Positions 1 to 64,000 of a DNA stretch of 64,000 nt are shown piece after piece. The notes under the pieces were generated by a model. The model did not search any database, was not told the DNA's origin, and worked only from the letters and a program-made list of their open reading frames with translations. The position numbers and the translations under genes are program-made. Origin of the DNA: Umezawaea endophytica. Its GTDB lineage: Bacteria; Actinomycetota; Actinomycetes; Mycobacteriales; Pseudonocardiaceae. Every line of letters begins with the position of its first letter. Within the stretch, counting starts at the first letter, position 1. The stretch is from positions 1 to 64,000 of the forward strand of contig NZ_JANYMP010000002.1 in assembly GCF_025061645.1 (NCBI RefSeq), given 5' to 3'.

Positions 1-167
1 ACCACTTGAGGCCAAGGTCCCAAGACCATTTCACGTTTCTCGGATTCGGTTAGTTCGCAAGTGACTTTCGTGCCATCAGGTACTGCGTCGGCGAGGAAAG
101 CCAACTTCCATACGATTCCGACTTGGCCGGGTACATCCAGCACGGTCCCTGCGGGACGGTTCATCAT
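1..167 (-). CDS. Hypothetical protein, N-terminal part only (runs off the left edge)
   Basis: An open minus-strand frame starts at ATG 167-165 (or the adjacent ATG 164-162) and runs off the window after 55 codons. A GAGGG ribosome binding site lies 6 nt upstream of the first ATG. The visible protein begins MMNRPAGTVLDVPG and contains KLAFLADAVPDGTKV. I recognise no family. Third codon positions are richer in A/T than in most of the window, like the two genes to its right, so it probably belongs to the same acquired segment. Function unknown. Confidence 0.45.
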   Translation of the reverse strand, partial: MMNRPAGTVLDVPGQVGIVWKLAFLADAVPDGTKVTCELTESEKREMVLGPWPQV

Positions 168-421
168 CGCGACCCTCTGTTTAACAATCACTGTTACCTC
201 CCGTCGACGGGATAAGCTGGTGGGCAGTGGGGTCGACCGTTTCTGGTGCCGATCAACCCCACCGCCGTTCAGGGGCGGGTGGCGTGGGCGCTTGCGGGTC
301 GGGACCGCTATGCAGCTCGACGCCACCCGCTTCATCTCCTGAGGCATCCGTCAATCGGACGCGGGAGACGCTTCTTGGCTGATCATTTAGTTCCGTGTTC
401 GACCATTGAAGCCAATGTGGA

Positions 422-805
422 CTATGCGCCGTCCACTCTGAAGTCCGGATCATCTGGAATCACAATTACGTCTGCGCCCGTGGGGACGATCTGATCGAGC
501 AGGCGGAGGCGAACGACTTCATTAGGTGATAGATGATTCAGGTCCGGTAGCACTACGCCAAGTGAGTTGCCAATTGAAAGCGCGTCCACTAGTCGAATGA
601 AGCTCGTTCGGCCGGCATCGTTGCCGCCCGTGTGGCGATCCACAAATATCTCTTGGAGCTGGATGGATCGTGCGCGGCAGAACTGCTGAATCTCCTTTTT
701 TTGGAAAGCTATGAGGACCTCGTCTGCCTGGTCGTGCCGCACGTATCCGTACACGGTGGGGCCTGGTTCACGAGGAAAATTCCTGCTCGATTCGGCGATG
801 GCCAT
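422..805 (-). CDS. Small resolvase-like (serine recombinase N-domain) protein, probably inactive
   Basis: The protein has 127 residues and starts at ATG 805. The segment TVYGYVRHDQADEVL at residues 17-31 matches the first strand and helix of serine recombinases (usual pattern Y-x-R-V-S-x-x-x-Q). The rest follows the family's N-terminal fold, including a D-R-x-x-G-G stretch at 57-61 and R-x-x-F-x-x-L around 66-72. The catalytic serine position reads H-D, and there is no C-terminal DNA-binding or zinc-ribbon domain. It is therefore unlikely to recombine DNA and may be a decayed or repurposed domain. It lies divergent from the XRE regulator gene, with 228 bp between them. Family call fairly firm; function unknown. 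Confidence 0.6.
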   Translation of the reverse strand: MAIAESSRNFPREPGPTVYGYVRHDQADEVLIAFQKKEIQQFCRARSIQLQEIFVDRHTGGNDAGRTSFIRLVDALSIGNSLGVVLPDLNHLSPNEVVRLRLLDQIVPTGADVIVIPDDPDFRVDGA

Positions 806-1033
806 CAGAGAACCTCTGCCCGTCTGGTGACGGCAAAGTCGATGGCTGAGAGGTGGCAGGGCCTCGGTCTCTGTCGGGTTGTGTTGATTGCCATCGACGT
901 CACCTCCGGTTGCAGGAGGTAACGCTATGTGCGCGTCGACGGCTGAAGGGACAAGGAAGGGACAAAGGTTGCCGGTGTGCGTTCGCTGTACCGTGGAGGG
1001 AGCCTGACTCCTCCTGTAGCGAAGTAGGTCGCC

Positions 1034-2245
1034 ATGCCCACAGATGAAGGCCTCGACTGGGCCGGCAAGCGTGTGAGCGCGCAACGCAAGCTTCGAGGGC
1101 TTTCTCAACAGCAACTCGCTGACGCGGCAAACGTCAGCAAGAGCCTGGTCAAAGCAGTGGAGCAGGGTCGAGTTCCCGCGTCTGCCGCGTTCATCGCATC
1201 TGTATCCCGTGCTCTCCTGACCGACGCCGCAACCCTCCTGTCGCAGCCTTACCTGTTGGATGATCAGGACGGTCGCAGCGTTCACTCGGTCATCCCCGGC
1301 CTTCGGCGTGAGATCGCTTCGTATCGACTTCCGGTCGATGACAAGGTTCAGCCGCGTTCGTACTCCGACCTGTCTCAAGCGGTCGCTGCTGTCTCGAAGA
1401 AGCGCCACGCTGCGACGCTCGACACCCTAGGAGCTGAACTTCCGGGTGTTCTTTCCGAAATTCGAGTCGCCATAGAGTGGGCGAATCCATCGGACCGAAT
1501 GAAGCTTTACGGGTTGTTGGCCGAAGCTTATGCCGCCGCTGGACAGGTTGTCTGGAAGCTTGGCTATCCAGACCTGTCCTCGCTGACAACGGAACGTGTG
1601 GAGTGGGCTGCGAGGAAGTCTGGTGACCCGCTCGCGATTGCTGCCGCAGACTTCTACGTCGCCGGTGAATTGATCGCAGCAGCCGAGTGGAGCGGAGCGT
1701 TGAGATACCTTGACGATGCTCGGCACCGGATTGAGGACGAGGCACGTTCGGGCAACGAGGCAGCTCTATCCATGTACGGGGTTCTCCACTTGAAGTCCGG
1801 TCTTGCCGCAGCACGCGCGGGCGATGCCGTCACATCAGATAGCCATCTTGATGAGGCACGTGACACGGCCAGTCGTGTCCAGCCGGGGAGCGATTACTAC
1901 CGGCTTGCATTTGATGCTGACTCGGTAGCGATTTGGTCGGTCGGTTTGGCGGTAGAGCGACTTGACGGTACCGAAGCGGTAAAGCGCGCAGATGGTCTTC
2001 GATTCCGGTCCTCGACCCCGCGTGAGCGTGTCGGCCACCATTGGATCGACCTGGCTAGGGCGTATCAGTTGCATGGGAACCGTGAACGTGCGCTATCGAC
2101 ACTGGTGGTGGCAAGGAGGGTTGCGCCTCAGCAGGCCCGCTATCACCCTCAGGTCCGCGAAACCCTGGTGACACTTGCCGAACATGATCGCCGTCGATCC
2201 GAGTCTCTCGCAGGCATGGCCCGCTGGGTGGGCGTGAAGCTGTGA
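1034..2245 (+). CDS. XRE-family helix-turn-helix regulator with TPR-like C-terminal domain
   Basis: The protein has 403 residues. A Cro/C1-type HTH occupies about residues 11-65, with the recognisable RGLSQQQLADAANVSKSLVKAVEQG. The remaining ~320 residues are alpha-helical and Ala-rich with TPR-like spacing (for example AYQLHGNRERALSTLVVARR near 345), as in actinobacterial XRE regulators that sense a signal through a TPR domain. No strong ribosome binding site precedes ATG 1034. It is divergent from the resolvase-like gene and followed by an efficient terminator at 2403-2437. Codon use is less GC-biased than downstream genes, consistent with horizontal acquisition. Targets unknown; autoregulation of the divergent promoter region is likely by analogy. 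Confidence 0.75.
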   Translation: MPTDEGLDWAGKRVSAQRKLRGLSQQQLADAANVSKSLVKAVEQGRVPASAAFIASVSRALLTDAATLLSQPYLLDDQDGRSVHSVIPGLRREIASYRLPVDDKVQPRSYSDLSQAVAAVSKKRHAATLDTLGAELPGVLSEIRVAIEWANPSDRMKLYGLLAEAYAAAGQVVWKLGYPDLSSLTTERVEWAARKSGDPLAIAAADFYVAGELIAAAEWSGALRYLDDARHRIEDEARSGNEAALSMYGVLHLKSGLAAARAGDAVTSDSHLDEARDTASRVQPGSDYYRLAFDADSVAIWSVGLAVERLDGTEAVKRADGLRFRSSTPRERVGHHWIDLARAYQLHGNRERALSTLVVARRVAPQQARYHPQVRETLVTLAEHDRRRSESLAGMARWVGVKL

Positions 2246-2402
2246 GAGAGGTGGAGCAAGGCATGAGGGGGTTGATGCCCCTCAAGCCTTGCTGCCTGTC
2301 AGCTAGCTGGCACCACGGGGACCTACGGGCCTGATGGCCAACTCAGGGCCATGAGCAGCCACAATAGAGTTCTCATGCTGTGTAGTCAGCTCCACCAGTA
2401 CT

Positions 2403-2437
2403 AAGGCCGCTTACCGATCACGGTAAGCGGCCTTTTT
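2403..2437 (+). terminator. Strong intrinsic terminator
   Basis: A perfect 14-bp stem (2403-2416 pairing with 2421-2434, AAGGCCGCTTACCG) has a 4-nt ATCA loop and runs into a T tract (2433-2437). It lies 157 bp after the XRE regulator. The reverse orientation has a shorter matching A run, so it may also stop minus-strand transcription coming from the integrase remnant. Confidence 0.85.
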
Positions 2438-2478
2438 ACCGCAACCAGTACCGCAACGGCGGGCTAACTGACGCTCTC

Positions 2479-2655
2479 TCAGTCAGCGTCGAAGAACGTT
2501 CCCATGGTGTCCAGCGCGTCACGTTGAACACGCTCGATCACCTCGACATAGGTTCCGGTCGTGACCGTGATCGAGCTGTGCCGCAGGATTCGTTGAACGG
2601 TCGCCGCCTCCACTCCCATCGTGAACAACAGCGTCGCGCACGAGTGGTGGCTCAG
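2479..2655 (-). pseudogene. Tyrosine recombinase (phage integrase) C-terminal remnant
   Basis: The last ~58 residues of this frame match the C-terminal end of the tyrosine-integrase catalytic domain. They contain a degenerate H-x-x-H/R region (LSHHSCATLL), then GVEAATVQRILRHSSI with the conserved H-S helix, and TGTYVEVI with the catalytic tyrosine. Everything upstream (arm-binding and core domains, first catalytic Arg) is missing. The frame upstream of 2655 reads into the antisense of the DUF4265 gene, so an internal recombination or deletion joined the two. It is a dead fragment whose former element is probably the low-GC segment to its left. Confidence 0.75.
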
Positions 2656-2663
2656 CGCCGTCG

Positions 2664-3164
2664 TCAGGGAGACACGAAATCCTTGGAATCCGACCATTCC
2701 CAAAATGCGGTTTGATTGCTGATCTCTTCCTGGACCGAATCGAAGACCTGCTGCATTTCTGAGGTTTCCGTCACGTCGACGGCGACGTGGTGGTCGCCGT
2801 TCCACTCGCTCAGCAGTCCGGCGGCCTCCACGGCATCGCGCAGCGCGAATCGACTGTCCTTCGAGGGGCGTGGTTCTGCGAACAGCACCCGCAGGACTCG
2901 GCGGCCCGACTTGCTGATCACACTTTCGACGGAGTCCGAATGGCTCTTCTTCACCACATCGCCCAGTGCGAGGCCGTAGACGTAGAAGGGGATGCAGCAC
3001 ACCTCGTAGCCGGCGTCTTCCTCGAGTTCTTGGAGCCACAGTTGCTCAAGGGTGTTGTCGAGGTCGTACGGCGTCAGGTCGACCAGGGCCATGAAGTTCT
3101 TGTCGCGTCGCCACACGGGATCCTCATGACTGACGTAGGTGATTCCATCAATGGCGACCTGCAA
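2664..3164 (-). CDS. DUF4265-family protein, probable immunity protein of the adjacent Rhs HNH toxin
   Basis: The protein has 166 residues. The start is TTG 3164, chosen because GGAGGG sits 4-5 nt upstream (minus strand) and no in-frame ATG fits. The pattern H-E-D-P-V-W-R near residue 13, LEQLWLQELEEDAGYEVCCIPF at about 38-59, YGLALGDVV at 63-71 and SGRRVLRV at 86-93 matches DUF4265 proteins as I know them. The gene is co-directional with the Rhs gene and begins 66 bp after the Rhs stop, the classic toxin-immunity order. No signal peptide or membrane segment is visible, as expected for a cytoplasmic neutraliser. The last ~30 residues (SVQEEISNQTAFWEWSD onward) abut the integrase remnant and could be altered by that junction. 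The immunity role is inference from position. Confidence 0.7.
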   Translation of the reverse strand: MQVAIDGITYVSHEDPVWRRDKNFMALVDLTPYDLDNTLEQLWLQELEEDAGYEVCCIPFYVYGLALGDVVKKSHSDSVESVISKSGRRVLRVLFAEPRPSKDSRFALRDAVEAAGLLSEWNGDHHVAVDVTETSEMQQVFDSVQEEISNQTAFWEWSDSKDFVSP

Positions 3165-3230
3165 GATGCCCTCCGGCGAAATTCGAGGATGAAGACGTGG
3201 CAGGCCGCAGGACGGCCTGCCACGTTCAAC

Positions 3231-6200
3231 CTATGGGATCACCCTGGGACTTGCCACCGTTGCCCGCATGTTGGCAGGCCACCAAGCGGGGGGCCACTGT
3301 CCTGAGAAGTTCGGTGGCGGATTCATCGGCGCTACTCTGTCCCGCTTCGAACTGTTGCAGAAGACGCAAATCGGCGCGGTGTTCAAGTCCGTCAGGTCAC
3401 CTCCGCCGATTCGGGACTCCACGTGATCGATGGCTTGCGCCATGTTCGTCCTGCAATAGGCGCACTGGGGCTGGTTCAGCGGAGGATGCCATTGCTTTCC
3501 CACGCCGTAGTCCTTGCGCATGCTCGCCGGGATCGACTTCCCCGCTCCAGGGCCGTTGCTGGAGCCGCTGGGAATGGCGTGGACCGACACCCCAGGTGTT
3601 GGGCACACACCAGGAATGGGGTCGTTGATGTTGTGGGTCAGTACCGGTGTGTCACCGGCGAACACGTAGTACGTGTGCAGGCCGTCGACCGTGAGGTTGT
3701 AGACCAGCCGGGAGTTGGCGAACGGTCTGGTGCCGGTGACCGTGGCTGGGCGGTTGTCGGCTGTGGTGAAGGTGTAGCCGGGTTTCAGGTCTTCTGCGTT
3801 TACCCAGGTGTTGAGGTTGTCCACCCAGAACGGGTGTTCGTCGGTTGAGGTGAGGGTTCCGCTGCCCGCGTCGGTGGTGATGGTGATTTCGTGGAGCAGG
3901 CGTTCCGACTGGTGGGAGCGGGTGTCCGTCACCTCGCGCGGGCCGGTCGTGTCGGTGGTCGGGTCGGTGGCAAGGACGACGTCGCCCGCCGCGATGTCGG
4001 CGATGGGTTTGCGGGAGCCGTCGGCCAGCAGGACGGGGGTGTCGGCGGTGAAGCTGTTCTTCGCCCACGGGACGGTGCAGGAGCCGCCCGCGGCCGCTGA
4101 CTGCTTCGCCTGCTTGCCCTTGGAGCCCGGCTTCTTCCTGCCTGCACCCGCCAGGTCCATCAGGTCCTCGGCGTACGGGATGCCGGACGTGGCGAGGGTT
4201 TCCGCGACCTGGGTCTGTACGGCTTCCTTGATGATCTCGTGGCCGGTGCCGAGCATCGCGGTCTTGATCGTGTCGTAGACCTTGTTGAGGTCCTGCACGT
4301 TCGTGACCGTGGCCTGCACGATGCGGGCCGGGGCGTTGGGGACCGAGGAGACGATGTTCTTCGCGTTGGCCATGCGCGGCTTGAGGGCCGCGGCCATCGC
4401 GGGCATCGGGTTGGACTTGACGGCGGTCGCCACGGCGGCCTTGGCGGCCGTGGTGCGGCGGACCGCCGCCTGCCACGCGGCGGCTGCCGCGGCGGCTCGT
4501 TGGGCTGCCGCGGCGGCCGCCAGGGCGCGTGGGTCGGGTACCGCCTTGCCCGCTGTCGGGACGTCGCCCTTCTTGATCGGCATGCCGTCGGGGCCCTTGC
4601 CCGCCTTGCCGTCGGGGGAGCGGCGGACGTTCGGCGCGTCGGGCGTGCGCGGGGTCGGGACGTTGTCGCCCCGGCGCACCGCGTCCATGCCGCGGTTGCC
4701 CCACTTGGCCGCCGTGGCGCCCCAGCCGCCGAACGGGATCATGCCCGCGGCGGAGAGGCCCGCGTCGACGTAGTTGCCCTCCGCCAGGTACCACAGCGCG
4801 TTGACGCCGTCGGCGATCTCGCCGAAGCCGGGTACCAGGCCCGCGACGTCCAACGCGGTGTGCCCGACGGTCGAGAGGTTGTCGCCCACCCAGGAGACCG
4901 CGTCGTCGAACCAGCCGTGGCCGTCCGGGTCGAAGCCGTTCAACGGGGAGCCGACGCCGTAGACGTAGCGGTTGAAGCCCGCGGAACCCGGCCCGCCCTG
5001 CGTGACGGAGTCGCGGGAGATGAACGAACCCGCCGTCGGCTCGTACCAGCGCGCCCCCATGTTGACGCGGCCGCTGTCCGGGTCGGTCCAGTCACCTTGG
5101 AAGCCGACGTTCCGCTTGGTGCCCGTGCTCGCGGTGGGCTTGCCCCACGGGTCGTACGCGGTGGAGTCCTTGAGCGTCGAGGTGACCGGGTCGAGGCCGC
5201 CCACGACGTCGCCGTGCTTGTCGGACAACAACAAGCGCTTGTCGGCACCCGACGAGAGGGACAGCAGTTCGCCGGACAGGCCACGGCCGTAGGTCGCGGT
5301 GTCGTCGCTGACCGGGTCGATCTCGACACCTGAGTACTGGAACTTCTTGGCGCCGCGGGACACCGGGCGGTCGAGGCCGTCGTAGGCGTACTCGGTCGCG
5401 CCGACCTTGAGCAGGCGGTCGAAGGCGTCGAAGTCGAACGTCTCCGCCAGGCCCGAACTGGTCCTGGACGCCCGCGTGCCGCGCGGGGTGTACGCGTACG
5501 TGTAGTCGCCGTCGGACAGCATCCTGTTGCGCTGGTCGAACGTGACCGCCTTGCCGCCGTTGAGGATCCGGTTGCCCGACTTGTCCCACCCGTAGGCCGT
5601 GGTGGCGCCGTTCGACGTCCACGACAGCGTGCGGCCGAGGTCGTCGTAGGTGTAGGTCTGCTCACCGGCGCCCGCCGTGCCCGCCGTGACCTTCTTGGTG
5701 AGGCGGTCGACCTTGTCGTAGGCGTAGGTGACCGACGACAGGGCGGCGCCCGCGGCGTTCTTGGTGACGTCCGAGGTCTCGCGGCCGAAGTCGTCGTAGC
5801 CGAACGTCCGGATCCGGCCCGCCCCGTAGTTCATCGTCTCCAGGAGGCCGGACGCGGTGTAGCCGAAGCCGATCACGCCCCCGGTCACGCCGTCCTGCAC
5901 CGAGGACAGCCGTCCGCCGGTGTAGGCGAACCCGGTCGTGCCCGCGGCGTCGGTGCGCGACGACGGCCTGCCCTGCTCGTCGTAGGTGAACGACGACTGG
6001 CCGGACGGGCCCGCCGTCGCGGTCAGCAGACCTCGGTTGTCGTACTCGTAGGTGTTCGTGCCGCCCGGAGCGCTGATCGTCTTCGGCCTGCCGACCGCGT
6101 CGTACGTGACCTCGCGGTCGGCGGTGGCGACCGAGGCGCCCGCGCCCGTCTCCTTCTTCAACCGCCCGAGGCCGTCGTAGCTCCGGGTCCTGGTCACGCC

Positions 6201-9200
6201 GCCGGGGTTGGTCATGACCGTCGGCCTGCCCGACGCGTCGTAGGCGGCGGTCCACGTGCGGTCCGCCGGTGCCGGGTGGGCGGTCGTCGAGGGCTCGACC
6301 GTCGATTCGAGCTTGCCCAGCGCGTTGTAGGTGAAGAACGAGCTGTTCTCGCGGCCGTCGGTGAACCGCGTCGGACGGCCCGAGGTGTCGTAGCCGAACG
6401 ACGTGGTGATCGACTCGGTCGCCGACACCGGCTCGACCTGCTGGACCAGCTTGCCGAGCGCGTCGTAGGACGACCTGGTGACCTTGCCCGCGCCGTCGGT
6501 CGTGGTGAGCCGGTTGCCCGCGTTGTCGTAGCCGAACTTGAGGGTGCGGATGATCTGGCCCGCGGGGTTCAACTCGTACTGCTCGACCTGGTTGCTCGCC
6601 TGGTCCAGCTTGCTGTACCTGGCGCGGCCCTGGCCGTCCTTCGAGTACACCTGGTTGCCGAAGCTGTCGTAGCCGAACTGGCTGACGACCCCGGCCGGGT
6701 CGGTGGTGGTGGTCCGCTGGCCGAGCTTGTCGTAGGCGAACCTCGTCACCTCGTTCTTGGGCGAGGTGACCGTTTCCAAGTTGCCCGCCGCGTCGTAGGC
6801 GAGCTTGGTCTCGAACGCCGCGGGTTGCGGGCGCAGTTCGATGGCGGTCGACGTGACCGGCCGGTCGAACTGGTCGTAGGTCTTGCGGGTCTCACCGCCG
6901 GTCGGGTCGGTCTCGGACAGCACGCCGCCGGTGTGGGTGTAGCTGTAGCGCCAGCTACCGCCGGGCTCCGACGGGTTCGCGGGGTTCGGGTCCTGCTTCT
7001 CCACCAGGCGACCGCGCTGGTCGTAGTACATCCGGATGACGGAGCCCGCCGGGTCGGTGGTCCTGGTGGCCCGGCCCATCGCGTCGTACTCCGCGGACAC
7101 CACGCCGACGACCGGGTCGGCCGCGCCGGGCGCCCGGTAGGACGGCGACTCGGTGCGGACCGTGCGGCCACCCTTGTCGTACGCCAGCTTCATGACGCCA
7201 CCCGCGGGGTTGCGGATCTCGGTGACCTCGCCGAAGGCGTTGTACCCGGTGGACGTCGTCGGCCTCTTGAGCGACGGCGCCTGGCCGTTCTCCTCGGTCA
7301 TGACCGGCGGCTGGACCACCGACGCGGTGCGGCCGCGCTCGTCGTAGCGGTACTCCGTGGTGTGGTCGGCCGCGACTGCGCCCGTCACGTTGCCCAGCGG
7401 GGCGATGACGGACTTGACCAGGTCCCGCTGGTCGTAGGTCGTGCGGGTGACCACGGGGCCGGTCGCCCCGCCCCGCAGCGTCTCCTTGACCTGCCTGCCC
7501 CAGGTGTCGTACTCGAAGTCGACGATCTCGCCGAACCAGGCGTTGAACGACCCGGCGTTCGAGTAGGCGCCGGTCCTGGTGACCTGCGTGATGTTCCCGC
7601 TGAGGTCGTACTTGTACTCGGTGCGCCTGCGGAGGGTGTCCGGTTCCTGCACGGTCGCCGCGAGCCTGCCGGTGGCGTCGACCTCGTGCTTGACCACCTT
7701 GCCGCCCGCGCCGACCTGCTGGACCAGGTTGCCCGCCGCGTCGTAGGTGTTCTGCTGCACCAGGACGGCCTCGGTGGGGGACTTGCCGTCCGCCTTGGCC
7801 TTGATCTCCTTGACCAGGCCGTCGCCGAAGTAGCCGTACTGCGTGCGCCGTCCCATCGCGTCGACCTGGACGGACAGCCTGCCCGAGTGGTCGTACTGGT
7901 TGGACTCCAGCACCAGGTCGGGCAGCGGGGCCTCGGGGTCGGCGGCGGGCGGGACCTCGGTGGCGCCCGGCGTGATCGCCCTGCCGTGCCAGCCGACGAG
8001 CCTGACCTGCGCCACCCGGTTGCGGGCGGTGTAGGTGTAGGTGGTCTTCACGCCGTTCGCGTCGACCGCCCACGTCCGGTTGCCGAACTGGTCGTAGCCG
8101 AAGGACGCCTCGTTGCCCGTGGGCCCGGTCGCCTTGGTCATCCGGCCGTACTCGTCGAACTCGAACGTCGACCTGCGCGGGTTGCCGGTGTCGGCGGAGT
8201 CGACGACCTCGGCGGCCTTGGTGTTGCCGTCCTGGTCGTACTCGGTCTTCGCCGTCTCGGTGCGGGTACCGCCCGAGACCGCGTTGGTCGTCGCCGGGTA
8301 GGTCACCTCGGTGACGCGGCCGGACCTGTCGTACTTGAACGTCGTGCGCACGCCGCCCGGCTGCGCGTCGGAGTACTCGGTCGCGGCCTTCTTGCGGCCG
8401 AGTTCGTCGTACTCGAACCGCGTGCGCAGCCCGGCGGGCGACACCGTCTCGGCGAGGTCGCCGTTGCGGTAGTACCTGTTGAGGGTCGTCGCGCCGCGCG
8501 GGTCGGTGGTCGCCTTGAGCAGTCGTCGCGGCGCGAAGCCGCTGTCGACCGCGGGATCGGTGTCCAGCCCGGTGTAGGTGTGGAACGTGGACCCGCCGTC
8601 CGGGCTGGTCTCCCTCTCCAGATCGCCGAAGTCGTTGTAGTCCGACGTGGTGAGGTAGGTGTTGTCCGTCGGACCCGACGACCTCGCGTCACGGGTCGCG
8701 ATCAGCTTGTCCGCGCGGGGATCGGTCGGGTCGGCGGACGCGGGGTGGTAGTCGTAGTAGGTCGTCTGGCAGTTGCCCTCCTCGCGGCAACTGATCTTCG
8801 ACTTGAGGTTGCCGCGGTCGTCGTGCACGAGCTGGGCCTTGTTGCCCTCCTCGTCCACGACGGTGGTCTGGAAGCCGGAGGAGTCGTAGTCGTACAGCCG
8901 GACGCCGAGGCTCACCACGAGCCCGTTGCAGGTGACGACGCCGTCCGGGTTCGTCGTGCAGTCGCGGCCGACGACGTCCTCCGGACGTGGGCCCGGCCCG
9001 ATCGGGGTGACCTGGCGCAGGATCCGGCCCTTGAGGCCGTCGAAGTCGTAGTACTGCGGCCTGCCCGCCGGGTCGACCACGCGGACGGAGCGGATGACGT
9101 TCGTCTCCGAGCCGCCGATCGTGGGCACGTCCAGCAGCCACTTGCCGCCGTCACCGTCCACGTAGGACTTCATCCGGTCGTTCACGTGGTCGTACTCGAC

Positions 9201-12200
9201 GCGCGCCGCGACCCGCAGGCTCGGCATGGTGACCTGCTTGATCTGGTCACCGACGTTGCGCGCCTCGTAGTGCGTGCGCACCTGCGTGTCGCCCAGCGGG
9301 CGGGTGTAGAGGGCGAGCTCGTCGACCAGGCCCGCGTACGTCCGGCGGCCCGCGGGGATCTCCGGGAACGCGCCGACCGTGAACGCGGCGCCGACCTGCG
9401 CGTGCTCCATGCGCGGGTGGTCGATCACGCCCTCGCGGCTGCCCACCTTGGCGCCGTCGAGGTAGAGCGACTGCGTGGCGAGGGATCCGGTGAGCACGAC
9501 GTGGTGCCAGTTGCCGTCGTTGACGGCGCCCGCCGTGGCGATGGGGTCGATCCGCCCGTTCCAGAACTGGCCGCGCAGCCTGCCGTCCGAGCCGACGTAG
9601 AGCACCGGCACGCCCGCGCCGGGCGTCTCGGCGAGCGCCTTGTCCTGGTAGCCGAACAGCGGTCCGGCCGACGTGCCGCGGAACCACAGCTCCACGGACA
9701 GGTCGCGGTGCTTGTTGACGGACTGCTCCGGCAGCCGCACGTGCGCGTTGCCGTTCAGCTCGACCGCGTTGTCACCGCTGCCCGCGATGGCGCCGGGCTT
9801 GCCGTAATTGGTCTGGCTGAAGCCGACGAACGCGCCCTTGTCCTTGCCCAGCTTGACGCTGATCTGGCTGTTGACGTCGCCGCCGCCCGCTTCGCCGAGC
9901 CGCCAGTAGGAGTCCGGCCGCGAGTCGAGCACCGTGCTGCGGTAGTGCGAGCCGTCCTCGTACTGGTAGCGGGTGCAGGGACCGTCGGGGCCGCAGACCT
10001 CCCTGAGCTGGTCGCCCTCGTAGACGTACTTCCACTCCAGCGCGGCGCCGTCGACCGGGTCGGTCTTGACCGAGTCGATCTTCCCGCCGGTCCAGTGGAA
10101 CGTCAGCGTGCGGTTGCTGGTGCGGCTGGTCGCCTTCCAGAGCTTGTTGCCGGTGTCGTAGATGAACTCGACCTGGCGGCCCGCGTTGTCCCGGACGTGC
10201 TTGATCTCACCGCCCCGCAGGAACGTGTAGACGGTGCGGTCCTTGTCGACCAGGGTCCAGCCGCTGGACTCCGTCTCGGGGATCCTGGTCAACGTCGCGA
10301 AACGGCCGGGCGGCGCGGTGTAGGTGTCGTCGGCGTTGCGGCCGAACCGGACCTGCTGGCCGTCCGGGTAGGTGACGACCACGTTCTTCGAGCCGTCGAG
10401 GTCCTCGACGACGCGCATGTCGTAGCGCGACGACCAGCCGGAGCCGAAGGCGAGACCGAGTCGCGGGTCGAGGCTGTTGTAGGTGCGCGCGACGTTCAGC
10501 TCGGGACCGACGGTCGCGGCGGCGGCGTCCACCGCCGCGGTGGTGTAGTTGCCGACCATCGGGTCGAAACCGAGGCCGTTGCCGGTGTAGGGCGCGTTGC
10601 CCATGCGGGAGGTGATCTCCGGCTGCGGCACGGAGGTGATCAGCGCGGAGAAGGGCAGGCCCTCGCTCTCCGACTGGCCGTCCCACAGCCACGTGCGCCA
10701 GAGGTAGACCTTGTCCCACCGCAGCTTGGCCTCGGGCAGCGTCCAGTAGACGTTGGGCTGCCTGCCGGAGTCGAAGCAGTTGACCGGGGCGTTCTGCTGG
10801 TCGCGCTCGCAGACCTCGAACCGGTACTGCAACGGGTCGTTCTCGTGGTCCGCGCCCTTGGCCCACAGCTGGGGCTGGAGGGTCTCGACGCTGTGCCCCG
10901 CAGGCGGGTACTGCTCGCTCACGATCGGCGGGATGTTGAAGATCTGCAACGTGATCCGGGCAGGCGCCACCTGTTCGTCGGTGAAGAGCACGTTGTTGTG
11001 GCGCATGGTGAAGTCCAGGACGTAGACGCCCTGGTCCTGCCTCTCCACCTTCGCCTCGAACTCCACCTCCTCGCCGGGCGCCACGGTGTCGCGCGGCAGG
11101 TCCGCCGAGGCCACGGTCCTGATGAGGTTGTTGTTGCTCGCGTCGAAGAGCTTGTACGACAGGCCGTACGCGGACTTCGTCCACGCGGTGGCGCCGGTGT
11201 TGGTGACCTTGATCCTCACCTTGCCGTCCTGGACCCTGGTCACCGGCGGGTTCGGGATCGGCTGGTCGATCACGTACTTGGCGTTGTACGGGCTGTGCGT
11301 GACGAAGAGCCTGGGCGGGTTCGCCGAGTTGCTGCCGGTGAACTTCTTGAACCCGGCGGAACCGCTGTCGACGGCGCGCAGCGCGAGACCGTTGTCGGCC
11401 GCGCCGTTGGCCCAGTCCTGGACCACCTGGGTGCCCGCCTCGCCGAGGTCGATCAGCTCGGGTGCGGCGGGGCAGGGCGAGCGCGTCTGGCCGACGGCCA
11501 TGAAGCCGTGGGAGAAGGAGGCGCCCGCCACGGCCTGGCCGAGCGGCGGGGCCGGAGCGCCGTTCGCGCCCCAGCCCGCGCCGACCGGGTGCACGGTCAG
11601 ACCCTTGGGGGTGCAGGTGGTCGAGTCGAAGTTGACCACCTGGAGCGCGGCGCCGAAGATCTTGTTGTTGCGCAGGTTGGCCACCACGCCGGGGAACCGG
11701 ACGTAGGAGGTGTAGCCGTTGCCGACCAGCAGCTCGCTCGGGTTGTTCTGCCGAGTGGTGCCGCTCAGGTACATGCTCGTGGTGCCGCGGGCCTCGAAGA
11801 CGCTCGGGTCGACGAGCACGGGGTACGTGCGCGCCGGGTCGTCGAGCCACGCCGCGTCGAGCACGACGCGCAGCGTCCTGCCGTTGTCCACGACCTCGTA
11901 CCGGACGCCGTGCGACAGCGCCGGGGCGGACTCCTCGGTCCTGGGCGCCGAGTCGGTCATGAAACCGGCCGGGATCCGCAGCCGCTCCTTGCCGTCGCCG
12001 TCCGAGAGGGACACCGCGCCGTCGACGACCGCGGCGGTGAGACCCTTGAGCCGCAAGGGGAAGTCCCACGTGCGCGAGACCGCGCGGTCGTGCAGGACCA
12101 GGGTTTCCTTGGCGCCGCCCGCGAGCGATTCGACCTGGAGGTCGACGTGGTCGGCCACGCCGGGGTAGGTGATCGTGGCGCCGTCGACCCGGCCCGCCAC

Positions 12201-12869
12201 GTCGCGGGCGCCGCTCAGGCCGTAGGCCAGTTCGTGGGCGTCGTCGAGCTTGATCGTGACGAGGTCGGCGGCCGAGGCCGATCCGGCCAGCCGCAGGTCG
12301 ACGTCGTCGGCCTTGTTGCGGTACCGCCCGTCCTGGCCGACCAGCGTCGGGTCGATCGGTGCCCAGGTCCCGTCCGACCGCCGGTAGTTCAGCGGCGCGT
12401 CGCTGAACTCGGTGGTCCGGGTGCCGTCCGGGTTCCGGTACGTGCGTTCGTTGCGTTCGCGCCGACCGGGTTCCTCGACGCTCGCGTTGGCGTCGAACCC
12501 GGTGCGGTTCAGCACGGGTTCGACGACCTGGGCCGTGTTGCGCACCCCGTCGCCGGACTTCCGCTCGACGGCGGTCGCGTACTTGGACCGCTCGGAGACC
12601 GGCATGCCCCAGTTGCCGTCCCGGCTGTCCCCCTCGGACGGGAGGCCGTCCGCCGTGCCCCATTCCTGTTGGGCCGCGAGGCCCCTGGCCGTGGCGACCC
12701 GCTCGGCCTGCTCGGCTTGATCGGCGCTGTCGGACCCGAACCCGACCCAGGGCAGCCGCGAAAAGTCGGGCCCCGCCAACCCGACGACCAAGGTCACGGT
12801 GAGCAACAACCCCAGGAACGGGACGAAGAATCTGGGCGCGCGAAAGCGCGCGGCACGACGGCCGACCAT
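3231..12869 (-). CDS. Giant Rhs/YD-repeat polymorphic toxin with LamG, pretoxin-Hint and HNH nuclease domains
   Basis: The protein has 3212 residues, starting at ATG 12869 after a G-rich ribosome binding site. Order: N-terminal signal/anchor (FVPFLGLLLTVTLVVGLAG, residues ~14-32); a DNRLRE-type region (~355-530) as in other secreted actinobacterial Rhs proteins; beta-sandwich segments; a LamG/concanavalin-like domain (~1030-1205); several dozen YD repeats to ~2560; the Rhs core (YDPWGKPTAS, GARWYEPTAGSFISRD) ending in FDPDGHGW near 2645; an Ala-rich linker (~2770-2830); and a Hint domain (~2940-3080, from NSFTADTPVLLADGSRKP to THN) that likely self-cleaves. The C-terminal tip (~3130-3180) has CAYC, DHVESR and CVFCNSSKRDR, a zinc-bound HNH nuclease signature. 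The domain logic matches exported polymorphic toxins in which the tip is delivered into competitors. DNA as target is inferred from HNH. The DUF4265 gene just downstream is the likely antidote. Confidence 0.92.
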   Translation of the reverse strand: MVGRRAARFRAPRFFVPFLGLLLTVTLVVGLAGPDFSRLPWVGFGSDSADQAEQAERVATARGLAAQQEWGTADGLPSEGDSRDGNWGMPVSERSKYATAVERKSGDGVRNTAQVVEPVLNRTGFDANASVEEPGRRERNERTYRNPDGTRTTEFSDAPLNYRRSDGTWAPIDPTLVGQDGRYRNKADDVDLRLAGSASAADLVTIKLDDAHELAYGLSGARDVAGRVDGATITYPGVADHVDLQVESLAGGAKETLVLHDRAVSRTWDFPLRLKGLTAAVVDGAVSLSDGDGKERLRIPAGFMTDSAPRTEESAPALSHGVRYEVVDNGRTLRVVLDAAWLDDPARTYPVLVDPSVFEARGTTSMYLSGTTRQNNPSELLVGNGYTSYVRFPGVVANLRNNKIFGAALQVVNFDSTTCTPKGLTVHPVGAGWGANGAPAPPLGQAVAGASFSHGFMAVGQTRSPCPAAPELIDLGEAGTQVVQDWANGAADNGLALRAVDSGSAGFKKFTGSNSANPPRLFVTHSPYNAKYVIDQPIPNPPVTRVQDGKVRIKVTNTGATAWTKSAYGLSYKLFDASNNNLIRTVASADLPRDTVAPGEEVEFEAKVERQDQGVYVLDFTMRHNNVLFTDEQVAPARITLQIFNIPPIVSEQYPPAGHSVETLQPQLWAKGADHENDPLQYRFEVCERDQQNAPVNCFDSGRQPNVYWTLPEAKLRWDKVYLWRTWLWDGQSESEGLPFSALITSVPQPEITSRMGNAPYTGNGLGFDPMVGNYTTAAVDAAAATVGPELNVARTYNSLDPRLGLAFGSGWSSRYDMRVVEDLDGSKNVVVTYPDGQQVRFGRNADDTYTAPPGRFATLTRIPETESSGWTLVDKDRTVYTFLRGGEIKHVRDNAGRQVEFIYDTGNKLWKATSRTSNRTLTFHWTGGKIDSVKTDPVDGAALEWKYVYEGDQLREVCGPDGPCTRYQYEDGSHYRSTVLDSRPDSYWRLGEAGGGDVNSQISVKLGKDKGAFVGFSQTNYGKPGAIAGSGDNAVELNGNAHVRLPEQSVNKHRDLSVELWFRGTSAGPLFGYQDKALAETPGAGVPVLYVGSDGRLRGQFWNGRIDPIATAGAVNDGNWHHVVLTGSLATQSLYLDGAKVGSREGVIDHPRMEHAQVGAAFTVGAFPEIPAGRRTYAGLVDELALYTRPLGDTQVRTHYEARNVGDQIKQVTMPSLRVAARVEYDHVNDRMKSYVDGDGGKWLLDVPTIGGSETNVIRSVRVVDPAGRPQYYDFDGLKGRILRQVTPIGPGPRPEDVVGRDCTTNPDGVVTCNGLVVSLGVRLYDYDSSGFQTTVVDEEGNKAQLVHDDRGNLKSKISCREEGNCQTTYYDYHPASADPTDPRADKLIATRDARSSGPTDNTYLTTSDYNDFGDLERETSPDGGSTFHTYTGLDTDPAVDSGFAPRRLLKATTDPRGATTLNRYYRNGDLAETVSPAGLRTRFEYDELGRKKAATEYSDAQPGGVRTTFKYDRSGRVTEVTYPATTNAVSGGTRTETAKTEYDQDGNTKAAEVVDSADTGNPRRSTFEFDEYGRMTKATGPTGNEASFGYDQFGNRTWAVDANGVKTTYTYTARNRVAQVRLVGWHGRAITPGATEVPPAADPEAPLPDLVLESNQYDHSGRLSVQVDAMGRRTQYGYFGDGLVKEIKAKADGKSPTEAVLVQQNTYDAAGNLVQQVGAGGKVVKHEVDATGRLAATVQEPDTLRRRTEYKYDLSGNITQVTRTGAYSNAGSFNAWFGEIVDFEYDTWGRQVKETLRGGATGPVVTRTTYDQRDLVKSVIAPLGNVTGAVAADHTTEYRYDERGRTASVVQPPVMTEENGQAPSLKRPTTSTGYNAFGEVTEIRNPAGGVMKLAYDKGGRTVRTESPSYRAPGAADPVVGVVSAEYDAMGRATRTTDPAGSVIRMYYDQRGRLVEKQDPNPANPSEPGGSWRYSYTHTGGVLSETDPTGGETRKTYDQFDRPVTSTAIELRPQPAAFETKLAYDAAGNLETVTSPKNEVTRFAYDKLGQRTTTTDPAGVVSQFGYDSFGNQVYSKDGQGRARYSKLDQASNQVEQYELNPAGQIIRTLKFGYDNAGNRLTTTDGAGKVTRSSYDALGKLVQQVEPVSATESITTSFGYDTSGRPTRFTDGRENSSFFTYNALGKLESTVEPSTTAHPAPADRTWTAAYDASGRPTVMTNPGGVTRTRSYDGLGRLKKETGAGASVATADREVTYDAVGRPKTISAPGGTNTYEYDNRGLLTATAGPSGQSSFTYDEQGRPSSRTDAAGTTGFAYTGGRLSSVQDGVTGGVIGFGYTASGLLETMNYGAGRIRTFGYDDFGRETSDVTKNAAGAALSSVTYAYDKVDRLTKKVTAGTAGAGEQTYTYDDLGRTLSWTSNGATTAYGWDKSGNRILNGGKAVTFDQRNRMLSDGDYTYAYTPRGTRASRTSSGLAETFDFDAFDRLLKVGATEYAYDGLDRPVSRGAKKFQYSGVEIDPVSDDTATYGRGLSGELLSLSSGADKRLLLSDKHGDVVGGLDPVTSTLKDSTAYDPWGKPTASTGTKRNVGFQGDWTDPDSGRVNMGARWYEPTAGSFISRDSVTQGGPGSAGFNRYVYGVGSPLNGFDPDGHGWFDDAVSWVGDNLSTVGHTALDVAGLVPGFGEIADGVNALWYLAEGNYVDAGLSAAGMIPFGGWGATAAKWGNRGMDAVRRGDNVPTPRTPDAPNVRRSPDGKAGKGPDGMPIKKGDVPTAGKAVPDPRALAAAAAAQRAAAAAAAWQAAVRRTTAAKAAVATAVKSNPMPAMAAALKPRMANAKNIVSSVPNAPARIVQATVTNVQDLNKVYDTIKTAMLGTGHEIIKEAVQTQVAETLATSGIPYAEDLMDLAGAGRKKPGSKGKQAKQSAAAGGSCTVPWAKNSFTADTPVLLADGSRKPIADIAAGDVVLATDPTTDTTGPREVTDTRSHQSERLLHEITITTDAGSGTLTSTDEHPFWVDNLNTWVNAEDLKPGYTFTTADNRPATVTGTRPFANSRLVYNLTVDGLHTYYVFAGDTPVLTHNINDPIPGVCPTPGVSVHAIPSGSSNGPGAGKSIPASMRKDYGVGKQWHPPLNQPQCAYCRTNMAQAIDHVESRIGGGDLTDLNTAPICVFCNSSKRDRVAPMNPPPNFSGQWPPAWWPANMRATVASPRVIP
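5300..8700 (-). repeat. YD (tyrosine-aspartate) repeat array inside the Rhs gene
   Basis: The minus-strand frame repeats the pattern YDxxGR..xxxxxxGxxT at roughly 20-residue spacing, seen on the plus strand as recurring tcgtag or ccgtag blocks. These repeats form the hollow beta shell of Rhs proteins that encapsulates the toxin. The similarity between units is at protein level; DNA units have diverged and I see no exact tandem DNA repeat. Confidence 0.8.
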
Positions 12870-13129
12870 GTGTGAATCCCCCCAGCATCAGGCCCCAAGA
12901 AGCAGCCGGTGCGGAGCATATGTTCGGGCGGCCGCCATCACAAGAGCCGTGACAGTGATCACCGAGAGTAGTTGATCTTCGGGTGGGAGATGCCCCTCGC
13001 AAGGGCTCCCCAGGAGCCCGACTTGTCTGGTACAACCTGCTCTGTCGGCATCAATTGGGGGGCGACAACTACCGGGACGCGTGGACCTCCCACGTGTATT
13101 CGAGCGCGCCCGGACGAGGGGCAAGCTCA
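12870..13129. promoter_or_regulatory. Divergent promoter region between the Rhs toxin and tachylectin-like gene
   Basis: This 260-bp spacer holds both start regions of two secreted-protein genes read outward. It is less GC-rich than the flanking coding DNA. I see no confident -10/-35 pair or operator palindrome. Shared control of the two genes is inference from the divergent layout. Confidence 0.4.
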
Positions 13130-15868
13130 ATGAGAACAACGCCGCGCCAGTCGCTCAGACGCCTGGTGCAGATCGCGCTCGCCGCCATCCTGGGGGTCGT
13201 CGGCATCCCGTTGCTGACGAGCACCTCCAACGTGGCCAACGCGGTGCAGACCGCGCAGTGCTCGGCCACCGCGAACGTCTTCCTCGGCATGGCGGGCAGC
13301 CCGGACTTCCGGTTGCGCAAGCACCGCGAACCCGTGTCCGGCCAACCCACCTGGGAAGGCGACGACGGCATCGGGTGGGGCTGGGACGTCCGGTTCATGG
13401 CCGGTGCCAACGGTTACGTCTACTTCATCGAGAACGGTGAGCTCCGGAGGCACCGCTGGCTGGGCACGGGGTGGGAGAACGCGGGCGTCTCCGAGCTGAT
13501 CGGCTCGGGGTGGAGCGGGTGGGAACTCCCCGCGTACCACTTCCGCGTCACCGTCGACTCCAACAACAACATCTACTCCGTCGCGCAGGACGGCAACCTC
13601 ACCCTGCACCGGTTCAACGAGACCACCAAGGTCCTGACCAGCACGGTGGTCGACACCGGCTGGAACAAGTACGACCAGGTGCTGGCCGGGGGTGACGGCG
13701 TGCTCTACGCGCGGGACCCCAATGTCGCCGGTGGCACGCTCTACCGCTTCCAGCACGACTACCGCACGAACACGTTCTCCCAGAAGGACAAGAACGTCGG
13801 CAACGGCTGGAACGGCTACAAGCAGATCAGCTCTCCCGGCGCCGACGTCCTCTACGGCACCTTCGCGGGCGGCGAGACCTGGTGGTACCGCTACCTCCCG
13901 GAAACCGACACCTGGGCGAACAGCGGGTACGGCAACTGGAAAGAACGGATCACCACCTGGACCGGTGTCGACGAGATCGCCCCGGCGATCGACACGTGCA
14001 AGCTCGGCGCGCTCGCGTCCGAAGTGGAGTGCAAGCCGTCGGCGAACGTGTTCGGCGCGATGGCCGACACCTCCTTCCGGATCAAGCCGCACCCGGAGCC
14101 CGAGACCGGCATCACCAACTGGGACCCGGAGGTCACCGTCGGGGCGGGGTGGAACGGCACCCGGTTCATGTCGGCCCCCGGTGGTTACAAGTACATCGTC
14201 CGTCCCGACGGCTCGATGGTCCGGCACCGCTGGCTCGGTACGGGGTGGGCGAACGGCGGGACCAGCGAGCTGATCACCGCGACCGGTTGGGGCGGCTGGA
14301 CGGAGAACGCTTACCGCCACCGGCTCACCATCGACGCCAAGGGTGACTTCTACGGCGTGGCCGCGGACGGGAACCTGCGGCGCTGGGTGTTCAAGGAGGC
14401 CGACAAGTCCTTCACCGAGGAGGTCATCGAGGGCGGCTGGGGCAGGTTCGACCAGGTCTTCGCCGCGGGTGACGGCGTGCTCTACGCCCGCGACCCGTCG
14501 ATCGCCGGAGGAGCGCTCTACCGGTTCCACTACGACGCGAAGAACCGCCGCTGGATCGACTACGCCCGCGCCGCGAGCACGGGCTGGAACATGTTCAAGC
14601 AGATCGTCTCCCCCGGCGCGGACGTCATCTACGGTCTGTCCGGTTGGGACGTCTACTGGTACCGCTGGGACGCCACGACCAAGGACTTCGCCCTGAGTTC
14701 CGAGGGTTCCGGGCGGGAGTACATCGCCTGGTGGCAGAACGTCGACGAGATCGTGGCCGACATCGACGCCTGCAAGCTCAAGGCGCCGGAGACCATCACC
14801 CCGCCGTCGGTGCCCGCGCCGCTCGACGAGCGCACACAGATGATCTACAACCCGCAGAAGCAGCGGTTCGAGGTGTCCTGGGTCGAGGACTCCGGGGTGC
14901 TCAGGCGCGGGTGGCAGAGCACGTCCGGCACCGAGGTCGTCGAGTTCCAGGCGTTGTCGAGCACCGGCAACGCGGGCAGCGCGGCGCTCGCGCAGCAGCA
15001 GGACGGCAAGCTCGTGGCGATGGCCAGGGGCACCGACGCGCAGGTGAAGGCCCACGTCCAGCAGCAGGCGGGCAGCGACAGGTGGGTGGCGCCGGTCGGG
15101 GTGAACGGGGCGTTGAACACCAGCCCGGTGCTGGCGCGCAGCGGTGACCTGCTGACGGCGTTCGCCGTCGACGGCAACGGGAAGCTCTGGTACGCCGAGC
15201 AGCTCGGCGCCAACCTCGGGTTCAAGGCGTGGCGCCAGGCCGCGGATCCCGTGTCGTACACGATGACGTCCGGCTTCGCGGTGGTGCCGCACGGCAACTA
15301 CTTCGAGATCGCCTACCTGAACCCGGTGGGCACGGTCGCCGTCAAGAAGTTCAGCAACGGGGCGCTGTCGCCGCAGCGGGTCGCGTCGGGGATCACCGGT
15401 GTCGGCACGCCGAGCGCCGTGGCGTTCGCCGACGGCAAGGTGCAGTTCGTGGTCCGCGCGTCGGACGGCAAGCTGTACACCCAGAAGGAAGGCGCGTCCG
15501 GTTTCGCCGGGTGGACCGACATCAGCGGTGACGTCGGGACCTTCGCGGGCAGCCCCAGCACCATCGTCAACGCGCACGGCATCGTCGAGACGGTGATCCG
15601 CAGCGCGGGCGGCGGCGTCTACCGGGGCGGCCAGACCGCGCCGGGATCGACGACCTGGCGGCAGAACTGGGACTACAGCACGCACTCCTCGTCCGTCGAC
15701 CCGGTGCTGGCCGCCGGGGTGGGCAACGAGCAGCGCGTGTTCATCCGCTTCTCGGACGGCAACTACGCGATGTGGTTCGTCCCGCCGTACACGTCGACGG
15801 ACCAGGCGTCGGCGCGGTCGGCACGGGAGACCGCGTCCGCTCCGGCGGTCAAGCGGAAGATCGGCTGA
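13130..15868 (+). CDS. Secreted tachylectin-like carbohydrate-binding protein
   Basis: The protein has 912 residues. ATG 13130 is preferred to upstream in-frame starts because it gives a clean signal peptide (RRLVQIALAAILGVVGIPLL, cleavage near ANA at about 36-38) and a GAGGGG site lies 8 nt upstream. Two tandem ~249-residue tachylectin-2-like modules follow (about 44-292 and 301-550), each with LRRHRWLGTGW- or MVRHRWLGTGW-type blades, a GDGVLYARDP motif and a C-terminal D-x-C-K-L. After a Pro-rich linker, the last ~330 residues look like another beta-propeller with repeated S-D-G-K-L-Y or D-G-K-L blades. It should bind sugars outside the cell. It is divergent from the Rhs toxin, so it could serve surface recognition, but that link is speculative. 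Confidence 0.85.
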   Translation: MRTTPRQSLRRLVQIALAAILGVVGIPLLTSTSNVANAVQTAQCSATANVFLGMAGSPDFRLRKHREPVSGQPTWEGDDGIGWGWDVRFMAGANGYVYFIENGELRRHRWLGTGWENAGVSELIGSGWSGWELPAYHFRVTVDSNNNIYSVAQDGNLTLHRFNETTKVLTSTVVDTGWNKYDQVLAGGDGVLYARDPNVAGGTLYRFQHDYRTNTFSQKDKNVGNGWNGYKQISSPGADVLYGTFAGGETWWYRYLPETDTWANSGYGNWKERITTWTGVDEIAPAIDTCKLGALASEVECKPSANVFGAMADTSFRIKPHPEPETGITNWDPEVTVGAGWNGTRFMSAPGGYKYIVRPDGSMVRHRWLGTGWANGGTSELITATGWGGWTENAYRHRLTIDAKGDFYGVAADGNLRRWVFKEADKSFTEEVIEGGWGRFDQVFAAGDGVLYARDPSIAGGALYRFHYDAKNRRWIDYARAASTGWNMFKQIVSPGADVIYGLSGWDVYWYRWDATTKDFALSSEGSGREYIAWWQNVDEIVADIDACKLKAPETITPPSVPAPLDERTQMIYNPQKQRFEVSWVEDSGVLRRGWQSTSGTEVVEFQALSSTGNAGSAALAQQQDGKLVAMARGTDAQVKAHVQQQAGSDRWVAPVGVNGALNTSPVLARSGDLLTAFAVDGNGKLWYAEQLGANLGFKAWRQAADPVSYTMTSGFAVVPHGNYFEIAYLNPVGTVAVKKFSNGALSPQRVASGITGVGTPSAVAFADGKVQFVVRASDGKLYTQKEGASGFAGWTDISGDVGTFAGSPSTIVNAHGIVETVIRSAGGGVYRGGQTAPGSTTWRQNWDYSTHSSSVDPVLAAGVGNEQRVFIRFSDGNYAMWFVPPYTSTDQASARSARETASAPAVKRKIG
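13259..14779 (+). repeat. Internal duplication encoding two tachylectin-like modules
   Basis: Segments 13259-14005 and 14030-14779 encode collinear modules of 249 and 250 residues. They share landmarks in the same order: C-x-x-x-A-N-V-F, HRWLGTGW, GDGVLYARDP, SPGADV and VDEI. An in-frame gene-internal duplication is the simplest explanation. Confidence 0.8.
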
Positions 15869-15877
15869 TCTGACGGG

Positions 15878-15924
15878 ACGGTCCGGGGCTCACGTGCTGC
15901 ACGAGCCCCGGACCGTTCGTTTTT
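15878..15924. terminator. Intrinsic terminator after the tachylectin-like gene
   Basis: A 14-bp perfect stem (15878-15891 with 15903-15916, core GGTCCGGGGCTC) has an 11-nt loop and is followed by a T run at 15920-15924. It sits 9 bp after the stop. It lies between convergent genes and probably also limits read-through from the IMPase operon on the other strand. Confidence 0.8.
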
Positions 15925-16003
15925 CGGGTCTGGTCAGGGGCGAGGTGCGCTATCGGCGCGACGGCATCGAGGTTACCGCCGTGCGCAGCGAGAGTGACCT
16001 GCG

Positions 16004-16801
16004 TCACGCCTGAGCGTCGTCGAAGGACTGGCGGAGGGCCTCCAGCACCTGGTGTCGAAGACCCGCGCCGACGGCGATGGTGGCGGTGGAGTCGGCGTTG
16101 TGGGTGGTGTCGTCGAGGTCGACGACCAGGCCGCCCGCTTCGCGGACCAGGACGGTGCCCGCGAGGGTGTCCCACGGCATGTTGGCGAGGATCACGGTGG
16201 CGTCCAGCTTGCCCTCCGCCACCCAGGCCAGGTCGATCGCGGCGGTGCCGATCATGCGGATCCGCTGCGCCGTAGCGCCGAGGCGGGTGAGCAGGGCGAT
16301 GCGGACGGCGTTCTTGGTGGTGGCGTCGGTGCCCACGGCGAAGTCGCCGATGGAGATGACGGCGTTGGGCAGGTCTGCCACCGTCGAGGACCGGATGCGG
16401 GTGTCGTTGGCGTAGGCGCCGTGGCCCGAGGAGGCGTGGTAGTCGACGCCCAGGAACGGCAGGGTGATGGCACCCAGGACGGCGGTGCGGTCGGCGACCA
16501 GGCCGAGGGAGACCGCGCACAGGGGGATGCCGCGGGCGAAGTTGGTGGTGCCGTCCACCGGGTCCAGGGCCCACCAGAGGTCGGTGGGGCCGGTGTGGCC
16601 GTGCTCCTCGCCGAGCACGCCGACGTGCGGCGCCTCGGCCAGCAGGAACGTCCGGACGGCGTCCTCCACGGCGAGGTCGATGTCGGTGACCAGGTCGCGT
16701 TCCGACTTGGTGGTGACGGAACCCACGGCGCGGGTGGTGATGATCCCGCTGCCGATCGCCACGGCTTCGCGGGCGATCGGCAGCAGGTCGTGGTGGTTCA
16801 C
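16004..16801 (-). CDS. Inositol monophosphatase-family phosphatase
   Basis: The protein has 265 residues, starting at GTG 16801, which overlaps the ribA stop by 4 bp (GTGA), so translation is probably coupled. Family motifs are clear: TDIDLAVED near 40, GEEHG near 63, the metal-binding WALDPVDGTTNFARGIP at about 76-92, and the second WVAEGKLDATVILANMPWD at about 196-214, with the last aspartate completing the Mg site. The family removes phosphate from inositol, sugar or nucleotide-like phosphates. Placed directly behind GTP cyclohydrolase II, it may dephosphorylate a ribosyl- or ribityl-aminopyrimidine phosphate. That substrate is inference; a general sugar-phosphate phosphatase is the alternative. 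Confidence 0.9.
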   Translation of the reverse strand: MNHHDLLPIAREAVAIGSGIITTRAVGSVTTKSERDLVTDIDLAVEDAVRTFLLAEAPHVGVLGEEHGHTGPTDLWWALDPVDGTTNFARGIPLCAVSLGLVADRTAVLGAITLPFLGVDYHASSGHGAYANDTRIRSSTVADLPNAVISIGDFAVGTDATTKNAVRIALLTRLGATAQRIRMIGTAAIDLAWVAEGKLDATVILANMPWDTLAGTVLVREAGGLVVDLDDTTHNADSTATIAVGAGLRHQVLEALRQSFDDAQA

Positions 16802-17445
16802 CGGTCCACTGCGCGGGGCAGGTCCGTGGCGAACACGTCCACCTGCGGGAGGTCGTGGCCTAGGCGGTCGCGCTTGGCCGTGAGGTAGCCGATGTTGTGG
16901 TCGTTCGGCTGCACGAGCAGCGGCACGCGGGCCGCGACGGTGATGCCGTTGGACTCCAGCGCCTCGATCTTGTCCGGGTTGTTGGACATGAGCCGGACCG
17001 AGTTGACCCTGAGGTGCTTGAGGATCCTGACCGCCGGGCCGTAGTCGCGGACGTCGACGGGGAGTCCCAGCGACGTCGCGGAGTCCAGCGTGTCCAGACC
17101 CTGCTCGTCTTGCAGCACGTGGGTGCGGACCTTCTCGACCAGGCCGATCCCGCGACCCTCGTGGCCGCGCAGGTAGATCAGGATGCCGCTCCCCTCGGCG
17201 ACTATCCGGTTGAGGGCGGCGTCGAGCTGCTCCCCGCACTCGCAGCGCATGGCGCCGAAGATGTCGCCGGTCATGCACTCGGAGTGGACGCGGATGAGCA
17301 CGTTCTCCCTCATCCGCGTCTTGCCGTAGACCAGCGCCATGTGCTCGTGACCGTCCGCGCGGAACGCGACGGCGCGGAACGTGCCGCGGCGGGTCACCAG
17401 ATCCGACTCGGCGACGTCCTCGTGGCCGATGGCTTCCTCGTACAT
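16798..17445 (-). CDS. ribA: GTP cyclohydrolase II
   Basis: The protein has 215 residues. It converts GTP to 2,5-diamino-6-ribosylamino-4(3H)-pyrimidinone 5'-phosphate, formate and pyrophosphate, the entry step to riboflavin and related compounds. The zinc ligands Cys57, Cys68 and Cys70 lie in SECMTGDIFGAMRCEC; RGHEGRGIGL near 93-102 and NNPDKIEALESNGI near 154-167 are family signatures. GAGGGG precedes ATG 17445. It is a stand-alone RibA, not the RibBA fusion used in many riboflavin operons, and no ribB/ribE/ribH is nearby. It is therefore probably a pathway-dedicated paralog rather than the housekeeping enzyme. First gene of a two-gene operon with the IMPase. Confidence 0.95.
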   Translation of the reverse strand: MYEEAIGHEDVAESDLVTRRGTFRAVAFRADGHEHMALVYGKTRMRENVLIRVHSECMTGDIFGAMRCECGEQLDAALNRIVAEGSGILIYLRGHEGRGIGLVEKVRTHVLQDEQGLDTLDSATSLGLPVDVRDYGPAVRILKHLRVNSVRLMSNNPDKIEALESNGITVAARVPLLVQPNDHNIGYLTAKRDRLGHDLPQVDVFATDLPRAVDR

Positions 17446-17521
17446 CCGATCCCCTCATCGCCCGAGACCGGCCGATCGTCATTACGCTCGGCCGGAAGTT
17501 GCACCGTAACCCGCTCTCCCG

Positions 17522-17932
17522 ATGGAGGTCACCCTGTTCAGCATCACCGTCCGCGACCACGTGATGGTCGCGCACAGCTTCCGCGGCGAGGTCTTCGGTC
17601 CGGCACAACGTCTGCACGGGGCAACGTTCGTGGTGGACGCGCGGTTCAAACGAACCGACCTCGACGAGGACAACATCGTCGTCGACATCGGACTGGCCAC
17701 TGAGGAGCTCAAGACCGTCCTAGCCGAACTCAACTACCGCAACCTGGACGAGGTACCCGCTTTCGCCGGGGTCAACACCTCGACCGAGTTCCTGGCGAAG
17801 CACGTCGCCGACCAGCTCGCGGACCGCGTGCACGCCGGGGCGCTTGGCGAAGGGGCGCGGGGACTGGCCGCGATCGAGGTCTCGCTGCACGAGTCGCACG
17901 TGGCGTGGGCGAGCTACGAACGCGCTCTGTGA
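17522..17932 (+). CDS. 6-pyruvoyl-tetrahydropterin synthase / QueD-like protein with altered active site
   Basis: The protein has 136 residues and the T-fold of PTPS/Que[16 protein letters not shown] at the N terminus, RLHGATF at 30-36, and an ending [11 protein letters not shown]. His18 and His32 match two zinc ligands. The third His (usually G-H-N/S) is Ala34. The catalytic Cys normally ~4 residues before LHG is absent (PAQ). The usual D-H relay pair after the second helix reads N71-Y72. Glu89 and Glu124 match conserved acidic positions. It is probably not a standard QueD or PTPS and may act on a different pyrimidine/pterin. It is divergent from ribA (76-bp spacer) and its stop overlaps the glycosyltransferase start. 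Confidence 0.8.
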
Positions 17933-18945
17933 CCGTGCACGTCGTGCTGCCGAGCGGGGTCGACGACCCGTCGGTCCCGAGCGGCGGCAACTCCTACGAC
18001 CGGCGGATGTGCCGGGAACTGGTCGCGCTCGGCGTCGACGTGCGGGAGACCGCCGTGGGCGGCGCGTGGCCCGGCGAGGGGGACGAGGAGGCGTTGGCGC
18101 GAACGCTTGCGCAGGTCCCCGACGGCGGTGTCGTGCTGGTGGACGGCCTGGTGGCGTGCGGTGTGCCGGACGTCGTCGTGCCCCACGCCCGGCGGGTGCG
18201 GCTGGTGGTGCTGGTGCACCTGCCGCTGGCCGACGAGACGGGGCTCGCACCCGAGGTGGCCGCGGCGCTGGACGCCGCCGAACGGGAGGTCCTGCGGTCC
18301 GCCGCCGCGGTCGTGGGCACCAGCCCGTGGGCGTCGCGGCGGCTCGTCGAGCACCACGGGCTCGACCCAGAACGGGTGCACACCGTCACGCCGGGTGTCG
18401 ACCCGGCACCGCTCGCGCCCGGCACCGACGGGGTGTCGAGGCTGCTCTGCGTGGCGTCGGTCACGCCCCGCAAGGGGCACGACGTGCTGCTCGACGCGCT
18501 GGCGACCCTGGTCGACGCGCCGTGGACGCTGGACTGCGTCGGGCCGCTGGGGGCCGAGGCGCACGTGAGCGCCCTCCGGCGGTACGGCGACCGGGTGCGG
18601 TTCACCGGGCCGCTCAGCGGCGGGCCGCTGGACCGCGCGTACGCGGCGGCCGACCTGTTCGTGCTGGCCTCCCGCGCCGAGACGTACGGCATGGTCGTCA
18701 CGGAGGCGCTGGCCCGCGGCATCCCGGTCGTGGCCAGTTCCGTGCCGGACGCGCTGGGTGGCGGCGGCGTGCTCGTGCCGCCCGGTGACGTCGCCGCGCT
18801 CGCGGCGGAGCTCCGGCGCTGGTTCGGCGACGAGCGGGCCCGGCAGGACCTCCGGGAGGCCGCGCGGAGGCGGAGGGACCAGCTCACGGGGTGGGGCGAA
18901 GCCGCCGGGTCGATGGTCCGGGTGCTGGTTAGGGTGCGCGGATGA
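17929..18945 (+). CDS. Glycosyltransferase family 4
   Basis: The protein has 338 residues, starting at GTG 17929, which overlaps the preceding stop (GTGA). The GT-B fold is visible: an N-terminal domain beginning [19 protein letters not shown], then a C-terminal nucleotide-sugar domain with [19 protein letters not shown] at about 176-194 and the acceptor/donor motif [22 protein letters not shown] (E-x7-E type) at about 245-266. It should transfer a sugar from an activated donor to the pathway intermediate or carrier in the cytoplasm. Co-transcribed with the PTPS-like protein, a methyltransferase and a membrane protein. Donor and acceptor unknown. Confidence 0.9.
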
Positions 18946-19724
18946 GCTTCGCTCCCGAATGGCTGGCACTGCGGGAAAGGGCCGACGCCGAGGCCCGCGC
19001 GGTGGACCTGCTCGACCCCCTCCGCGAAACACTTCTGAACCGAACACCCCTAGTTGTACGTGATTTAGGGTGTGGAACGGGATCGATGGGGCGATGGCTC
19101 GCCGGACGGCTGGGAGGTCCGCAGCACTGGGTGCTGCACGACCTCGACCCGCGTCTGCTCGAACTGGCCGGTGCGAGCATGACGGGCGCCGGCGTGACCG
19201 TGGAGACGCGGGAGGGCGACCTCACCGCGCTGCGTGCCGACGACCTCGTCGGCACGTCCCTCGTGACGGCTTCGGCGCTGCTCGACCTGTTCACCTCCGA
19301 GGAGGTGGACCGGCTGGCACGGGCGTGCGCCGGGGTCCCGGTGCTGTTCACGCTGTCCGTGGCGGGTCGGGTCGAGCTGGACCCGGCCGAGTCGCTGGAC
19401 GTCGAGTTCCAGGACGCGTTCAACGCCCACCAGCGGCGGGTCGTCGACGGTCGGCGGCTGCTCGGCCCGGACGCCGTGACGGCCGCTGTGGCGGCTTTCG
19501 AGCGCTCCGGCGCCGAGGTGATCACCCGGCCCAGTCCGTGGCGCCTGGGGCCCGATCAGGCCGCGTTGACGGGGGAGTGGCTGCGGGGATGGGTGGCCGC
19601 CGCCGTCGAGCACGAACCCGGTCTCGCCGACGAGGCGCCCGCGTACCTGCGCAGGCGGCTCGACGCGGACCTGACCGCCGTCGTGCACCACACCGACCTG
19701 CTGGCCCTGCCGAGGGCCGCCTGA
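18942..19724 (+). CDS. Class I SAM-dependent methyltransferase
   Basis: The protein has 260 residues. ATG 18942 overlaps the glycosyltransferase stop (ATGA). The SAM motif I is VVRDLGCGTGSMGRWL at about 37-52, followed by an acidic motif II region (HDLDPRLLELA) and a DLV-type motif near 100. The substrate cannot be read from sequence; as a coupled member of the operon it probably methylates the sugar or the heterocycle of the same product. Confidence 0.85.
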   Translation: MSFAPEWLALRERADAEARAVDLLDPLRETLLNRTPLVVRDLGCGTGSMGRWLAGRLGGPQHWVLHDLDPRLLELAGASMTGAGVTVETREGDLTALRADDLVGTSLVTASALLDLFTSEEVDRLARACAGVPVLFTLSVAGRVELDPAESLDVEFQDAFNAHQRRVVDGRRLLGPDAVTAAVAAFERSGAEVITRPSPWRLGPDQAALTGEWLRGWVAAAVEHEPGLADEAPAYLRRRLDADLTAVVHHTDLLALPRAA

Positions 19725-20689
19725 TGCGCCGCGCCTGGCCGTGGCTGCGCCTGCTCGTGGCCGTCGGGATCCTGGTCGCGCTGGGCGCGCGCCTGGGCAC
19801 CGACGCGTTCCTGGACGGGCTGCGCGCCGTCGACGGCTGGGCGGTGCTCGCCGCGCTGGGCATCGGGTTGCTGACCACGGTGCTCAGCGCGTGGCGCTGG
19901 GTGGTCATCGCGCGCGCCCTCGGCCTGCCGCTCTCACTCGGCACGGCCGTCGCCGACTACTACCGCGGGCTGCTGCTCAACTCCGTGCTGCCCGCGGGCG
20001 TGCTCGGCGACGTCGACCGCGCGGTCAACCACGGCAAGCAGTCCGGCGACGTCGGTCGCGGGGTGCGCGCGGTCGTGTTCGAGCGGTTCGCGGGCCAGGT
20101 CGTGCTGATCTCCGTCGGCGTCGCGGTGCTGCTCACGCAGCCCGTGCTCGCCGTCGACCTCACGCCGAACGCGGGTGTGCTGGTGGCGGTCCTGGTCGGG
20201 CTCGCCGCCGTCGCCGCCCTCGCCGGGCGGTCGGCGAAGGTGCGCCGCGCGGTGGCCACGACCTGGGTGGACGCGCGGGTCGGCCTGTTCTCCCGGCACG
20301 CCATGCCCAGGGTCGCGGCGCTGTCCGCGGCGACGCTGGCCGGGCACGTCGCCCTCTTCCTGGTCGCCGCGAGAGCGGCCGGGTCCACGGCGTCCGCCGC
20401 CCAGCTAGTGCCGCTGATCGTGTTGGCGCTGCTGGTGATGGGGCTCCCGGTCAACATCGGCGGCTTCGGCCCCCGCGAGGCGTTCCTGGCCGTGGCGTTC
20501 GGCGCCGCGGGCCTCGGCGCCGCGCAGGGGCTCACGACCGGTGTCGTCTACGGCGTGCTGGCGATGGTCGCGGCGCTGCCAGGTGTGCTGGTGCTGTTCC
20601 GCGGTCGCGCTTCACGCCTCCAGCAGGTCGAGGTACTGCCCGAACGACTGGGCCAGGCTCGCGAGCAGGGCCTCGCCCTTGCGAGCTGA
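19724..20689 (+). CDS. Lysylphosphatidylglycerol synthase transmembrane-domain (flippase-like) protein
   Basis: The protein has 321 residues. ATG 19724 shares one base with the previous stop (TGATG). About eight hydrophobic segments are visible from residue 6 to 300. YYRGLLLNSVLPAGVLGDVDRA at about 81-102 and GFGPREAFLAVAF near 247-259 are hallmarks of the LPG_synthase_TM / YbhN family. The soluble aminoacyl-transferase domain of MprF is absent, so it is the flippase-like half only. It could translocate a lipid-linked product made by the preceding enzymes. Its last 78 bp overlap the convergent creatininase gene. Confidence 0.9.
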   Translation: MRRAWPWLRLLVAVGILVALGARLGTDAFLDGLRAVDGWAVLAALGIGLLTTVLSAWRWVVIARALGLPLSLGTAVADYYRGLLLNSVLPAGVLGDVDRAVNHGKQSGDVGRGVRAVVFERFAGQVVLISVGVAVLLTQPVLAVDLTPNAGVLVAVLVGLAAVAALAGRSAKVRRAVATTWVDARVGLFSRHAMPRVAALSAATLAGHVALFLVAARAAGSTASAAQLVPLIVLALLVMGLPVNIGGFGPREAFLAVAFGAAGLGAAQGLTTGVVYGVLAMVAALPGVLVLFRGRASRLQQVEVLPERLGQAREQGLALAS

Positions 20690-21307
20690 TCCCAGTGACG
20701 GGCGGCCGACCACACCCGACTCCGTGTACGGCGCGAGACCGAGCGTCAGCATGTGCCGCCGGTCGTCCGCGAGGTGGTCGCCCGTCTCGTAGCCGGGCCG
20801 CACCAGGTCCGGGTGCGCGTGCAGCAGGATCGACGTCTCCAGTTCGCCCGCGTGCATGTCGCTGTCGGCGGACGTCTCGACCCCCGCCGACTCCCGAGCC
20901 GCCGTCCAGTCCCCGATTCCGGGGAACAGGGCCATGCCCTCGGCCTCCTGGACGATGTTGGCCAGCACGTAGTTGCCGCCGTGGCCGTTGACCAGCACCA
21001 GGTTCCGCACGCCGGACCGGCGCAGCGAGTCCGCGATGTCCGTCACCACCGCGAACAGCGTGCGGGCGGAGATGCTGACCGTGCCCGGCCACGCCGCGTG
21101 CTCCTGCGAGCACGTGATCGTCAGCGGTGGCAGTAGCTGCACGCGGTGCGCGTCGGCCACGGCCCGCGCGATCGTGCAGGCGATGACGGTGTCCGTGGCC
21201 AGCGGCAGGTGCGCGCCGTGCTGCTCGTGGCTGCCGACGGGCAGGACGGCCACGGTCGCGGCGCGGTCCCGGACCTCGACGGTGGTGTCACTCGGAAGCA
21301 GGTGCAT
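20612..21307 (-). CDS. Creatininase-family metal-dependent amidohydrolase
   Basis: The protein has 231 residues from ATG 21307; ATG 21325 is an alternative giving six more residues. The family signature VLPVGSHEQHGAHLPLATD places metal ligands Glu28, His30 and Asp39; NGHGGN and MHAGELETS complete the site. The family includes creatininase, MftE of mycofactocin processing, and ArfB, which deformylates a GTP-derived pyrimidine in archaeal flavin/F420 synthesis. With ribA, a PTPS-like gene and a RibD-type reductase nearby, an ArfB-like ring or formamide hydrolysis is a reasonable guess. It is translationally overlapped by the upstream dehydrogenase gene and collides 3' with the flippase-like gene. 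Confidence 0.9.
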   Translation of the reverse strand: MHLLPSDTTVEVRDRAATVAVLPVGSHEQHGAHLPLATDTVIACTIARAVADAHRVQLLPPLTITCSQEHAAWPGTVSISARTLFAVVTDIADSLRRSGVRNLVLVNGHGGNYVLANIVQEAEGMALFPGIGDWTAARESAGVETSADSDMHAGELETSILLHAHPDLVRPGYETGDHLADDRRHMLTLGLAPYTESGVVGRPSLGSARKGEALLASLAQSFGQYLDLLEA

Positions 21308-22277
21308 GCGCGGCACGGTAGTCAATCCGGTGGCACAGCGCCGGAACGCCGCCGTCCGCCAGCTTCGGCAGCACGTCCGGCAGGTCGTCGAACGGGCTCT
21401 CGCCGGTGATGAGCGCGTCGAACGCCGGATCGGCCAGCAGGTCCAGCGCCAGCGCGAGCCGCTGCGCGTACGTCCGGTCGGGACGGCCGACCACGCCGAC
21501 CTGGCTGCTGCGCACGGTGAGCCTGCGGGAGTGGAAGAACTCGCCGAGCGGCAGGCTGATCCTGCGGTCCCCGTACCAGCTCAGCTCGACGACCCGGCCC
21601 TCCGGCGCCAGCAGTTCCAGTGATCGCGCCAAACCCCGTTCGGTGGCGCTGGCGTGCACGACGAGGTCCAGGTCGCCGTCCGCGTCCTCGGGCGACGAGA
21701 ACCCGACGCCCAGCGCGGCGGCGACGGTCGCGCGCGTGGGATCGGTGTCCACCAGTTGGACTCGGACGCCGGGGAACTTCGCGAGCACCGCGGCGACGCT
21801 GCACCCGACCATCCCGCCGCCGACGACCGCGATCCGGTCGCCGATCAGGGGAGCCGCGTCCCACAGCGCGTTCACCGCGGTCTCCACCGTCCCGGCCAGC
21901 ACGGCCCGCGCCGCGGGCACGGCGTCCGGCACCGGGGTGACCGCGCTGACCGGGACCACGTAGTGCGTCTGGTGTGGATAGAGGCAGAACACCGTGCGGC
22001 CCAACAGGTCCGCCGGGCCGGTTTCGACCACGCCGACGTTGAGGTACCCGTACTTCACCGGCCACGGGAACTCGCCGTCCTGGAAGGGGGCCCGCATCAC
22101 CCCGTGCTGGTTCTCGGGCACACCGCCCCGCAGGACGAGCGTCTCGGTGCCGCGGCTCACACCCGAGTAGAGCGTGCGGACGAGCACCTCGTCGGGTCCG
22201 GGAGGAGCGATCCGGACAGGTCGGATCTCACTTTTTCCGCTTGAGGTGAACCAAAGTGCCCTCGCCGCGCGTGTCAT
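21288..22277 (-). CDS. Medium-chain (MDR) zinc-type alcohol dehydrogenase-like oxidoreductase
   Basis: The protein has 329 residues. ATG 22277 is chosen because GGAGG lies 7 nt upstream; an upstream in-frame start lacks one. The GroES-like N-terminal domain begins with PPGPDEVLVRTLYSGVSRGTET, then the Rossmann motif AVVGGGMVGCSVAAV at about 140-155 with D at the end of the second strand (LVDTD), suggesting NAD(H). The catalytic-zinc Cys-His-Glu triad and the four-Cys structural zinc loop are not visible, so it is a zinc-independent or reductase-like subclass. First gene of an operon with the creatininase (20-bp overlap). Only 43 bp separate it from the divergent phosphatidyltransferase gene. 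Confidence 0.88.
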   Translation of the reverse strand: MTRAARALWFTSSGKSEIRPVRIAPPGPDEVLVRTLYSGVSRGTETLVLRGGVPENQHGVMRAPFQDGEFPWPVKYGYLNVGVVETGPADLLGRTVFCLYPHQTHYVVPVSAVTPVPDAVPAARAVLAGTVETAVNALWDAAPLIGDRIAVVGGGMVGCSVAAVLAKFPGVRVQLVDTDPTRATVAAALGVGFSSPEDADGDLDLVVHASATERGLARSLELLAPEGRVVELSWYGDRRISLPLGEFFHSRRLTVRSSQVGVVGRPDRTYAQRLALALDLLADPAFDALITGESPFDDLPDVLPKLADGGVPALCHRIDYRAAHAPASE

Positions 22278-22320
22278 CCAAGAACCTCCGACAAAAACGG
22301 GGCCCACTCAAAGGGGCACG

Positions 22321-23082
22321 ATGACCACACTTCAGCACAGCAAGACGGCGTCCGCCGTGCCCGAGCACGCGGCGTGGGCCGGTGCGCAGATCATCCTGCT
22401 CGGCATCGTCGAGCGCACGGTCGGGCTCGGCCCGATGGGCTGGCTCACCGGTATCGCCTACGCGGTCGCGACCTGGTCCCTCCTGGGTTACGCGTTGCAG
22501 CGCACCGGAACCGCTCTCGGGCCCGCCGACCGGGTCACGCTCGGCAGGGGTGTGCTCGTCGGCTCGGTGACGGCGATCGTGGTCGACCGCGTAGGAGAGG
22601 GGGTGCCGACGGCGATGATGGTGGCGTTCACCGCGGTCGCGCTGTCCCTCGACTGCGTGGACGGCCAGGTCGCCCGCCGCACGGGCACGGCGTCCACGCT
22701 CGGTGCGCGGTTCGACATGGAGGTCGACGCCTTCCTCATCCTGGTCCTGAGCGTGCACGTGGCGTTCTCGTTCGGCCCGTGGGTGCTGGCGATCGGCGCG
22801 ATGCGCTACGTCTTCGTGGCGGCCTCCTGGGCGTTCGCCTGGCTGCGCGCCGACCTCCCCGGCAGTTACGCCCGCAAGTCCGTGGCCGCGATCCAGGGCG
22901 TCCTGCTGGTGGTCGCCGCGTCCGGGGTCGTGCCGTTCTCCGAGTACCTCGTCGGCTTCGCGCTGGCGACGCTGGTGTGGTCGTTCGGCCGGGACACCGC
23001 GTGGCTGTTCCGCCACCGCGTCACCGCTGCCGCCGCCACCGTCGCCGAGCCGGTCGTCGCGCGGAGCTACGTCCACGTCTGA
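22321..23082 (+). CDS. CDP-alcohol phosphatidyltransferase-family membrane enzyme
   Basis: The protein has 253 residues, with AAAGGGG upstream of ATG 22321. The complete catalytic motif D-x2-D-G-x2-A-R-x8-G-x3-D-x3-D is present (Asp111, Asp114, Gly115, Ala118, Arg119, Gly128, Asp132, Asp136), flanked by about six membrane segments. The family joins an alcohol to a CDP-activated lipid or polyol with loss of CMP. The N-terminal ~30 residues are an unusual extension before the first helix. In this cluster it could attach the polar head to a lipid carrier; the alcohol is unknown. Monocistronic, divergent from the MDR gene. Confidence 0.92.
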   Translation: MTTLQHSKTASAVPEHAAWAGAQIILLGIVERTVGLGPMGWLTGIAYAVATWSLLGYALQRTGTALGPADRVTLGRGVLVGSVTAIVVDRVGEGVPTAMMVAFTAVALSLDCVDGQVARRTGTASTLGARFDMEVDAFLILVLSVHVAFSFGPWVLAIGAMRYVFVAASWAFAWLRADLPGSYARKSVAAIQGVLLVVAASGVVPFSEYLVGFALATLVWSFGRDTAWLFRHRVTAAAATVAEPVVARSYVHV

Positions 23083-23100
23083 CCAGGTCAGCGGCTCGCG

Positions 23101-23772
23101 TCAGCGCTTGGGGAAGTAGCGCAGCACGGCGACGTCACCGAGCTTCAGCACCTCTTCCAGGTGGAAGCGGTGCGCGGGCCCGCCGGGGAACTCGGCGGGA
23201 CCGAGGAAGCGCGGGGCGTCCGCCTGACCGATGAGCATCGGGGCGACGGCCACGCGGATCTCGTCGGCCAGCCCGGAGGCGAGGAACGCGGTGTGGATCG
23301 CCTCGCCGCCCTCGACCATCAGGCGCTCGACCCCGCGGTCGCCGAGGTCGTCCAGCAGGGCGCCGAAGTCGACCTCGGACCCGAGCGCCACGACGTCCGC
23401 CAGGTCGCCGAGCGCGGCGGAGGCCCGTGCCGCGCCGGAATCGGTGCTGTAGACGAGCTTGTCGCCGCCGTGGTGCCAGAACTTCCAGTCCGGGTCCAGG
23501 TCGCCGGACCGGGAAACGGTGACCTTCACCGGGAACTCGGACCGTCCGCTCGCGACTCGGGCCGCCCTCCGCTCCGGGCTGTTCACCAGCAGCCGCGGGT
23601 TGTCCGCGCGCAGCGTTCCCGCGCCAACGAGGATCGCCCCCGATTCGGCGCGGATCCGGTCCACGTGGTCGAAGTCGTCCGCATTGGACAGTGGGAAGCG
23701 GTAACCGCTCCGGTCGTCGATGTGGCCGTCGACGCTGACGGCGACGCTGAGCAGCACGTGCGGTCGGGTCAC
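23101..23772 (-). CDS. RibD C-terminal-type pyrimidine reductase (dihydrofolate reductase fold)
   Basis: The protein has 223 residues, starting at GTG 23772 (V-T-R-P-H-V). It has the RibD_C pattern: LSVAVSVDGHIDD near 7-19, GAILVGAGTLRADNPRLLV near 43-61, and the NADPH loop VERLMVEGGEAIHTAFL near 151-167. The family reduces the ribosyl chain of the RibA product to ribityl using NADPH. There is no deaminase domain, as in stand-alone RED enzymes and other pterin/pyrimidine reductases. It lies between the phosphatidyltransferase and the sulfatase-like gene, convergent with the former (18 bp) and divergent from the latter. Confidence 0.9.
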   Translation of the reverse strand: MTRPHVLLSVAVSVDGHIDDRSGYRFPLSNADDFDHVDRIRAESGAILVGAGTLRADNPRLLVNSPERRAARVASGRSEFPVKVTVSRSGDLDPDWKFWHHGGDKLVYSTDSGAARASAALGDLADVVALGSEVDFGALLDDLGDRGVERLMVEGGEAIHTAFLASGLADEIRVAVAPMLIGQADAPRFLGPAEFPGGPAHRFHLEEVLKLGDVAVLRYFPKR

Positions 23773-23875
23773 GCTCCCCACCGTAGTCGGCCCGCCGAAC
23801 TCCACCACCGGCTGAACCTTCCGCCGGTGGGCCGCGTTACCCCTTGCAGTGCCCCGCGCAGGAGAGGTTCGGAGA

Positions 23876-25576
23876 ATGTCGCTCATCACCCGGTTCCAGC
23901 GGTCCCCCGTTGAGCCCGCGACCCCGGACGAGCCGCGCGCCGGGAGCCGGTGGCGGCGCGTCGCGGCACCCGCGACCACCGTGCTGGCGGGCCTGTTCGT
24001 GCTGGTGGCGCTGGTCGCCCCCGCCGACTTCGAGCGGTTCACGCCCGGCGCGTTCCTGCGCGTCCCGGTCGAGGGCCTGCTCGGCGTGGTGCTGGTGCTG
24101 GTCCTGCCGCCGAGGCCCCGCCGGATCGCGGCGGTGGTCGGCGGTGCCGGGCTGGGCCTGCTGCTCGTGGTGAAGGTCATGGACATCGGCTTCGACGCGG
24201 TGCTCTACCGGCCGTTCGACCTGGTCCTGGACTGGCCGCTGCTCGGGCCCGCGGTCGACTACGTCGACGTCACGGTCGGCCGGGTCGCGTCGATCGGCGC
24301 CGTGGTCGCCGTGGTGGCGCTGGTGATCGGGCTGGTCGTCCTGACGACCCGGTCCGTCCTGCGGCTGACCCGCGTCGTGGTCGGCCACCGCACCGCCTCG
24401 ATCCGCGCGGTCGCGCTGCTCGCGGTCGCGTCGATCACCCTCGCCGTGCCCGGTGTGCCGATCTCCTCGGGTGGCGCGGCGGAGTTCGTCTACGACCACG
24501 CGCGAGCGGTGAAGGCGGGGCTGAACGACCGCGAGGAGTTCGCCAAGGAGGCCGCGGTCGACGCGTTCCGCGACACCCCCGGCGCGGAGCTGCTGACCGG
24601 CTTGCGCGGCAAGGACGTCGTGCTGACGTTCGTGGAGAGCTACGGCCGGGACGCGCTGGAGAACCCGGAGATCGCGCCCAAGGTGACCGCGGCGCTCGAC
24701 GCGGGCAGCGCCGAGCTGCGCGCGGCCGGGTACGCGTCCCGCAGCGGCTTCCTGACCTCGCCGACGGCGGGCGGCGGGAGCTGGCTGGCGCAGGCGACGC
24801 TGCTGTCCGGGCTGTGGATCGACAACCAGCAGCGGTACCGCACGCTCGTCGCGAGCGACCGCCTCAGCCTGCCCAGCGCGTTCGGCCGCGCCGACTGGCG
24901 GTCCGTGGGGATCATGCCGGGCATCACGCAGGCCTGGCCGGAAGGCGACTACTTCGGCTACGACCAGATCCGCGCGGGCGGCGACCTCGGCTACCGCGGA
25001 CCGCGCTTCGGCTACGCCACCATGCCCGACCAGTACACGCTGTCCGCGTTCCAGCAGCGCGAGCGCTCCACGCCCGGCCACGCGCCGGTGATGGCCGCGA
25101 TCCCGCTGCTGTCGAGCCACGCGCCGTGGTCGCCCATCCCGGAGGCGGTCGACTGGGACGAGGTCGGCGACGGTTCCACCTACAACTCGATGGTGTCGGG
25201 GACCGACCCGCCCGAAGCCATCTTCGGCCGTGACCCGAGCAGCGTTCGGGCCGACTACGCGAAGTCCGTCGAGTACTCGGTGAAGACCCTGATCTCCTAC
25301 GTGGAGACCTACGGCGACGACGATCTCGTGCTCGTCTTCCTCGGCGACCACCAGCCGGCCCAGGTGGTCACCGGAGCGGACGCGGGCAAGGACGTGCCGA
25401 TCACGATCGTCGCCAAGGACCCCGCCGTGCTGGACCGGGTCGCGGGCTGGGGCTGGGACGACGGGCTCAAGCCCGGTGAGAAGGCGCCCGTCTGGCGGAT
25501 GGACGAGTTCCGCGACAGGTTCCTCACCGCGTTCGGCTCGACCACGCTCAAGACGTCGGCCTCGCCGGAGCACTGA
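23876..25576 (+). CDS. Membrane-anchored sulfatase / phosphoglycerol-transferase-like (LTA-synthase fold) protein
   Basis: The protein has 566 residues; GGAGA ends just before ATG 23876 and AGGAGAGG lies ~10 nt upstream. Four to five hydrophobic segments fill residues ~30-200 and place a large C-terminal domain outside. The domain begins VVLTFVESYGRDALEN at about 244-259, has a Gly/Ser/Thr nucleophile region TSPTAGGGSWLAQ near 294-306, and the family metal motif FLGDHQPAQV near 486-495. This is the alkaline-phosphatase/sulfatase superfamily that includes lipoteichoic-acid synthases. It would transfer or cleave a phospho- or sulfo-ester head group on the outer face. As the terminal gene of the cluster it may move a lipid-linked head group; substrate unknown. 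Confidence 0.85.
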   Translation: MSLITRFQRSPVEPATPDEPRAGSRWRRVAAPATTVLAGLFVLVALVAPADFERFTPGAFLRVPVEGLLGVVLVLVLPPRPRRIAAVVGGAGLGLLLVVKVMDIGFDAVLYRPFDLVLDWPLLGPAVDYVDVTVGRVASIGAVVAVVALVIGLVVLTTRSVLRLTRVVVGHRTASIRAVALLAVASITLAVPGVPISSGGAAEFVYDHARAVKAGLNDREEFAKEAAVDAFRDTPGAELLTGLRGKDVVLTFVESYGRDALENPEIAPKVTAALDAGSAELRAAGYASRSGFLTSPTAGGGSWLAQATLLSGLWIDNQQRYRTLVASDRLSLPSAFGRADWRSVGIMPGITQAWPEGDYFGYDQIRAGGDLGYRGPRFGYATMPDQYTLSAFQQRERSTPGHAPVMAAIPLLSSHAPWSPIPEAVDWDEVGDGSTYNSMVSGTDPPEAIFGRDPSSVRADYAKSVEYSVKTLISYVETYGDDDLVLVFLGDHQPAQVVTGADAGKDVPITIVAKDPAVLDRVAGWGWDDGLKPGEKAPVWRMDEFRDRFLTAFGSTTLKTSASPEH

Positions 25577-25752
25577 CCCGTCCGCGGACGAGCGGTAGCG
25601 CCCGCTGATTCGCTCACCGGTCAAACAGCGGTGGGCGGATCGGTGGGCTGTTAGCGTCGCCGACTAGCTGATCGGGGCGGCTTCGACGTGCCCGGAAACG
25701 CCCGCGGTCGGTGCTGGGGACCATGGTCGGCCGACGCGTGTCTGGTGGATGT

Positions 25753-28653
25753 GTGAGCTGGTCGTTCGGTGTTCTGGGCCCGTTGGACGTGCGGTGCGAC
25801 GGGTGCGCGATCGAGGTGGCCGCCCCGCAGCAGCGCAGGCTGCTGACCGGCCTGCTGCTCAGCGCGGGGCAGGTCGTGTCGGTGGAGAGCCTGCTCGCCC
25901 TGCTGTGGGAGGACGAGCCGCCCGTGAGCGGGCGCAAGGTCGTGCAGGTCTACGCCTCGCAGTTGCGCAGGCTGCTGGCCGGGAGACCCGGCGTGGAGCT
26001 GACCGGGTCGCGGCAGGGCTACCGGCTGGACATCCCGCCGGGCGCGCTGGACCTGGACGCGTTCCGCGACCTCGTGCGCCGCGCGACGGCCACCGCCGAC
26101 CCGGTGGCCGCGGGCGACCTGCTGCGCCGGGCGCTGGGCCTCTGGCGCGGCACGCCCGTGCCCGACCTGCGCCACACCGGTCGCGGCGGGCGGCTGGGCG
26201 AGGCGCTGGAGGAGGAGCGGCTGGGCGCCGTGGAGTACCGCGTCGACGCGGACCTGCGGGCCGCGCGGCACCGCGACCTCGTGCCCGAGTTGACCGCGCT
26301 GGTCGCCGAGCAGCCGCTGCGGGAACGGTTGCGCGGCCAGTTGATGCTCGCCCTGCACCGCTCCGGCCGCCAGGCCGAGGCGCTCAACGCCTTCGCGGAG
26401 GGGAAACGGCTGCTGGCCGACGAACTCGGTCTCGATCCGGGGCAGGAGCTGCGGGCGTTGCACGCCGCCGTGCTGGCGGACGACGTCCCGGTCGAGCCGG
26501 TGACCCCGGTCGTGGTGCGGGAGAGGCACTTCGCGCCGCGGGAACTGCCGGCCAACCCGGCCGTGTTCGTCAACCGCGACCGCGAACGGGAGGTGCTGCT
26601 CGACCTGCTGGCCCGCGCCGAGCACGAGCCGGTCGTGGGCGCGGTCCACGGGCCCGGCGGCCGGGGCAAGTCCGCGCTGGTGCTGCGGGTCGCGCACCTG
26701 GCCGCCGAGCTGTTCCCGGACGGCCAGCTCTACGTCGACCTCCAGGGCTCCACCCCCGGCCGCGAGCCGGTCGAGGCGGCCCAGGTGCTCCAGCACTTCC
26801 TGCGCGCGCTCGGCGCCCCGCCGCTGGCGATCCCCGCCGACCCGGCCGAGGCCGCCGCGCTGTACCGGTCGATGCTCGCGGACCGCCGCGTGCTCGTGGT
26901 GCTGGACAACGCGATCGACGCGACCCAGGTGATCCCGTTGCTGCCCGCGGGGGCGGGCAGCGCGATCCTGGTCACCAGCAGGCGGGTGCTGGCTACCCTG
27001 GACGGCCTGCACCTCGCGCTGGACCCGCTGCCGGAGCACGAGGCCGTCGCGCTGCTCGGCGCGGTGACCGGGCTGGTCGCGGACGACGCGGGCAGGCTCG
27101 CGGCGGCACGGGTGGCGCGGAGCTGCGGCTACCTGCCGCTGGCGCTGCGGATCGCCGCAGCCCGGCTGCGCAGCAGGCCGGACTGGACGCTGGCGTCGCT
27201 GGCCGACCGGCTGGACGACGAGCGGCACCGGCTGGACGAACTGCGGTTCGACGACCTCGCGGTGCGGTCCAGCGTGCGGCTCAGCTTCGAGGAGCTGGTC
27301 CGCGACGGGTCCGAGCGCGGCCGGGTCGCGGCGCACGCGTTCCGGCTGCTGGGGTTGCTGGCCCTGCCGACGGTGCGGCTGCCCGTGGCGGCGGCCCTGC
27401 TGGGGCTCGACCGGATCGAGGCCGAGCGGGCGATCGACCCGCTCGTGGACGCGGGGCTCGTGGACGTGGAGGCGCCGGGGGAGTACCGGATGCACGACCT
27501 GCTCCGGCTGTTCGCGATCGAGCAGGCCGAACGCGACGAGACCGCGGAGGAGCGGGCCGCGGCCGTGGTGCGCGCGCTGACCTACTACCGCGACACGGTC
27601 CACGAGGTGCAGTCGACGTTGCGGCCGTTGGACGTCTCGCACCCGGCCGGGGCGCCGGAGCGGCACGGCGGGATCGAGGGCTGCCTGGCCTGGATGACCG
27701 CCGAGACGCCGAACCTGCTCGTCGCCGCCACGCAGGCCGCGACCCGGCCGGACGGCGGCGTGCTCGCGCTGGAGATCGCGCTGGTGCTCCAGGAACACCT
27801 GTGGAAGCAGGACCTGCACGCCGAGATCGCGTTGACCGGGCGCATCGGCGTGACGGTCGCGGAGCACGGGCTGGAGCCCGGTGCCGAACGGCTCGCGCTG
27901 GTCGTGCGGGCGTTCGCGGACCAGGTCGCGGGCCGCTACGGGCTCGCCCGCGAGCGGTACGAGCGGGCGCTGGCGCTGTCCGAGGACGACCCGCTGGGGC
28001 GGGCGAGGGTGCTGGTCAGCCTGGGTGGGCTGCTGACGAACTACACGGGCCTGCCCGAGGAGGCCGTCCCGCACCTGGACCGGGCGCTGGCGATCCTGGA
28101 CGAGCACGGGGCGCCGGGAGCCGGTGTCGGCACGCTGCACGTGCTGGCCCGCGCGCACCACCTGGCCGGTCGAGGGGCCACGGCGCTGTCGCTGGCCGGG
28201 CACGCGCTGGACCTCGCGCGGGAGCACCACGCCCCGCACAGCATCGCCATCTGCGTGGCCGACCTCGGCCTGCTCTACGGGCACCTCGGCGACCACGACC
28301 GGGCGTTGTCGCTGCTCGACGAGTGCATGGCGCGGGCGCGGGAGGTCGGCAACCGCGAGGACGAGTGGACGACGCTGCTCAGCCGCTCGGAGATCCGGTT
28401 GCGGCAGGGGAACCCGGCCGCGGCGCTGGCCGACGCGAGCGCGTCGCTGGCGATGACCAGCAGGCTCGGCAGCGCGTACGGCCGGGCGGCGGGGCACCGG
28501 CAGACGGCCCGCGCGCTGCTGGCCGAGGGCGACGTCGTCACCGCGGCCTGGCACCAGCGGACCGCGCGGTCGCTGTTCGGAGGGGTGGACGTGCGGCTGC
28601 CCGCGTTCTTCGAGTCGTTCCTCGGCTACCGCGACCCGGTCCTCGTCGACTGA
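25753..28653 (+). CDS. AfsR/SARP-type transcriptional regulator (BTAD, NB-ARC, TPR)
   Basis: The protein has 966 residues; GTG 25753 is preferred because residue 2 onward (SWSFGVLGPLDV) is the normal family start. Order: winged-helix DNA-binding domain (~1-90), bacterial transcriptional activator domain (~95-245, ending LADELGLDPGQELRALH), NB-ARC ATPase with P-loop GPGGRGKSAL near 300 and VLVVLDNA near 380, a winged helix (YRMHDLLRLFAIEQAE near 580), then TPR repeats (~640-960). Such proteins activate secondary-metabolism or developmental genes after nucleotide and ligand sensing. It lies 176 bp behind the sulfatase-like gene on the same strand, so it could regulate the preceding cluster, but nothing in the sequence proves it. 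Confidence 0.9.
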   Translation: MSWSFGVLGPLDVRCDGCAIEVAAPQQRRLLTGLLLSAGQVVSVESLLALLWEDEPPVSGRKVVQVYASQLRRLLAGRPGVELTGSRQGYRLDIPPGALDLDAFRDLVRRATATADPVAAGDLLRRALGLWRGTPVPDLRHTGRGGRLGEALEEERLGAVEYRVDADLRAARHRDLVPELTALVAEQPLRERLRGQLMLALHRSGRQAEALNAFAEGKRLLADELGLDPGQELRALHAAVLADDVPVEPVTPVVVRERHFAPRELPANPAVFVNRDREREVLLDLLARAEHEPVVGAVHGPGGRGKSALVLRVAHLAAELFPDGQLYVDLQGSTPGREPVEAAQVLQHFLRALGAPPLAIPADPAEAAALYRSMLADRRVLVVLDNAIDATQVIPLLPAGAGSAILVTSRRVLATLDGLHLALDPLPEHEAVALLGAVTGLVADDAGRLAAARVARSCGYLPLALRIAAARLRSRPDWTLASLADRLDDERHRLDELRFDDLAVRSSVRLSFEELVRDGSERGRVAAHAFRLLGLLALPTVRLPVAAALLGLDRIEAERAIDPLVDAGLVDVEAPGEYRMHDLLRLFAIEQAERDETAEERAAAVVRALTYYRDTVHEVQSTLRPLDVSHPAGAPERHGGIEGCLAWMTAETPNLLVAATQAATRPDGGVLALEIALVLQEHLWKQDLHAEIALTGRIGVTVAEHGLEPGAERLALVVRAFADQVAGRYGLARERYERALALSEDDPLGRARVLVSLGGLLTNYTGLPEEAVPHLDRALAILDEHGAPGAGVGTLHVLARAHHLAGRGATALSLAGHALDLAREHHAPHSIAICVADLGLLYGHLGDHDRALSLLDECMARAREVGNREDEWTTLLSRSEIRLRQGNPAAALADASASLAMTSRLGSAYGRAAGHRQTARALLAEGDVVTAAWHQRTARSLFGGVDVRLPAFFESFLGYRDPVLVD

Positions 28654-28678
28654 CACCTCACCCTCCCTTCGCGACGGT

Positions 28679-28713
28679 GGGTCGCTCCGGTCCACAGTGG
28701 ACCGGAGCGACCC
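28679..28713. terminator. Bidirectional terminator hairpin
   Basis: A perfect 17-bp inverted repeat (28679-28695 with 28697-28713, GGGTCGCTCCGGTCCAC) has a single-base centre between two convergent genes. There is no T tract, which is common for actinobacterial terminators. Confidence 0.7.
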
Positions 28714-28729
28714 GTTGGCCGTCCCGTTG

Positions 28730-29590
28730 TCAGCCGCAGTGCTCGAAGCCGCTGGTGTAGGACTCCGAGTCCACCGAGCCGCCCCACTTCACGCACTTGT
28801 CGGGAGCCGCCTTGCGGACCGGGCCCGCGTAGTAGGAGTAGTTGCCCGAGTCGGTGGTCCGCGCCCCGCCCTGGACCTCGAGGAAGGCCGAGGAAGCCGA
28901 GGCCGTGCCCAGCTTGGTGTGCTTCATCGTCACGGCGCAGTTGTTGCCGTTGCCCGCGTTGTAGGTCAGGTAGACGCGACCCTTGGTGCCCAGCGCCGCG
29001 GAGTCCACGACCTTGTAGCCGGAGCCGCACACCTCCTCGGCGTCGTACGGGTTGTCGTCGGAACCGCCGCCACCGCAGCTATTGCTGCTCCGGTAGCTCC
29101 TGGTGCCCCAGTAGAGGGCGGTGGTGCCGTTGAACTTCGCCTGCACCGCGGACCCGTCGAGGCGCTCCTCGAAGTGCAGGTGCGCGCCAGTCGAGCCGCC
29201 GGTGTTGCCGACGTTGCCGATGGTCTGCCCGGTGGAGACGCTCTGGCCGACCGACACCCGCTGGGCGGAGAGGTGGGCGTACCGGGTGGTCCAGCCGCCG
29301 CCGTGGTTGATCTCGATCCACTTGCCGTAGCTGGTGGAGCCCTCGTTGGCGACGCGGCTCACCGTGCCGGAGGAGGACGCGACCACGGCGTCGCCCTCGT
29401 CGTTCGCCCGGTTGAAGTCCACCGCGTTGGCCGGGCTGTGGTTGGTGCGGGTCTGGCCGTCCCAGGTCTGGGCGCAGGGGAACGGGAGTTGGAAGTTCGG
29501 GGCCGCCGCGGCCGTCCCGGAGCCGACGGCCACGCCGCCGACGCTGACCAGCAGGCCGATGCCCGCCGCTACGATCTTGTTGAGCCTCAT
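28730..29590 (-). CDS. Secreted M23-family peptidoglycan endopeptidase
   Basis: The protein has 286 residues. ATG 29590 opens a signal peptide (KIVAAGIGLLVSVGGVAVGSG, cleavage after AAAA near 30). The M23 (lysostaphin/beta-lytic) domain shows the first zinc ligands in NHSPANAVDFN (His and Asp), then ARYAHLS-like TTRYAHLS and the HLHFEE motif near 141-146, completing the zinc site. A Ser/Gly linker leads to a ~95-residue C-terminal domain with two cysteines near DEVCGSGY and EHCG, probably a wall- or sugar-binding module. It should cleave peptide cross-links in peptidoglycan outside the cell. It is followed 52 bp upstream by the NlpC/P60 gene in the same direction. Confidence 0.92.
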   Translation of the reverse strand: MRLNKIVAAGIGLLVSVGGVAVGSGTAAAAPNFQLPFPCAQTWDGQTRTNHSPANAVDFNRANDEGDAVVASSSGTVSRVANEGSTSYGKWIEINHGGGWTTRYAHLSAQRVSVGQSVSTGQTIGNVGNTGGSTGAHLHFEERLDGSAVQAKFNGTTALYWGTRSYRSSNSCGGGGSDDNPYDAEEVCGSGYKVVDSAALGTKGRVYLTYNAGNGNNCAVTMKHTKLGTASASSAFLEVQGGARTTDSGNYSYYAGPVRKAAPDKCVKWGGSVDSESYTSGFEHCG

Positions 29591-29642
29591 GCTTTCCAGC
29601 CCCCATCTGTGGTCCCGGCGCTTCCGGGACCGCTCGGTCGGA

Positions 29643-30782
29643 TCAGTCGATGTAGCGGACGGCGTGGGCCGTCCAGGAGCCGCGGCCGTAGGTGCCGCGG
29701 ATGTGGACGCTGTTGCCGTCACGGGGAGGAGCGGCTTCGAGGATCTGGTCGTCGCCGAGGTAGAGCGCGACGTGCGTGGTGGTGTTGCGGTCGTCGCCGT
29801 CGCCCCAGAAGATCAGGTCGCCGGGCTGGAGCTGGGTGAGCGGGACGAAGTGCCGCGACTTGTACTGCGCGGTGGTGTTCGCGCCGATGTCGATCCCGGC
29901 GCCCTTCCAGAACGCGTACAGCGTGAAGCCGGAGCAGTCGAAACCGCGGCGGTCGTAGTCGTCGCCGTTGGCCGGGTTGTTGTCCGGGTAGTGGTGGATG
30001 CCGTACGACGGACCGCCCTTGCCACCCGCGCCCCAGGAGTACAGGAGCCCCTTGCCCATCTGGGACTTCGCCGCCGCGATGACGCGGTCGACCTTCTGCT
30101 GGCGGGTGCCCGTGGTCGGGCCCGCCGGACCGGTGTTGCGGCCGTGGGTGTTGGTGCCGCCGTCCCCGCCGCCGGGGCGCAGGCCGTCGACGTCGCAGCG
30201 CGGGAGGCCCTTGACGAAGCCGGTGACGCCGGTCTTCACGTACTCGTCGGGCACCCACAGGTCGTCCGTGGTGTGGTCCCAGATGGAGCCGCCGGACAGC
30301 GCCTGGCAGTCGACCGGGACCGACTGGCCCGCGCGGTACTTGTCGACGACCGCGCCGGGGGCGGTGGCCGCGCCACCCTTCTTCGTGCGCCCGTTGAGGT
30401 CCGCCTTCGCCGGGTAGGACTTGGGGACGGCGCACTCACCCATCACCATCCCGGTGGAGTCGGTGTCGACGTAGGCGTCCGGGATCCACAGGCCGTCGTC
30501 GGTCAGGTCCCAGATGTCGCTGCCGCCGTAGCTGGGCCCGCGGTCCTGGCAGACCAGCGTGACCGGGCTGCCCGCCGGGTACACGTCGGCGATCCGCCTG
30601 CTGCCGACCGCGACGTCGGGGTCCTTGACGGTCCGACCGTCCAGGGTGGTCTTGACCTGGTAGGTGCGTTCCTCGGCCGCCGAGGCGGAGCCGGTGGTGG
30701 CCCCCGTCGCCGCGCAGGCGAAGGCGAGGGCCAGCAGGCCGGTGGCGGCGCGCCTCAGCGCGGTGGACGTGCGGGTCAGCAT
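29643..30782 (-). CDS. Secreted NlpC/P60 cell-wall hydrolase with SH3-like repeats
   Basis: The protein has 379 residues with GAGGAG 5 nt before ATG 30782. It has a signal peptide (LRRAATGLLALAFACAATG, cleavage near SASA, ~35). Two similar ~85-residue repeats (~40-120 and ~125-205), each with a D-L-W-x-P-D-x-Y-V signature, look like bacterial SH3 wall-binding modules. A Gly/Pro-rich linker precedes the NlpC/P60 domain with catalytic Cys at about 283 (FDCSGF) and His at about 337 (THVALYLG). These enzymes cut gamma-D-Glu-diamino-acid bonds in peptide stems. It pairs with the M23 enzyme downstream and is divergent from a beta-lactamase-like hydrolase. Confidence 0.92.
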   Translation of the reverse strand: MLTRTSTALRRAATGLLALAFACAATGATTGSASAAEERTYQVKTTLDGRTVKDPDVAVGSRRIADVYPAGSPVTLVCQDRGPSYGGSDIWDLTDDGLWIPDAYVDTDSTGMVMGECAVPKSYPAKADLNGRTKKGGAATAPGAVVDKYRAGQSVPVDCQALSGGSIWDHTTDDLWVPDEYVKTGVTGFVKGLPRCDVDGLRPGGGDGGTNTHGRNTGPAGPTTGTRQQKVDRVIAAAKSQMGKGLLYSWGAGGKGGPSYGIHHYPDNNPANGDDYDRRGFDCSGFTLYAFWKGAGIDIGANTTAQYKSRHFVPLTQLQPGDLIFWGDGDDRNTTTHVALYLGDDQILEAAPPRDGNSVHIRGTYGRGSWTAHAVRYID

Positions 30783-31062
30783 CGTTCTCCTCGGGGGGAG
30801 CCGTGGTCTTCCCGGTGAGCGGGTGTCCAGCCGAACCGGTCGGCCGGACAGCGCGAACTCTGGGCCACCGCGGTCGGAGAACGCATAGGTGTCGGTAAAC
30901 CAGCAGGTGGAAAGCGTGTTCCGGGTTGTGCGGACGCTCTCGGGGTTGTGCGGGAGTTGTGCGAAATGGGCAAGATCACCCGGAGCGCGTGCGTTCGAAC
31001 GGGTGAATTCCCCTACGGTCTCCCGAAGTAGCCGTTTCCATCATTCGGGGGAGAGTCCGAGC

Positions 31063-32496
31063 TTGTTCCAACGCAAAATGCTGACCTTGACGGCCGCCGC
31101 GGCACTGGTCTGCGGGACCACGGTGGCGCTGACCACCACGGCCGCCGCGGGTCCCGACGCGTCGGTGAGCAACCAGCTCGCCGAGCGGCTGCGGGCCGCG
31201 ATCTCCGCTCAGGACTTCAAGGACGTGCTGGACGTGACGCCGCCCGTGAGCGGCGTGGCGGCGCGGGCCGCGCGGAAGGTGGGCGCGCCGGAGAAGTACG
31301 ACGTGACCACCGCCGACGTGGCCGCGCGGATCGCCGCGGCGGCCGAGCCGAAGCCGTTGCACCAGGCACCCAACCTGGACGCGGCGGTCATCGAGCTCGA
31401 CGACCTCGGCCGTCCGACCGCCATGGCCGACGTCCTCTTCAGCCCGCGGTACCCGAACGGCGTCGTGGTGCCCTTGAGCAAGAGCACCCTGGCGACCGAC
31501 CAGGTGCGCTACCGCTGGTGGGACGACGACGAGTGGGACGCCAACGGCGGGCAGGGCACCAGGGACGTGCTCGCCGGGCGGGAGGGGGCGTCGATCGACT
31601 TCTCCTCGCCGTACCCGGCGTCGGTGCTCAAGCTGATGGTCGGCTTCGGCGTGCTCAGCCTGGCGGACCAGGGGCGCGTGTCCCTGGACGCGAACTACGT
31701 CTACGAGCCGACGGTGGCGAACGCGTCCTGCGGGACCGCGTCCACCAAGCCGATCCGGCAGTACTTCGACGAGATGATCACCCTGTCGAAGAACGAGTCG
31801 ACGTGCGCGCTGATCAAGATGCTGCACGACCTCGGGGCGTGGGACCAGGTCAACCAGGGGTTCGTCGACCTCGGCCTGCCGACGCTCATGGTGACCGGCA
31901 CCAACCCCGCCAACGGCGGCCGGTGGATCGGCGCGAACATGAGCTCCATCGACACCGCGAAGCTCCTGCTCCTGGTCAACGGCGGCCCCGGCACGCTGTG
32001 GACCACGACGGCGGGCAAGCGGGTCACCCGTGACGCGCTGAGCCCGTCCTCACGCGAGCTGTTCGCCAGGACGTTGGCCGACCAGGGCCACAACGAGATG
32101 CTGTCCACCACCAACTGGTGCGGCCGCGGCTACCCGGCTCCGGGCATCCCGCAGGTCACGCCGAAGCGCTGGGTCGACCCGGCCACCGGTCACGTCACCG
32201 CGGGCGGCGCCGTCTACGACCGGGACACCCGGCCGTGCGACGCGGCGGCCGAGGTCACGTTCGCGCACAAGACCGGCTGGGTGGACACCACCGGCAGTGA
32301 CGCGGGCATCGTGCGCTCGCTGCCGGGGGCGAAGAACCGCCACTACGTGGTCGCCGTGTTCTCGAACCTGGGGACCGACTACGTCGACGTGAACCGCCCC
32401 GCCGACAGCCCCGGCACGTTCCCGGTGCTCTACACCGAGAAGTACGGGAAGCTCGGCAAGGCCATCGACGGGATCGTCGCGGGCCTGCGCGGCTGA
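31063..32496 (+). CDS. Secreted serine beta-lactamase-like hydrolase
   Basis: The protein has 477 residues from TTG 31063, chosen because GGGGGAGAG lies 7 nt upstream; ATG 31078 is the alternative. It has a signal peptide (MLTLTAAAALVCGTTVALTTT). The class A beta-lactamase/penicillin-recognising fold is indicated by S-x-x-K at Ser187-Lys190 (ASVLKL), an S-x-N-like stretch (SKNEST) about 50 residues later, and K-T-G at about 403-405 (HKTGW). It is longer than class A enzymes (~290) because of a ~150-residue N-terminal region. It could be a D,D-peptidase or beta-lactamase; the clustering with two wall hydrolases favours a wall role. Confidence 0.85.
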   Translation: MFQRKMLTLTAAAALVCGTTVALTTTAAAGPDASVSNQLAERLRAAISAQDFKDVLDVTPPVSGVAARAARKVGAPEKYDVTTADVAARIAAAAEPKPLHQAPNLDAAVIELDDLGRPTAMADVLFSPRYPNGVVVPLSKSTLATDQVRYRWWDDDEWDANGGQGTRDVLAGREGASIDFSSPYPASVLKLMVGFGVLSLADQGRVSLDANYVYEPTVANASCGTASTKPIRQYFDEMITLSKNESTCALIKMLHDLGAWDQVNQGFVDLGLPTLMVTGTNPANGGRWIGANMSSIDTAKLLLLVNGGPGTLWTTTAGKRVTRDALSPSSRELFARTLADQGHNEMLSTTNWCGRGYPAPGIPQVTPKRWVDPATGHVTAGGAVYDRDTRPCDAAAEVTFAHKTGWVDTTGSDAGIVRSLPGAKNRHYVVAVFSNLGTDYVDVNRPADSPGTFPVLYTEKYGKLGKAIDGIVAGLRG

Positions 32497-32512
32497 GGTC
32501 GTCCACGTGAGG

Positions 32513-32543
32513 AAGCCCGCCGACTCCCGTCGGCGGGCTTTTT
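32513..32543. terminator. Intrinsic terminator after the serine hydrolase
   Basis: A 12-bp perfect stem (32513-32524 with 32529-32540, AAGCCCGCCGAC) has a TCCC loop followed by TTT. It sits 16 bp after the stop and between convergent genes. Confidence 0.85.
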
Positions 32544-32549
32544 CGTCTC

Positions 32550-32870
32550 CTAGACGGCCATCTCGCCCAGTTCGGACCACTCCTCGCCGGGGACCTTGAA
32601 GTTCACGATCCGCGGCGTGGCCACCAGGTACGGCGGCAGGGTCTTGCGGGCGGTCTGGAAGTGGTCGGAGCCGACGTGCGCGGCGCCCGCGTCGTCGTCC
32701 CGGAACGCTTCCACGATGACGTACTCGGTCGGGTCGTCGACGCTGCGGGACCAGTCGAACCACAGGCAGCCGGGCTCGGCGCGGGTCGCCTCGGTGAACT
32801 CGCGGGCGATCTCCGGCCAGTCGTCGGCGTGCTCGGGCTTGACCCGGAACTTGGCCGTGATGAAGATCAT
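32550..32870 (-). CDS. Antibiotic biosynthesis monooxygenase (ABM / YgiN-like) domain protein
   Basis: The protein has 106 residues from ATG 32870, with GAGGAGAG directly upstream; a start 36 nt earlier lacks a site. The dimeric ferredoxin-like ABM fold is recognisable from IFITAKFRVKPEHADDW, REFTEATRAEPGCLWFDW (with E-P-G-C-L) and a central Y-V-I-V-E-A-F-R-D-D-D-A strand. Relatives act on quinones or small aromatics or simply detoxify. It lies 103 bp after a TetR gene on the same strand, so it may be that regulator's target. Confidence 0.88.
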   Translation of the reverse strand: MIFITAKFRVKPEHADDWPEIAREFTEATRAEPGCLWFDWSRSVDDPTEYVIVEAFRDDDAGAAHVGSDHFQTARKTLPPYLVATPRIVNFKVPGEEWSELGEMAV

Positions 32871-32973
32871 GACTCTCCTCGGGGTGGTGCCGTGGTGGCC
32901 GGTCATCGACCCTAATCGCCGCGAGCGGCCGGTGCCCGGTTCGCCGGAGCGCGTGCCGGTGGGTGACGAGGTC

Positions 32974-33546
32974 CTAGGCGAGCACGGAGTCGAAGACGAC
33001 GCGGAAGAAGGCGGTGAAGGACGAGCCGTCCTTCGCCGCCCGCGCGCCCACGACGGCGCCCTCCCAGGCGTTCACGACGAACAGGGCCAGCACGTCGGGG
33101 TCGTGGTGCGCGGGCAGGGAACCGTCCGTCCGCGCCTCGCGGAGGAGCGCCGCGACGGCTCGGGTCCACGTGGCGAAGCCGGACCTGACGCCGTCGGCGA
33201 TCGGCGCGCTGTGGTCGGCCGCCTCGGTGGTGAAGTTGCCGAACACGCAACCCCGCGCGTAGCCGAAGTGCGCGGCTTCGGCCGCCAGGAACTCGAAGTG
33301 CCCGCGCAGCCTGGCCAGCGGCGGGGTGTCGTCCTCCGCCAGGGCCTCCATCCCGCGGGACGCGGCGTAGCGCTCCAGCACCTCCAGCGCGAGGGCCTCC
33401 TTGCTCGCGAAGTGGTTGTAGAACGACCCCTTGGGGACGCCCGCGGTGTCGGTGACGAGCTTGACGCCGCAGGCGTTGTAGCCGTTGAGGTGGAACTGCT
33501 CGAACGCCGCGTCGACGATCTGCTCCCGCACGCTCGGCCTGGCCAT
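32974..33546 (-). CDS. TetR-family transcriptional regulator
   Basis: The protein has 190 residues from ATG 33546 with GGAGGAG upstream. The N-terminal HTH is VREQIVDAAFEQFHLNGYNACGV... followed by VPKGSFYNHFASKEALALEVL (residues ~36-57), the hallmark recognition helix. The ligand domain is of the TetR_C (AcrR/YcdC-like) type with RGCVFGNF in the middle. It probably represses itself and the downstream ABM gene, and possibly the divergent hydrolase at 33684. Confidence 0.93.
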   Translation of the reverse strand: MARPSVREQIVDAAFEQFHLNGYNACGVKLVTDTAGVPKGSFYNHFASKEALALEVLERYAASRGMEALAEDDTPPLARLRGHFEFLAAEAAHFGYARGCVFGNFTTEAADHSAPIADGVRSGFATWTRAVAALLREARTDGSLPAHHDPDVLALFVVNAWEGAVVGARAAKDGSSFTAFFRVVFDSVLA

Positions 33547-33683
33547 GGCTGCTCCTCCACCGGTGGTCGACCCAATATGGGCGGTCGTCTCCACGCGGTC
33601 AAGCCACGACCCCGTCGACGTCCCCCGCGCTGCTACGTGGTGGGGCTGGTCGCGGCGTTCGCGATCAAGTCGATAATGGGCCC

Positions 33684-34244
33684 ATGACCACCGTCGTGCT
33701 GTTCCACTCCGCCTACGGGCTCCGGCCCGCCGTCCTCGCCGCCGCGGGTCGGTTCCGGCAGGCCGGGCACGCCGTGGTGACGCCCGACCTCTACTACGGC
33801 GGGATCGCCGAGACCCTCGACGACGGGTTCACGCTGGCCGAGTGGATCGGCTGGCCGACCATCGCCGAACGGGCGCGCGCGGTGCTGCGGGGCCTGCCCG
33901 CGGACACCGTGCTCGGCGGGTTCTCCATGGGGGCCAGCATCGCGGGCGGCCTGCTGGCCGAACGCCCCGAGTCCGCGGGGGTGCTGTTCCTGCACGGCAC
34001 CGGCGCCGTTCCGGACAACGTGCGGCCGGGCCTGCCGATGCAGCTCCACGTGGCGGACCCGGACGCGTACGCGACACCGGACAAGGTCGCCGGGTGGATG
34101 CGGGACGCGGCGGGCGCGAAGGCGGAGGCGTTCACCTACCCCGGCGTCGGGCACCTGTTCACCGACGAGGGCCTGCCGGACTACGACGAGCGCGCGGCCG
34201 AGCTGATGTGGCGGCGCTGCGTCGACTTCCTCGCCGGGCTCTGA
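33684..34244 (+). CDS. Dienelactone hydrolase-family alpha/beta hydrolase
   Basis: The protein has 186 residues from ATG 33684. An alpha/beta hydrolase fold starting VVLFHSAYGLRPAVLAAA, with the nucleophile elbow GFSMGAS near 74-80 (Ser in place of the Cys of classical dienelactone hydrolase), an acidic residue in HVADPDAY near 120, and the catalytic His in GVGHLFTD near 155. It hydrolyses small esters or lactones; substrate unknown. Divergent from the TetR gene (137 bp) and convergent with atpB (7 bp). Confidence 0.88.
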   Translation: MTTVVLFHSAYGLRPAVLAAAGRFRQAGHAVVTPDLYYGGIAETLDDGFTLAEWIGWPTIAERARAVLRGLPADTVLGGFSMGASIAGGLLAERPESAGVLFLHGTGAVPDNVRPGLPMQLHVADPDAYATPDKVAGWMRDAAGAKAEAFTYPGVGHLFTDEGLPDYDERAAELMWRRCVDFLAGL

Positions 34245-34251
34245 CCGCGGG

Positions 34252-35025
34252 CTAGTGGTCGGCGGCCAGCGCGCGGCCGATGTAGTTCGCCGTCAGCAGG
34301 GCGAAGATGTACGCCTGGAGCACCTGCACCAGCGCCTCCAGGAACGTCATCGCGATGGCGAACGCGAAGGCGACCACTGACACGGGCTTGAGCCAGGCGC
34401 TCGCCTCCAGGAGGAGGAACTCGCCGCCGAGGGTGAACACCAGCAGGATCAGGTGGCCCGCGAACATGGCGGCGAACACCCGGATCGCGAGGGCGAGCGG
34501 GTCCATGAAGAAGCGCAGGAACAGCTCGATCGGCGTCAGCATCAGGTAGACGGGCTTCGGCACGCCCGCCGGGAAGAGCTGGTTCCTCAGGTAGCCGCCG
34601 AGGCCGTGCCGCCTGATCCCGACGACGTGGAACAGCGGGTACAGGACGATCAGCAGCGCCAGCGGGAAACCCGCGTGCGCCATCGTCGGGAACTGGAGCA
34701 GCGGGACGATGCCGAACACGTTGTTCACCAGGATGAAGGTGAACAGCGACACGATCAGCGGCACGTACGGCTTGAAGTCCTTGCCGCCGATCTGCTCCCT
34801 GGCGATGGAGTCGCGGCCGAGGCCGTACACCGCCTCGGCCGCGAACTGGAGCCTGCCGGGCACGATCGCGGGACTGCGCATGGCGATCAGGAAGAACGCC
34901 AGGATGATGACCACCGACAGCACCAGCAGCACCATCGGTTTGGTGACACCGCCGACGATCGCGGGCGGGAAGAAGTCCCGCACCCCCGGCGGCACGAACG
35001 TCGAGTCCGCGGACACAGTGATCAT
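34252..35025 (-). CDS. atpB: F-type ATP synthase subunit a, orphan copy
   Basis: The protein has 257 residues from ATG 35025. Five or six membrane helices are visible. The family core ALAIRVFAAMFAGHLILL carries the essential proton-path arginine at about Arg182, and the last helix (FLEALVQVLQAYIFALLTANYIG) retains the conserved Gln and Tyr. All key residues are present, so it looks functional. The other Fo/F1 genes (atpE, atpF, atpH, atpA...) are not in the window; neighbours are a hydrolase and a TetR/MFS pair. The usual Asn after the Arg helix start (R-L-F-x-N) is Ala here. It is either a second copy of subunit a or a displaced one. Confidence 0.9.
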   Translation of the reverse strand: MITVSADSTFVPPGVRDFFPPAIVGGVTKPMVLLVLSVVIILAFFLIAMRSPAIVPGRLQFAAEAVYGLGRDSIAREQIGGKDFKPYVPLIVSLFTFILVNNVFGIVPLLQFPTMAHAGFPLALLIVLYPLFHVVGIRRHGLGGYLRNQLFPAGVPKPVYLMLTPIELFLRFFMDPLALAIRVFAAMFAGHLILLVFTLGGEFLLLEASAWLKPVSVVAFAFAIAMTFLEALVQVLQAYIFALLTANYIGRALAADH

Positions 35026-35103
35026 GGGCGGGTCCCCCCTCGTCCAAGCTGTCCGCCCAACGTAGCGAACCGGCGAGGACGCGGGGGCGTGCACCCGTTC
35101 AGG

Positions 35104-35775
35104 TCAGTGGCGCGGCTTCCAGGCGCACATGGCGACGTCGAGCGACGGCAGGTCCAGCGGTTCGGGGAACAGCGGGCGCTTCTCGCCGGAGTCGGCCCGC
35201 AGGCCGTCCAGCAGCACGCCCAGGTAGCGCCGCCACAACTCGGGCCGCACCTCCTGCGTGTACTCGGCGACGGACCCGATCATCATGTGGATGATCGCCA
35301 GGTCGGTCTCCTCGAAGTCCGCGCGCAACTGGCCGGACGCCTTGGCCCGCCGCACCAGTTCCACCGCGATCGGGATCATCCGCTCCTTCGCCGCGGCCAC
35401 GCGCTCCTGGCCGAAGTTGTTGGACAGCATGACTTCCCGCAGCCCGCGGTCGTCGGAGTGCAGCTCGGCGGTGCGCGTCAGGAAGGTCACGAACCCCTCC
35501 CACGGGTCGGCCTCCTCCAGCGCCTGCTCGGCCAGTTCGCGGACCTCGTCCATCCGCTCGACGAACATGGCCTCGACGAGCTGCTCCTTGCCGGGGAAGC
35601 GGCGGTACACCGTGCCGACGCCGAGACCGGCGTGGTGGGCGATGTCGTCGAGGGTGGCGCCGAAACCGCGTTCGCTGAAGACGACCCGCGCGGATTCGAT
35701 GATCTTGCGGCGGTTGAGCTCCGCATCCCGACGCAGGGGTCGCACCGTTGCGACGGGGACTGTGTCCCGTGTCAT
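35104..35775 (-). CDS. TetR-family repressor adjacent to an efflux gene
   Basis: The protein has 223 residues from ATG 35775. The HTH region is RRKIIESARVVFSERGFGATLDDI followed by GLGVGTVYRRFPGKEQLVEAMF (about 44-65). The C-terminal domain resembles actinobacterial SACE_7040-like TetR regulators. It is divergent from a DHA2 MFS transporter gene with a 93-bp spacer containing an inverted repeat at 35830-35846, the classic local-repressor/efflux layout. Confidence 0.93.
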   Translation of the reverse strand: MTRDTVPVATVRPLRRDAELNRRKIIESARVVFSERGFGATLDDIAHHAGLGVGTVYRRFPGKEQLVEAMFVERMDEVRELAEQALEEADPWEGFVTFLTRTAELHSDDRGLREVMLSNNFGQERVAAAKERMIPIAVELVRRAKASGQLRADFEETDLAIIHMMIGSVAEYTQEVRPELWRRYLGVLLDGLRADSGEKRPLFPEPLDLPSLDVAMCAWKPRH

Positions 35776-35829
35776 GCCCCTATCCTAACCGAAGTTGAGA
35801 TTGCTCCTCCACTTCGAGTGTACGGTAAA

Positions 35830-35846
35830 CGGAGATACCAACTCCG
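35830..35846. promoter_or_regulatory. Candidate TetR operator upstream of the MFS gene
   Basis: Inverted repeat CGGAG-N7-CTCCG in the 93-bp region between the divergent TetR and MFS genes, 22 bp before the MFS start codon. Short arms, so only a candidate. Confidence 0.45.
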
Positions 35847-35868
35847 CATAACCTGTGAGGACTCTCCC

Positions 35869-37377
35869 ATGCCAGATTCACCGACCGCCACGGTGGAGGC
35901 ACCGCGGGTCGTCAGCCGGCACGGCGACAACCCGCACCACGCTCGACGTTGGCTGATCCTGGTCATGATCGGTCTCGCGCAGCTCATGGTGGTGCTCGAC
36001 GCGACCATCGTGAACATCGCCCTGCCGTCCGCACAGGCGGACCTCGGCTTCAGCAACGACGCCCGCCAGTGGGTCGTCACCGCCTACGCGCTCGCGTTCG
36101 GCAGCCTCCTGCTCCTCGGCGGCCGCGTCGGTGACATCTTCGGCCGCAAGCCCGCGTTCCTGATCGGCCTCGGCGGCTTCGCCGTCGTCTCCGCGATCGG
36201 CGGCGCCGCGACCAGCATCGAGATGCTGCTCGCCGCCCGCGCCGCGCAGGGCGTGTTCGGCGCCCTGCTCGCGCCCGCCGCGCTGTCGCTGCTCACCACG
36301 ACCTTCACCGACCCGAAGGAACGCGGCCGCGCGTTCGGCATCTTCGGCGCCATCGCGGGCGGCGGCGCCGCCATCGGCCTGCTGCTCGGCGGCGTGCTCA
36401 CCGAGTACCTCGACTGGCGCTGGTGCATGTTCGTCAACATCATCTTCGCCGTCATCGCCCTGATCGGCTCCTACGTCCTGCTGCGCCACGAGCCCGTCGC
36501 GGCGGCCGACCGCCCCAAGCTGGACATCCCCGGCACCCTCACCTCGACCGCGGGCCTGTTCGCCGTCGTCTACGGCTTCGCCAACAAGGAGAGCCACGAC
36601 TGGTCCTCCGCGTCGGTGTGGGGCTTCCTGCTCGCGGGCGTCGTGCTGCTCGCCGTGTTCGTCCGCATCCAGACGACCACCTCGCACCCCCTGCTGCCGA
36701 TGCGCATCGTCCTGGACCGCGACCGGGCGGGCGCCTACGCCTCGGTGTTCCTGCTCGGCATCGGGATGTTCGCGATCTTCCTGTTCCTCACGTTCTACCT
36801 CCAGCAGAACCTCCAGTTCACGCCCATCGAGAGCGGACTGGCGTTCATGCCGATGGTCGCCACGCTGATGATCAGCGCCACCTCGGCCACCGCACTCCTC
36901 CTGCCCCGCTTCGGCGCCCGCCCGCTGGTGCCGCTGGGCATGGTCATCGGCGCGGTCGGCCTGTTCTGGCTCAGCCAGATCACCCTCACCAGCACCTACG
37001 GCAACGGCGTCCTCCTGCCGCTGATGGTGCTGGGCGTGGGCATCGGCCTCTCGATGGCCCCGGCGATGAGCGTCGCGACCCTGGGCGTGGAAGCGCACGA
37101 CGCGGGCGTCGCCTCCGCGACCGTGAACACCATGCAGCAGATCGGCGGCTCCATCGGCACGGCCCTGCTCAGCACCCTCGCCGCCGACGCGGCGGTGTCG
37201 TTCGTGGAGGGCAAGCAGCCCACCCCGCAGTTGCTGGCCGACGCGGCCATCCACAGCTACAGCACGGCCTTCACCTGGGCTGCGGGCGTGTTCCTCGTGG
37301 GAGCGGTCATCTCCGGCCTCCTGCTGCGCTCGGGCGCACCGGACATGGAGGGCGCCGCCCCGGCCGTCCACATGTGA
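35869..37377 (+). CDS. DHA2-family MFS multidrug efflux transporter (EmrB/QacA type)
   Basis: The protein has 502 residues from ATG 35869 with GAGG upstream. Fourteen membrane segments are predicted by eye. Signature motifs are motif A GRVGDIFGRKPAF near 84-96, the D1 motif LDATIVNIALP near 41-51, and motif C-like GAIAGGGAAIGLLLGGVLT near 162-180. It should export drugs or a metabolite by proton antiport, controlled by the divergent TetR. No substrate is implied by neighbours. Confidence 0.94.
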   Translation: MPDSPTATVEAPRVVSRHGDNPHHARRWLILVMIGLAQLMVVLDATIVNIALPSAQADLGFSNDARQWVVTAYALAFGSLLLLGGRVGDIFGRKPAFLIGLGGFAVVSAIGGAATSIEMLLAARAAQGVFGALLAPAALSLLTTTFTDPKERGRAFGIFGAIAGGGAAIGLLLGGVLTEYLDWRWCMFVNIIFAVIALIGSYVLLRHEPVAAADRPKLDIPGTLTSTAGLFAVVYGFANKESHDWSSASVWGFLLAGVVLLAVFVRIQTTTSHPLLPMRIVLDRDRAGAYASVFLLGIGMFAIFLFLTFYLQQNLQFTPIESGLAFMPMVATLMISATSATALLLPRFGARPLVPLGMVIGAVGLFWLSQITLTSTYGNGVLLPLMVLGVGIGLSMAPAMSVATLGVEAHDAGVASATVNTMQQIGGSIGTALLSTLAADAAVSFVEGKQPTPQLLADAAIHSYSTAFTWAAGVFLVGAVISGLLLRSGAPDMEGAAPAVHM

Positions 37378-37391
37378 CACGACGCCGCACC

Positions 37392-37429
37392 CGAAGGCCG
37401 CCACGGTTCTTATCCCGTGGCGGCCTTCG
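37392..37429 (+). terminator. Terminator hairpin after the MFS gene
   Basis: A 15-bp perfect stem (37392-37406 with 37415-37429, CGAAGGCCGCCACGG) with an 8-nt loop, 14 bp after the MFS stop. No T tract. Confidence 0.7.
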
Positions 37430-37477
37430 CCGTTCCGCTCCTACGATCGGGTTTTCCTCGTCCGAACGGAGCAGTGC

Positions 37478-38314
37478 GTGGACAGGCTGGAAACGATCGT
37501 CGGCAGCATGGCGTCCAACGCCACCGAGCCCTCGGTGCAACTCGCCCAGACCGCCTTCCGCGTGGAACTGGTGGACGGGTGGGGGATCCGCCCCGGCGAG
37601 TCCGTGCTGGAGATCGGCTGCGGCCAGGGCGACATGACCGCGGTGCTGGCCGACGCCGTCGGTCCCGCAGGTCGGGTGGTCGGGCTGGACATCGCCGACC
37701 CCTCCTACGGCGCGCCGATCACCGTCGGCGACTCGGCCGCGTTCCTGATGGCGAGCCCGTTGGGCGGGCGCGTGGACATGCGGTTCGAGGTGGACGTCCT
37801 GGACGCCGCCGTCACCTTCGCCGACGGCGAGTTCGACCACGTGGTGCTGTCCCACTGCGCGTGGTACTTCGACTCCGTCGACCAGGTGGAGCGCGTGCTG
37901 CGGCGGGTCAGGCCGTGGGCGCGGCGGCTCTGCTTCGCCGAGTGGGACCTGCGCCCCACGTCCGTGGACCAGGTGCCCCACCTGCTGGCCGTCCTCGTGC
38001 AGGGGCAGGTCGAGGCCGCGGGTGTTCGCGGTGACGGGAACGTCCGCACGCCGTTCTCCCGCGAAAGCCTCCTGCGGGGCCTGGAGTGCTCCGGCTGGGC
38101 GGTGCTGTCGGAGCGCGCCCTGCACGGGGCCGCCTTGCAGGACGCGGACTGGGAGATCGAGGCCTGCCTGCGCCTCGTCGAGTCGACCTCGGCCCGCCTG
38201 CCGGACCTCGCTCGGGCCTTCGTGGACAGCCAGGTGGACGTGCTGGGCGCGCTGGCGAGGGAGAAGGGGAACGAACCGCTGCCGTCCTACGCGCTGATCG
38301 CCGGGCCCGGCTGA
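37478..38314 (+). CDS. Class I SAM-dependent methyltransferase
   Basis: The protein has 278 residues from GTG 37478. The SAM-binding motif I VLEIGCGQGDMTAVLADAVG lies at about 43-62, followed by VVGLDIADP (motif II) and DHVVLSHCAWYFDS (motif post-II/III). The C-terminal half is alpha-helical and specific. Substrate unknown; neighbours (MFS before, CNNM after) give no clear hint and the gene appears monocistronic. Confidence 0.85.
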   Translation: MDRLETIVGSMASNATEPSVQLAQTAFRVELVDGWGIRPGESVLEIGCGQGDMTAVLADAVGPAGRVVGLDIADPSYGAPITVGDSAAFLMASPLGGRVDMRFEVDVLDAAVTFADGEFDHVVLSHCAWYFDSVDQVERVLRRVRPWARRLCFAEWDLRPTSVDQVPHLLAVLVQGQVEAAGVRGDGNVRTPFSRESLLRGLECSGWAVLSERALHGAALQDADWEIEACLRLVESTSARLPDLARAFVDSQVDVLGALAREKGNEPLPSYALIAGPG

Positions 38315-38462
38315 GCGGTCCGGCGCCAGGTCCTGCCGGGTCTTGCCGCGGCGACACCACGTGGGCCACCGGTCACCCACTCAGGTCTCGTTCCCGCTGA
38401 ACCGCAAACCGTACAGCGCCACGTGCTAGTGTCGACTGCATGCTTCCCCGGTCCGGCACCGC

Positions 38463-39794
38463 ATGCTGATCTTCCTGGGCCTGGTGGCCATCGTGGTCCT
38501 CACGGCCGCCACGGGCTACTTCGTCGCCCAGGAGTTCACCTACATGGCAGTCGACCGAGGCCGTCTCCAGACCTTGGCCGAACAGGGCGACAAAGCCGCC
38601 GACCGGGCGTACCGGGTGACCCAGCGCCTGTCGTTCATGCTCTCCGGTGCCCAACTGGGGATCACCGTGACCGCCCTCCTGGTCGGCTTCGTGGCCGAAC
38701 CGCTGCTGGGCGCTGGCCTCTCCGGCCTGCTGGGCTTCACCGGCTGGTCCGAGGCCGCCCGTCTCTCCCTGTCGGTGGCCACGGCGCTGGTCTTCGCGAC
38801 CGTCGTGCAGATGGTCCTCGGTGAGCTGCTCCCGAAGAACCTGGCCATCGCGAAGCCCGAGGAGCTGGCGAGGGCGCTGAGCGGGTCCACCCTGGTGTAC
38901 CTCAAGGTCGCCGGACCGGTCATCAAGTTCTTCGACGCGTCGGCGAACCGCCTCCTGCGCACGGTCGGCATCGAACCCGTGGAGGAGCTGCCGCAGGGCG
39001 CCACCGGGGCCGAACTGGTGCACATCATCGGCGAGGCGGGGGACCAGGGCCACCTCGATCCCGAACTCTCGCGGCTGCTGGACCGCGGCCTGGACTTCCG
39101 AACGCTGGTGGCCGAGCAGGCGATGACCCCCAGGGTCCGGGTCCACACCGTGAGGGCGGACGAACCCGCGGCCAGGGTCGTGGAGCTGCTGGACACGGGC
39201 CACTCGCGGTTCCCGGTGGTCGGGGCCGACCTGGACGACGTCATCGGCGTGGTCGGCCTGGCCGAACTGCTCACCCTCGCCCCGGCCGAACGCGCGACCA
39301 CCGAGATCCGCGAGATCGTCGCCCCCACCGTCCTGGTCCCCGAAACCCTTCCCCTGCACCATGTCCTGGAACGACTGCGCACCGAGCACCGCCAACTGGC
39401 CTGCGTGGTGGACGAGTTCGGCGGCTTCGCGGGCGTGGTCTCGCTGGAGGACCTCGCCGAGGAACTGGTGGGCGAGATCCACGACGAGGACGACCTCGTC
39501 GGCGAGATCCCAGAACGGCTCCCCGACGGCACGTGGGCCCTCCCCGGCAGGCTCCGCGTCGACGAGGTCGCGGACCTCACCGGTGTCCCGCTGCCGCGGA
39601 ACGAGGGCTACGACACGGTTTCCGGCCTGCTGCTCCACCACCTCGGCCGCACGGCCCGCGTGGGCGACGAGGTCGCGCTGACCATCGAGACCCAGTCCCT
39701 CGAAGACCTCCCCCCGAGGCACGTCACCCTGCGCGTCGCCGCCGTGGAACGACACGTGCCCCGCACCGTCGTCCTGCGCGAGGAGACCGGATGA
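38463..39794 (+). CDS. CNNM/HlyC-CorC family membrane protein with CBS domains (first of a pair)
   Basis: The protein has 443 residues from ATG 38463. A DUF21/CNNM membrane domain (~1-190) has motifs FVAQEFTYMAVDR, SGAQLGITVTALLVGFVAEPLL and GELLPKNLAIAKPE. Two CBS domains follow (~215-340, MTPRVRVHTVRADEPAARVVEL and ACVVDEFGGFAGVVSLED), then a CorC_HlyC transporter-associated domain at the C terminus. The family exports Mg2+ or other divalent cations; older annotation as hemolysin is misleading. Its stop overlaps the next CNNM gene (ATGA), so the two are translationally coupled and may heterodimerise. Confidence 0.93.
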   Translation: MLIFLGLVAIVVLTAATGYFVAQEFTYMAVDRGRLQTLAEQGDKAADRAYRVTQRLSFMLSGAQLGITVTALLVGFVAEPLLGAGLSGLLGFTGWSEAARLSLSVATALVFATVVQMVLGELLPKNLAIAKPEELARALSGSTLVYLKVAGPVIKFFDASANRLLRTVGIEPVEELPQGATGAELVHIIGEAGDQGHLDPELSRLLDRGLDFRTLVAEQAMTPRVRVHTVRADEPAARVVELLDTGHSRFPVVGADLDDVIGVVGLAELLTLAPAERATTEIREIVAPTVLVPETLPLHHVLERLRTEHRQLACVVDEFGGFAGVVSLEDLAEELVGEIHDEDDLVGEIPERLPDGTWALPGRLRVDEVADLTGVPLPRNEGYDTVSGLLLHHLGRTARVGDEVALTIETQSLEDLPPRHVTLRVAAVERHVPRTVVLREETG

Positions 39795-40819
39795 GCCTCC
39801 TCCTCTCCCTGCTCCTCCTGGCGGGCAACGCGTTCTTCGTCGCGGGCGAGTTCGCGCTGATCTCCGCGAAGCGGCACCGCCTCGAACGGTCGGCCGCCGA
39901 GGGCAGGCGGGCGGCCCGCGCGGCGGTCGCGGGCATCCACGAACTGTCGATCATGCTGGCGGGCGCGCAACTCGGCATCACCCTGTGCACGCTCGGCCTC
40001 GGCGCGCTGGCCGAACCCGCCGTGGCCGAACTGCTCGACCCGCTGCTGATCGCGGTCGGCGTGCCGACGGCCGTGTCGCACGCCGTCGCGTTCCTCATCA
40101 GCCTGGTGCTGGTGGTGTTCCTGCACATGGTGGTCGGCGAGATGGCCCCGAAGTCCTGGGCGATCAGCCACCCCGAGCGCTCGGCGCTGCTGCTGGCCCT
40201 CCCGTTCCGCGCCTTCGCCCGCTCCGTCCGCTGGCTCCTCACCACCCTGAACGCCCTGACGAACGGGCTGCTGCGGCTGGTCAAGGTGGAACCGCAGGAC
40301 GAGCTGGCCCAGGCGCACCGGCCGGAGGACCTGCGCGTGCTGGTCCGCCAGTCCGGCGAGCACGGCCTGATCCCCGAGGGCCAGCAGCGGCTCCTGACCC
40401 GGATGCTCCAACTCCAGCAGACCACCCTCACCCAGGTCGTGGTCCACGTCGACGAGGTCCTCAAGGTCACCGAGACCACGACGGCCACCGAGGTGGAGGA
40501 CCTGAGCCGCCGCTGCGGCCGGTCCCGGTTCCCGGTCACCGACGCGAACGGCCGGTTCGTCGGGCTCGTGCACATCCGCGAGGTCGTCCGCGCCACGGCC
40601 GCGGGCGCGAACCCGCCGAGCCGCGACCTGATGACCACCCCGCTGCGGCTGAGCGCGGACCTGCCGGTGGCCCGAGCGGTCACGGCGATGCGGGACCACC
40701 GCGCGCAGTTGGCGCTCGTCGTGGCGCCGAACGACGACGTCGTCGGCATAGCCGCGCTGGAAGACCTGCTCGAAGAGCTGATCGGCGAGTTCGAGGACGA
40801 GACCGATCCCCGAAGTTGA
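39791..40819 (+). CDS. CNNM/HlyC-CorC family membrane protein (second of a pair)
   Basis: The protein has 342 residues from ATG 39791, overlapping the preceding stop by 4 bp. A DUF21 membrane domain contains FVAGEFALISAKRHRLE, AGAQLGITLCTLGLGALAEPAV and GEMAPKSWAISHPER, then two CBS domains (~205-335). It lacks the CorC_HlyC domain present in its partner, so the pair is asymmetric. Probable divalent-cation transport at the membrane. Confidence 0.93.
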   Translation: MSLLLSLLLLAGNAFFVAGEFALISAKRHRLERSAAEGRRAARAAVAGIHELSIMLAGAQLGITLCTLGLGALAEPAVAELLDPLLIAVGVPTAVSHAVAFLISLVLVVFLHMVVGEMAPKSWAISHPERSALLLALPFRAFARSVRWLLTTLNALTNGLLRLVKVEPQDELAQAHRPEDLRVLVRQSGEHGLIPEGQQRLLTRMLQLQQTTLTQVVVHVDEVLKVTETTTATEVEDLSRRCGRSRFPVTDANGRFVGLVHIREVVRATAAGANPPSRDLMTTPLRLSADLPVARAVTAMRDHRAQLALVVAPNDDVVGIAALEDLLEELIGEFEDETDPRS

Positions 40820-40865
40820 CCGGCGCCGCTTGGCGCCGGCACTCCCCATCCCCGGAGGAAACCTG

Positions 40866-41837
40866 ATGTTCAAGCGGATGCTGAGCGCGTTCGGTGTGGG
40901 CGGACCGTCCGTCGACACCGTGCTCGACTCACCGCACGCCACGCCCGGCGGTGCCGTCACCGGCCAGGTGCGCATCCAGGGCGGCAGCAACGACGTGGAG
41001 ATCGGCCAGGTCGTCCTCTCCCTGGTGACCCGCGTCGAGGTGGAGCACGGCGACCACGAGGGCCACGGGACCGCGGAGTTCCACCGCGTGGTCGTCGCGC
41101 AGGCGGTCAAGGTCGCGGCCGGCCAACTCCTGCCGGTCCCGTTCCAGCTCCAGATCCCGTGGGAGACACCCCTCACCGCGGTCGGCTCGACCCACCTGCA
41201 CGGCATGACCGTCGGCGTGCGCACCGAACTCGTGATCGCGGGCGCCCCAGACAAGGGCGACCTCGACCCGATCTCCGTGCACCCGCTGCCGTCCCAGGAC
41301 CGCGTGCTGGACGCGTTCGGCGCGCTGGGCTTCCAGTTCCGCAAGGCCGACGTCGAAGCGGGCCGCCTGCACGGCGTGCCGCAGGACCTCGGCTTCTACC
41401 AGGAGATCGAGTTCTTCCCGCCGCAGCAGTACGCGGGCAGGCTCAACCAGGTCGAGCTGACGTTCGTCGCGAACCCGCACGAGCTGTACGTCGTCCTCGA
41501 AGCCGACAAGCGGGGCGGCATGTTCAGCTCCGGTGGCGACTCGTTCGGCCACTTCGCCCTGCCGCACCGCGAAGCCGAGGCCACGGACTGGACGTCCGTC
41601 GTCGGCCAGTGGCTCACGCAGGTCGTGGAACGCGGTGGCCAGCACGGGTTCGGCGGCCACGGCCAGCAGGGCTTCGGCGGTCACGGCTACGACGACCACG
41701 ACCACCACGGTCGTCGCGGTCCGGGCATGGGCGCGGTGGTCGGCGGGGTCGCCGCGGGCGTCGTCGGCGGCATGGTCCTGGGCGAGGTGTTCGAAGAGGT
41801 CGGCGAGTCCTTCGCGTTCGAGGACGAGGGCGAGTAG
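40866..41837 (+). CDS. Spo0M (SpoOM) family protein
   Basis: The protein has 323 residues; GGAGGAAA precedes ATG 40866. The arrestin-like SpoOM fold is recognisable from MLSAFGVGGPSVDTVLDSPHATPGGAVTGQV, TRVEVEHGDHEG and PISVHPLPSQDRVLDAFGALGFQFRKADVEAGR. The C terminus has a His/Gly-rich stretch (GHGQQGFGGHGYDDHDHHG) and a hydrophobic GAVVGGVAAGVVGGMVLG segment that might insert in membrane. The family affects sporulation and stress responses in Bacillus; the role in actinomycetes is unsettled. It follows the CNNM pair by 46 bp and may share their transcript. Confidence 0.9.
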   Translation: MFKRMLSAFGVGGPSVDTVLDSPHATPGGAVTGQVRIQGGSNDVEIGQVVLSLVTRVEVEHGDHEGHGTAEFHRVVVAQAVKVAAGQLLPVPFQLQIPWETPLTAVGSTHLHGMTVGVRTELVIAGAPDKGDLDPISVHPLPSQDRVLDAFGALGFQFRKADVEAGRLHGVPQDLGFYQEIEFFPPQQYAGRLNQVELTFVANPHELYVVLEADKRGGMFSSGGDSFGHFALPHREAEATDWTSVVGQWLTQVVERGGQHGFGGHGQQGFGGHGYDDHDHHGRRGPGMGAVVGGVAAGVVGGMVLGEVFEEVGESFAFEDEGE

Positions 41838-41845
41838 GCCGTCCC

Positions 41846-41885
41846 GGTCACCGGTCGTCGCGGTCGTCCGCGACGATCGGTGACC
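41846..41885 (+). terminator. Terminator hairpin after the CNNM-Spo0M operon
   Basis: Two 18-nt arms (41846-41863 and 41868-41885) pair with a single G-T wobble around a 4-nt loop, 8 bp after the Spo0M stop. No T tract. Confidence 0.7.
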
Positions 41886-41996
41886 ATCCTTCACCGATTC
41901 GGGCTATCCCTTGGTCTTTTCGACCGAAACAGGGCCCGCGCTCGTTTTTCCCCCCGCTGTAGCTGAATGATCAGTCCCCACTGCGGAGAACGGGGT

Positions 41997-42764
41997 GTGC
42001 TGATGGTGAACTCGCTGGACCTGGCAGGCGTTCCGGATCCCGCGCTGCGGGCGTCGTTCGAGCTTTGCGACCGCGTGCACGCCGCCGCGGACCCGGACAC
42101 CCACCACCTGGTGAGGACGTACCTGCCCGCGTCGAAGCACCGGTACCTCCACGCGTTGCACGCCTACTTCGCGGCCACCGAGGACATCGCCGACGACTGC
42201 TTCACCGACTGGGCGGCCGAAACCGGGGCGGAGGTGCGGACCGGGCTCGGTGACCACCCGCTCCGGCAGGCGTTCGCGCACACCGTGCGCACCCGCGGCC
42301 TGGACGTGCTGGTGCTGGACGAGTTCCTGGAGACGATCCGGCAGGACCGGGAAGCGCCGCGCCGCTGCGCGACGTTCGAGGACCTGCGCGGCTTCCTGCG
42401 GGGCGCGGGCGGCGCCCCGGCCAGGCTGACACTCCCGCTGCTGGAACCGGTGCGGCCCGCCGAGCGCGAGATGTCGTTGCTGGGCGAGGTGTTCCGGCTG
42501 CTCGACGTCAGCCGCGACCACGGCCACGACCTGCGCACCGGCCGCCGCTACCTGCCGGACGAACCGGTCGACGTGGTGGTGCGGCAGGCCAGGCGGCTGG
42601 TGGAGGAGGGTGCCGCGGTGCTCGACCTCGTGCACCCGTCCAGCAGGCCGTTCCTGGAGATGGCCATCGCAGGCGCCCTCGCCGGACTCGACGAGTTGAG
42701 CGGCGCGGAGTGGCTCGACGGCGTGGCGGGTCCACACCGGACGTTCAGCGGGACGGTGCGCTGA
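41997..42764 (+). CDS. Squalene/phytoene synthase-like protein
   Basis: The protein has 255 residues from GTG 41997, with GGAG 8 nt upstream; ATG 42003 is the alternative. The head-to-head prenyl synthase pattern is seen in LPASKHRYLHALHAYFAATEDIADD at about 37-61 (first Asp-rich motif in ATEDIADD), FEDLRGFLRG near 128, and LGEVFRLLDVSRDHGHDLRTGRRYLPDE near 160-187. In the last, the usual R-D-x-x-E-D becomes R-D-H-G-H-D. The fold is convincing, but it is isolated from other isoprenoid genes and the second motif is altered, so activity and product are uncertain. Its 3' end overlaps the convergent sigma-like gene by 20 bp. Confidence 0.8.
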   Translation: MLMVNSLDLAGVPDPALRASFELCDRVHAAADPDTHHLVRTYLPASKHRYLHALHAYFAATEDIADDCFTDWAAETGAEVRTGLGDHPLRQAFAHTVRTRGLDVLVLDEFLETIRQDREAPRRCATFEDLRGFLRGAGGAPARLTLPLLEPVRPAEREMSLLGEVFRLLDVSRDHGHDLRTGRRYLPDEPVDVVVRQARRLVEEGAAVLDLVHPSSRPFLEMAIAGALAGLDELSGAEWLDGVAGPHRTFSGTVR

Positions 42765-43164
42765 CCGCTCTCCAGGACACCGACCTGAGCGGGGCCTCGG
42801 ACGTGCGCACGGCGTTCATCCGGCTGACCTTCACCTTGCGGATGGCCGACCGGAGCACGGCCGGTAACCGCACGGGCTCCGCCTTGACCCGCCACGGCGG
42901 CGCCGAGCGCTCGCTGGAGCCCTCCAGCACGACGTTGTGCACCGTGGCGAGCAGCCAGCCGCGCACCCAGTCGCCGCCGAGCACGATCGCGTCGGAGTAC
43001 CGCCACGCCCGGACGAGGGTCTCCTCGACCACGCCCTCCGCGGCGCCGCGGTCCCCGGTCAGCCTGGTCGCGTACGCCAGGATCGCGCGGCCGTGCTCCT
43101 CGTACAGCCTGCGCACCAGCAACTCGCCTGCGACGGCTTCGGCTCGTGCGGATCGGACCACCAC
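42745..43164 (-). CDS. Truncated ECF-type sigma factor (region 2 only)
   Basis: The protein has 139 residues from GTG 43164 with AGGAG upstream. Residues ~15-80 match sigma-70 region 2: LYEEHGRAILAYATRLTGDRGAAEGVVEETLVRAWR and WVRGWLLATVHNVVLE. Region 4, which contacts the -35 element, is missing. The last ~55 residues are Arg/Ser-rich without an HTH and run into the convergent squalene-synthase-like gene. Either a frameshift or deletion has removed region 4, or it is a region-2-only sigma-like protein. I lean to a truncated gene. Confidence 0.7.
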   Translation of the reverse strand: MVVRSARAEAVAGELLVRRLYEEHGRAILAYATRLTGDRGAAEGVVEETLVRAWRYSDAIVLGGDWVRGWLLATVHNVVLEGSSERSAPPWRVKAEPVRLPAVLRSAIRKVKVSRMNAVRTSEAPLRSVSWRAVSAPSR

Positions 43165-43305
43165 CGGACTCCTCACCTCTTGCTGATCACTCGGGTACGG
43201 GGCCCGCCGACCGCACCGGTGGGGCGGACGCGGTCGGCGGTTCCACGACGGTAGGACAACCGCAGTGCCCAACTGGTGACTAGTTTGTGACCGCGGTCAG
43301 CAGCG

Positions 43306-44484
43306 TCAGTCGACTGTTCCCGAACGGACGGCGAACGTGAACCGGTCGCCGCGGAACAGCGCGCGCACCCGTTCCACCGGGTTGCCCTCGGCGTCGTGGC
43401 TGACGCGGTGCAGCAGCAGCATGGGGGCGGCGGGCGCGGTCGCGAGCAACCTGGCCTCGCGCGGTGAGGCCAGCACCGTCTCCACCTGCTCGTCGGTTCT
43501 CGTGGGCACCGTGAAGTAGCGGTCGCGGAGGCAGTCGAGCAGCGACTTCTCCGGGTCGAACGCCTCGATGAGGTCCGGGAACCGCTTGGCCGACAGGTAG
43601 CTCGACTCGAGCAGCATCGGCTCCTCGTCGGCGATCGTCAGCCGCTCGATGTGCACGACCGGGTCGCCGGGGTCGATGTCGAGGTCGTGGGCCAGGTCGG
43701 CGTCCGCCGCGAGGTGCTCCGCGGTGACCAGCCTGCGGACCTCGCCCGCCTCCTCGGTGCCGGACTCGCCGGTGGCGATGCCGAGGGACTGGACCAGTTT
43801 GGGCGGCGCGACGTACGTGCCGCTGCCCTGCCTGCGCCGGACCTTGCCCTCGACGACGAGTTCGCCGATGGCCTGGCGCAACGTCATGCGCGCGATGCCG
43901 AACTGAGCTGACAGTTCTCGCTCCGGGGGTAGGGGGGCGCCTTGGCCCAGCTCTTGCAGGAGGTCGAGCAGCCGGGTCTTCGCGCGGTAGTAGCGCGGGA
44001 TCCGGCCGTCGTCGGGAATTCCCGCGCGCACCGGATCGGCCGCGCGGTGTGGACCGTCGGGATATTCGTGCGCCTCGGCCGAGATGACCTGGTGCGATCC
44101 GTCGAGCATCCGCACGGCGGGCCGTGGAATGCCGTTCGCGAACACCACGAGTTCCCGCCCGCCGACCGGGCGGTGCAGTGCGGTCCGCAACGTGGACATG
44201 ACCATCGCGCCCCGCGCGGCGGGCCGCACGGGGGAGTCGCTGTGCCGGACCTTCAGTTCCACCCGGACGGTGTGGCCGTATTCCCGGACGGTGCGCTGGC
44301 CGACGACCGTGCCCACCGGGTGCGGCATCCGCATGACCAGTACCTGGTCGTCGTCCTCGGTCCACCACGTCCAGGTCGGTGTGGTCCTCATCGAGGTGCT
44401 GGTAACCAGCCCCAGCATTTCGTCGAGGTCGTCCGTGCTCTCGGTGGGCGTCGGGATCGAGCGTTCCCCGGTCGAGTTTCGCAT
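43306..44484 (-). CDS. DasR-like GntR/UTRA regulator with a novel N-terminal extension
   Basis: The protein has 392 residues from ATG 44484. Residues ~152-392 match the DasR/HutC class: winged helix IPRYYRAKTRLLDLLQELG...PLPPERELSAQFGIARMTLRQAIGELVVEGKVRRRQGSGTYV (~160-222), then a UTRA ligand domain with EPMLLESSYLSAKRFPDL near 290 and the ending RVRALFRGDRFTFAVR. DasR itself senses GlcN-6-P and is ~250 residues. The first ~150 residues here are an unrecognised domain (WTWWTEDDDQVLVMRMP...ALHRPVGGRELVVF). A GTG at 44031 would give a normal DasR-sized protein, but the upstream frame also shows coding-like third positions. Targets unknown. Confidence 0.85.
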   Translation of the reverse strand: MRNSTGERSIPTPTESTDDLDEMLGLVTSTSMRTTPTWTWWTEDDDQVLVMRMPHPVGTVVGQRTVREYGHTVRVELKVRHSDSPVRPAARGAMVMSTLRTALHRPVGGRELVVFANGIPRPAVRMLDGSHQVISAEAHEYPDGPHRAADPVRAGIPDDGRIPRYYRAKTRLLDLLQELGQGAPLPPERELSAQFGIARMTLRQAIGELVVEGKVRRRQGSGTYVAPPKLVQSLGIATGESGTEEAGEVRRLVTAEHLAADADLAHDLDIDPGDPVVHIERLTIADEEPMLLESSYLSAKRFPDLIEAFDPEKSLLDCLRDRYFTVPTRTDEQVETVLASPREARLLATAPAAPMLLLHRVSHDAEGNPVERVRALFRGDRFTFAVRSGTVD

Positions 44485-45272
44485 TTGAGACAACCATCTC
44501 CCTGACGTGGTCGAACAAGTCTGGTGCTGATCAGGACTCGTTCGTGTCCTCGTGCCCTGCACCGTGGGACTGATGTCCGTACAAACGGGCTGCGCCGCTC
44601 TGACCAGGCCTGATGTAGTTAGCCGGTCAAGGGGTCGGCTGACGATGGCGTGGCCTGCCGACCCCTCGACCGGTATGGCGCGCGACGGTCCCTGCCACCG
44701 GCGGCGCCGAACGCCCCCGCCGCAAAAAAGCGTGCGAAAGCGCGAGGGCGAAGCTCTTCGTAGTTTTTTCTCCGGAGTTCCTCACGGGCTGTGATGCGCC
44801 CGCGCTCATCCCTGGAGACTCCCTCACATTAGGTCGATTTTCTTTGTTGCGCAAACCTCTTGCCCCGATGGACACGGCGGCCTGCCCGGACGCGCCGGTT
44901 TCGCGGAATGTGGAACAAAGTCACCGGTAACTGGTGGGTAATGTGAAACCGGCTTCGCGAAGATTGTCGTGGCAACAAGTTGTCGCGTTGGAGTCCGGTC
45001 ATTCCGGGGGTTGTTTAGGGAGAACTGCCTACGGATCTGCCGGTTGAGCGCTCTGCCGCGGCCGATTAGCGGTGGAGTGAGCTGCTGGTGGTCTACCCGG
45101 CTAGAGGCTTTCGGTTCTTTGTCAAAGTCAGTGGGGTGCATCACAATGTCATCGCGGGAGGAATACCGGGTGTTGTGTCCGGTGGTCCGGGCTGGTGATC
45201 TGGGTTGGCGGCGCGGGTCGGTGGTCGCTTCGGGCGGTGGAGGTGCCCTGGTAGCGGGGTGGAGGTGGCGCT
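44485..45272. other. Long intergenic region with a large inverted repeat
   Basis: This 788-bp region has no ORF I can support. It holds the promoter region of the GntR gene (minus strand), the inverted repeat at 44624-44674, an A-rich patch (cgcaaaaaagcg near 44725) and a patch of more moderate GC near 44820-45000. I see no RNA gene that I can identify; a small RNA is possible but unsupported. Confidence 0.5.
44624..44674. promoter_or_regulatory. Large imperfect inverted repeat
   Basis: Arms CCGGTCAAGGGGTCGG (44624-44639) and CCGACCCCTCGACCGG (44659-44674) pair over 16 bp with one mismatch around a 19-nt loop. It lies about 140-190 bp upstream of the GntR start. No T tract. It may be a terminator-like structure, an operator or a structured leader. 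Confidence 0.5.
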
Positions 45273-45488
45273 GTGGAGGTCGTGCTGGTGGCGCTGCCGG
45301 GGGTGGTGGTCGTCGCGCTGGTCGCGCGGTGGGGGCAGCGGAGGTGTGCGGAGAGGGCGCGGTTGGCGCGGATCCGGCGGAGGATCGGGGAATGGCTCAC
45401 GCCGGAGTGGGCGGGGGATTTAGGGGACGGGTCCGGGTCCGATGAGGAAGGGAGGGGGGAGGAGGGGCGGCAGGGGCGTAGTGCTTGA
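45273..45488 (+). CDS. Small single-span membrane protein with a TTA codon
   Basis: The protein has 71 residues from GTG 45273, with GGAGG 7 nt upstream. A hydrophobic N-terminal helix (VVLVALPGVVVVALVA, ~3-18) is followed by an Arg-rich cytoplasmic segment and an acidic tail. Third positions are strongly G/C, supporting coding. Codon 50 is the rare leucine codon TTA (45420-45422), which in Streptomyces-like bacteria can make translation depend on the bldA tRNA. Unknown function; small and unconfirmed. Confidence 0.5.
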   Translation: MEVVLVALPGVVVVALVARWGQRRCAERARLARIRRRIGEWLTPEWAGDLGDGSGSDEEGRGEEGRQGRSA

Positions 45489-45652
45489 AGGGGGTGGGGT
45501 CGCGGGAGTTGTAGGGGGATGCGGGTTTGGGGGCGGGGGAAGTGCGGGTGTCTTCTTCTTGCGCGCGGATGTGGGGTTGCTTGCGCGGGCGGTTTGCAGG
45601 GGCTTGTGGCGAGGGCTTTGTGGGGCTGGGGCTTGGTGAGCAGGGCGCGCGC

Positions 45653-46735
45653 TTAGCGGGCTGCTTGGGGGACGGGTACCGGGGCCTGTAGTACGCCTCT
45701 GGTGCCTGCTACTCGTTCGTGCCAGCCCTGTTGGTCGCGGCGGAATGCCGGGGTCGCGAAGGTGCCCAGCAGGACGAGGGTGATCGCGGCCAGGTCGAGG
45801 CCGAAGCCGGTCCAGTTGGTCAGGTGTGGTGAGAGCAGCAGTGCGTAGGCGACCAGGCCGGTGATGCCCAGCAGTTCGCGTACGGCGATCCTGGCCGGGG
45901 ACGGGCGGGAGCCGTTCAAGGCGCGTGTCCGGTAGCGCATGAGCCAGCTCCCCAGGGTCCAGCCTCCGGTGGCCGCGGGGAGGACGATTCGCATCGCTAC
46001 CGCCAGGCCTACCTGTAGCCACGCGTTGGTGGGGAAGAGCAGGCGGGCCACCACGAGGAAGACCACGGCTTCCGCTACCAGCGCCAGTGCCTTGCGGGGG
46101 ACGCTCACGGTGCCGGGGCGCACCACCGACTCGTCGGGGTCCGGTAGCGCCGGTACGACGATCGCTACCGGGGCGATCATCCAGCCCAGCAGGGAGCCCG
46201 AGGTGTTGGAAATGAGGTCGTCCACGTCCGAGATGCGGTACGGGCACGGGTAGATGCCCATGTTGCCGGTGTACTGCACGACTTCCACGATGAGGGAGAT
46301 GGCCAGGCCGATGAAGACGGTGGCCAGCACGCCCTTGCCGTAGGCCTTGCGCAGGACGATCCCCAGCGGCACGAAGAGGGCCGCGTTGAAGGCCTGCTGG
46401 ATGAAGGCGGTGGAGGTGGCCATCGCGACGATGCCGGACCTGCCGTAGGCCTCCATGTTGTTGCGCATGTCCGTGACCCACTGGAACGGCACGGTCGACA
46501 GCATCTGCTGGTCCTGGCAGAGGTTCTCCCGGTTGGGGAACGGCAGGAAGATCAGGGCCAGCGCCACCAGGCCGTAGAGCACGAGGCCGTAGAGCACCAG
46601 GGCGCGGCGCGGTTCGATCCGGCCGTAGCGGTAGTAGTGCAGCGCGACCAGCGGCAGCAGGATCAGCGCGCCCATGCCCACGAAGGCCAGGAAGCCGGTG
46701 CGGATGTTCTCCAGGTACGAACTCAGCATGTCCAT
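45653..46735 (-). CDS. VanZ-family membrane protein with C-terminal RDD-like segment
   Basis: The protein has 360 residues from ATG 46735 (MDML); ATG 46729 is the alternative and no strong ribosome binding site separates them. The VanZ-like fold is seen in FNAALFVPLGIVLRK near 103-117, SLIVEVVQYTGN near 131-142 (E and Q conserved) and RISDVDDLISNTSGSLLGW near 150-168, with 5-6 helices. The last ~130 residues contain two or three more helices resembling RDD domains. VanZ proteins confer low-level teicoplanin resistance; in actinomycetes they are common and of unclear function. It follows the large LuxR-type regulator by 93 bp on the same strand. Confidence 0.85.
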   Translation of the reverse strand: MDMLSSYLENIRTGFLAFVGMGALILLPLVALHYYRYGRIEPRRALVLYGLVLYGLVALALIFLPFPNRENLCQDQQMLSTVPFQWVTDMRNNMEAYGRSGIVAMATSTAFIQQAFNAALFVPLGIVLRKAYGKGVLATVFIGLAISLIVEVVQYTGNMGIYPCPYRISDVDDLISNTSGSLLGWMIAPVAIVVPALPDPDESVVRPGTVSVPRKALALVAEAVVFLVVARLLFPTNAWLQVGLAVAMRIVLPAATGGWTLGSWLMRYRTRALNGSRPSPARIAVRELLGITGLVAYALLLSPHLTNWTGFGLDLAAITLVLLGTFATPAFRRDQQGWHERVAGTRGVLQAPVPVPQAAR

Positions 46736-46828
46736 CCGTTCGCGGTCGGGCCCGTGGGGGATCACTACCCCCGACGGGTACGCCGGAAACACGGATGCGG
46801 ACGGTTGCGCCGAACGGTCGAGGGGGCT

Positions 46829-49800
46829 TCAGGTCGTGGGGACGAAGCCGCCCGCGTAGCGCTCGACGGCCCTGCGGGTCACGCCGAGCCTGGAGTCGAC
46901 CTCCAGCTTCTGCAACAGCCTGGTGATGTGGAGCTGGACGGTGTTGCGGGACATGCTGAGCCTGGTCGCGATGTCCGAGTTGGGCCAACCCGCCGCCACC
47001 AGGTCGGCCACGCGGCGTTCGACCTGGTCCAGCGGGCGGCCGTCGGAGGCGCTGCGGCCACCCACCCGCCAGCGGATGCCGAACGGCTTGAGCCTCGACT
47101 CCGCGCGGCGGACGTCCCAGGCCGCGTCCAGTCCGGTGTAGACGGTCAGGGCGTCGTAGAACGAGGTGTGCGCGTCCTCGGTGCGGCCCTCGGCCGCCAG
47201 CAGCACGGCCCGGTCCTCCGAGACGCAGGCCTGTTCCACCTTGCGGCCCACGGTGCCGAAGTGCTTCGCCACGGCGGCCAGGGAGACCGGGTCGCGTTCG
47301 ACCAGCGCTCGGCACCACTGCGCGGCCAGCGCCGCGCGCGCCGGTGACTGCTCGCGGTCGGCACCGAGGTGGCATGTCGTGAGCGCGGCCTCGGCGATGT
47401 CGGCCTCGTCGAGGTCCAGCGCCAGCCGGGCCAGTCGCGGCAGCCACTGGTGGCGGGGGACCAGGCGCGGGTAGTCGTCGCCCAGCAGGGGCAGCAGCAC
47501 CCGCATGGCCTCGTCCGGGCGGCCCAGTTGCTCCATCGCCAGCGAGGTGGCCATGGGCAGGAAGTCGTCGCGGATCGCGGTGGGCACCTGCCGGTACTCG
47601 TCGGCCGCCTTGAGGTGGGTCTCCAACGCCGTCGAGTCGTCGCGGTGCGCGGCGATCAGGGCGCGCACGCCGTGCAGCAGCCGGATCGAACCGTGCTGGC
47701 GCACCGCGTGGAAGGTGATCTCGGGGCGGTCGCGCACCACCGAGTCGAGTTCCGCCAGCGCCTCGTCCCACCGGCCGAGCCAGTACCGGTGCACCGCGGC
47801 GGGCAGGTGCGGGCCGGTGGACAGGCCGCGCTGGGTCACGGTGTTGCGGGCGCAGTCGAGCGTCCGGTCCGCCTCGTCCATCTCGTCGAGGTTCTGCAAG
47901 GTGAAGACCTTGTCCTCGGACAGGCACAGCTCCAGGTCGACGTGCGCCGAGTCGCCCGTCACCGCGGCCAGCGCGGTCTCGACGTGCGCCAGCGCGTCGC
48001 GGTGCCTGCCCTGCGCGGAAGCCTCCTCCCACAGGCGCTCCTCGGCGAACGCGCGGGAGAACGGGTCGTTGCGGACCACAGTGGACGGTGCGATCTCGGT
48101 CAGCAGCGCCCGGTGCCTCGCCCGCCAGCGGTCCGGCACGGTCGGGTCGGCCGACACCAGCCGCAGCGCCTCCGCCGCGCGGTCGCCCTCACCCGCGCAG
48201 TGGTCCAGGTAGGCGAGCACCAGCCGCATCTCGGCCGCCCGGTTCGGGTCGTCCGTCGTGGTCAGCACGGAGCGCGCTTCCGCCGCGGGCCGCTCGTCCA
48301 GCCAGAAGCGCAAGCGCACCAGGCGGATGGTCAGCGCTTCACGCGCCCGGTCCCGCAGGCTCGGGTCGGTCACGGCGCGCGCCAGCAGTTCGGCCGCGAT
48401 GGCGGGCGACCGGCCCGCCACGGCGTTCGTGTGGGACAGCAGCCACTGCGCGACCCACGCGTCCGCGGGGACCGAGCCGCCGAGCAGTTGCTCCGCCACC
48501 CGCTCCACGTGCGCGCCCGCGGTGTCCAGGGTCTCGGCGGACTGCCGGTGCAGCGCGACCCGCACGGTGGCCGGGATGGCCTCGTACAGCGCGCGCCGCA
48601 CGAGCGTGTGCCGGAACGCGAACCGCTGGCCGGACTCGCCGATCACGCCGGACGCGGACGCCTCCTCGACGGCGGGCAGCAGCTCGGAGGCCTGCTTGCC
48701 CATCACCGTGGCGAGGTCGCTGAGGTCGAACTCGACGCCGAGCAGCGCGGCCCACCGCAGCGCGTCCCGCGTCGTGTCGTCGAGGTGGTCCAGCCGCCTG
48801 GTCACCACCGTGTTGACCGTCGGCTGCGACGGGTACCGGGTGTGGTCGTGCGCGATGTCCGCGACGCCGTCGAACACGGCCACGGCGTCGTCGCGCACGA
48901 GTGCGTCGACGATCTCCTGGAGGTAGCGGGGGTTGCCGCCCGCGCAGTCGGTCGTGGCCAGCAGTTCCGCGCCGGGCTCGGTGCCGAGCAGCCTGCGGAC
49001 CAGCTCGGTCGACGCGTCCTCGGCCATCGGCTCCAGCCGCAGCAGTTCGCCGCCGCCCATCGACACCATCGTCCGCAACGGGTCCAGCTCGGCCCGCCGC
49101 GGGTGCGGCCTGCACGAGCCGACCAGCAGCAGGGGGAGGTGCCGGGTCGCCTTCGCGAGCCGGTGCCACACCAGCAGGCTGGCGTCGTCGCCCCACTGGA
49201 GGTCCTCGAGCACCAGCACGACCGGGCCGTCCTCGCACAGCTCGTCGACGAAGCCGATGACGCGGTCCACCAGGCCGATCAGCCGGTCGACCGCCACCAG
49301 CACGGGGTCCTCGGACTGCCACGGGTAGCCGGGCTCGACCGCGCGGCCCGGCAGCCCGGTCGCGAACTCGGCCCGGCGCGGGTCCGGCGAGAGCGAGTCG
49401 ATGTCCAAACTGGCCAGGACCAGGCTCAGTGGAAAGCGCCTGCCCATCTCGTCACCCGCGTGCCACAGGACCTCGCAGCCCCGGTCGACCGCGTCGGCGA
49501 GGCCGGTCGCCAGCAGGGCGGACTTGCCGACGCCCGGCTCACCCTCGACCCACACCGCCGTCCCCCTGCCCGCCAGCACGTCCTGGAGCGCGGTGCGCAG
49601 CGCGGACAGCTCGGCTTCGCGGCCGACGAACACCTCGGGGTAGGGCGGGATCGGCGACCGCGGCGCGGCGGCGGGCTGGCCGCCCACCCGGTCGCGGGCG
49701 GCGGTGATCTCGTCGTGGACCTTGCGCAGCTTGGCGCCCGGCTCGATGCCGAGCTGCTCGACCAGGACCTCCCTGGTCTCGCGGAACACCTCCAGCGCCT

Positions 49801-50464
49801 CGTGCCCGCGCCCCGACCGGTGCAGCGCCAGCATGAGCAGCGCCCTCGGCGTCTCGCGCAGCGGGTACGCCGTGCTCAGGTCGAACAACTCGTCCACGGC
49901 CGCCGTGAGGTCGCCGGACTCCAGCATGATCTCGGCCCGGCGCTCCAGGACGTCGAGGTGCAGCTCGGCGAGCCTGCCCCGGTGCAGCGCGGCGAACGGG
50001 CCGTCGATGCCGGTGAGGGCGTCGCCGCGCCACAGCACGAGAGCGGCGTCCAGCGCCTCCTTCGCGCTCGCCGCGTCCCGGCGGTCCCAGCTCTGCTGCG
50101 CCGATTCCCGCAACCGGTCGAACTCGCGGACGTCCAGCAGGCCCGGCTCCAGCCGGAGGCTGTACCCGGAGCCCGCCGAGACGAGCATCTGCCCGCCGGT
50201 CCACTTGGAACGGACGGGTTCGAGCGCGCGCCGGAGCCGGGAGACGTAGGTGTAGAGGCTGCTGTCGACGGCGCCGGGCGGCGACTCGCCCCAGATGGCG
50301 TCGACCAGCTCCTCGCGGGACACGACCTGGTTCGCGCGCATCGCCAGCACGGTGAACAGCGCCCGCTGGCGCGCGGAACCCAGCGCCAGCTCGGTGTCCC
50401 CGCGCCACGCGCGCACCACGCCCAGCAGTTGGACCCGCAGCGGTTCGGCTGACTCCGTCGACAT
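46829..50464 (-). CDS. Giant BTAD-ATPase-TPR-LuxR transcriptional regulator
   Basis: The protein has 1211 residues from ATG 50464 with AGGAGCGGCGGAG upstream. Order: winged helix (~1-95), BTAD (~100-260, ending EQLGIEPGAKLRKVH), an AAA ATPase with P-loop WVEGEPGVGKSAL near 313-325 and Walker B VVLVLEDLQWGDD near 418, a long helical/TPR middle (~560-1120), and a LuxR HTH at the C terminus (VERRVADLVAAGWPNSDIATRLSMSRNTVQLHITRLL, ~1148-1184). It thus combines a SARP-like head with a LAL-like ATPase and tail. Probably senses ATP and a small ligand. Divergent from the LuxR-type gene at 50901; VanZ follows. Confidence 0.9.
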   Translation of the reverse strand: MSTESAEPLRVQLLGVVRAWRGDTELALGSARQRALFTVLAMRANQVVSREELVDAIWGESPPGAVDSSLYTYVSRLRRALEPVRSKWTGGQMLVSAGSGYSLRLEPGLLDVREFDRLRESAQQSWDRRDAASAKEALDAALVLWRGDALTGIDGPFAALHRGRLAELHLDVLERRAEIMLESGDLTAAVDELFDLSTAYPLRETPRALLMLALHRSGRGHEALEVFRETREVLVEQLGIEPGAKLRKVHDEITAARDRVGGQPAAAPRSPIPPYPEVFVGREAELSALRTALQDVLAGRGTAVWVEGEPGVGKSALLATGLADAVDRGCEVLWHAGDEMGRRFPLSLVLASLDIDSLSPDPRRAEFATGLPGRAVEPGYPWQSEDPVLVAVDRLIGLVDRVIGFVDELCEDGPVVLVLEDLQWGDDASLLVWHRLAKATRHLPLLLVGSCRPHPRRAELDPLRTMVSMGGGELLRLEPMAEDASTELVRRLLGTEPGAELLATTDCAGGNPRYLQEIVDALVRDDAVAVFDGVADIAHDHTRYPSQPTVNTVVTRRLDHLDDTTRDALRWAALLGVEFDLSDLATVMGKQASELLPAVEEASASGVIGESGQRFAFRHTLVRRALYEAIPATVRVALHRQSAETLDTAGAHVERVAEQLLGGSVPADAWVAQWLLSHTNAVAGRSPAIAAELLARAVTDPSLRDRAREALTIRLVRLRFWLDERPAAEARSVLTTTDDPNRAAEMRLVLAYLDHCAGEGDRAAEALRLVSADPTVPDRWRARHRALLTEIAPSTVVRNDPFSRAFAEERLWEEASAQGRHRDALAHVETALAAVTGDSAHVDLELCLSEDKVFTLQNLDEMDEADRTLDCARNTVTQRGLSTGPHLPAAVHRYWLGRWDEALAELDSVVRDRPEITFHAVRQHGSIRLLHGVRALIAAHRDDSTALETHLKAADEYRQVPTAIRDDFLPMATSLAMEQLGRPDEAMRVLLPLLGDDYPRLVPRHQWLPRLARLALDLDEADIAEAALTTCHLGADREQSPARAALAAQWCRALVERDPVSLAAVAKHFGTVGRKVEQACVSEDRAVLLAAEGRTEDAHTSFYDALTVYTGLDAAWDVRRAESRLKPFGIRWRVGGRSASDGRPLDQVERRVADLVAAGWPNSDIATRLSMSRNTVQLHITRLLQKLEVDSRLGVTRRAVERYAGGFVPTT

Positions 50465-50900
50465 CTCCGCCGCTCCTGGTTCACAACGCGTCCGCATCCC
50501 CACGCGGGCACCGCCGGTGCCAGAAGTCCACTTTACCGGTCGTAACGCCGAAAACCCTTGCGTGGAAAAGGCAACAACGTTGATGAATGACGGGTCGGCG
50601 GCGTCGCGGTGGGCTCGCCGACGGGCGTCTTGACGGTTGGCGACGAAATGAGACGGGGGCTGCAAGGTCGTGGAGCAGGCCGTGGAGGCCAGAGGTCCAG
50701 AAGTGCTTCCGGGCAACCATCGCAGGTCAAAAGGCCATGATGTATCAAAACCGCGTGACTGTTCGGCGCTCTTGGGGGACGGTCTCATAGTAAGTTCACA
50801 CGGCGTCAAGACTGCGACGCGCGCTGTGCGCGAGGCGTCAAGAGTTCGTAGAGGTCGCTTGTCCACACTTCGATTCAGAGATCGAAGTGTGGAGGCACTC
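50465..50900. promoter_or_regulatory. Divergent regulatory region between two regulator genes
   Basis: This 436-bp region between the giant regulator (minus) and the LuxR-type gene (plus) has no ORF I support. Its right end carries a perfect 12-bp inverted repeat (50863-50892) that overlaps the ribosome binding site of the plus-strand gene. It is richer in A/T than coding neighbours, as expected for promoters. Confidence 0.5.
50863..50892. promoter_or_regulatory. Perfect inverted repeat overlapping a ribosome binding site
   Basis: CCACACTTCGAT (50863-50874), a 6-nt spacer, then ATCGAAGTGTGG (50881-50892). The right arm ends inside GGAGG (50891-50895), the ribosome binding site for ATG 50901. 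As DNA it is a good dimer operator; as RNA it would pair into a 12-bp hairpin that partly hides the ribosome binding site. Confidence 0.7.
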
Positions 50901-51524
50901 ATGGCACGGGTACGGGTCGTCGTACACAGCACGGACCCCATGACCTACGTCGGGCTGACGAGCTACCTCAAGTCGCGCCCCGAAATGGTCATCGTCGAAA
51001 AGCACGAAGCAGGTCACGCGGACGTCGCCGTGTTCTCGACCGAGCGGCTCACGTCGGAGGCCATGAACAGGCTTCGGGCGCTCTCGGCGGAACGCACGGT
51101 GCCCACCGTCCTGATGGCGAGCGAGCTCACCGAGGCGCCGCTGCTCGCGGTGGTGGAGTGCGGTGTGGTCGCGATCCTGCCCAGGAGCGCGGTGACCGGT
51201 GACCAGCTCGTCGACAGCATCATGGCCGCTGCCGCGGGCAACGGCGTGATGCCGCGCGACATCCTCGGCAAGCTGCTCAAGAGGGTGGAGATGTTGCAGC
51301 GCGAGGTGCTGGCGCCCAACGGGCTCAACGTCGCGGGCCTGGAGCCGCGCGAGGTCGACGTCCTGCGGCTGATCGCCGAGGGATGGGGAACCGACGAAAT
51401 CGCGAAAGAACTTCAGTATTCGGAGCGCACCGTCAAGAACGTCATCTACAACGTCACGAACCGCTTGAAGTTGCGCAATCGCGCCCACGCCGTCGCGTAC
51501 GCGTTGCGAGCCGGAGTCATCTGA
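50901..51524 (+). CDS. LuxR-family response-regulator-like protein
   Basis: The protein has 207 residues; GGAGG lies 5 nt before ATG 50901. The N-terminal ~120 residues resemble a receiver domain (VRVVVHSTDPMTYVGLTSYL, later TVPTVLMASEL, VVAILPRSA) but the phospho-acceptor Asp position reads HADVAVFS, with the acidic pocket incomplete. It is probably an atypical, phosphorylation-independent receiver. A LuxR HTH at about 145-205 (LEPREVDVLRLIAEGWGTDEIAKELQYSERTVKNVIYNVTNRL) is intact. It is flanked by the two giant regulators, and similar proteins sit beside secondary-metabolite clusters. Confidence 0.9.
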   Translation: MARVRVVVHSTDPMTYVGLTSYLKSRPEMVIVEKHEAGHADVAVFSTERLTSEAMNRLRALSAERTVPTVLMASELTEAPLLAVVECGVVAILPRSAVTGDQLVDSIMAAAAGNGVMPRDILGKLLKRVEMLQREVLAPNGLNVAGLEPREVDVLRLIAEGWGTDEIAKELQYSERTVKNVIYNVTNRLKLRNRAHAVAYALRAGVI

Positions 51525-51852
51525 GGCCCGATTGTTCGTATTGTTCGCTGAAGTTCGTTTGGTTCACCGAGTGACCTTTAGTTCGTTCACCGCTTGACCT
51601 ATTGCCGCCGAGGAACCGCGCGCGCCGCCACGCGAGCGCTCTGGTCCGGCGGACACCGTTTTCGCGAACGGCGATCGACCGCACGATCGCCGGAAAAGAG
51701 GACACGCGCACCACCGCGGGTGCGCGTGGACGATGGACCGGGGCGTCCGCACGCCCCGGTCATCCGCTTTTCAAGACCTTCTTCTGCACGTGCATCTGCG
51801 CGAGTGCCGCCAAACGAGATGACCGGCCCGTAACGGGACGCTGAACGGGACG
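51525..51852. other. Intergenic region with phased GTTCG repeats
   Basis: This 328-bp gap lies between convergent regulator genes. No gene is supported. Its left part carries a cluster of GTTCG/GTTCA repeats (see 51534-51600); the right part is unremarkable and contains no clear terminator T tract. Confidence 0.5.
51534..51600. repeat. Phased GTTCG direct repeats and a 16-nt direct repeat pair
   Basis: GTTCG starts at 51534, 51543 and 51553, GTTCA at 51562, and GTTCG again at 51581, so the first four recur every 9-10 bp, one helical turn. The last part contains two 16-nt direct copies, GTTCACCGAGTGACCT (51562-51577) and GTTCACCGCTTGACCT (51585-51600), differing at two positions and 23 bp apart. 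The arrangement on one DNA face resembles cooperative binding sites. Confidence 0.65.
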
Positions 51853-54800
51853 TCAGCGGCCGGTGGCCGAGCGACCCGACTCGTGGTGGCGTTCGGCGAT
51901 CTGGGAGCGCGACCGGACACCGAGCTTGCCCAGGATCCGGGTGACGTGCGCCTGGACCATCCGGCGCGGCAGCGACAGCCGGATCGCGATGTCCGGGTTG
52001 GACTGACCACTCGCGACCAGTTCGGCGATGCGGCGCTCGACCGGGGTGAGCGTGTCCCAGCCGCCGGTCGCGCGCGCGGACGCGGCGACGTCGTGGCGGA
52101 TCCCGAACTCGTCCATCCTGGCCTGGGCCCTCGCCAGGTCCCACTTGGCGTCCAGCTCGGTGAAGATCTCCGCCGCCTCGGCGAACGCGCCGCGCGCGTC
52201 CGCCCGCTTCCCCGCCTTCGCCAGCAGCACGGACGCCTCGTCCAGCGCCGCGGCCAGCTCCACCCGGCGGCCGACCTGGCGGTAGTGGCCGACGGCCACG
52301 AGCGCCGGTTCGGGATCGCCGGTCACCAGCGCCTTGCACCGGTGCAGCGCGGTGTACGCCCGCGTCGGCACGGCCTCGCGGGCCGCCTCCAGCTCGGCGA
52401 CCTCCATGACCTCGGCCACCCGCTCGTGGTCGCCGACCTCCAGCGCCAGCCGCAGGATGTCCGGCAGCCACTGGTGCCTCAGCATCATGTCCGCGTACGC
52501 CGGGTTCAGGATCCGCTTCACGGCGTCCAGCCCGCGCCGCACGTCACCGCTCTGCACGGCCGCGAGCGAGCGCGCCAGCAGCAGGAAGTCGCACGCCTCG
52601 CGCTCGGCGGCCGTGACCACCAGCAGCTCGTCGGCCGCGTCGAGGTGCGCGGTGGACGCGGCGGTGTCGTGGCGGTGCAGCGCGATCAGCGCGGACACGC
52701 CGTGCAGCAGCAGGCCGTTGGGGCCGGGGTCGACGAGCCCGCTGTAGCTGATCGCGGGACCGTCCTCGGTGACCGTGTCCAGTTCCAGCAGCGCCTCGTC
52801 CCAGCGGCCGGTCCAGTAGTGGTGCACCGCGGCGGAGATCTGCGGCCCGACCGGCAGGCCGTGCTTCACGGTCAGCTCGTCCACGGTGGCCAGCGCGACG
52901 TCGACCTCGTCGAGCTGGTCGAGGTTCTGGAGCGTGAACATCTTGTTGTCGAGCAGGTTGAAGTACATCCCGGCCAGCTCGGGCGCGTCCACGACGGCGG
53001 CGATGGCGTCGTCCACGTACCGCAGCGCGGTCCGGTGGTTGCGGCGCACCGACTCGACCAGCCACAGCGTCTGGAGCGCGTGCGCGATCAGGTAGGCGTC
53101 GCCGTTCGAGACGGCCTCCGCGTGCGCGGCCTTGCCCGTGACCTCGGCCTCGTCGATGTAGGTCACGTCGCGGCGCAGGTGCGCCAGCAGCGACTTGTGC
53201 CGGAGCTGCCAGATCTTCGGCACCGACGGGTCGACCTCGACCTCGGTCAGCGTCCGCAGCGCCAGCTCCCGCTTGTCCTGCCGCAGCAGCGTGGCCGCGA
53301 GCAACTGGCGCAGCTCGGCCGAGCGCGCCGGGTCGGTGGAGATCGCCAGCGCCTGCCGCGCCTCGGCGTCGGGGTTGCGGGCCAGCCGGAACAGCACGCG
53401 CACCAGCGCGGTGAGCAGCAGTTCGCGGTTCGGGTCGCGCGGGCCGACCAGGTCGAGCGACTGCTCCAGCAGGTCCGCGGCGATCAGCGGCGCGCGGTTC
53501 GACAGTTCGGCCGCGCTGCCGATGAGCCAGTCGCCGACCCACGGGTCCAGGTCCGACGCGGCGGCCACGAGCTGCTCCGCGACGCGGCTCGGGGGCGCGT
53601 CCCCCTCGGCCAGCGCCCTGGCGGCCTGCTTGTGCAGCACCCCGCGCATGGGCGCGGTGATGCTGCCGTACACGGCTTCGCGCAGCAGCGGGTGCCGGAA
53701 CAGCAGCCGCGGCTCCCCGTGGCCGAGCACGTTCGCGGCCATGGCGTCCTTGACCGCGCGGGCCACCTCGGGCACCAGGCGGTCGGACAGCGCGGCGATC
53801 TGCGCGATCGTGGCCTCGGCACCGAGGACGGCCGCCCAGCGCAGCACCTCCCGCGTGCGCTCGGGCAGGGCCTGGGACGTCCGCTGCACGGCGGCGAACA
53901 AGGTGCGCGGAGCGTCGTCGGCCTGTGCCTCGTCCACGTGCGCCACGCCGTCGATCAGGTCGACGGCCTGGTCGCGGACCAGCGCGCCCACCATCTCCCG
54001 CAGGTACAGCGGGTTGCCAGCGGCGCGCGCGGTCAGCCTGCGCAGCAGGTGGCCGGGACGGCCGCCGACCATCTCCGCGGTCATCGAGTCCACGTCGAGG
54101 TACGTCAGCGGTTCGAGGACCAGCACGTCGCCGTCGTTGGCGCGGACGCGGGAGCGGAGCTGGTCCAGCTCGGCGCGGCCGTGCCGCGACCGCGAGCAGG
54201 TGACCAGCAGCAGCGGGAGCTGGCGGGTGGCCGCGGCGAGGCGCCGCCACAGCGACACCGACGACTCGTCCGCCCACTGGAGGTCGTCGAGCACCAGCAC
54301 GGTCGGGGCCCGGTGGCACATCCGGTCGACCAGCGCGAGCAGCCGGTCCACGGCGCTCTGGATCGGGTCGTCGTCATCGGTGCCGCGGCTGCTCGGCTCA
54401 CCGGTGCGCAGCCTGCGGGCCAGGTCGGCGCGGTCGGGGTCCGAAGAGGACTGGTCGACGCCGAGGCATTCGAGCAGCACCTGGAGGGGGAACCGGCCCG
54501 CCAGTTCGTCGGCGACCGCCCAGCCGACGTGGCAGCCCAAGCGTTCGGCGTCGGCGAGGCCGATGGCCAGCAGCTCGGTCTTCCCGATGCCCGGCTCGCC
54601 CTCGATCCACACGGTGCCGCCGACACCCGCCGCGACGTCCACCAGACGGGCGCGCAGGCGGTCGGTCTCGGCTTCCCGACCGACGAAGACCTGGCTGTTG
54701 GCGTGCCGCAGCACGCTGACGCCCGCGGGCTCCTCCTCCGGTTCCTCCTCGGCGGGCTCGGCGGGGCTCGGGGCCTCCTCGCCGCTGAGCACCACGGCGT

Positions 54801-55551
54801 GCGCGTGCCGCAGCGCGGGACCGGGCTTGGCCCCGACCTCGCGCGCCAGCGTCTCGCGCGCGTCGCGGAACACCGCCAGAGCCTCGGCCTGCCGCCCACC
54901 CCGGCTCAGCGCGATCATCAGCAGCGCCCGCAGCGACTCGCGCAGCGGGTAGTCCTGCACCAGCGCGCCCAGCTCGGCGGCCAGCTCGACGTGCGCGCCC
55001 AGCACCAGGCGGGACGTGGCCAGCGCTTCCACGGCGGCGACCCGGCGTTCGGCCCAGCGGGTGCGCATGTGGTCGGCGAACGGACCCGGCACGCCGGAGA
55101 ACGGCTCACCGCGGAACAGGCCGAGCGCCTGCTCCAGCGTGCCCGCGGCGCCGCGGTGGTCACCGGAACCGGCGAGGACCTGCGAGCGGGCGAACAGCTT
55201 GTCGAACGCCACCGTGTCGACCCGGTGCGGGTCCAGCCGCAGCGCGTAGCCGTGCTTGGTGGAGAACAGCGTGTCCTTGCTGTCGGCCACCCCGGCCTCG
55301 GCGAGGGCGCGGCGCAGTGCGGAGACGTAGGTGTAGACGCTGCCGGGGGCGCTGACCGGGGCGGACTCGCCCCACACCTGGTCGATCAGCTCCTCGCGGG
55401 ACACCGCCTGGCCCGCCCGTGAGGCGAGCACCGCGAACACGGCGCGCTGTCTGCTGGGGCCAAGGGGGATCTCGACACCGCCGAGCACCGCGCGGACCGG
55501 GCCCAGCAGTTCGACGTGCACCTGCTTGCCGCTTGCTTCCTGCACCTTCAC
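51853..55551 (-). CDS. Giant BTAD-ATPase-TPR-LuxR transcriptional regulator (paralog)
   Basis: The protein has 1232 residues from GTG 55551, with GAGG 6 nt upstream; TTG 55563 is the alternative. Order matches the paralog at 46829: winged helix and BTAD (~1-260), an acidic Pro/Glu-rich linker, an AAA ATPase with P-loop WIEGEPGIGKTEL near 314-326 and Walker B VLVLDDLQWADE near 420, a TPR-rich middle, and a C-terminal LuxR HTH (VERRIAELVASGQSNPDIAIRLSLPRRMVQAHVTRILGKL). The two share end-to-end architecture and many identical segments (HYWTGRWDEAL vs HRYWLGRWDEAL). They probably arose by duplication around the small LuxR gene between them. Confidence 0.9.
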   Translation of the reverse strand: MKVQEASGKQVHVELLGPVRAVLGGVEIPLGPSRQRAVFAVLASRAGQAVSREELIDQVWGESAPVSAPGSVYTYVSALRRALAEAGVADSKDTLFSTKHGYALRLDPHRVDTVAFDKLFARSQVLAGSGDHRGAAGTLEQALGLFRGEPFSGVPGPFADHMRTRWAERRVAAVEALATSRLVLGAHVELAAELGALVQDYPLRESLRALLMIALSRGGRQAEALAVFRDARETLAREVGAKPGPALRHAHAVVLSGEEAPSPAEPAEEEPEEEPAGVSVLRHANSQVFVGREAETDRLRARLVDVAAGVGGTVWIEGEPGIGKTELLAIGLADAERLGCHVGWAVADELAGRFPLQVLLECLGVDQSSSDPDRADLARRLRTGEPSSRGTDDDDPIQSAVDRLLALVDRMCHRAPTVLVLDDLQWADESSVSLWRRLAAATRQLPLLLVTCSRSRHGRAELDQLRSRVRANDGDVLVLEPLTYLDVDSMTAEMVGGRPGHLLRRLTARAAGNPLYLREMVGALVRDQAVDLIDGVAHVDEAQADDAPRTLFAAVQRTSQALPERTREVLRWAAVLGAEATIAQIAALSDRLVPEVARAVKDAMAANVLGHGEPRLLFRHPLLREAVYGSITAPMRGVLHKQAARALAEGDAPPSRVAEQLVAAASDLDPWVGDWLIGSAAELSNRAPLIAADLLEQSLDLVGPRDPNRELLLTALVRVLFRLARNPDAEARQALAISTDPARSAELRQLLAATLLRQDKRELALRTLTEVEVDPSVPKIWQLRHKSLLAHLRRDVTYIDEAEVTGKAAHAEAVSNGDAYLIAHALQTLWLVESVRRNHRTALRYVDDAIAAVVDAPELAGMYFNLLDNKMFTLQNLDQLDEVDVALATVDELTVKHGLPVGPQISAAVHHYWTGRWDEALLELDTVTEDGPAISYSGLVDPGPNGLLLHGVSALIALHRHDTAASTAHLDAADELLVVTAAEREACDFLLLARSLAAVQSGDVRRGLDAVKRILNPAYADMMLRHQWLPDILRLALEVGDHERVAEVMEVAELEAAREAVPTRAYTALHRCKALVTGDPEPALVAVGHYRQVGRRVELAAALDEASVLLAKAGKRADARGAFAEAAEIFTELDAKWDLARAQARMDEFGIRHDVAASARATGGWDTLTPVERRIAELVASGQSNPDIAIRLSLPRRMVQAHVTRILGKLGVRSRSQIAERHHESGRSATGR

Positions 55552-55650
55552 TGTTTTCCTCAAGGCGTCGGTGTGCTCATCTGCTGGACGGTCACCCCCG
55601 GACGCCTCTGGTGCCGAATGGGGGCACGGGGGCGCAGCGGGGTCAAAGTA

Positions 55651-58494
55651 TCAGGCCTGATCGAGTCGGGCGATCCTCTCCCGCACCTCGTCGATCGCGA
55701 ACAGCGACGGTCCGACGCGAGCGATGCGGCCGTTCTCGATGAGGCCCGCGGCCTCCGACCACACCGCCCGCGCCTTCGTTCGGTCGCCGGAACCGGCCAG
55801 CGCGTCGCCCAGCAGCACCAGGCTCTCGACCTCGCCGACCAGGCTGGCCTGCTCGCGGTGCATGTCGACCGACCGCCGGAGGCAGGCGATGGCCTCCTCG
55901 TGCCGCGCCAGGCTCGCGTACGCCTCGCCGTACTCCGCCCAGCAGTTCGCCTCGCCGTGCAGGTCGTTCGACAGCCGGAACGTGTCCATGGCCTGGTCCA
56001 GCATCTCCAGCGCCTCCTCGGACCGGCCCATCCGCAGCGCGCAGACACCCATGCCCTCCAACGAGAGCGCCTCGCCCTGCTGGTGGCCCATCTCCAGGAA
56101 CAAGCGGTGGGCGCGTTCGTAGTGCGCGAACGCGGCGGGGTAGTCGCCGTCGCTGATGCCGTGCCCGCGCCGCGCCAGCACGTCGCCGATGTTGCGCTGC
56201 ACGTAGGCCTGGTCACCGACCCAGCCCAGCTCGTCGAGCAGGGCCTGGGTGGCGCGCAGGCAGGCGAGCGCCTCGTCGGTGTCGCCCGCGAAGTAGTGCG
56301 CCCCCGCCAGGCTGCGCAACGTCCGCGCCTCGCCGATCCGGTCACCCGTCCCGCGCGCCGCCGCCAGCGCGGCGCGCATCGTCGCCGCCCACGACAGGTG
56401 CACACCCCTGCGCTGGAAGAACTCCTGCATGTCCAGCGCCACCCGCCACGCGTGGCCGCCGAACCCGTCGGCCGGGGCGTGCTCGACGAAGTCGTGCAGC
56501 ACCTCGTTCTCGGCGATGAACCACGCCATCGCGCGGTCGGTGTTCGGCACCACCTCCGGGGTCACGCCGGGGGCGGGCTCGCCCACCGGCACGGACTGCT
56601 GGTGCGGTTGGAACAACTGGCGGACCCGGTGCGCGGAGTGCAGGTAGTGGTCGGCGGTCCGCAGCCGGGCCGCCGCGCGGTCGGTGTCGGTGTCCAGCTC
56701 GTCGCCCAGTTCCAGCCCGTAGGCCCGCACCAGGTCGTGGAACTGGAACCGGCCGGGTTTGTGCTCGGTCACCAGCCTGGTGCGGCTCAGCTCGGCGAGC
56801 GCCGCGCGCGTGGCCCGCGGTTCCTCGCCGAGCACGCTGGCGCTCGCCGCGTGCGAGATGTCCGGGCCCCTGGTGCGCGCCAGCAGCCGGAACAGCCTGG
56901 CCGCGCGGGGGCTCAGCGTGCGGTAGGACCAGGAGAACACCGCCCGCAGGTCGGTGGTGTCGTCGTAGGCGAACGCGTCCAGCCCGCCCTGCGCGTCGCG
57001 CAGTTCCCTGGCGATGGCGCTCAGCGGCACGTCCGGGTACGCCGCCGCGCGGGCCGCCACGATGGCCAGTGCGAGCGGCAACCGTCCGCACATCTCCACG
57101 ATCCGGTCCACCGCGTCGGGTTCGCGGGCGCTGCGGGCGTGGCCCAGCCGCAGCGCCACCATCGCGCGGGCCTCGTCCACGGCCATCGGATCCAGGGTGA
57201 ACGTCTGCCCGCCCTCGGCGGTGACGAGCCCGGTCAGCCGGTTGCGGCTGGTCACGATCGCCAGGCAGTCCGGCGAACCGGGGATCAGCGGCAGCACGTG
57301 CTCGACGTCGCGGGCGTTGTCCAGCACCACGAGCATCCGCTTGTCCTTGAGGAGACTGCGGTACAGGCCGGTCTGCGCGTCCAGGTCCGCGGGGATCCGG
57401 GCGCTCGGCGTGCCCAGTGCGTACAGGAACCCGCGCAGCGCCTCGGCCGTCTCCATCACCGACCCGCTCGGGTCGTAGCCGCGGAGGTTCACGAAGAGTT
57501 GGCCGTCCGGGAAGTCGGCGGCCACGTCGTAGGCCAACCGGATAGCGACGGTGGTCTTGCCCGCGCCGGGCATTCCGTCGATGAGCGCCAGCGACATCGG
57601 CCGGTCCCGGTCGCGCAGCGACGCCACCATCCCGGCCAGCTCGGCGTCGCGGCCGCTGAACGTCGCCAGGTCCTTCGGCAACTGCGCGGGGCGGACCGCC
57701 ATGTGCTCCGGCTGTCCCCCGCCGAGCGCGTCGCGGTGGGCGGCCCGCAGCCGGGTGCCGGGGTCGATGCCCAGTTCGTCGGCCAGCCGCCCGACCAGGG
57801 ACCGGTACACCTCGAGCGCTTCGGCCTGCTCGCCGGACGCGGCCAGCGCCAGGATCAGCCTGGCGTGCAGCTCCTCGTTGAACGGGTCGTACGGGGCCAC
57901 CCGGCGCAGCACGGGGAGCACCTCGCGGGCCGCACCGCAGCGCAGCGCGGCGTCGGCGGCCTCGGCCACCGCCGACAGGCACTCGCGGTCCAGCGCCGCG
58001 AAGTCCTGGTCCTCCAGCGGTTCCCGGCGCAGCCCCTGCGCGCACGGGGCGCTCCACAGCCGGATGCCCTCCCTGAACAGCCGTACCGCCTCGACGTCCG
58101 CCCCGCGCGCCGCGGCGGCCCGCGCACCCGCGACGAGCTGCCGGAACCGGGGCACGTCGGACGACTCCGCGTCCACCCGCAGCCGGTAGCCGCCGCCGTC
58201 GCGCAGCAGCCAGTCGCCCGACGCGCGCAGGGGGAGGTCCGGTTCCAGCACCCGGCGTAACTGCCCCACGTGCCGGTGCACGACGTTCGCCGCGCTCGCG
58301 GGGGCGTCCTCACCCCAGAGCGCCGCGATCAGCTCACCGAGACCGACGGGTTGGTCCGGGTTGACCAGCAGGACCGCCAGCAGGAGGCGTTGCTGGCGCG
58401 GGCCGAGGTCCAGTTCCTCGTCCTCGCGCCACGCCCGGAGCGGGCCGAGCAGGGAGAACCGGACGCGCGGGGAACCGCCGTGCGCAGCCGACAT
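55651..58494 (-). CDS. AfsR-like regulator (BTAD, NB-ARC, TPR)
   Basis: The protein has 947 residues from ATG 58494 with GAGGG upstream. Order: winged helix (RVRFSLLGPLRAWREDEELDLGPRQQRLLLAVLL, ~10-95), BTAD (~100-245, ending ELGIDPGTRLRAAH), NB-ARC with P-loop DGMPGAGKTTVAIRL near 293-307 and KRMLVVLDNARDVEHVLPLI near 372-391, and a winged helix with FQFHDLVRAYGLELGDELD near 570. TPR repeats follow (~690-940, e.g. GEALSLEGMGVCALRMGRSEEALEML). AfsR-type proteins couple phosphorylation and ligand binding to activation of secondary metabolism. It is 99 bp upstream of the paralogous giant regulator on the same strand. Confidence 0.92.
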   Translation of the reverse strand: MSAAHGGSPRVRFSLLGPLRAWREDEELDLGPRQQRLLLAVLLVNPDQPVGLGELIAALWGEDAPASAANVVHRHVGQLRRVLEPDLPLRASGDWLLRDGGGYRLRVDAESSDVPRFRQLVAGARAAAARGADVEAVRLFREGIRLWSAPCAQGLRREPLEDQDFAALDRECLSAVAEAADAALRCGAAREVLPVLRRVAPYDPFNEELHARLILALAASGEQAEALEVYRSLVGRLADELGIDPGTRLRAAHRDALGGGQPEHMAVRPAQLPKDLATFSGRDAELAGMVASLRDRDRPMSLALIDGMPGAGKTTVAIRLAYDVAADFPDGQLFVNLRGYDPSGSVMETAEALRGFLYALGTPSARIPADLDAQTGLYRSLLKDKRMLVVLDNARDVEHVLPLIPGSPDCLAIVTSRNRLTGLVTAEGGQTFTLDPMAVDEARAMVALRLGHARSAREPDAVDRIVEMCGRLPLALAIVAARAAAYPDVPLSAIARELRDAQGGLDAFAYDDTTDLRAVFSWSYRTLSPRAARLFRLLARTRGPDISHAASASVLGEEPRATRAALAELSRTRLVTEHKPGRFQFHDLVRAYGLELGDELDTDTDRAAARLRTADHYLHSAHRVRQLFQPHQQSVPVGEPAPGVTPEVVPNTDRAMAWFIAENEVLHDFVEHAPADGFGGHAWRVALDMQEFFQRRGVHLSWAATMRAALAAARGTGDRIGEARTLRSLAGAHYFAGDTDEALACLRATQALLDELGWVGDQAYVQRNIGDVLARRGHGISDGDYPAAFAHYERAHRLFLEMGHQQGEALSLEGMGVCALRMGRSEEALEMLDQAMDTFRLSNDLHGEANCWAEYGEAYASLARHEEAIACLRRSVDMHREQASLVGEVESLVLLGDALAGSGDRTKARAVWSEAAGLIENGRIARVGPSLFAIDEVRERIARLDQA

Positions 58495-59133
58495 CCGGGC
58501 AACCCTCCCTCGCGTCCCGTGCGTCACCACCGCGGTGACCGACGACGTGCGCCGTCGCGGTGCGGCGACGGCGACGTTCCGATGAGGACCACTGCCACGA
58601 TCCTAGTGCGACGCGAGGCGGTGGGGACTCGACTCGGGGTGCGCTTTTCGTTGTTCGTGCAACGAGTCCGATCCGGCGGGAGAATCGCCCTCCGGATCCC
58701 CGGACCGACGGGGTGTCCTTCTGCCGTGGGCATTTCCGCCGGGTGGGAGTAGTACCCGCCGGTCGTCCGGCCCACGCCTCCCGGCCGTGACGGGAAGCGC
58801 TTCCCGCGTGACGGCGGAGGGCCTCGGGACGGTGCGCTCGGCGGCGGCCCCGAGGGCGGACCGGGGCCTGACCAGGCGTTGTCGTGGCGTCAAGTCGCCA
58901 TGCGATGGCGTCGGCCTCCCCGGCCGGCCTATCGTGGCGCGAGCCGTACCGCGTGCGCGTCCGCCGGTGTGACGACCCGGCACGTCCGGCGTCACTACTT
59001 GGTCACTCTTTCTCCACACGCGCCTGCCTACGCTGATCCGCGTGCTCGGGCCGCGCTCTTGGAGTTCCGCCGCGGAGCCGGGCCCCGTGAAGGTGTCGTT
59101 CCCAGGTTTCGCTCGCGTGGGTATGGAGAGACC
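58495..59133. other. Divergent regulatory region between AfsR-like and LuxR-HTH genes
   Basis: This 639-bp region has no gene I can support; minus-strand frames here lack coding character or ribosome binding sites. It contains the 14-bp palindrome at 58793-58806 and must carry promoters for both flanking regulators. A possible -35/-10-like patch lies near 59000-59035 but I cannot assign it firmly. Confidence 0.5.
58787..58815. promoter_or_regulatory. LacI-like operator palindrome with flanking direct repeats
   Basis: Perfect palindrome GGGAAGCGCTTCCC at 58793-58806, with direct repeat CGTGACGG at 58787-58794 and 58808-58815. The sequence is close to LacI-family operators known in streptomycetes (CebR-type TGGGAGCGCTCCCA). 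Confidence 0.5.
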
Positions 59134-59475
59134 ATGACTGCTTCCGACAATTCGACACGAGTGGACAGGGTTGCCCCGCAGCGCCAGCGCGAGAGCGCGG
59201 CGAAGTTCTCGCCGGAACTGGCGATGCTCAACGAGCAGCAGTTCCAGCTCATGCAGATGCTGGCCGGTGGGCTGCCGGACCGCTCCATCGCGCGTCGGCT
59301 CTGCCTCGCCCCGAGAACGCTGGCACGGCGGATCTCGGAGATCTACCGCATCCTCGGCGTCGAGACGCGGTTCCAGGCGGGTGTGGCGGCGCAGCGCCTC
59401 GGGCTCATCGGGGAGCCGGTGGGGGAGGGCCGACCGGTCGTGCGACCTCGTGCGGGAGCCGCCGTTCACGGGTGA
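59134..59475 (+). CDS. Small LuxR-type HTH protein
   Basis: The protein has 113 residues from ATG 59134 with GGAGAG just upstream. Residues ~28-80 form a LuxR/FixJ-like HTH (LNEQQFQLMQMLAGGLPDRSIARRLCLAPRTLARRISEIYRILGV). The usual T-P-R-E-x-E-V start is absent and the recognition helix is unusual. No receiver or ATPase domain is present. It may be a stand-alone DNA-binding partner of the larger regulators nearby. The Pro/Arg-rich C-terminal tail is probably disordered. Confidence 0.75.
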   Translation: MTASDNSTRVDRVAPQRQRESAAKFSPELAMLNEQQFQLMQMLAGGLPDRSIARRLCLAPRTLARRISEIYRILGVETRFQAGVAAQRLGLIGEPVGEGRPVVRPRAGAAVHG

Positions 59476-59712
59476 TGTCCGGAAGGGCAGCGCGGGGGTA
59501 CCCCTGGGGCAGTGTTGGTTGCGAGAGCCGAGTTCCCTGAAGTTAGCTTCACGTGGGACGAGGAGCGGTCGCCGGTCACGGCCGTCACGTCCGGTCCGGT
59601 GGACCGTTCCGCACCCAGCACCGTTCACCTCTCGTTCACGTCCAGGCGTGAGGGCCGACAACGCTCTCCGGCCGGGCCGAACCGAGGTGTCCCCAGCCCG
59701 AGGAGGGTTCCA

Positions 59713-60003
59713 GTGCCGGCAGCCAACAGGACCTCAGCAGTCGTGGTCGGCATGGGTCAGGCGCGGACCCAGTTCGAGAACACCGCCTCGACCTTCACCG
59801 GCCACCTCGACCAGGTCGACGACGAGGTGGCCCTGCTGCGCTCCACCTGGACGGGCGGCACGTCGGTGAAGTTCGGCTCCGCGCTGGAGGACTGGGCGAA
59901 CGACTTCGCCGTCGTCATCCAGGAGTTGCGCGCCGTGGCCGAGGCCATGGGCGGCGGCACCGCGGTGTCCGGTGCGCGGGAAGACGAAAACGCGGTCGGC
60001 TAG
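59713..60003 (+). CDS. WXG100-family (Esx-like) protein, first of a pair
   Basis: The protein has 96 residues from GTG 59713, chosen because AGGAGG lies 6 nt upstream. Helix-turn-helix hairpin proteins of this family carry W-x-G; here LLRSTWTGGTSVKFGSAL near 41-58 has Trp-Thr-Gly. They are secreted as dimers by type VII (ESX) systems or act as their partners. It is followed 40 bp later by an equal-sized family member, the EsxA/EsxB-like tandem layout. No C-terminal Y-x-x-x-D/E secretion signal is clear. No ESX secretion genes are in the window. Confidence 0.8.
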   Translation: MPAANRTSAVVVGMGQARTQFENTASTFTGHLDQVDDEVALLRSTWTGGTSVKFGSALEDWANDFAVVIQELRAVAEAMGGGTAVSGAREDENAVG

Positions 60004-60043
60004 TCCCGCCGCCCCTGCTCCCCGACGCCGAGAGGAAAGCGCG

Positions 60044-60334
60044 ATGGCGCCCACCTACGCCTTCAACTTCCAGATCGCGGACAGCGTCCGCGACACCATG
60101 GCGTCCTGCACCAGGGCCGTGCTGGACCAGCTCGACGACCTCGACACCATGGCGACGAGCAGCATGGCCGGGTGGGACGGTGCGGCGCGCGAGGCCTACG
60201 CGGTCCACAAGGCCAATTGGGACAGCGCCGCCGCCAGGATGCCGGAGGCGCTCGGCCGGGTGGAGGCCGCGCTGCACGAGATCTCGGGCGGCTACCTCAA
60301 GGTCGAGCACTACGCGCACGGCATGTGGCTGTAG
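60044..60334 (+). CDS. WXG100-family (Esx-like) protein, second of a pair
   Basis: The protein has 96 residues from ATG 60044 after GAGGAAA. The W-x-G turn is in SSMAGWDGAAREAYAVHKANWD near 43-64, between two amphipathic helices. The C terminus is VEHYAHGMWL, without a clear YxxxD/E. The same length as its neighbour and the short spacing argue for a heterodimer pair. Convergent with the DUF2017-like gene (33 bp). Confidence 0.82.
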   Translation: MAPTYAFNFQIADSVRDTMASCTRAVLDQLDDLDTMATSSMAGWDGAAREAYAVHKANWDSAAARMPEALGRVEAALHEISGGYLKVEHYAHGMWL

Positions 60335-60367
60335 CGGACGGCTCACCGGCCGGGAGGTCTCCCGGTG

Positions 60368-60925
60368 TCAGATCCAGTACGTGCGGACCTGGTTGATGCT
60401 GTCGACGAGGTCCTGCGGCACGGGTTCGACCGCCTTGTTGGCCGTGGTGTCGAGCGAGCGCACCACGGACTTCAGCCACCGGGTGGTGAACCGGGTGCGG
60501 CTGGACAGCACGGGGTCGGCGTCGCGCGCCGCGGCCGACATCGCGACCCGCAGGTCGGTCAGCGACCGGGACCACGCGGCGGCGCAGTCGGTGGAGTGCA
60601 GTTGGACCAGCCCGCCCTTGTCGGGCAGCGACGCGAGCACCCGCGTGATCGCCTTGTGCAGCGGCCGGAACACCTCGGGCTCGCGCCACGGGCCGACCTC
60701 GCCGACGCGGCGGCGCATGATGGCCCGCAGCCGCTTGTCACCGCTCTCCACGAGGGGGTAGGGCACGCCGAGCTGCTTGCCGGGCGGGCAGTCGTGGGTG
60801 TACTCCGCGAACCTCGCGTCGAGCACCTCCCGCAACCCCACCAGGTAGCCGCGCAGCCGGTCGATCTCCAGTTGGTCGAACAGGCCCAGCACGAGGTGGT
60901 CGCCGACGCGGTCCCAGCAGATCAA
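60368..60925 (-). CDS. DUF2017-like protein of unknown function
   Basis: The protein has 185 residues. TTG 60925 is the only sensible start for this frame; an AAGGGG-type site lies upstream. The arrangement LVLGLFDQLEIDRLRGYLVGLREVL, then GDKRLRAIMRRRV, FRPLHKAITRVLASLP near 86-101 and AAAWSRSLTDLRVAMSAA near 115-132 follows what I know of DUF2017 proteins, which in many actinobacteria lie near clp or cell-wall genes. No motif suggests catalysis. Family assignment from pattern only. Confidence 0.6.
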   Translation of the reverse strand: MICWDRVGDHLVLGLFDQLEIDRLRGYLVGLREVLDARFAEYTHDCPPGKQLGVPYPLVESGDKRLRAIMRRRVGEVGPWREPEVFRPLHKAITRVLASLPDKGGLVQLHSTDCAAAWSRSLTDLRVAMSAAARDADPVLSSRTRFTTRWLKSVVRSLDTTANKAVEPVPQDLVDSINQVRTYWI

Positions 60926-61127
60926 GGCCTACCCCTTCCTCGTTGACGGGTCTGGTCCGAGTAGACCACCGTCGTTCCGCGAAAGGCCGGGAATCGCCGA
61001 TCTGTGGTCACCGGTACCCCGGCGGCTGCACTTTCACACCTCGGCCGCCGCGTTCCGGTCGATCATTGCGTTGGCAACGATCATTCCCACCGTTCGGAAC
61101 ACCTGTTCCGAATCCGCTACGCTCGGT

Positions 61128-61346
61128 CACGCTGGTGGTTCGCCGATCCCCTCGGGGCGGGGCGAGGCAAGAGGGAACCCGGTGGGAATCCGGGACTGCC
61201 CCGCAGCGGTGAGCGGGAACGACCGCCGTCACGAGAGCACTGGGCCCGCGGGCCTGGGAAGCGACGGCCAGTAGGTCCACCGGTCCTCCGGTGGGTGCCC
61301 GCGAGTCCGAAGACCTGCCACCGGTACGCGCACCACCGGTGCGCGT
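61128..61346 (+). ncRNA. Cobalamin (B12) riboswitch upstream of metE
   Basis: The leader contains the conserved cobalamin-riboswitch elements in order: GGTGGTTCGCCGATCCC near 61133, a G-rich segment with GAGGGAACCCGGTG, GGACTGCCCCGCAGCGGTGAGCGG (61193-61216), and the B12 box GAGTCCGAAGACCTGCC (61303-61319). A 9-bp hairpin (61326-61334 with 61338-61346, ACGCGCACC) follows as a probable expression platform. It lies ~115 nt before the metE start. Binding of a cobalamin would repress the B12-independent enzyme when B12 and MetH suffice. Confidence 0.92.
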
Positions 61347-61460
61347 GGAGTCCGGGACCTCGTGGGAAGGTTCGCGCGGACTTGGGCGGCGTGCGCGTCG
61401 CTCCTCCTCGCGCGCCCCGCGGCGGCTCGGTCTCGTCGGCACGCTCGCGAGGAGAGAGCT

Positions 61461-63710
61461 GTGAACACCCCCGCCATCGGAAGCACCGTCCTGGGCTATC
61501 CCCGGATCGGCCCCCGCCGTGAACTCAAGCGCGCCGTGGAGGCCTACTGGGCGGGCCGCCTCGACGCCGACGCGCTGGCCGTCGTCGCCCGCGACCTGCG
61601 TGCGGACACCTGGAGGGAACTGGCCGCCGCGGGTCTGGACTCGGTGCCCGGCAACACCTTTTCGTTCTACGACCACGTGCTGGACACGGCCGTGCTGTTC
61701 GACGCGGTGCCGCGGCGGTTCCGCGACCTGGGACTGTCCCCTGTGGACACCTACTTCGCCGCCGCTCGCGGTCGCGACGGTGTTCCGCCGCTGGAGCTGA
61801 CCAAGTGGTTCGACACCAACTACCACTACCTCGTGCCGGAGCTGGACCCGTCGACCCGGTTCGCGCTGACCGGCGACAAGCCGATCGCGGAGTTCCGCGA
61901 GGCGCTCGACCTCGGCGTGACGACCCGGCCGGTGCTGCTCGGTCCCGTCACGTTCCTGTTGCTGGCCAAGGCTTCCGCCGCCGCGCCTGCGGACTTCACC
62001 CCGCTGGACCTGCTGGACCGGCTCGTCGACCGGTACGTCGACCTGCTGTCCGCGCTGGCCGACGCGGGCGCGCCGTGGGTGCAGCTCGACGAGCCCGCGT
62101 TCGCGGCGGACCGCACCGAGGCCGAACTGGCCGCGCTGCGCCGCGCGTACACCAGGCTGGGTGAGGCCACCGCCCGCCCGGCGATCCTGGTCGCGGGCTA
62201 CTTCGGCGACCTCGGCGACGCGCTGCCCGTGCTGGCCGACGCCCCGGTCGAGGCCGTCGCGGTCGACCTGGTCACCGCGCCCGCCTCGGTGAACCGGATC
62301 CCGACCCTGTTGGGACTGCGGGACAAGACGCTGGTCGCGGGGTTGGTGGACGGCCGCAACGTGTGGCGCGCCGACCTCCGCGGCGCCCTGTCCACGGCCG
62401 CGACCCTGCTCGGCTCGGTGGGCGAGCTGGCCGTGTCGACGTCGTGCTCGCTGCTGCACGTGCCGTACGACCTGGACGCCGAGACGGACCTGGACCCGGC
62501 GGTCGTGGCCAGGCTGGCGTTCGCGCGGCAGAAGGTGGCCGAGGTGGTGCTGCTCGGCACCGCGCTGCGGCGCGACGGCACCGAGATCGGCTCCGCGACC
62601 GGCGGCACCCCCTCGGTCGACGCCGGGGTGCGGGCCCGGATCGCCGAGCTGGGGCCCGAGCACCGCACCCGCGCCCCGTACGCCGAGCGCGCCGCCGTGC
62701 AGCGGACCAGGCTCGCGTTGCCCCCGCTGGCGACGACGACCATCGGCTCGTTCCCGCAGACCGGCGAGGTCCGCAAGGCCAGGGCGGGCCTCCGCGACGG
62801 CACGCTGGACGAGGCCGGGTACGCGGAGCGGATGCGCGCCGAGATCGAGCGCGTGGTCCGGTTGCAGGAGGAGATCGGGCTGGACGTGCTGGTGCACGGC
62901 GAGCCCGAGCGCAACGACATGGTGCAGTACTTCGCCGAGCACCTGGACGGGTTCGCGTCGACGAACCTCGGCTGGGTGCAGTCCTACGGTTCGCGCTGCG
63001 TGCGCCCGCCGATCATCCACGGCGACGTGTCCCGCCCCGAGCCGATCACCGTCGGCTGGAGCTCCTACGCCCAGTCGCTGACCGGCAAGCCGGTGAAGGG
63101 CATGCTCACCGGTCCCGTCACCATCCTGGCCTGGAGCTTCGTCCGCGACGACCAGCCGCTGGCCGCCACCGCCGAGCAGGTGGCGCTGGCCCTGCGGGAC
63201 GAGATCCGCGACCTGGAGGAAGCGGGCATCGGCATCGTCCAGGTCGACGAGCCCGCGCTGCGGGAACTCCTGCCGCTGCGCGCCGAGCAGCGCGAGGACT
63301 ACCTGGACTGGGCCGTCGGCTCGTTCCGGCTGGCTACCGCGGGCGCGGCGACGGCCACCCAGGTGCACACCCACCTGTGCTACTCGGAGTTCGGCGACGT
63401 CATCGACGCCATCGACGGCCTGGACGCGGACGTGACCACCATCGAGGCCGCCCGGTCCCGCATGGAGGTGCTGGACGACCTGAGGTCGATCGGCTTCGGC
63501 CGCGCCGTCGGCCCCGGCGTGTACGACATCCACTCGCCGACCGTGCCGACCGAGGACGAGGTCGTCGACCTGTTGCGCGCGGCGCTGGACGCCGTGCCCG
63601 GCGAACTCCTGTGGGTCAACCCGGACTGCGGCCTGAAGACCCGCGGCTACGCGGAGGTGGAGCCCGCGCTGCGCACGCTGGTCGCCGCCGCCCACCGCGT
63701 GCGGGGCTGA
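61461..63710 (+). CDS. metE: Cobalamin-independent methionine synthase
   Basis: The protein has 749 residues from GTG 61461, with GGAGAG 6 nt upstream. It transfers a methyl group from 5-methyltetrahydrofolate polyglutamate to homocysteine. Zinc ligands are all present: His638 and Cys640 (THLCYSE), Glu662 (TTIEAARS) and Cys723 (NPDCGLKT), matching E. coli His641, Cys643, Glu665 and Cys726. The N-terminal domain begins [21 protein letters not shown], as in other MetE. It is controlled by the upstream cobalamin riboswitch and ends at a palindromic terminator. Full length. Confidence 0.97.
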
Positions 63711-63714
63711 TCCC

Positions 63715-63748
63715 GGTGGGGGAACGGCGGTACCGCCGTTCCCCCACC
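63715..63748. terminator. Palindromic terminator after metE
   Basis: A perfect 34-bp palindrome (GGTGGGGGAACGGCGGT and its complement, no loop bases beyond the centre) starting 5 bp after the metE stop. It lacks a T tract. The hairpin separates metE from the NAT gene and may act on both strands. Confidence 0.75.
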
Positions 63749-63764
63749 TGAGTAGGTTCGGGGC

Positions 63765-64000
63765 GTGGACGCGGTGTGGGGCGGGGCGGAGCTGGACCTG
63801 GACGCCTACCTGGCCAGGATCGGGTACGACGGCGACCGGGCACCGACCGCCGGGACGCTGAGGGCCGTCCAGCGTGCCCACGTCACGTCGATCCCCTGGG
63901 AGAACCTGGACATGGTCCTGGCCCGCCCGGTCGACCTGGCCGTGCCCGCGTTGCAGGCGAAGCTGGTCCACGGCACCCGTGGCGGCACCTGTTCCGAGCA
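63765..64000 (+). CDS. Arylamine N-acetyltransferase, N-terminal part (cut by window end)
   Basis: GTG 63765 opens a frame of 78 complete residues. The start L-D-L-D-A-Y-L-x-R-I-G-Y, then IPWENLDMV near 43-51 and RGGTCSE at 72-78, is the NAT signature; Cys76 is the catalytic cysteine (usual R-G-G-x-C-x-E). NATs transfer acetyl from acetyl-CoA to arylamines and in actinomycetes also form amides in polyketide maturation. No strong ribosome binding site. The rest lies outside the window. Confidence 0.9.
   Translation, partial: MDAVWGGAELDLDAYLARIGYDGDRAPTAGTLRAVQRAHVTSIPWENLDMVLARPVDLAVPALQAKLVHGTRGGTCSE

Follow-up and report, generated by a model that had tools for sequence, protein, structure and literature searches.

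What is made by a locus in which enzymes of the riboflavin family lie among genes for glycosyl transfer, phospholipid-type chemistry and membrane proteins? The window analysed here is the first 64,000 nucleotides of contig NZ_JANYMP010000002.1 of Umezawaea endophytica, and the locus occupies positions 16004-25576. The open reading frames and Pfam assignments were borne out for ten of the eleven genes. We counted six alternating strand blocks, not the five short operons of the preliminary description. The genes are as follows:

16004..16801, minus strand: IMPase-family phosphatase (PF00459, 174.8 bits; GTG start)
16798..17445, minus strand: RibA, homologue of GTP cyclohydrolase II in which His109 stands in for Tyr105 of E. 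coli (PF00925, 199.2 bits; alignment to PDB 2bz0)
17522..17932, plus strand: PTPS/QueD-like T-fold protein (PF01242, 83.2 bits; PDB 3d7j, E 2.2e-67)
17905..18945, plus strand: GT4-family glycosyltransferase (PF13692, 92.9 bits; GTG start as listed)
18942..19724, plus strand: class I SAM-dependent methyltransferase (PF13649, 41.0 bits)
19724..20689, plus strand: YbhN/LPG_synthase_TM flippase-like membrane protein (PF03706, 106.2 bits)
20612..21325, minus strand: creatininase-family amidohydrolase, candidate deformylase of FAPy, 2-amino-5-formylamino-6-ribosylamino-4(3H)-pyrimidinone 5'-phosphate (PF02633, 213.8 bits; TTG start as listed)
21288..22277, minus strand: MDR dehydrogenase, weakly BchC-like (neither PF00107, at 25.7 bits, nor bchC, at 47.5 bits, reaches its cut-off)
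22321..23082, plus strand: CDP-alcohol phosphatidyltransferase (PF01066, 46.1 bits)
23101..23781 (start approximate), minus strand: RibD_C reductase without a deaminase domain (PF01872, 133.7 bits)
23876..25576, plus strand: membrane protein with an LtaS/GacH-like alkaline-phosphatase-superfamily domain, the DHQP-motif protein (alignment A1, AlphaFold model, Foldseek)

The GTG start of the IMPase gene overlaps the end of ribA by 4 bp, the methyltransferase and GT4 genes also overlap by 4 bp, and the GT4 gene overlaps the T-fold gene by 28 bp.

Conservation and distribution of the gene set

The eleven genes are part of one widely conserved unit. At least six of them occur in 72 of 80 neighbourhoods (79 genomes) and at least eight in 53 of the 80, eight of the neighbourhoods counted being shorter than 15 kb, whereas none of 20 control stretches reaches six of eleven and no query attains 60 bits in them; the best control scores, both for GT4, are 59.3 and 50.8 bits. 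The co-conservation implied by the preliminary description is thereby upheld. The matches within the class that were not fetched are the window itself, a weak one (G051) and one at a contig edge (G074). Among the 80 neighbourhoods the MDR dehydrogenase is present in 78, the YbhN-like protein in 71, the CDP-alcohol transferase in 68 and RibA in 59; the RibD_C and LtaS-fold genes are less frequent at 60 bits (32 each). The IMPase is an optional member, found in 7 of 80 neighbourhoods of the main set and 19 of 80 in a second set; the two sets share some genomes, so that totals over both, such as the 182 loci cited below, hold repeats. Gene order and strand differ among lineages, and content is retained.

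Many of the Streptomyces and Pseudonocardiaceae records examined contain the gene set. In a sample of the phylum, T-fold matches at E 0.001 were found in 89 of 396 genomes; outside the class only the match in G473 exceeds 40% identity, and most of the remainder are probably ordinary QueD-like proteins. Plasmids of haloarchaea and of both alpha- and gammaproteobacteria also carry cluster-like sets, a distribution that is a lower bound because the search of proteobacteria and archaea covered plasmid records only; three rhizobial records and one Arthrobacter record carry no annotation. The plasmid of Rhodobacteraceae SC52 (Rhodobacterales) has a reduced set of just four genes, MDR-PTPS-MT-RibD, without the GT4, CDP-alcohol transferase and LtaS-fold genes. 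Given the absence of GT4 from the SC52 cluster and the incomplete representation of RibD_C, RibA and the LtaS-fold gene among the 80 neighbourhoods, the pathway may vary or borrow enzymes from elsewhere. A gene set so widely shared and without a known product represents a sizeable gap in actinomycete metabolism.

Riboflavin synthesis is encoded elsewhere in the genome

RibA and RibD_C are riboflavin-family enzymes, and it could be supposed that they back up riboflavin or F420 synthesis, the glycan genes being mere neighbours. This would suit G221 and G273, where the sole RibA of the genome adjoins the T-fold gene. However, U. endophytica possesses the separate full rib operon whose presence the preliminary description had proposed to check: ribD-ribE-ribBA-ribH is complete on contig 18, which also holds the sole RibH match of the genome, and the cluster encodes no lumazine synthase. 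The window ribA, far from being the only GTP cyclohydrolase II gene, is one of three, the others lying in the contig 18 operon and on contig 39. Furthermore, the window RibA lacks an active-site Tyr that is present in 26 of 26 RibAs examined outside the cluster: 6 fetched later and an initial 20, which are 32 extra rows minus 10 refetched cluster genes and minus L252 and L253 (the genes of L107 and L104). The linkage to the T-fold and other genes also recurs in several phyla. A backup role is therefore highly improbable, and the cluster probably starts from GTP with chemistry of the RibA type that is separate from the making of riboflavin. The contig 39 RibA was considered as the marker of a second cluster and rejected: none of the other ten cluster proteins has a match within approximately 10 kb of it.

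Absence of the RibA tyrosine goes with presence of the creatininase

Tyr105 has an active-site role in E. coli GTP cyclohydrolase II. Aligned to PDB 2bz0, the window RibA has His109 in its place and keeps three Cys at the zinc-site positions. The Streptomyces clusters have Met at this position, and the Haloarcula plasmid clusters have GCH III (PF05165) in the RibA slot (3/3); the product of GCH III is FAPy, according to the accessible portion of PMC7288161. What is new here is that the cluster RibA lacks this Tyr and that its absence goes with the presence of a creatininase; neither this linkage nor the Haloarcula GCH III could be read from the window alone. Among 139 distinct RibAs near a T-fold gene (143 loci before identical domains were merged, with RibAs below 60 bits left out), a creatininase scoring above 100 bits lies within the fetched stretch for 112 of the 115 non-Tyr RibAs and for 0 of the 24 Tyr RibAs. 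Of the three non-Tyr exceptions, one genome has a creatininase approximately 13 kb away, one locus is ended by the contig end, and the third RibA is altered at several otherwise conserved residues. A search through the whole of 11 Tyr-type genomes gave a close creatininase homologue (>200 bits) in one, distant homologues (56 to 91 bits, 35-43% identity) in five, fragments only in one and nothing in four; the close homologue, in G444 (59%, 251 bits), is on a contig of 6.3 kb. Among the 24 Tyr cases, L104 and L107 are the sole RibAs of their genomes and probably serve riboflavin synthesis. As a rule for annotation, the label of riboflavin synthesis should be withheld from a Tyr-less RibA that lies beside the T-fold/GT4/creatininase set.

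The creatininase residues E34, H36, D45, H115 and E161, which we take to be metal ligands, are conserved at ≥97% over 116 loci. Its best NCBIfam model is MftE (133.6 bits, under the cut-off of 172), and it scores 40.4 bits against the ArfB equivalog model, under the cut-off of 180. A bacterial enzyme annotated as creatininase, S. meliloti BrbF, deformylates FAPy, as described in the part of PMC9478397 available to us. The proposal that the window enzyme acts like ArfB on pyrimidines holds with respect to family, metal-ligand residues and linkage to Tyr-less RibA, but not with respect to the ArfB cut-off, and we consider an ArfB-like deformylase likely. It is conceivable, though rather unlikely, that the creatininase instead has a later substrate, such as an amide in the completed head group, and that it accompanies Tyr-less RibA because clusters of one type descend from a common ancestor. 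Such a role would agree with the missed ArfB and MftE cut-offs and with G444, which pairs a close homologue with a Tyr-type RibA. It would also agree with the RibA tree (drawn quickly from 90 rows, many of its forks being weak), on which the Tyr trait changes approximately three times, a number too small for an independent-pairs test of the Tyr/creatininase link to reach significance. Against it, the division between non-Tyr and Tyr loci holds across gene orders. A RibA paralogue that stops at FAPy has reportedly been observed before; the link between one RibA residue and the creatininase makes a testable pathway of this, in which FAPy is probably no dead end and is passed on to a deformylase as partner.

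The T-fold protein, reductase and dehydrogenase

S. coelicolor SCO6650, the protein of PDB 3d7j, is closely related to the T-fold protein of the window. If it were a queuosine or tetrahydropterin enzyme, the cluster would be a pterin cofactor pathway, and its PF01242 score is what such an enzyme might give. However, it reaches only 36.5 bits against the QueD model (cut-off 89.25), it has HGA where the HxH zinc motif would be, and Ala replaces the second His in 175 of 182 loci, whereas 4 haloarchaeal loci keep all three His. Nor do the plasmid neighbourhoods, whose gene tables are incomplete, name GTP cyclohydrolase I, QueE or QueC. A pterin cofactor pathway is thus very improbable. The RibD_C protein has no deaminase-domain match in Pfam, and its best NCBIfam model is TIGR01508, the archaeal diaminopyrimidine reductase (135.3 bits, under the cut-off of 186.45). 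The PF00107 score of the MDR dehydrogenase likewise falls under its cut-off, 31.8.

Membrane and lipid-type genes

The CDP-alcohol transferase exceeds the PF01066 cut-off of 22, and D112, D115, G116, A119, R120, G129, D133 and D137, presumably the Asp motif of the family, are kept at ≥97% over 153 loci. For the DHQP-motif protein, neither Pfam (at E 0.001) nor NCBIfam (at 0.01) gave a match. The best PDB folds found by Foldseek with its AlphaFold model (mean pLDDT 74) are LtaP and LtaS (E 1.2e-9 to 6.4e-8), with GacH among the best, although the target-normalised TM-scores are modest at approximately 0.5; phosphoethanolamine transferases and sulfatases, which belong to the same superfamily, rank lower. 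Like the phosphoglycerol transferases LtaS/LtaP and GacH, it combines N-terminal helices with an alkaline-phosphatase-superfamily domain; unlike them, it belongs to no matched sequence family, and identity over the aligned folds is 12-16%. E254, S302, D491 and H492 are invariant in alignment A1 (16 rows), and by eye we assume E254 and D491-H492 to be the metal site and S302 the nucleophile. Of the sulfatase/LTA-type label given in the preliminary description, the LTA-type part is plausible from the modelled fold; the modest TM-scores and missing family match stop short of a firm assignment.

In many loci the other cluster genes are accompanied by those for the CDP-alcohol transferase, the flippase-like protein and the LtaS-fold enzyme, yet the product need not be a lipid. 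It could be a diffusible GTP-derived natural product, a glycosylated and methylated pyrimidine or pteridine, for which the CDP-alcohol transferase couples two small molecules and the membrane proteins serve export. Smaller sets that lack the CDP-alcohol transferase or LtaS-fold gene, such as that of SC52, would be compatible with this, and a YbhN-like protein is no proof of a lipid substrate. We nevertheless find it doubtful, if possible, in view of the frequency of the CDP-alcohol transferase and YbhN genes among the 80 neighbourhoods and the retention of the CDP-alcohol motif residues.

A proposed pathway

On balance, we think it somewhat probable that the locus is a dedicated GTP-drawing biosynthetic cluster, leading through FAPy, DARPP and a ribityl pyrimidine to a head group that is joined to a lipid or other alcohol and exported. 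The Tyr-less RibA would convert GTP into FAPy, the creatininase-family enzyme would deformylate this to DARPP, a diaminopyrimidine, and the RibD_C reductase would turn the ribosyl into a ribityl group with the 2-amino group kept; these three assignments are made by homology. On the simplest reading, three front ends would meet at 2,5-diamino-6-ribosylamino-pyrimidinone phosphate, to be followed by a RibD-type reductase. Everything after the reductase, lipid linkage included, is conjecture. Dephosphorylation may fall to the IMPase; a pyrimidine- or pteridine-type head group might be completed by the methyltransferase and GT4 together with the T-fold protein and the dehydrogenase; the CDP-alcohol transferase could form a phosphodiester between it and a lipid or other alcohol; and the YbhN-like and LtaS-fold proteins may move and modify the product outside. 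The later enzymes would fit an exported or a lipid-linked product. Of the surface pterin/pyrimidine glycolipid suggested earlier, the conserved GTP-based gene set stands; the glycolipid product stays a suggestion, and the SC52 plasmid shows four of the genes only. Linkage to a lipid, if real, would make the product a membrane component of a new type. More speculatively, there may exist in actinobacteria, proteobacteria and haloarchaea a class of membrane-anchored, GTP-derived ribityl-pyrimidine/pteridine glycophospholipids that serve redox chemistry, light absorption or signalling on the outer face of the membrane, their pathway being insulated from riboflavin by keeping the pyrimidine formylated until its release by a dedicated creatininase, an idea that we hold only tentatively.

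Relation to known systems

In the archaeal route of early riboflavin/F420 synthesis, ArfA, ArfB and ArfC act in that order, and reduction precedes deamination. The window system is reminiscent of this route in its proposed FAPy formation followed by a separate deformylase (both set out for the known route in the accessible part of PMC9478397), and the Haloarcula clusters likewise carry GCH III. Unlike in the Arf route, FAPy would be formed in the window by a homologue of RibA, and lumazine and riboflavin synthases give way to genes of T-fold, glycosyl, lipid and flippase-like kinds. S. meliloti BrbF, likened here by its description in the same portion of that source and not by sequence, serves riboflavin synthesis, unlike the role proposed for the window enzyme, and T-fold or glycosyltransferase neighbours are not mentioned for it there.

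Another close described system is the SCO6650/SCO6655 locus of S. coelicolor. The GTP cyclohydrolase II paralogues of this organism were reportedly studied by Spoonamore et al. in 2006, SCO6655 being said to make FAPy with Met120 as the switch residue, and a structure paper on the locus is said to date from 2008. The Streptomyces clusters are similar in gene set and the T-fold proteins are related, but Met stands where the window RibA has His, and in most Streptomyces loci examined a RibD_C match is absent nearby or of approximately 30% identity only, whereas the window has a RibD_C gene. Calling the pathway undescribed was therefore too strong, because the SCO6650 structure has been solved and paralogue work exists from 2006. 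Among the literature matches, a metabolic-model paper mentions SCO6655 once. Among the literature matches listed, from which subscription papers were mostly absent, no title or abstract opening concerned the gene set or a pterin lipid. The 8-azaguanine pathway, which also involves GTP cyclohydrolase chemistry, was considered and set aside; the available part of PMC7109123 contains no PTPS, pyruvoyl, creatininase or RibD terms.

Other open reading frames were clustered over 97 neighbourhoods, giving a list dominated by high-GC shadow frames in which few of the 30 groups listed were recognisable. Those that could be recognised were a gene for cytochrome b561, present at 7 plasmid loci of proteobacteria, and one for a membrane protein resembling DoxX (PF13564), present at 9 loci of relatives from the same family.

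Gene content and conservation of the cluster

The cluster at 16004-25576 contains the eleven genes reported in the preliminary description, an observation that is confirmed here, although they lie in six alternating strand blocks and not in the five short operons counted there:

Block 1, minus strand: IMPase and ribA
Block 2, plus strand: T-fold protein, GT4 glycosyltransferase, methyltransferase and YbhN
Block 3, minus strand: creatininase and MDR dehydrogenase
Block 4, plus strand: CDP-alcohol transferase
Block 5, minus strand: RibD_C reductase
Block 6, plus strand: large membrane enzyme

Adjacent genes in blocks 1 and 2 overlap by 1 to 28 bases, which suggests that they are co-translated within each block. 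Directly upstream of the cluster (12983-15868, plus strand) is a gene whose 961-residue product has two Tachylectin-type stretches (PF14517). A long stretch with several open frames also adjoins the cluster (25651-28760), and the one plus-strand and one minus-strand frame checked there against Pfam gave no match. The G+C content of positions 1-4000 is 0.59 to 0.62, versus 0.67 to 0.77 across the remaining window.

Are these genes inherited together? Searches with the T-fold protein gave 58 matches in 394 genomes of the class and 26 in 60 relatives, the window's genome and one other being counted in both. All eleven window proteins were compared with 80 neighbourhoods, each at most 20 kb long, in 79 genomes, a set that omits the window itself, one weak match (G051) and one match at a contig edge (G074). 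At a threshold of at least 60 bits, the T-fold protein was present in all 80 by selection, GT4 in 80, the MDR dehydrogenase in 78, YbhN in 71, the CDP-alcohol transferase in 68, the methyltransferase in 62, RibA in 59, the creatininase in 45, the RibD_C reductase and the large membrane enzyme in 32 each, and the IMPase in 7. Six or more cluster genes occur in 72 of the 80 neighbourhoods and eight or more in 53, whereas 20 length-matched control stretches, placed arbitrarily in 20 of these genomes, had no protein at 60 bits (the nearest was GT4, at 59.3 and 50.8 bits); the genes are thus co-conserved, which was one of the checks suggested at the outset. In a second set, the best 80 of at least 561 T-fold relatives at named loci, many of them from Pseudonocardiaceae and Streptomyces, 79 have six or more cluster genes. 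The order and strand of ribA and of the creatininase, CDP-alcohol transferase and large membrane enzyme genes vary among lineages, and gene content therefore outlasts arrangement. Nine loci from same-family relatives (L112-L115, L117, L119, L122-L124) have a gene for a DoxX-like membrane protein close to the cluster; the L122 protein matches PF13564.

Cluster-like sets are also found on annotated plasmids of alphaproteobacteria (Methylosinus trichosporium OB3b, Peteryoungia, Agrobacterium tumefaciens pAt, Neorhizobium, Rhizobium SL42, Palleronia and Rhodobacteraceae SC52), a gammaproteobacterium (Thiodictyon) and haloarchaea (Haloarcula, Natronorubrum and Halomicrococcus). In every such record the dehydrogenase adjoins the T-fold gene (in Natronorubrum a single small gene separates the two), and next to the pair comes GT4 or the methyltransferase. 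Three linear Streptomyces plasmids (L222, L233, L234) carry a same-family T-fold gene without the cluster. On all three, cupin, BTAD-regulator, sigma-70 and MBL-fold genes are close by, and this T-fold may have a second role there.

The RibA residue and the creatininase

In the window RibA, His109 stands at the position of Tyr105 in E. coli GTP cyclohydrolase II. In S. coelicolor SCO6655 a Met at this position reportedly halts the enzyme at the formylated pyrimidine (FAPy), the normal product being restored when Tyr is introduced. Among 139 distinct RibAs encoded near the T-fold gene, 115 lack the Tyr (having His, Met, Leu, Gln or Ser) and 24 have it. A creatininase gene is within the fetched stretch for 112 of the 115 Tyr-less RibAs versus none of the 24 Tyr-type ones. 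Of the three exceptions, L090 has its creatininase about 13 kb away, just beyond the first fetched stretch, and L137 stops at a contig end. The third, L191 of Pseudonocardia bannensis (about 14217-14759), keeps the zinc Cys of RibA but has changes at several otherwise conserved residues that its relative L189 retains, and its RibA is possibly decayed. In two of the 24 Tyr-type cases (L104, L107) the RibA is the sole one in its genome and probably serves riboflavin. Whole-genome searches of 11 Tyr-type genomes found one close creatininase homologue (G444; 59%, 251 bits), whose 6.3 kb contig carries none of the other cluster genes. Of the other ten genomes, five have distant homologues of 56 to 91 bits, one has fragments and four have no match. 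Outside the cluster, every one of the 26 RibAs examined (20, plus the six remaining in the same 20 genomes) has Tyr. With only about three changes of the trait on the RibA tree, a phylogenetic test of its link to the creatininase is without power.

The preliminary description would have been refuted had the cluster ribA been the genome's sole GTP cyclohydrolase II gene, but this U. endophytica genome has three RibA genes. The separate riboflavin route that it had envisaged is on contig 18, as a complete operon of RibD (with deaminase domain), RibE, RibBA and RibH, and therefore we see no reason why riboflavin should depend on the window RibA. The third RibA (contig 39; L267, 9756-10478) retains Tyr, has none of the other ten cluster genes nearby, and groups on the tree with Tyr-type cluster RibAs from other actinobacteria.

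Three proposed front ends

Three Haloarcula plasmids carry a GTP cyclohydrolase III (PF05165, 272 to 277 bits) in the slot next to the dehydrogenase. GTP cyclohydrolase III produces FAPy (PMC7288161), and an S. meliloti enzyme annotated as a creatininase deformylates it (PMC9478397). A Tyr-type RibA alone would yield the deformylated 2,5-diamino-6-ribosylamino-pyrimidinone phosphate (DARPP), a Tyr-less RibA would do so together with the creatininase, and the Haloarcula enzyme would do so with, presumably, the ArfB of archaeal riboflavin synthesis. It is likely that the three front ends meet at this one intermediate. The cluster RibD_C reductase has no deaminase domain, and its best-scoring model, at a score below that model's cut-off, is the archaeal reductase that acts on DARPP. 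The locus is already known in part from S. coelicolor; our literature searches found nothing on the cluster's product or on the linkage between Tyr-less RibA and creatininase.

Later steps and product

The initial reading, GTP-derived pyrimidine/pterin chemistry joined to glycosylation and lipid-carrier genes, is partly supported: its first half is strengthened and the second stays conjectural. The window T-fold protein is closely related to SCO6650 (PDB 3d7j). Its zinc motif is HGA in place of HxH at 175 of 182 loci (genome repeats included), a constancy that suggests changed function rather than decay; four haloarchaeal loci retain all three His. The MDR dehydrogenase is weakly BchC-like. 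The large membrane enzyme had no match in Pfam or NCBIfam. A structure model built from 16 alignment rows (mean pLDDT 74) has the lipoteichoic acid synthases LtaP and LtaS as its top PDB fold matches, followed by the phosphoglycerol transferase GacH, phosphoethanolamine transferases and sulfatases, which makes the earlier LTA-type label plausible, although the TM-scores are modest. Since this LtaS-fold enzyme accompanies a flippase-like protein and a CDP-alcohol transferase that retains its Asp motif, an exported, lipid-linked product would be the simplest reading. Less probably, the product may be soluble, with no lipid linkage; on one alphaproteobacterial plasmid just four cluster genes are visible. 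Seven proteobacterial plasmid loci (L214, L215, L220, L229-L232) have a cytochrome b gene with the cluster, b561 in L220, the one tested, and these adjoining genes hint that the cluster involves redox chemistry.
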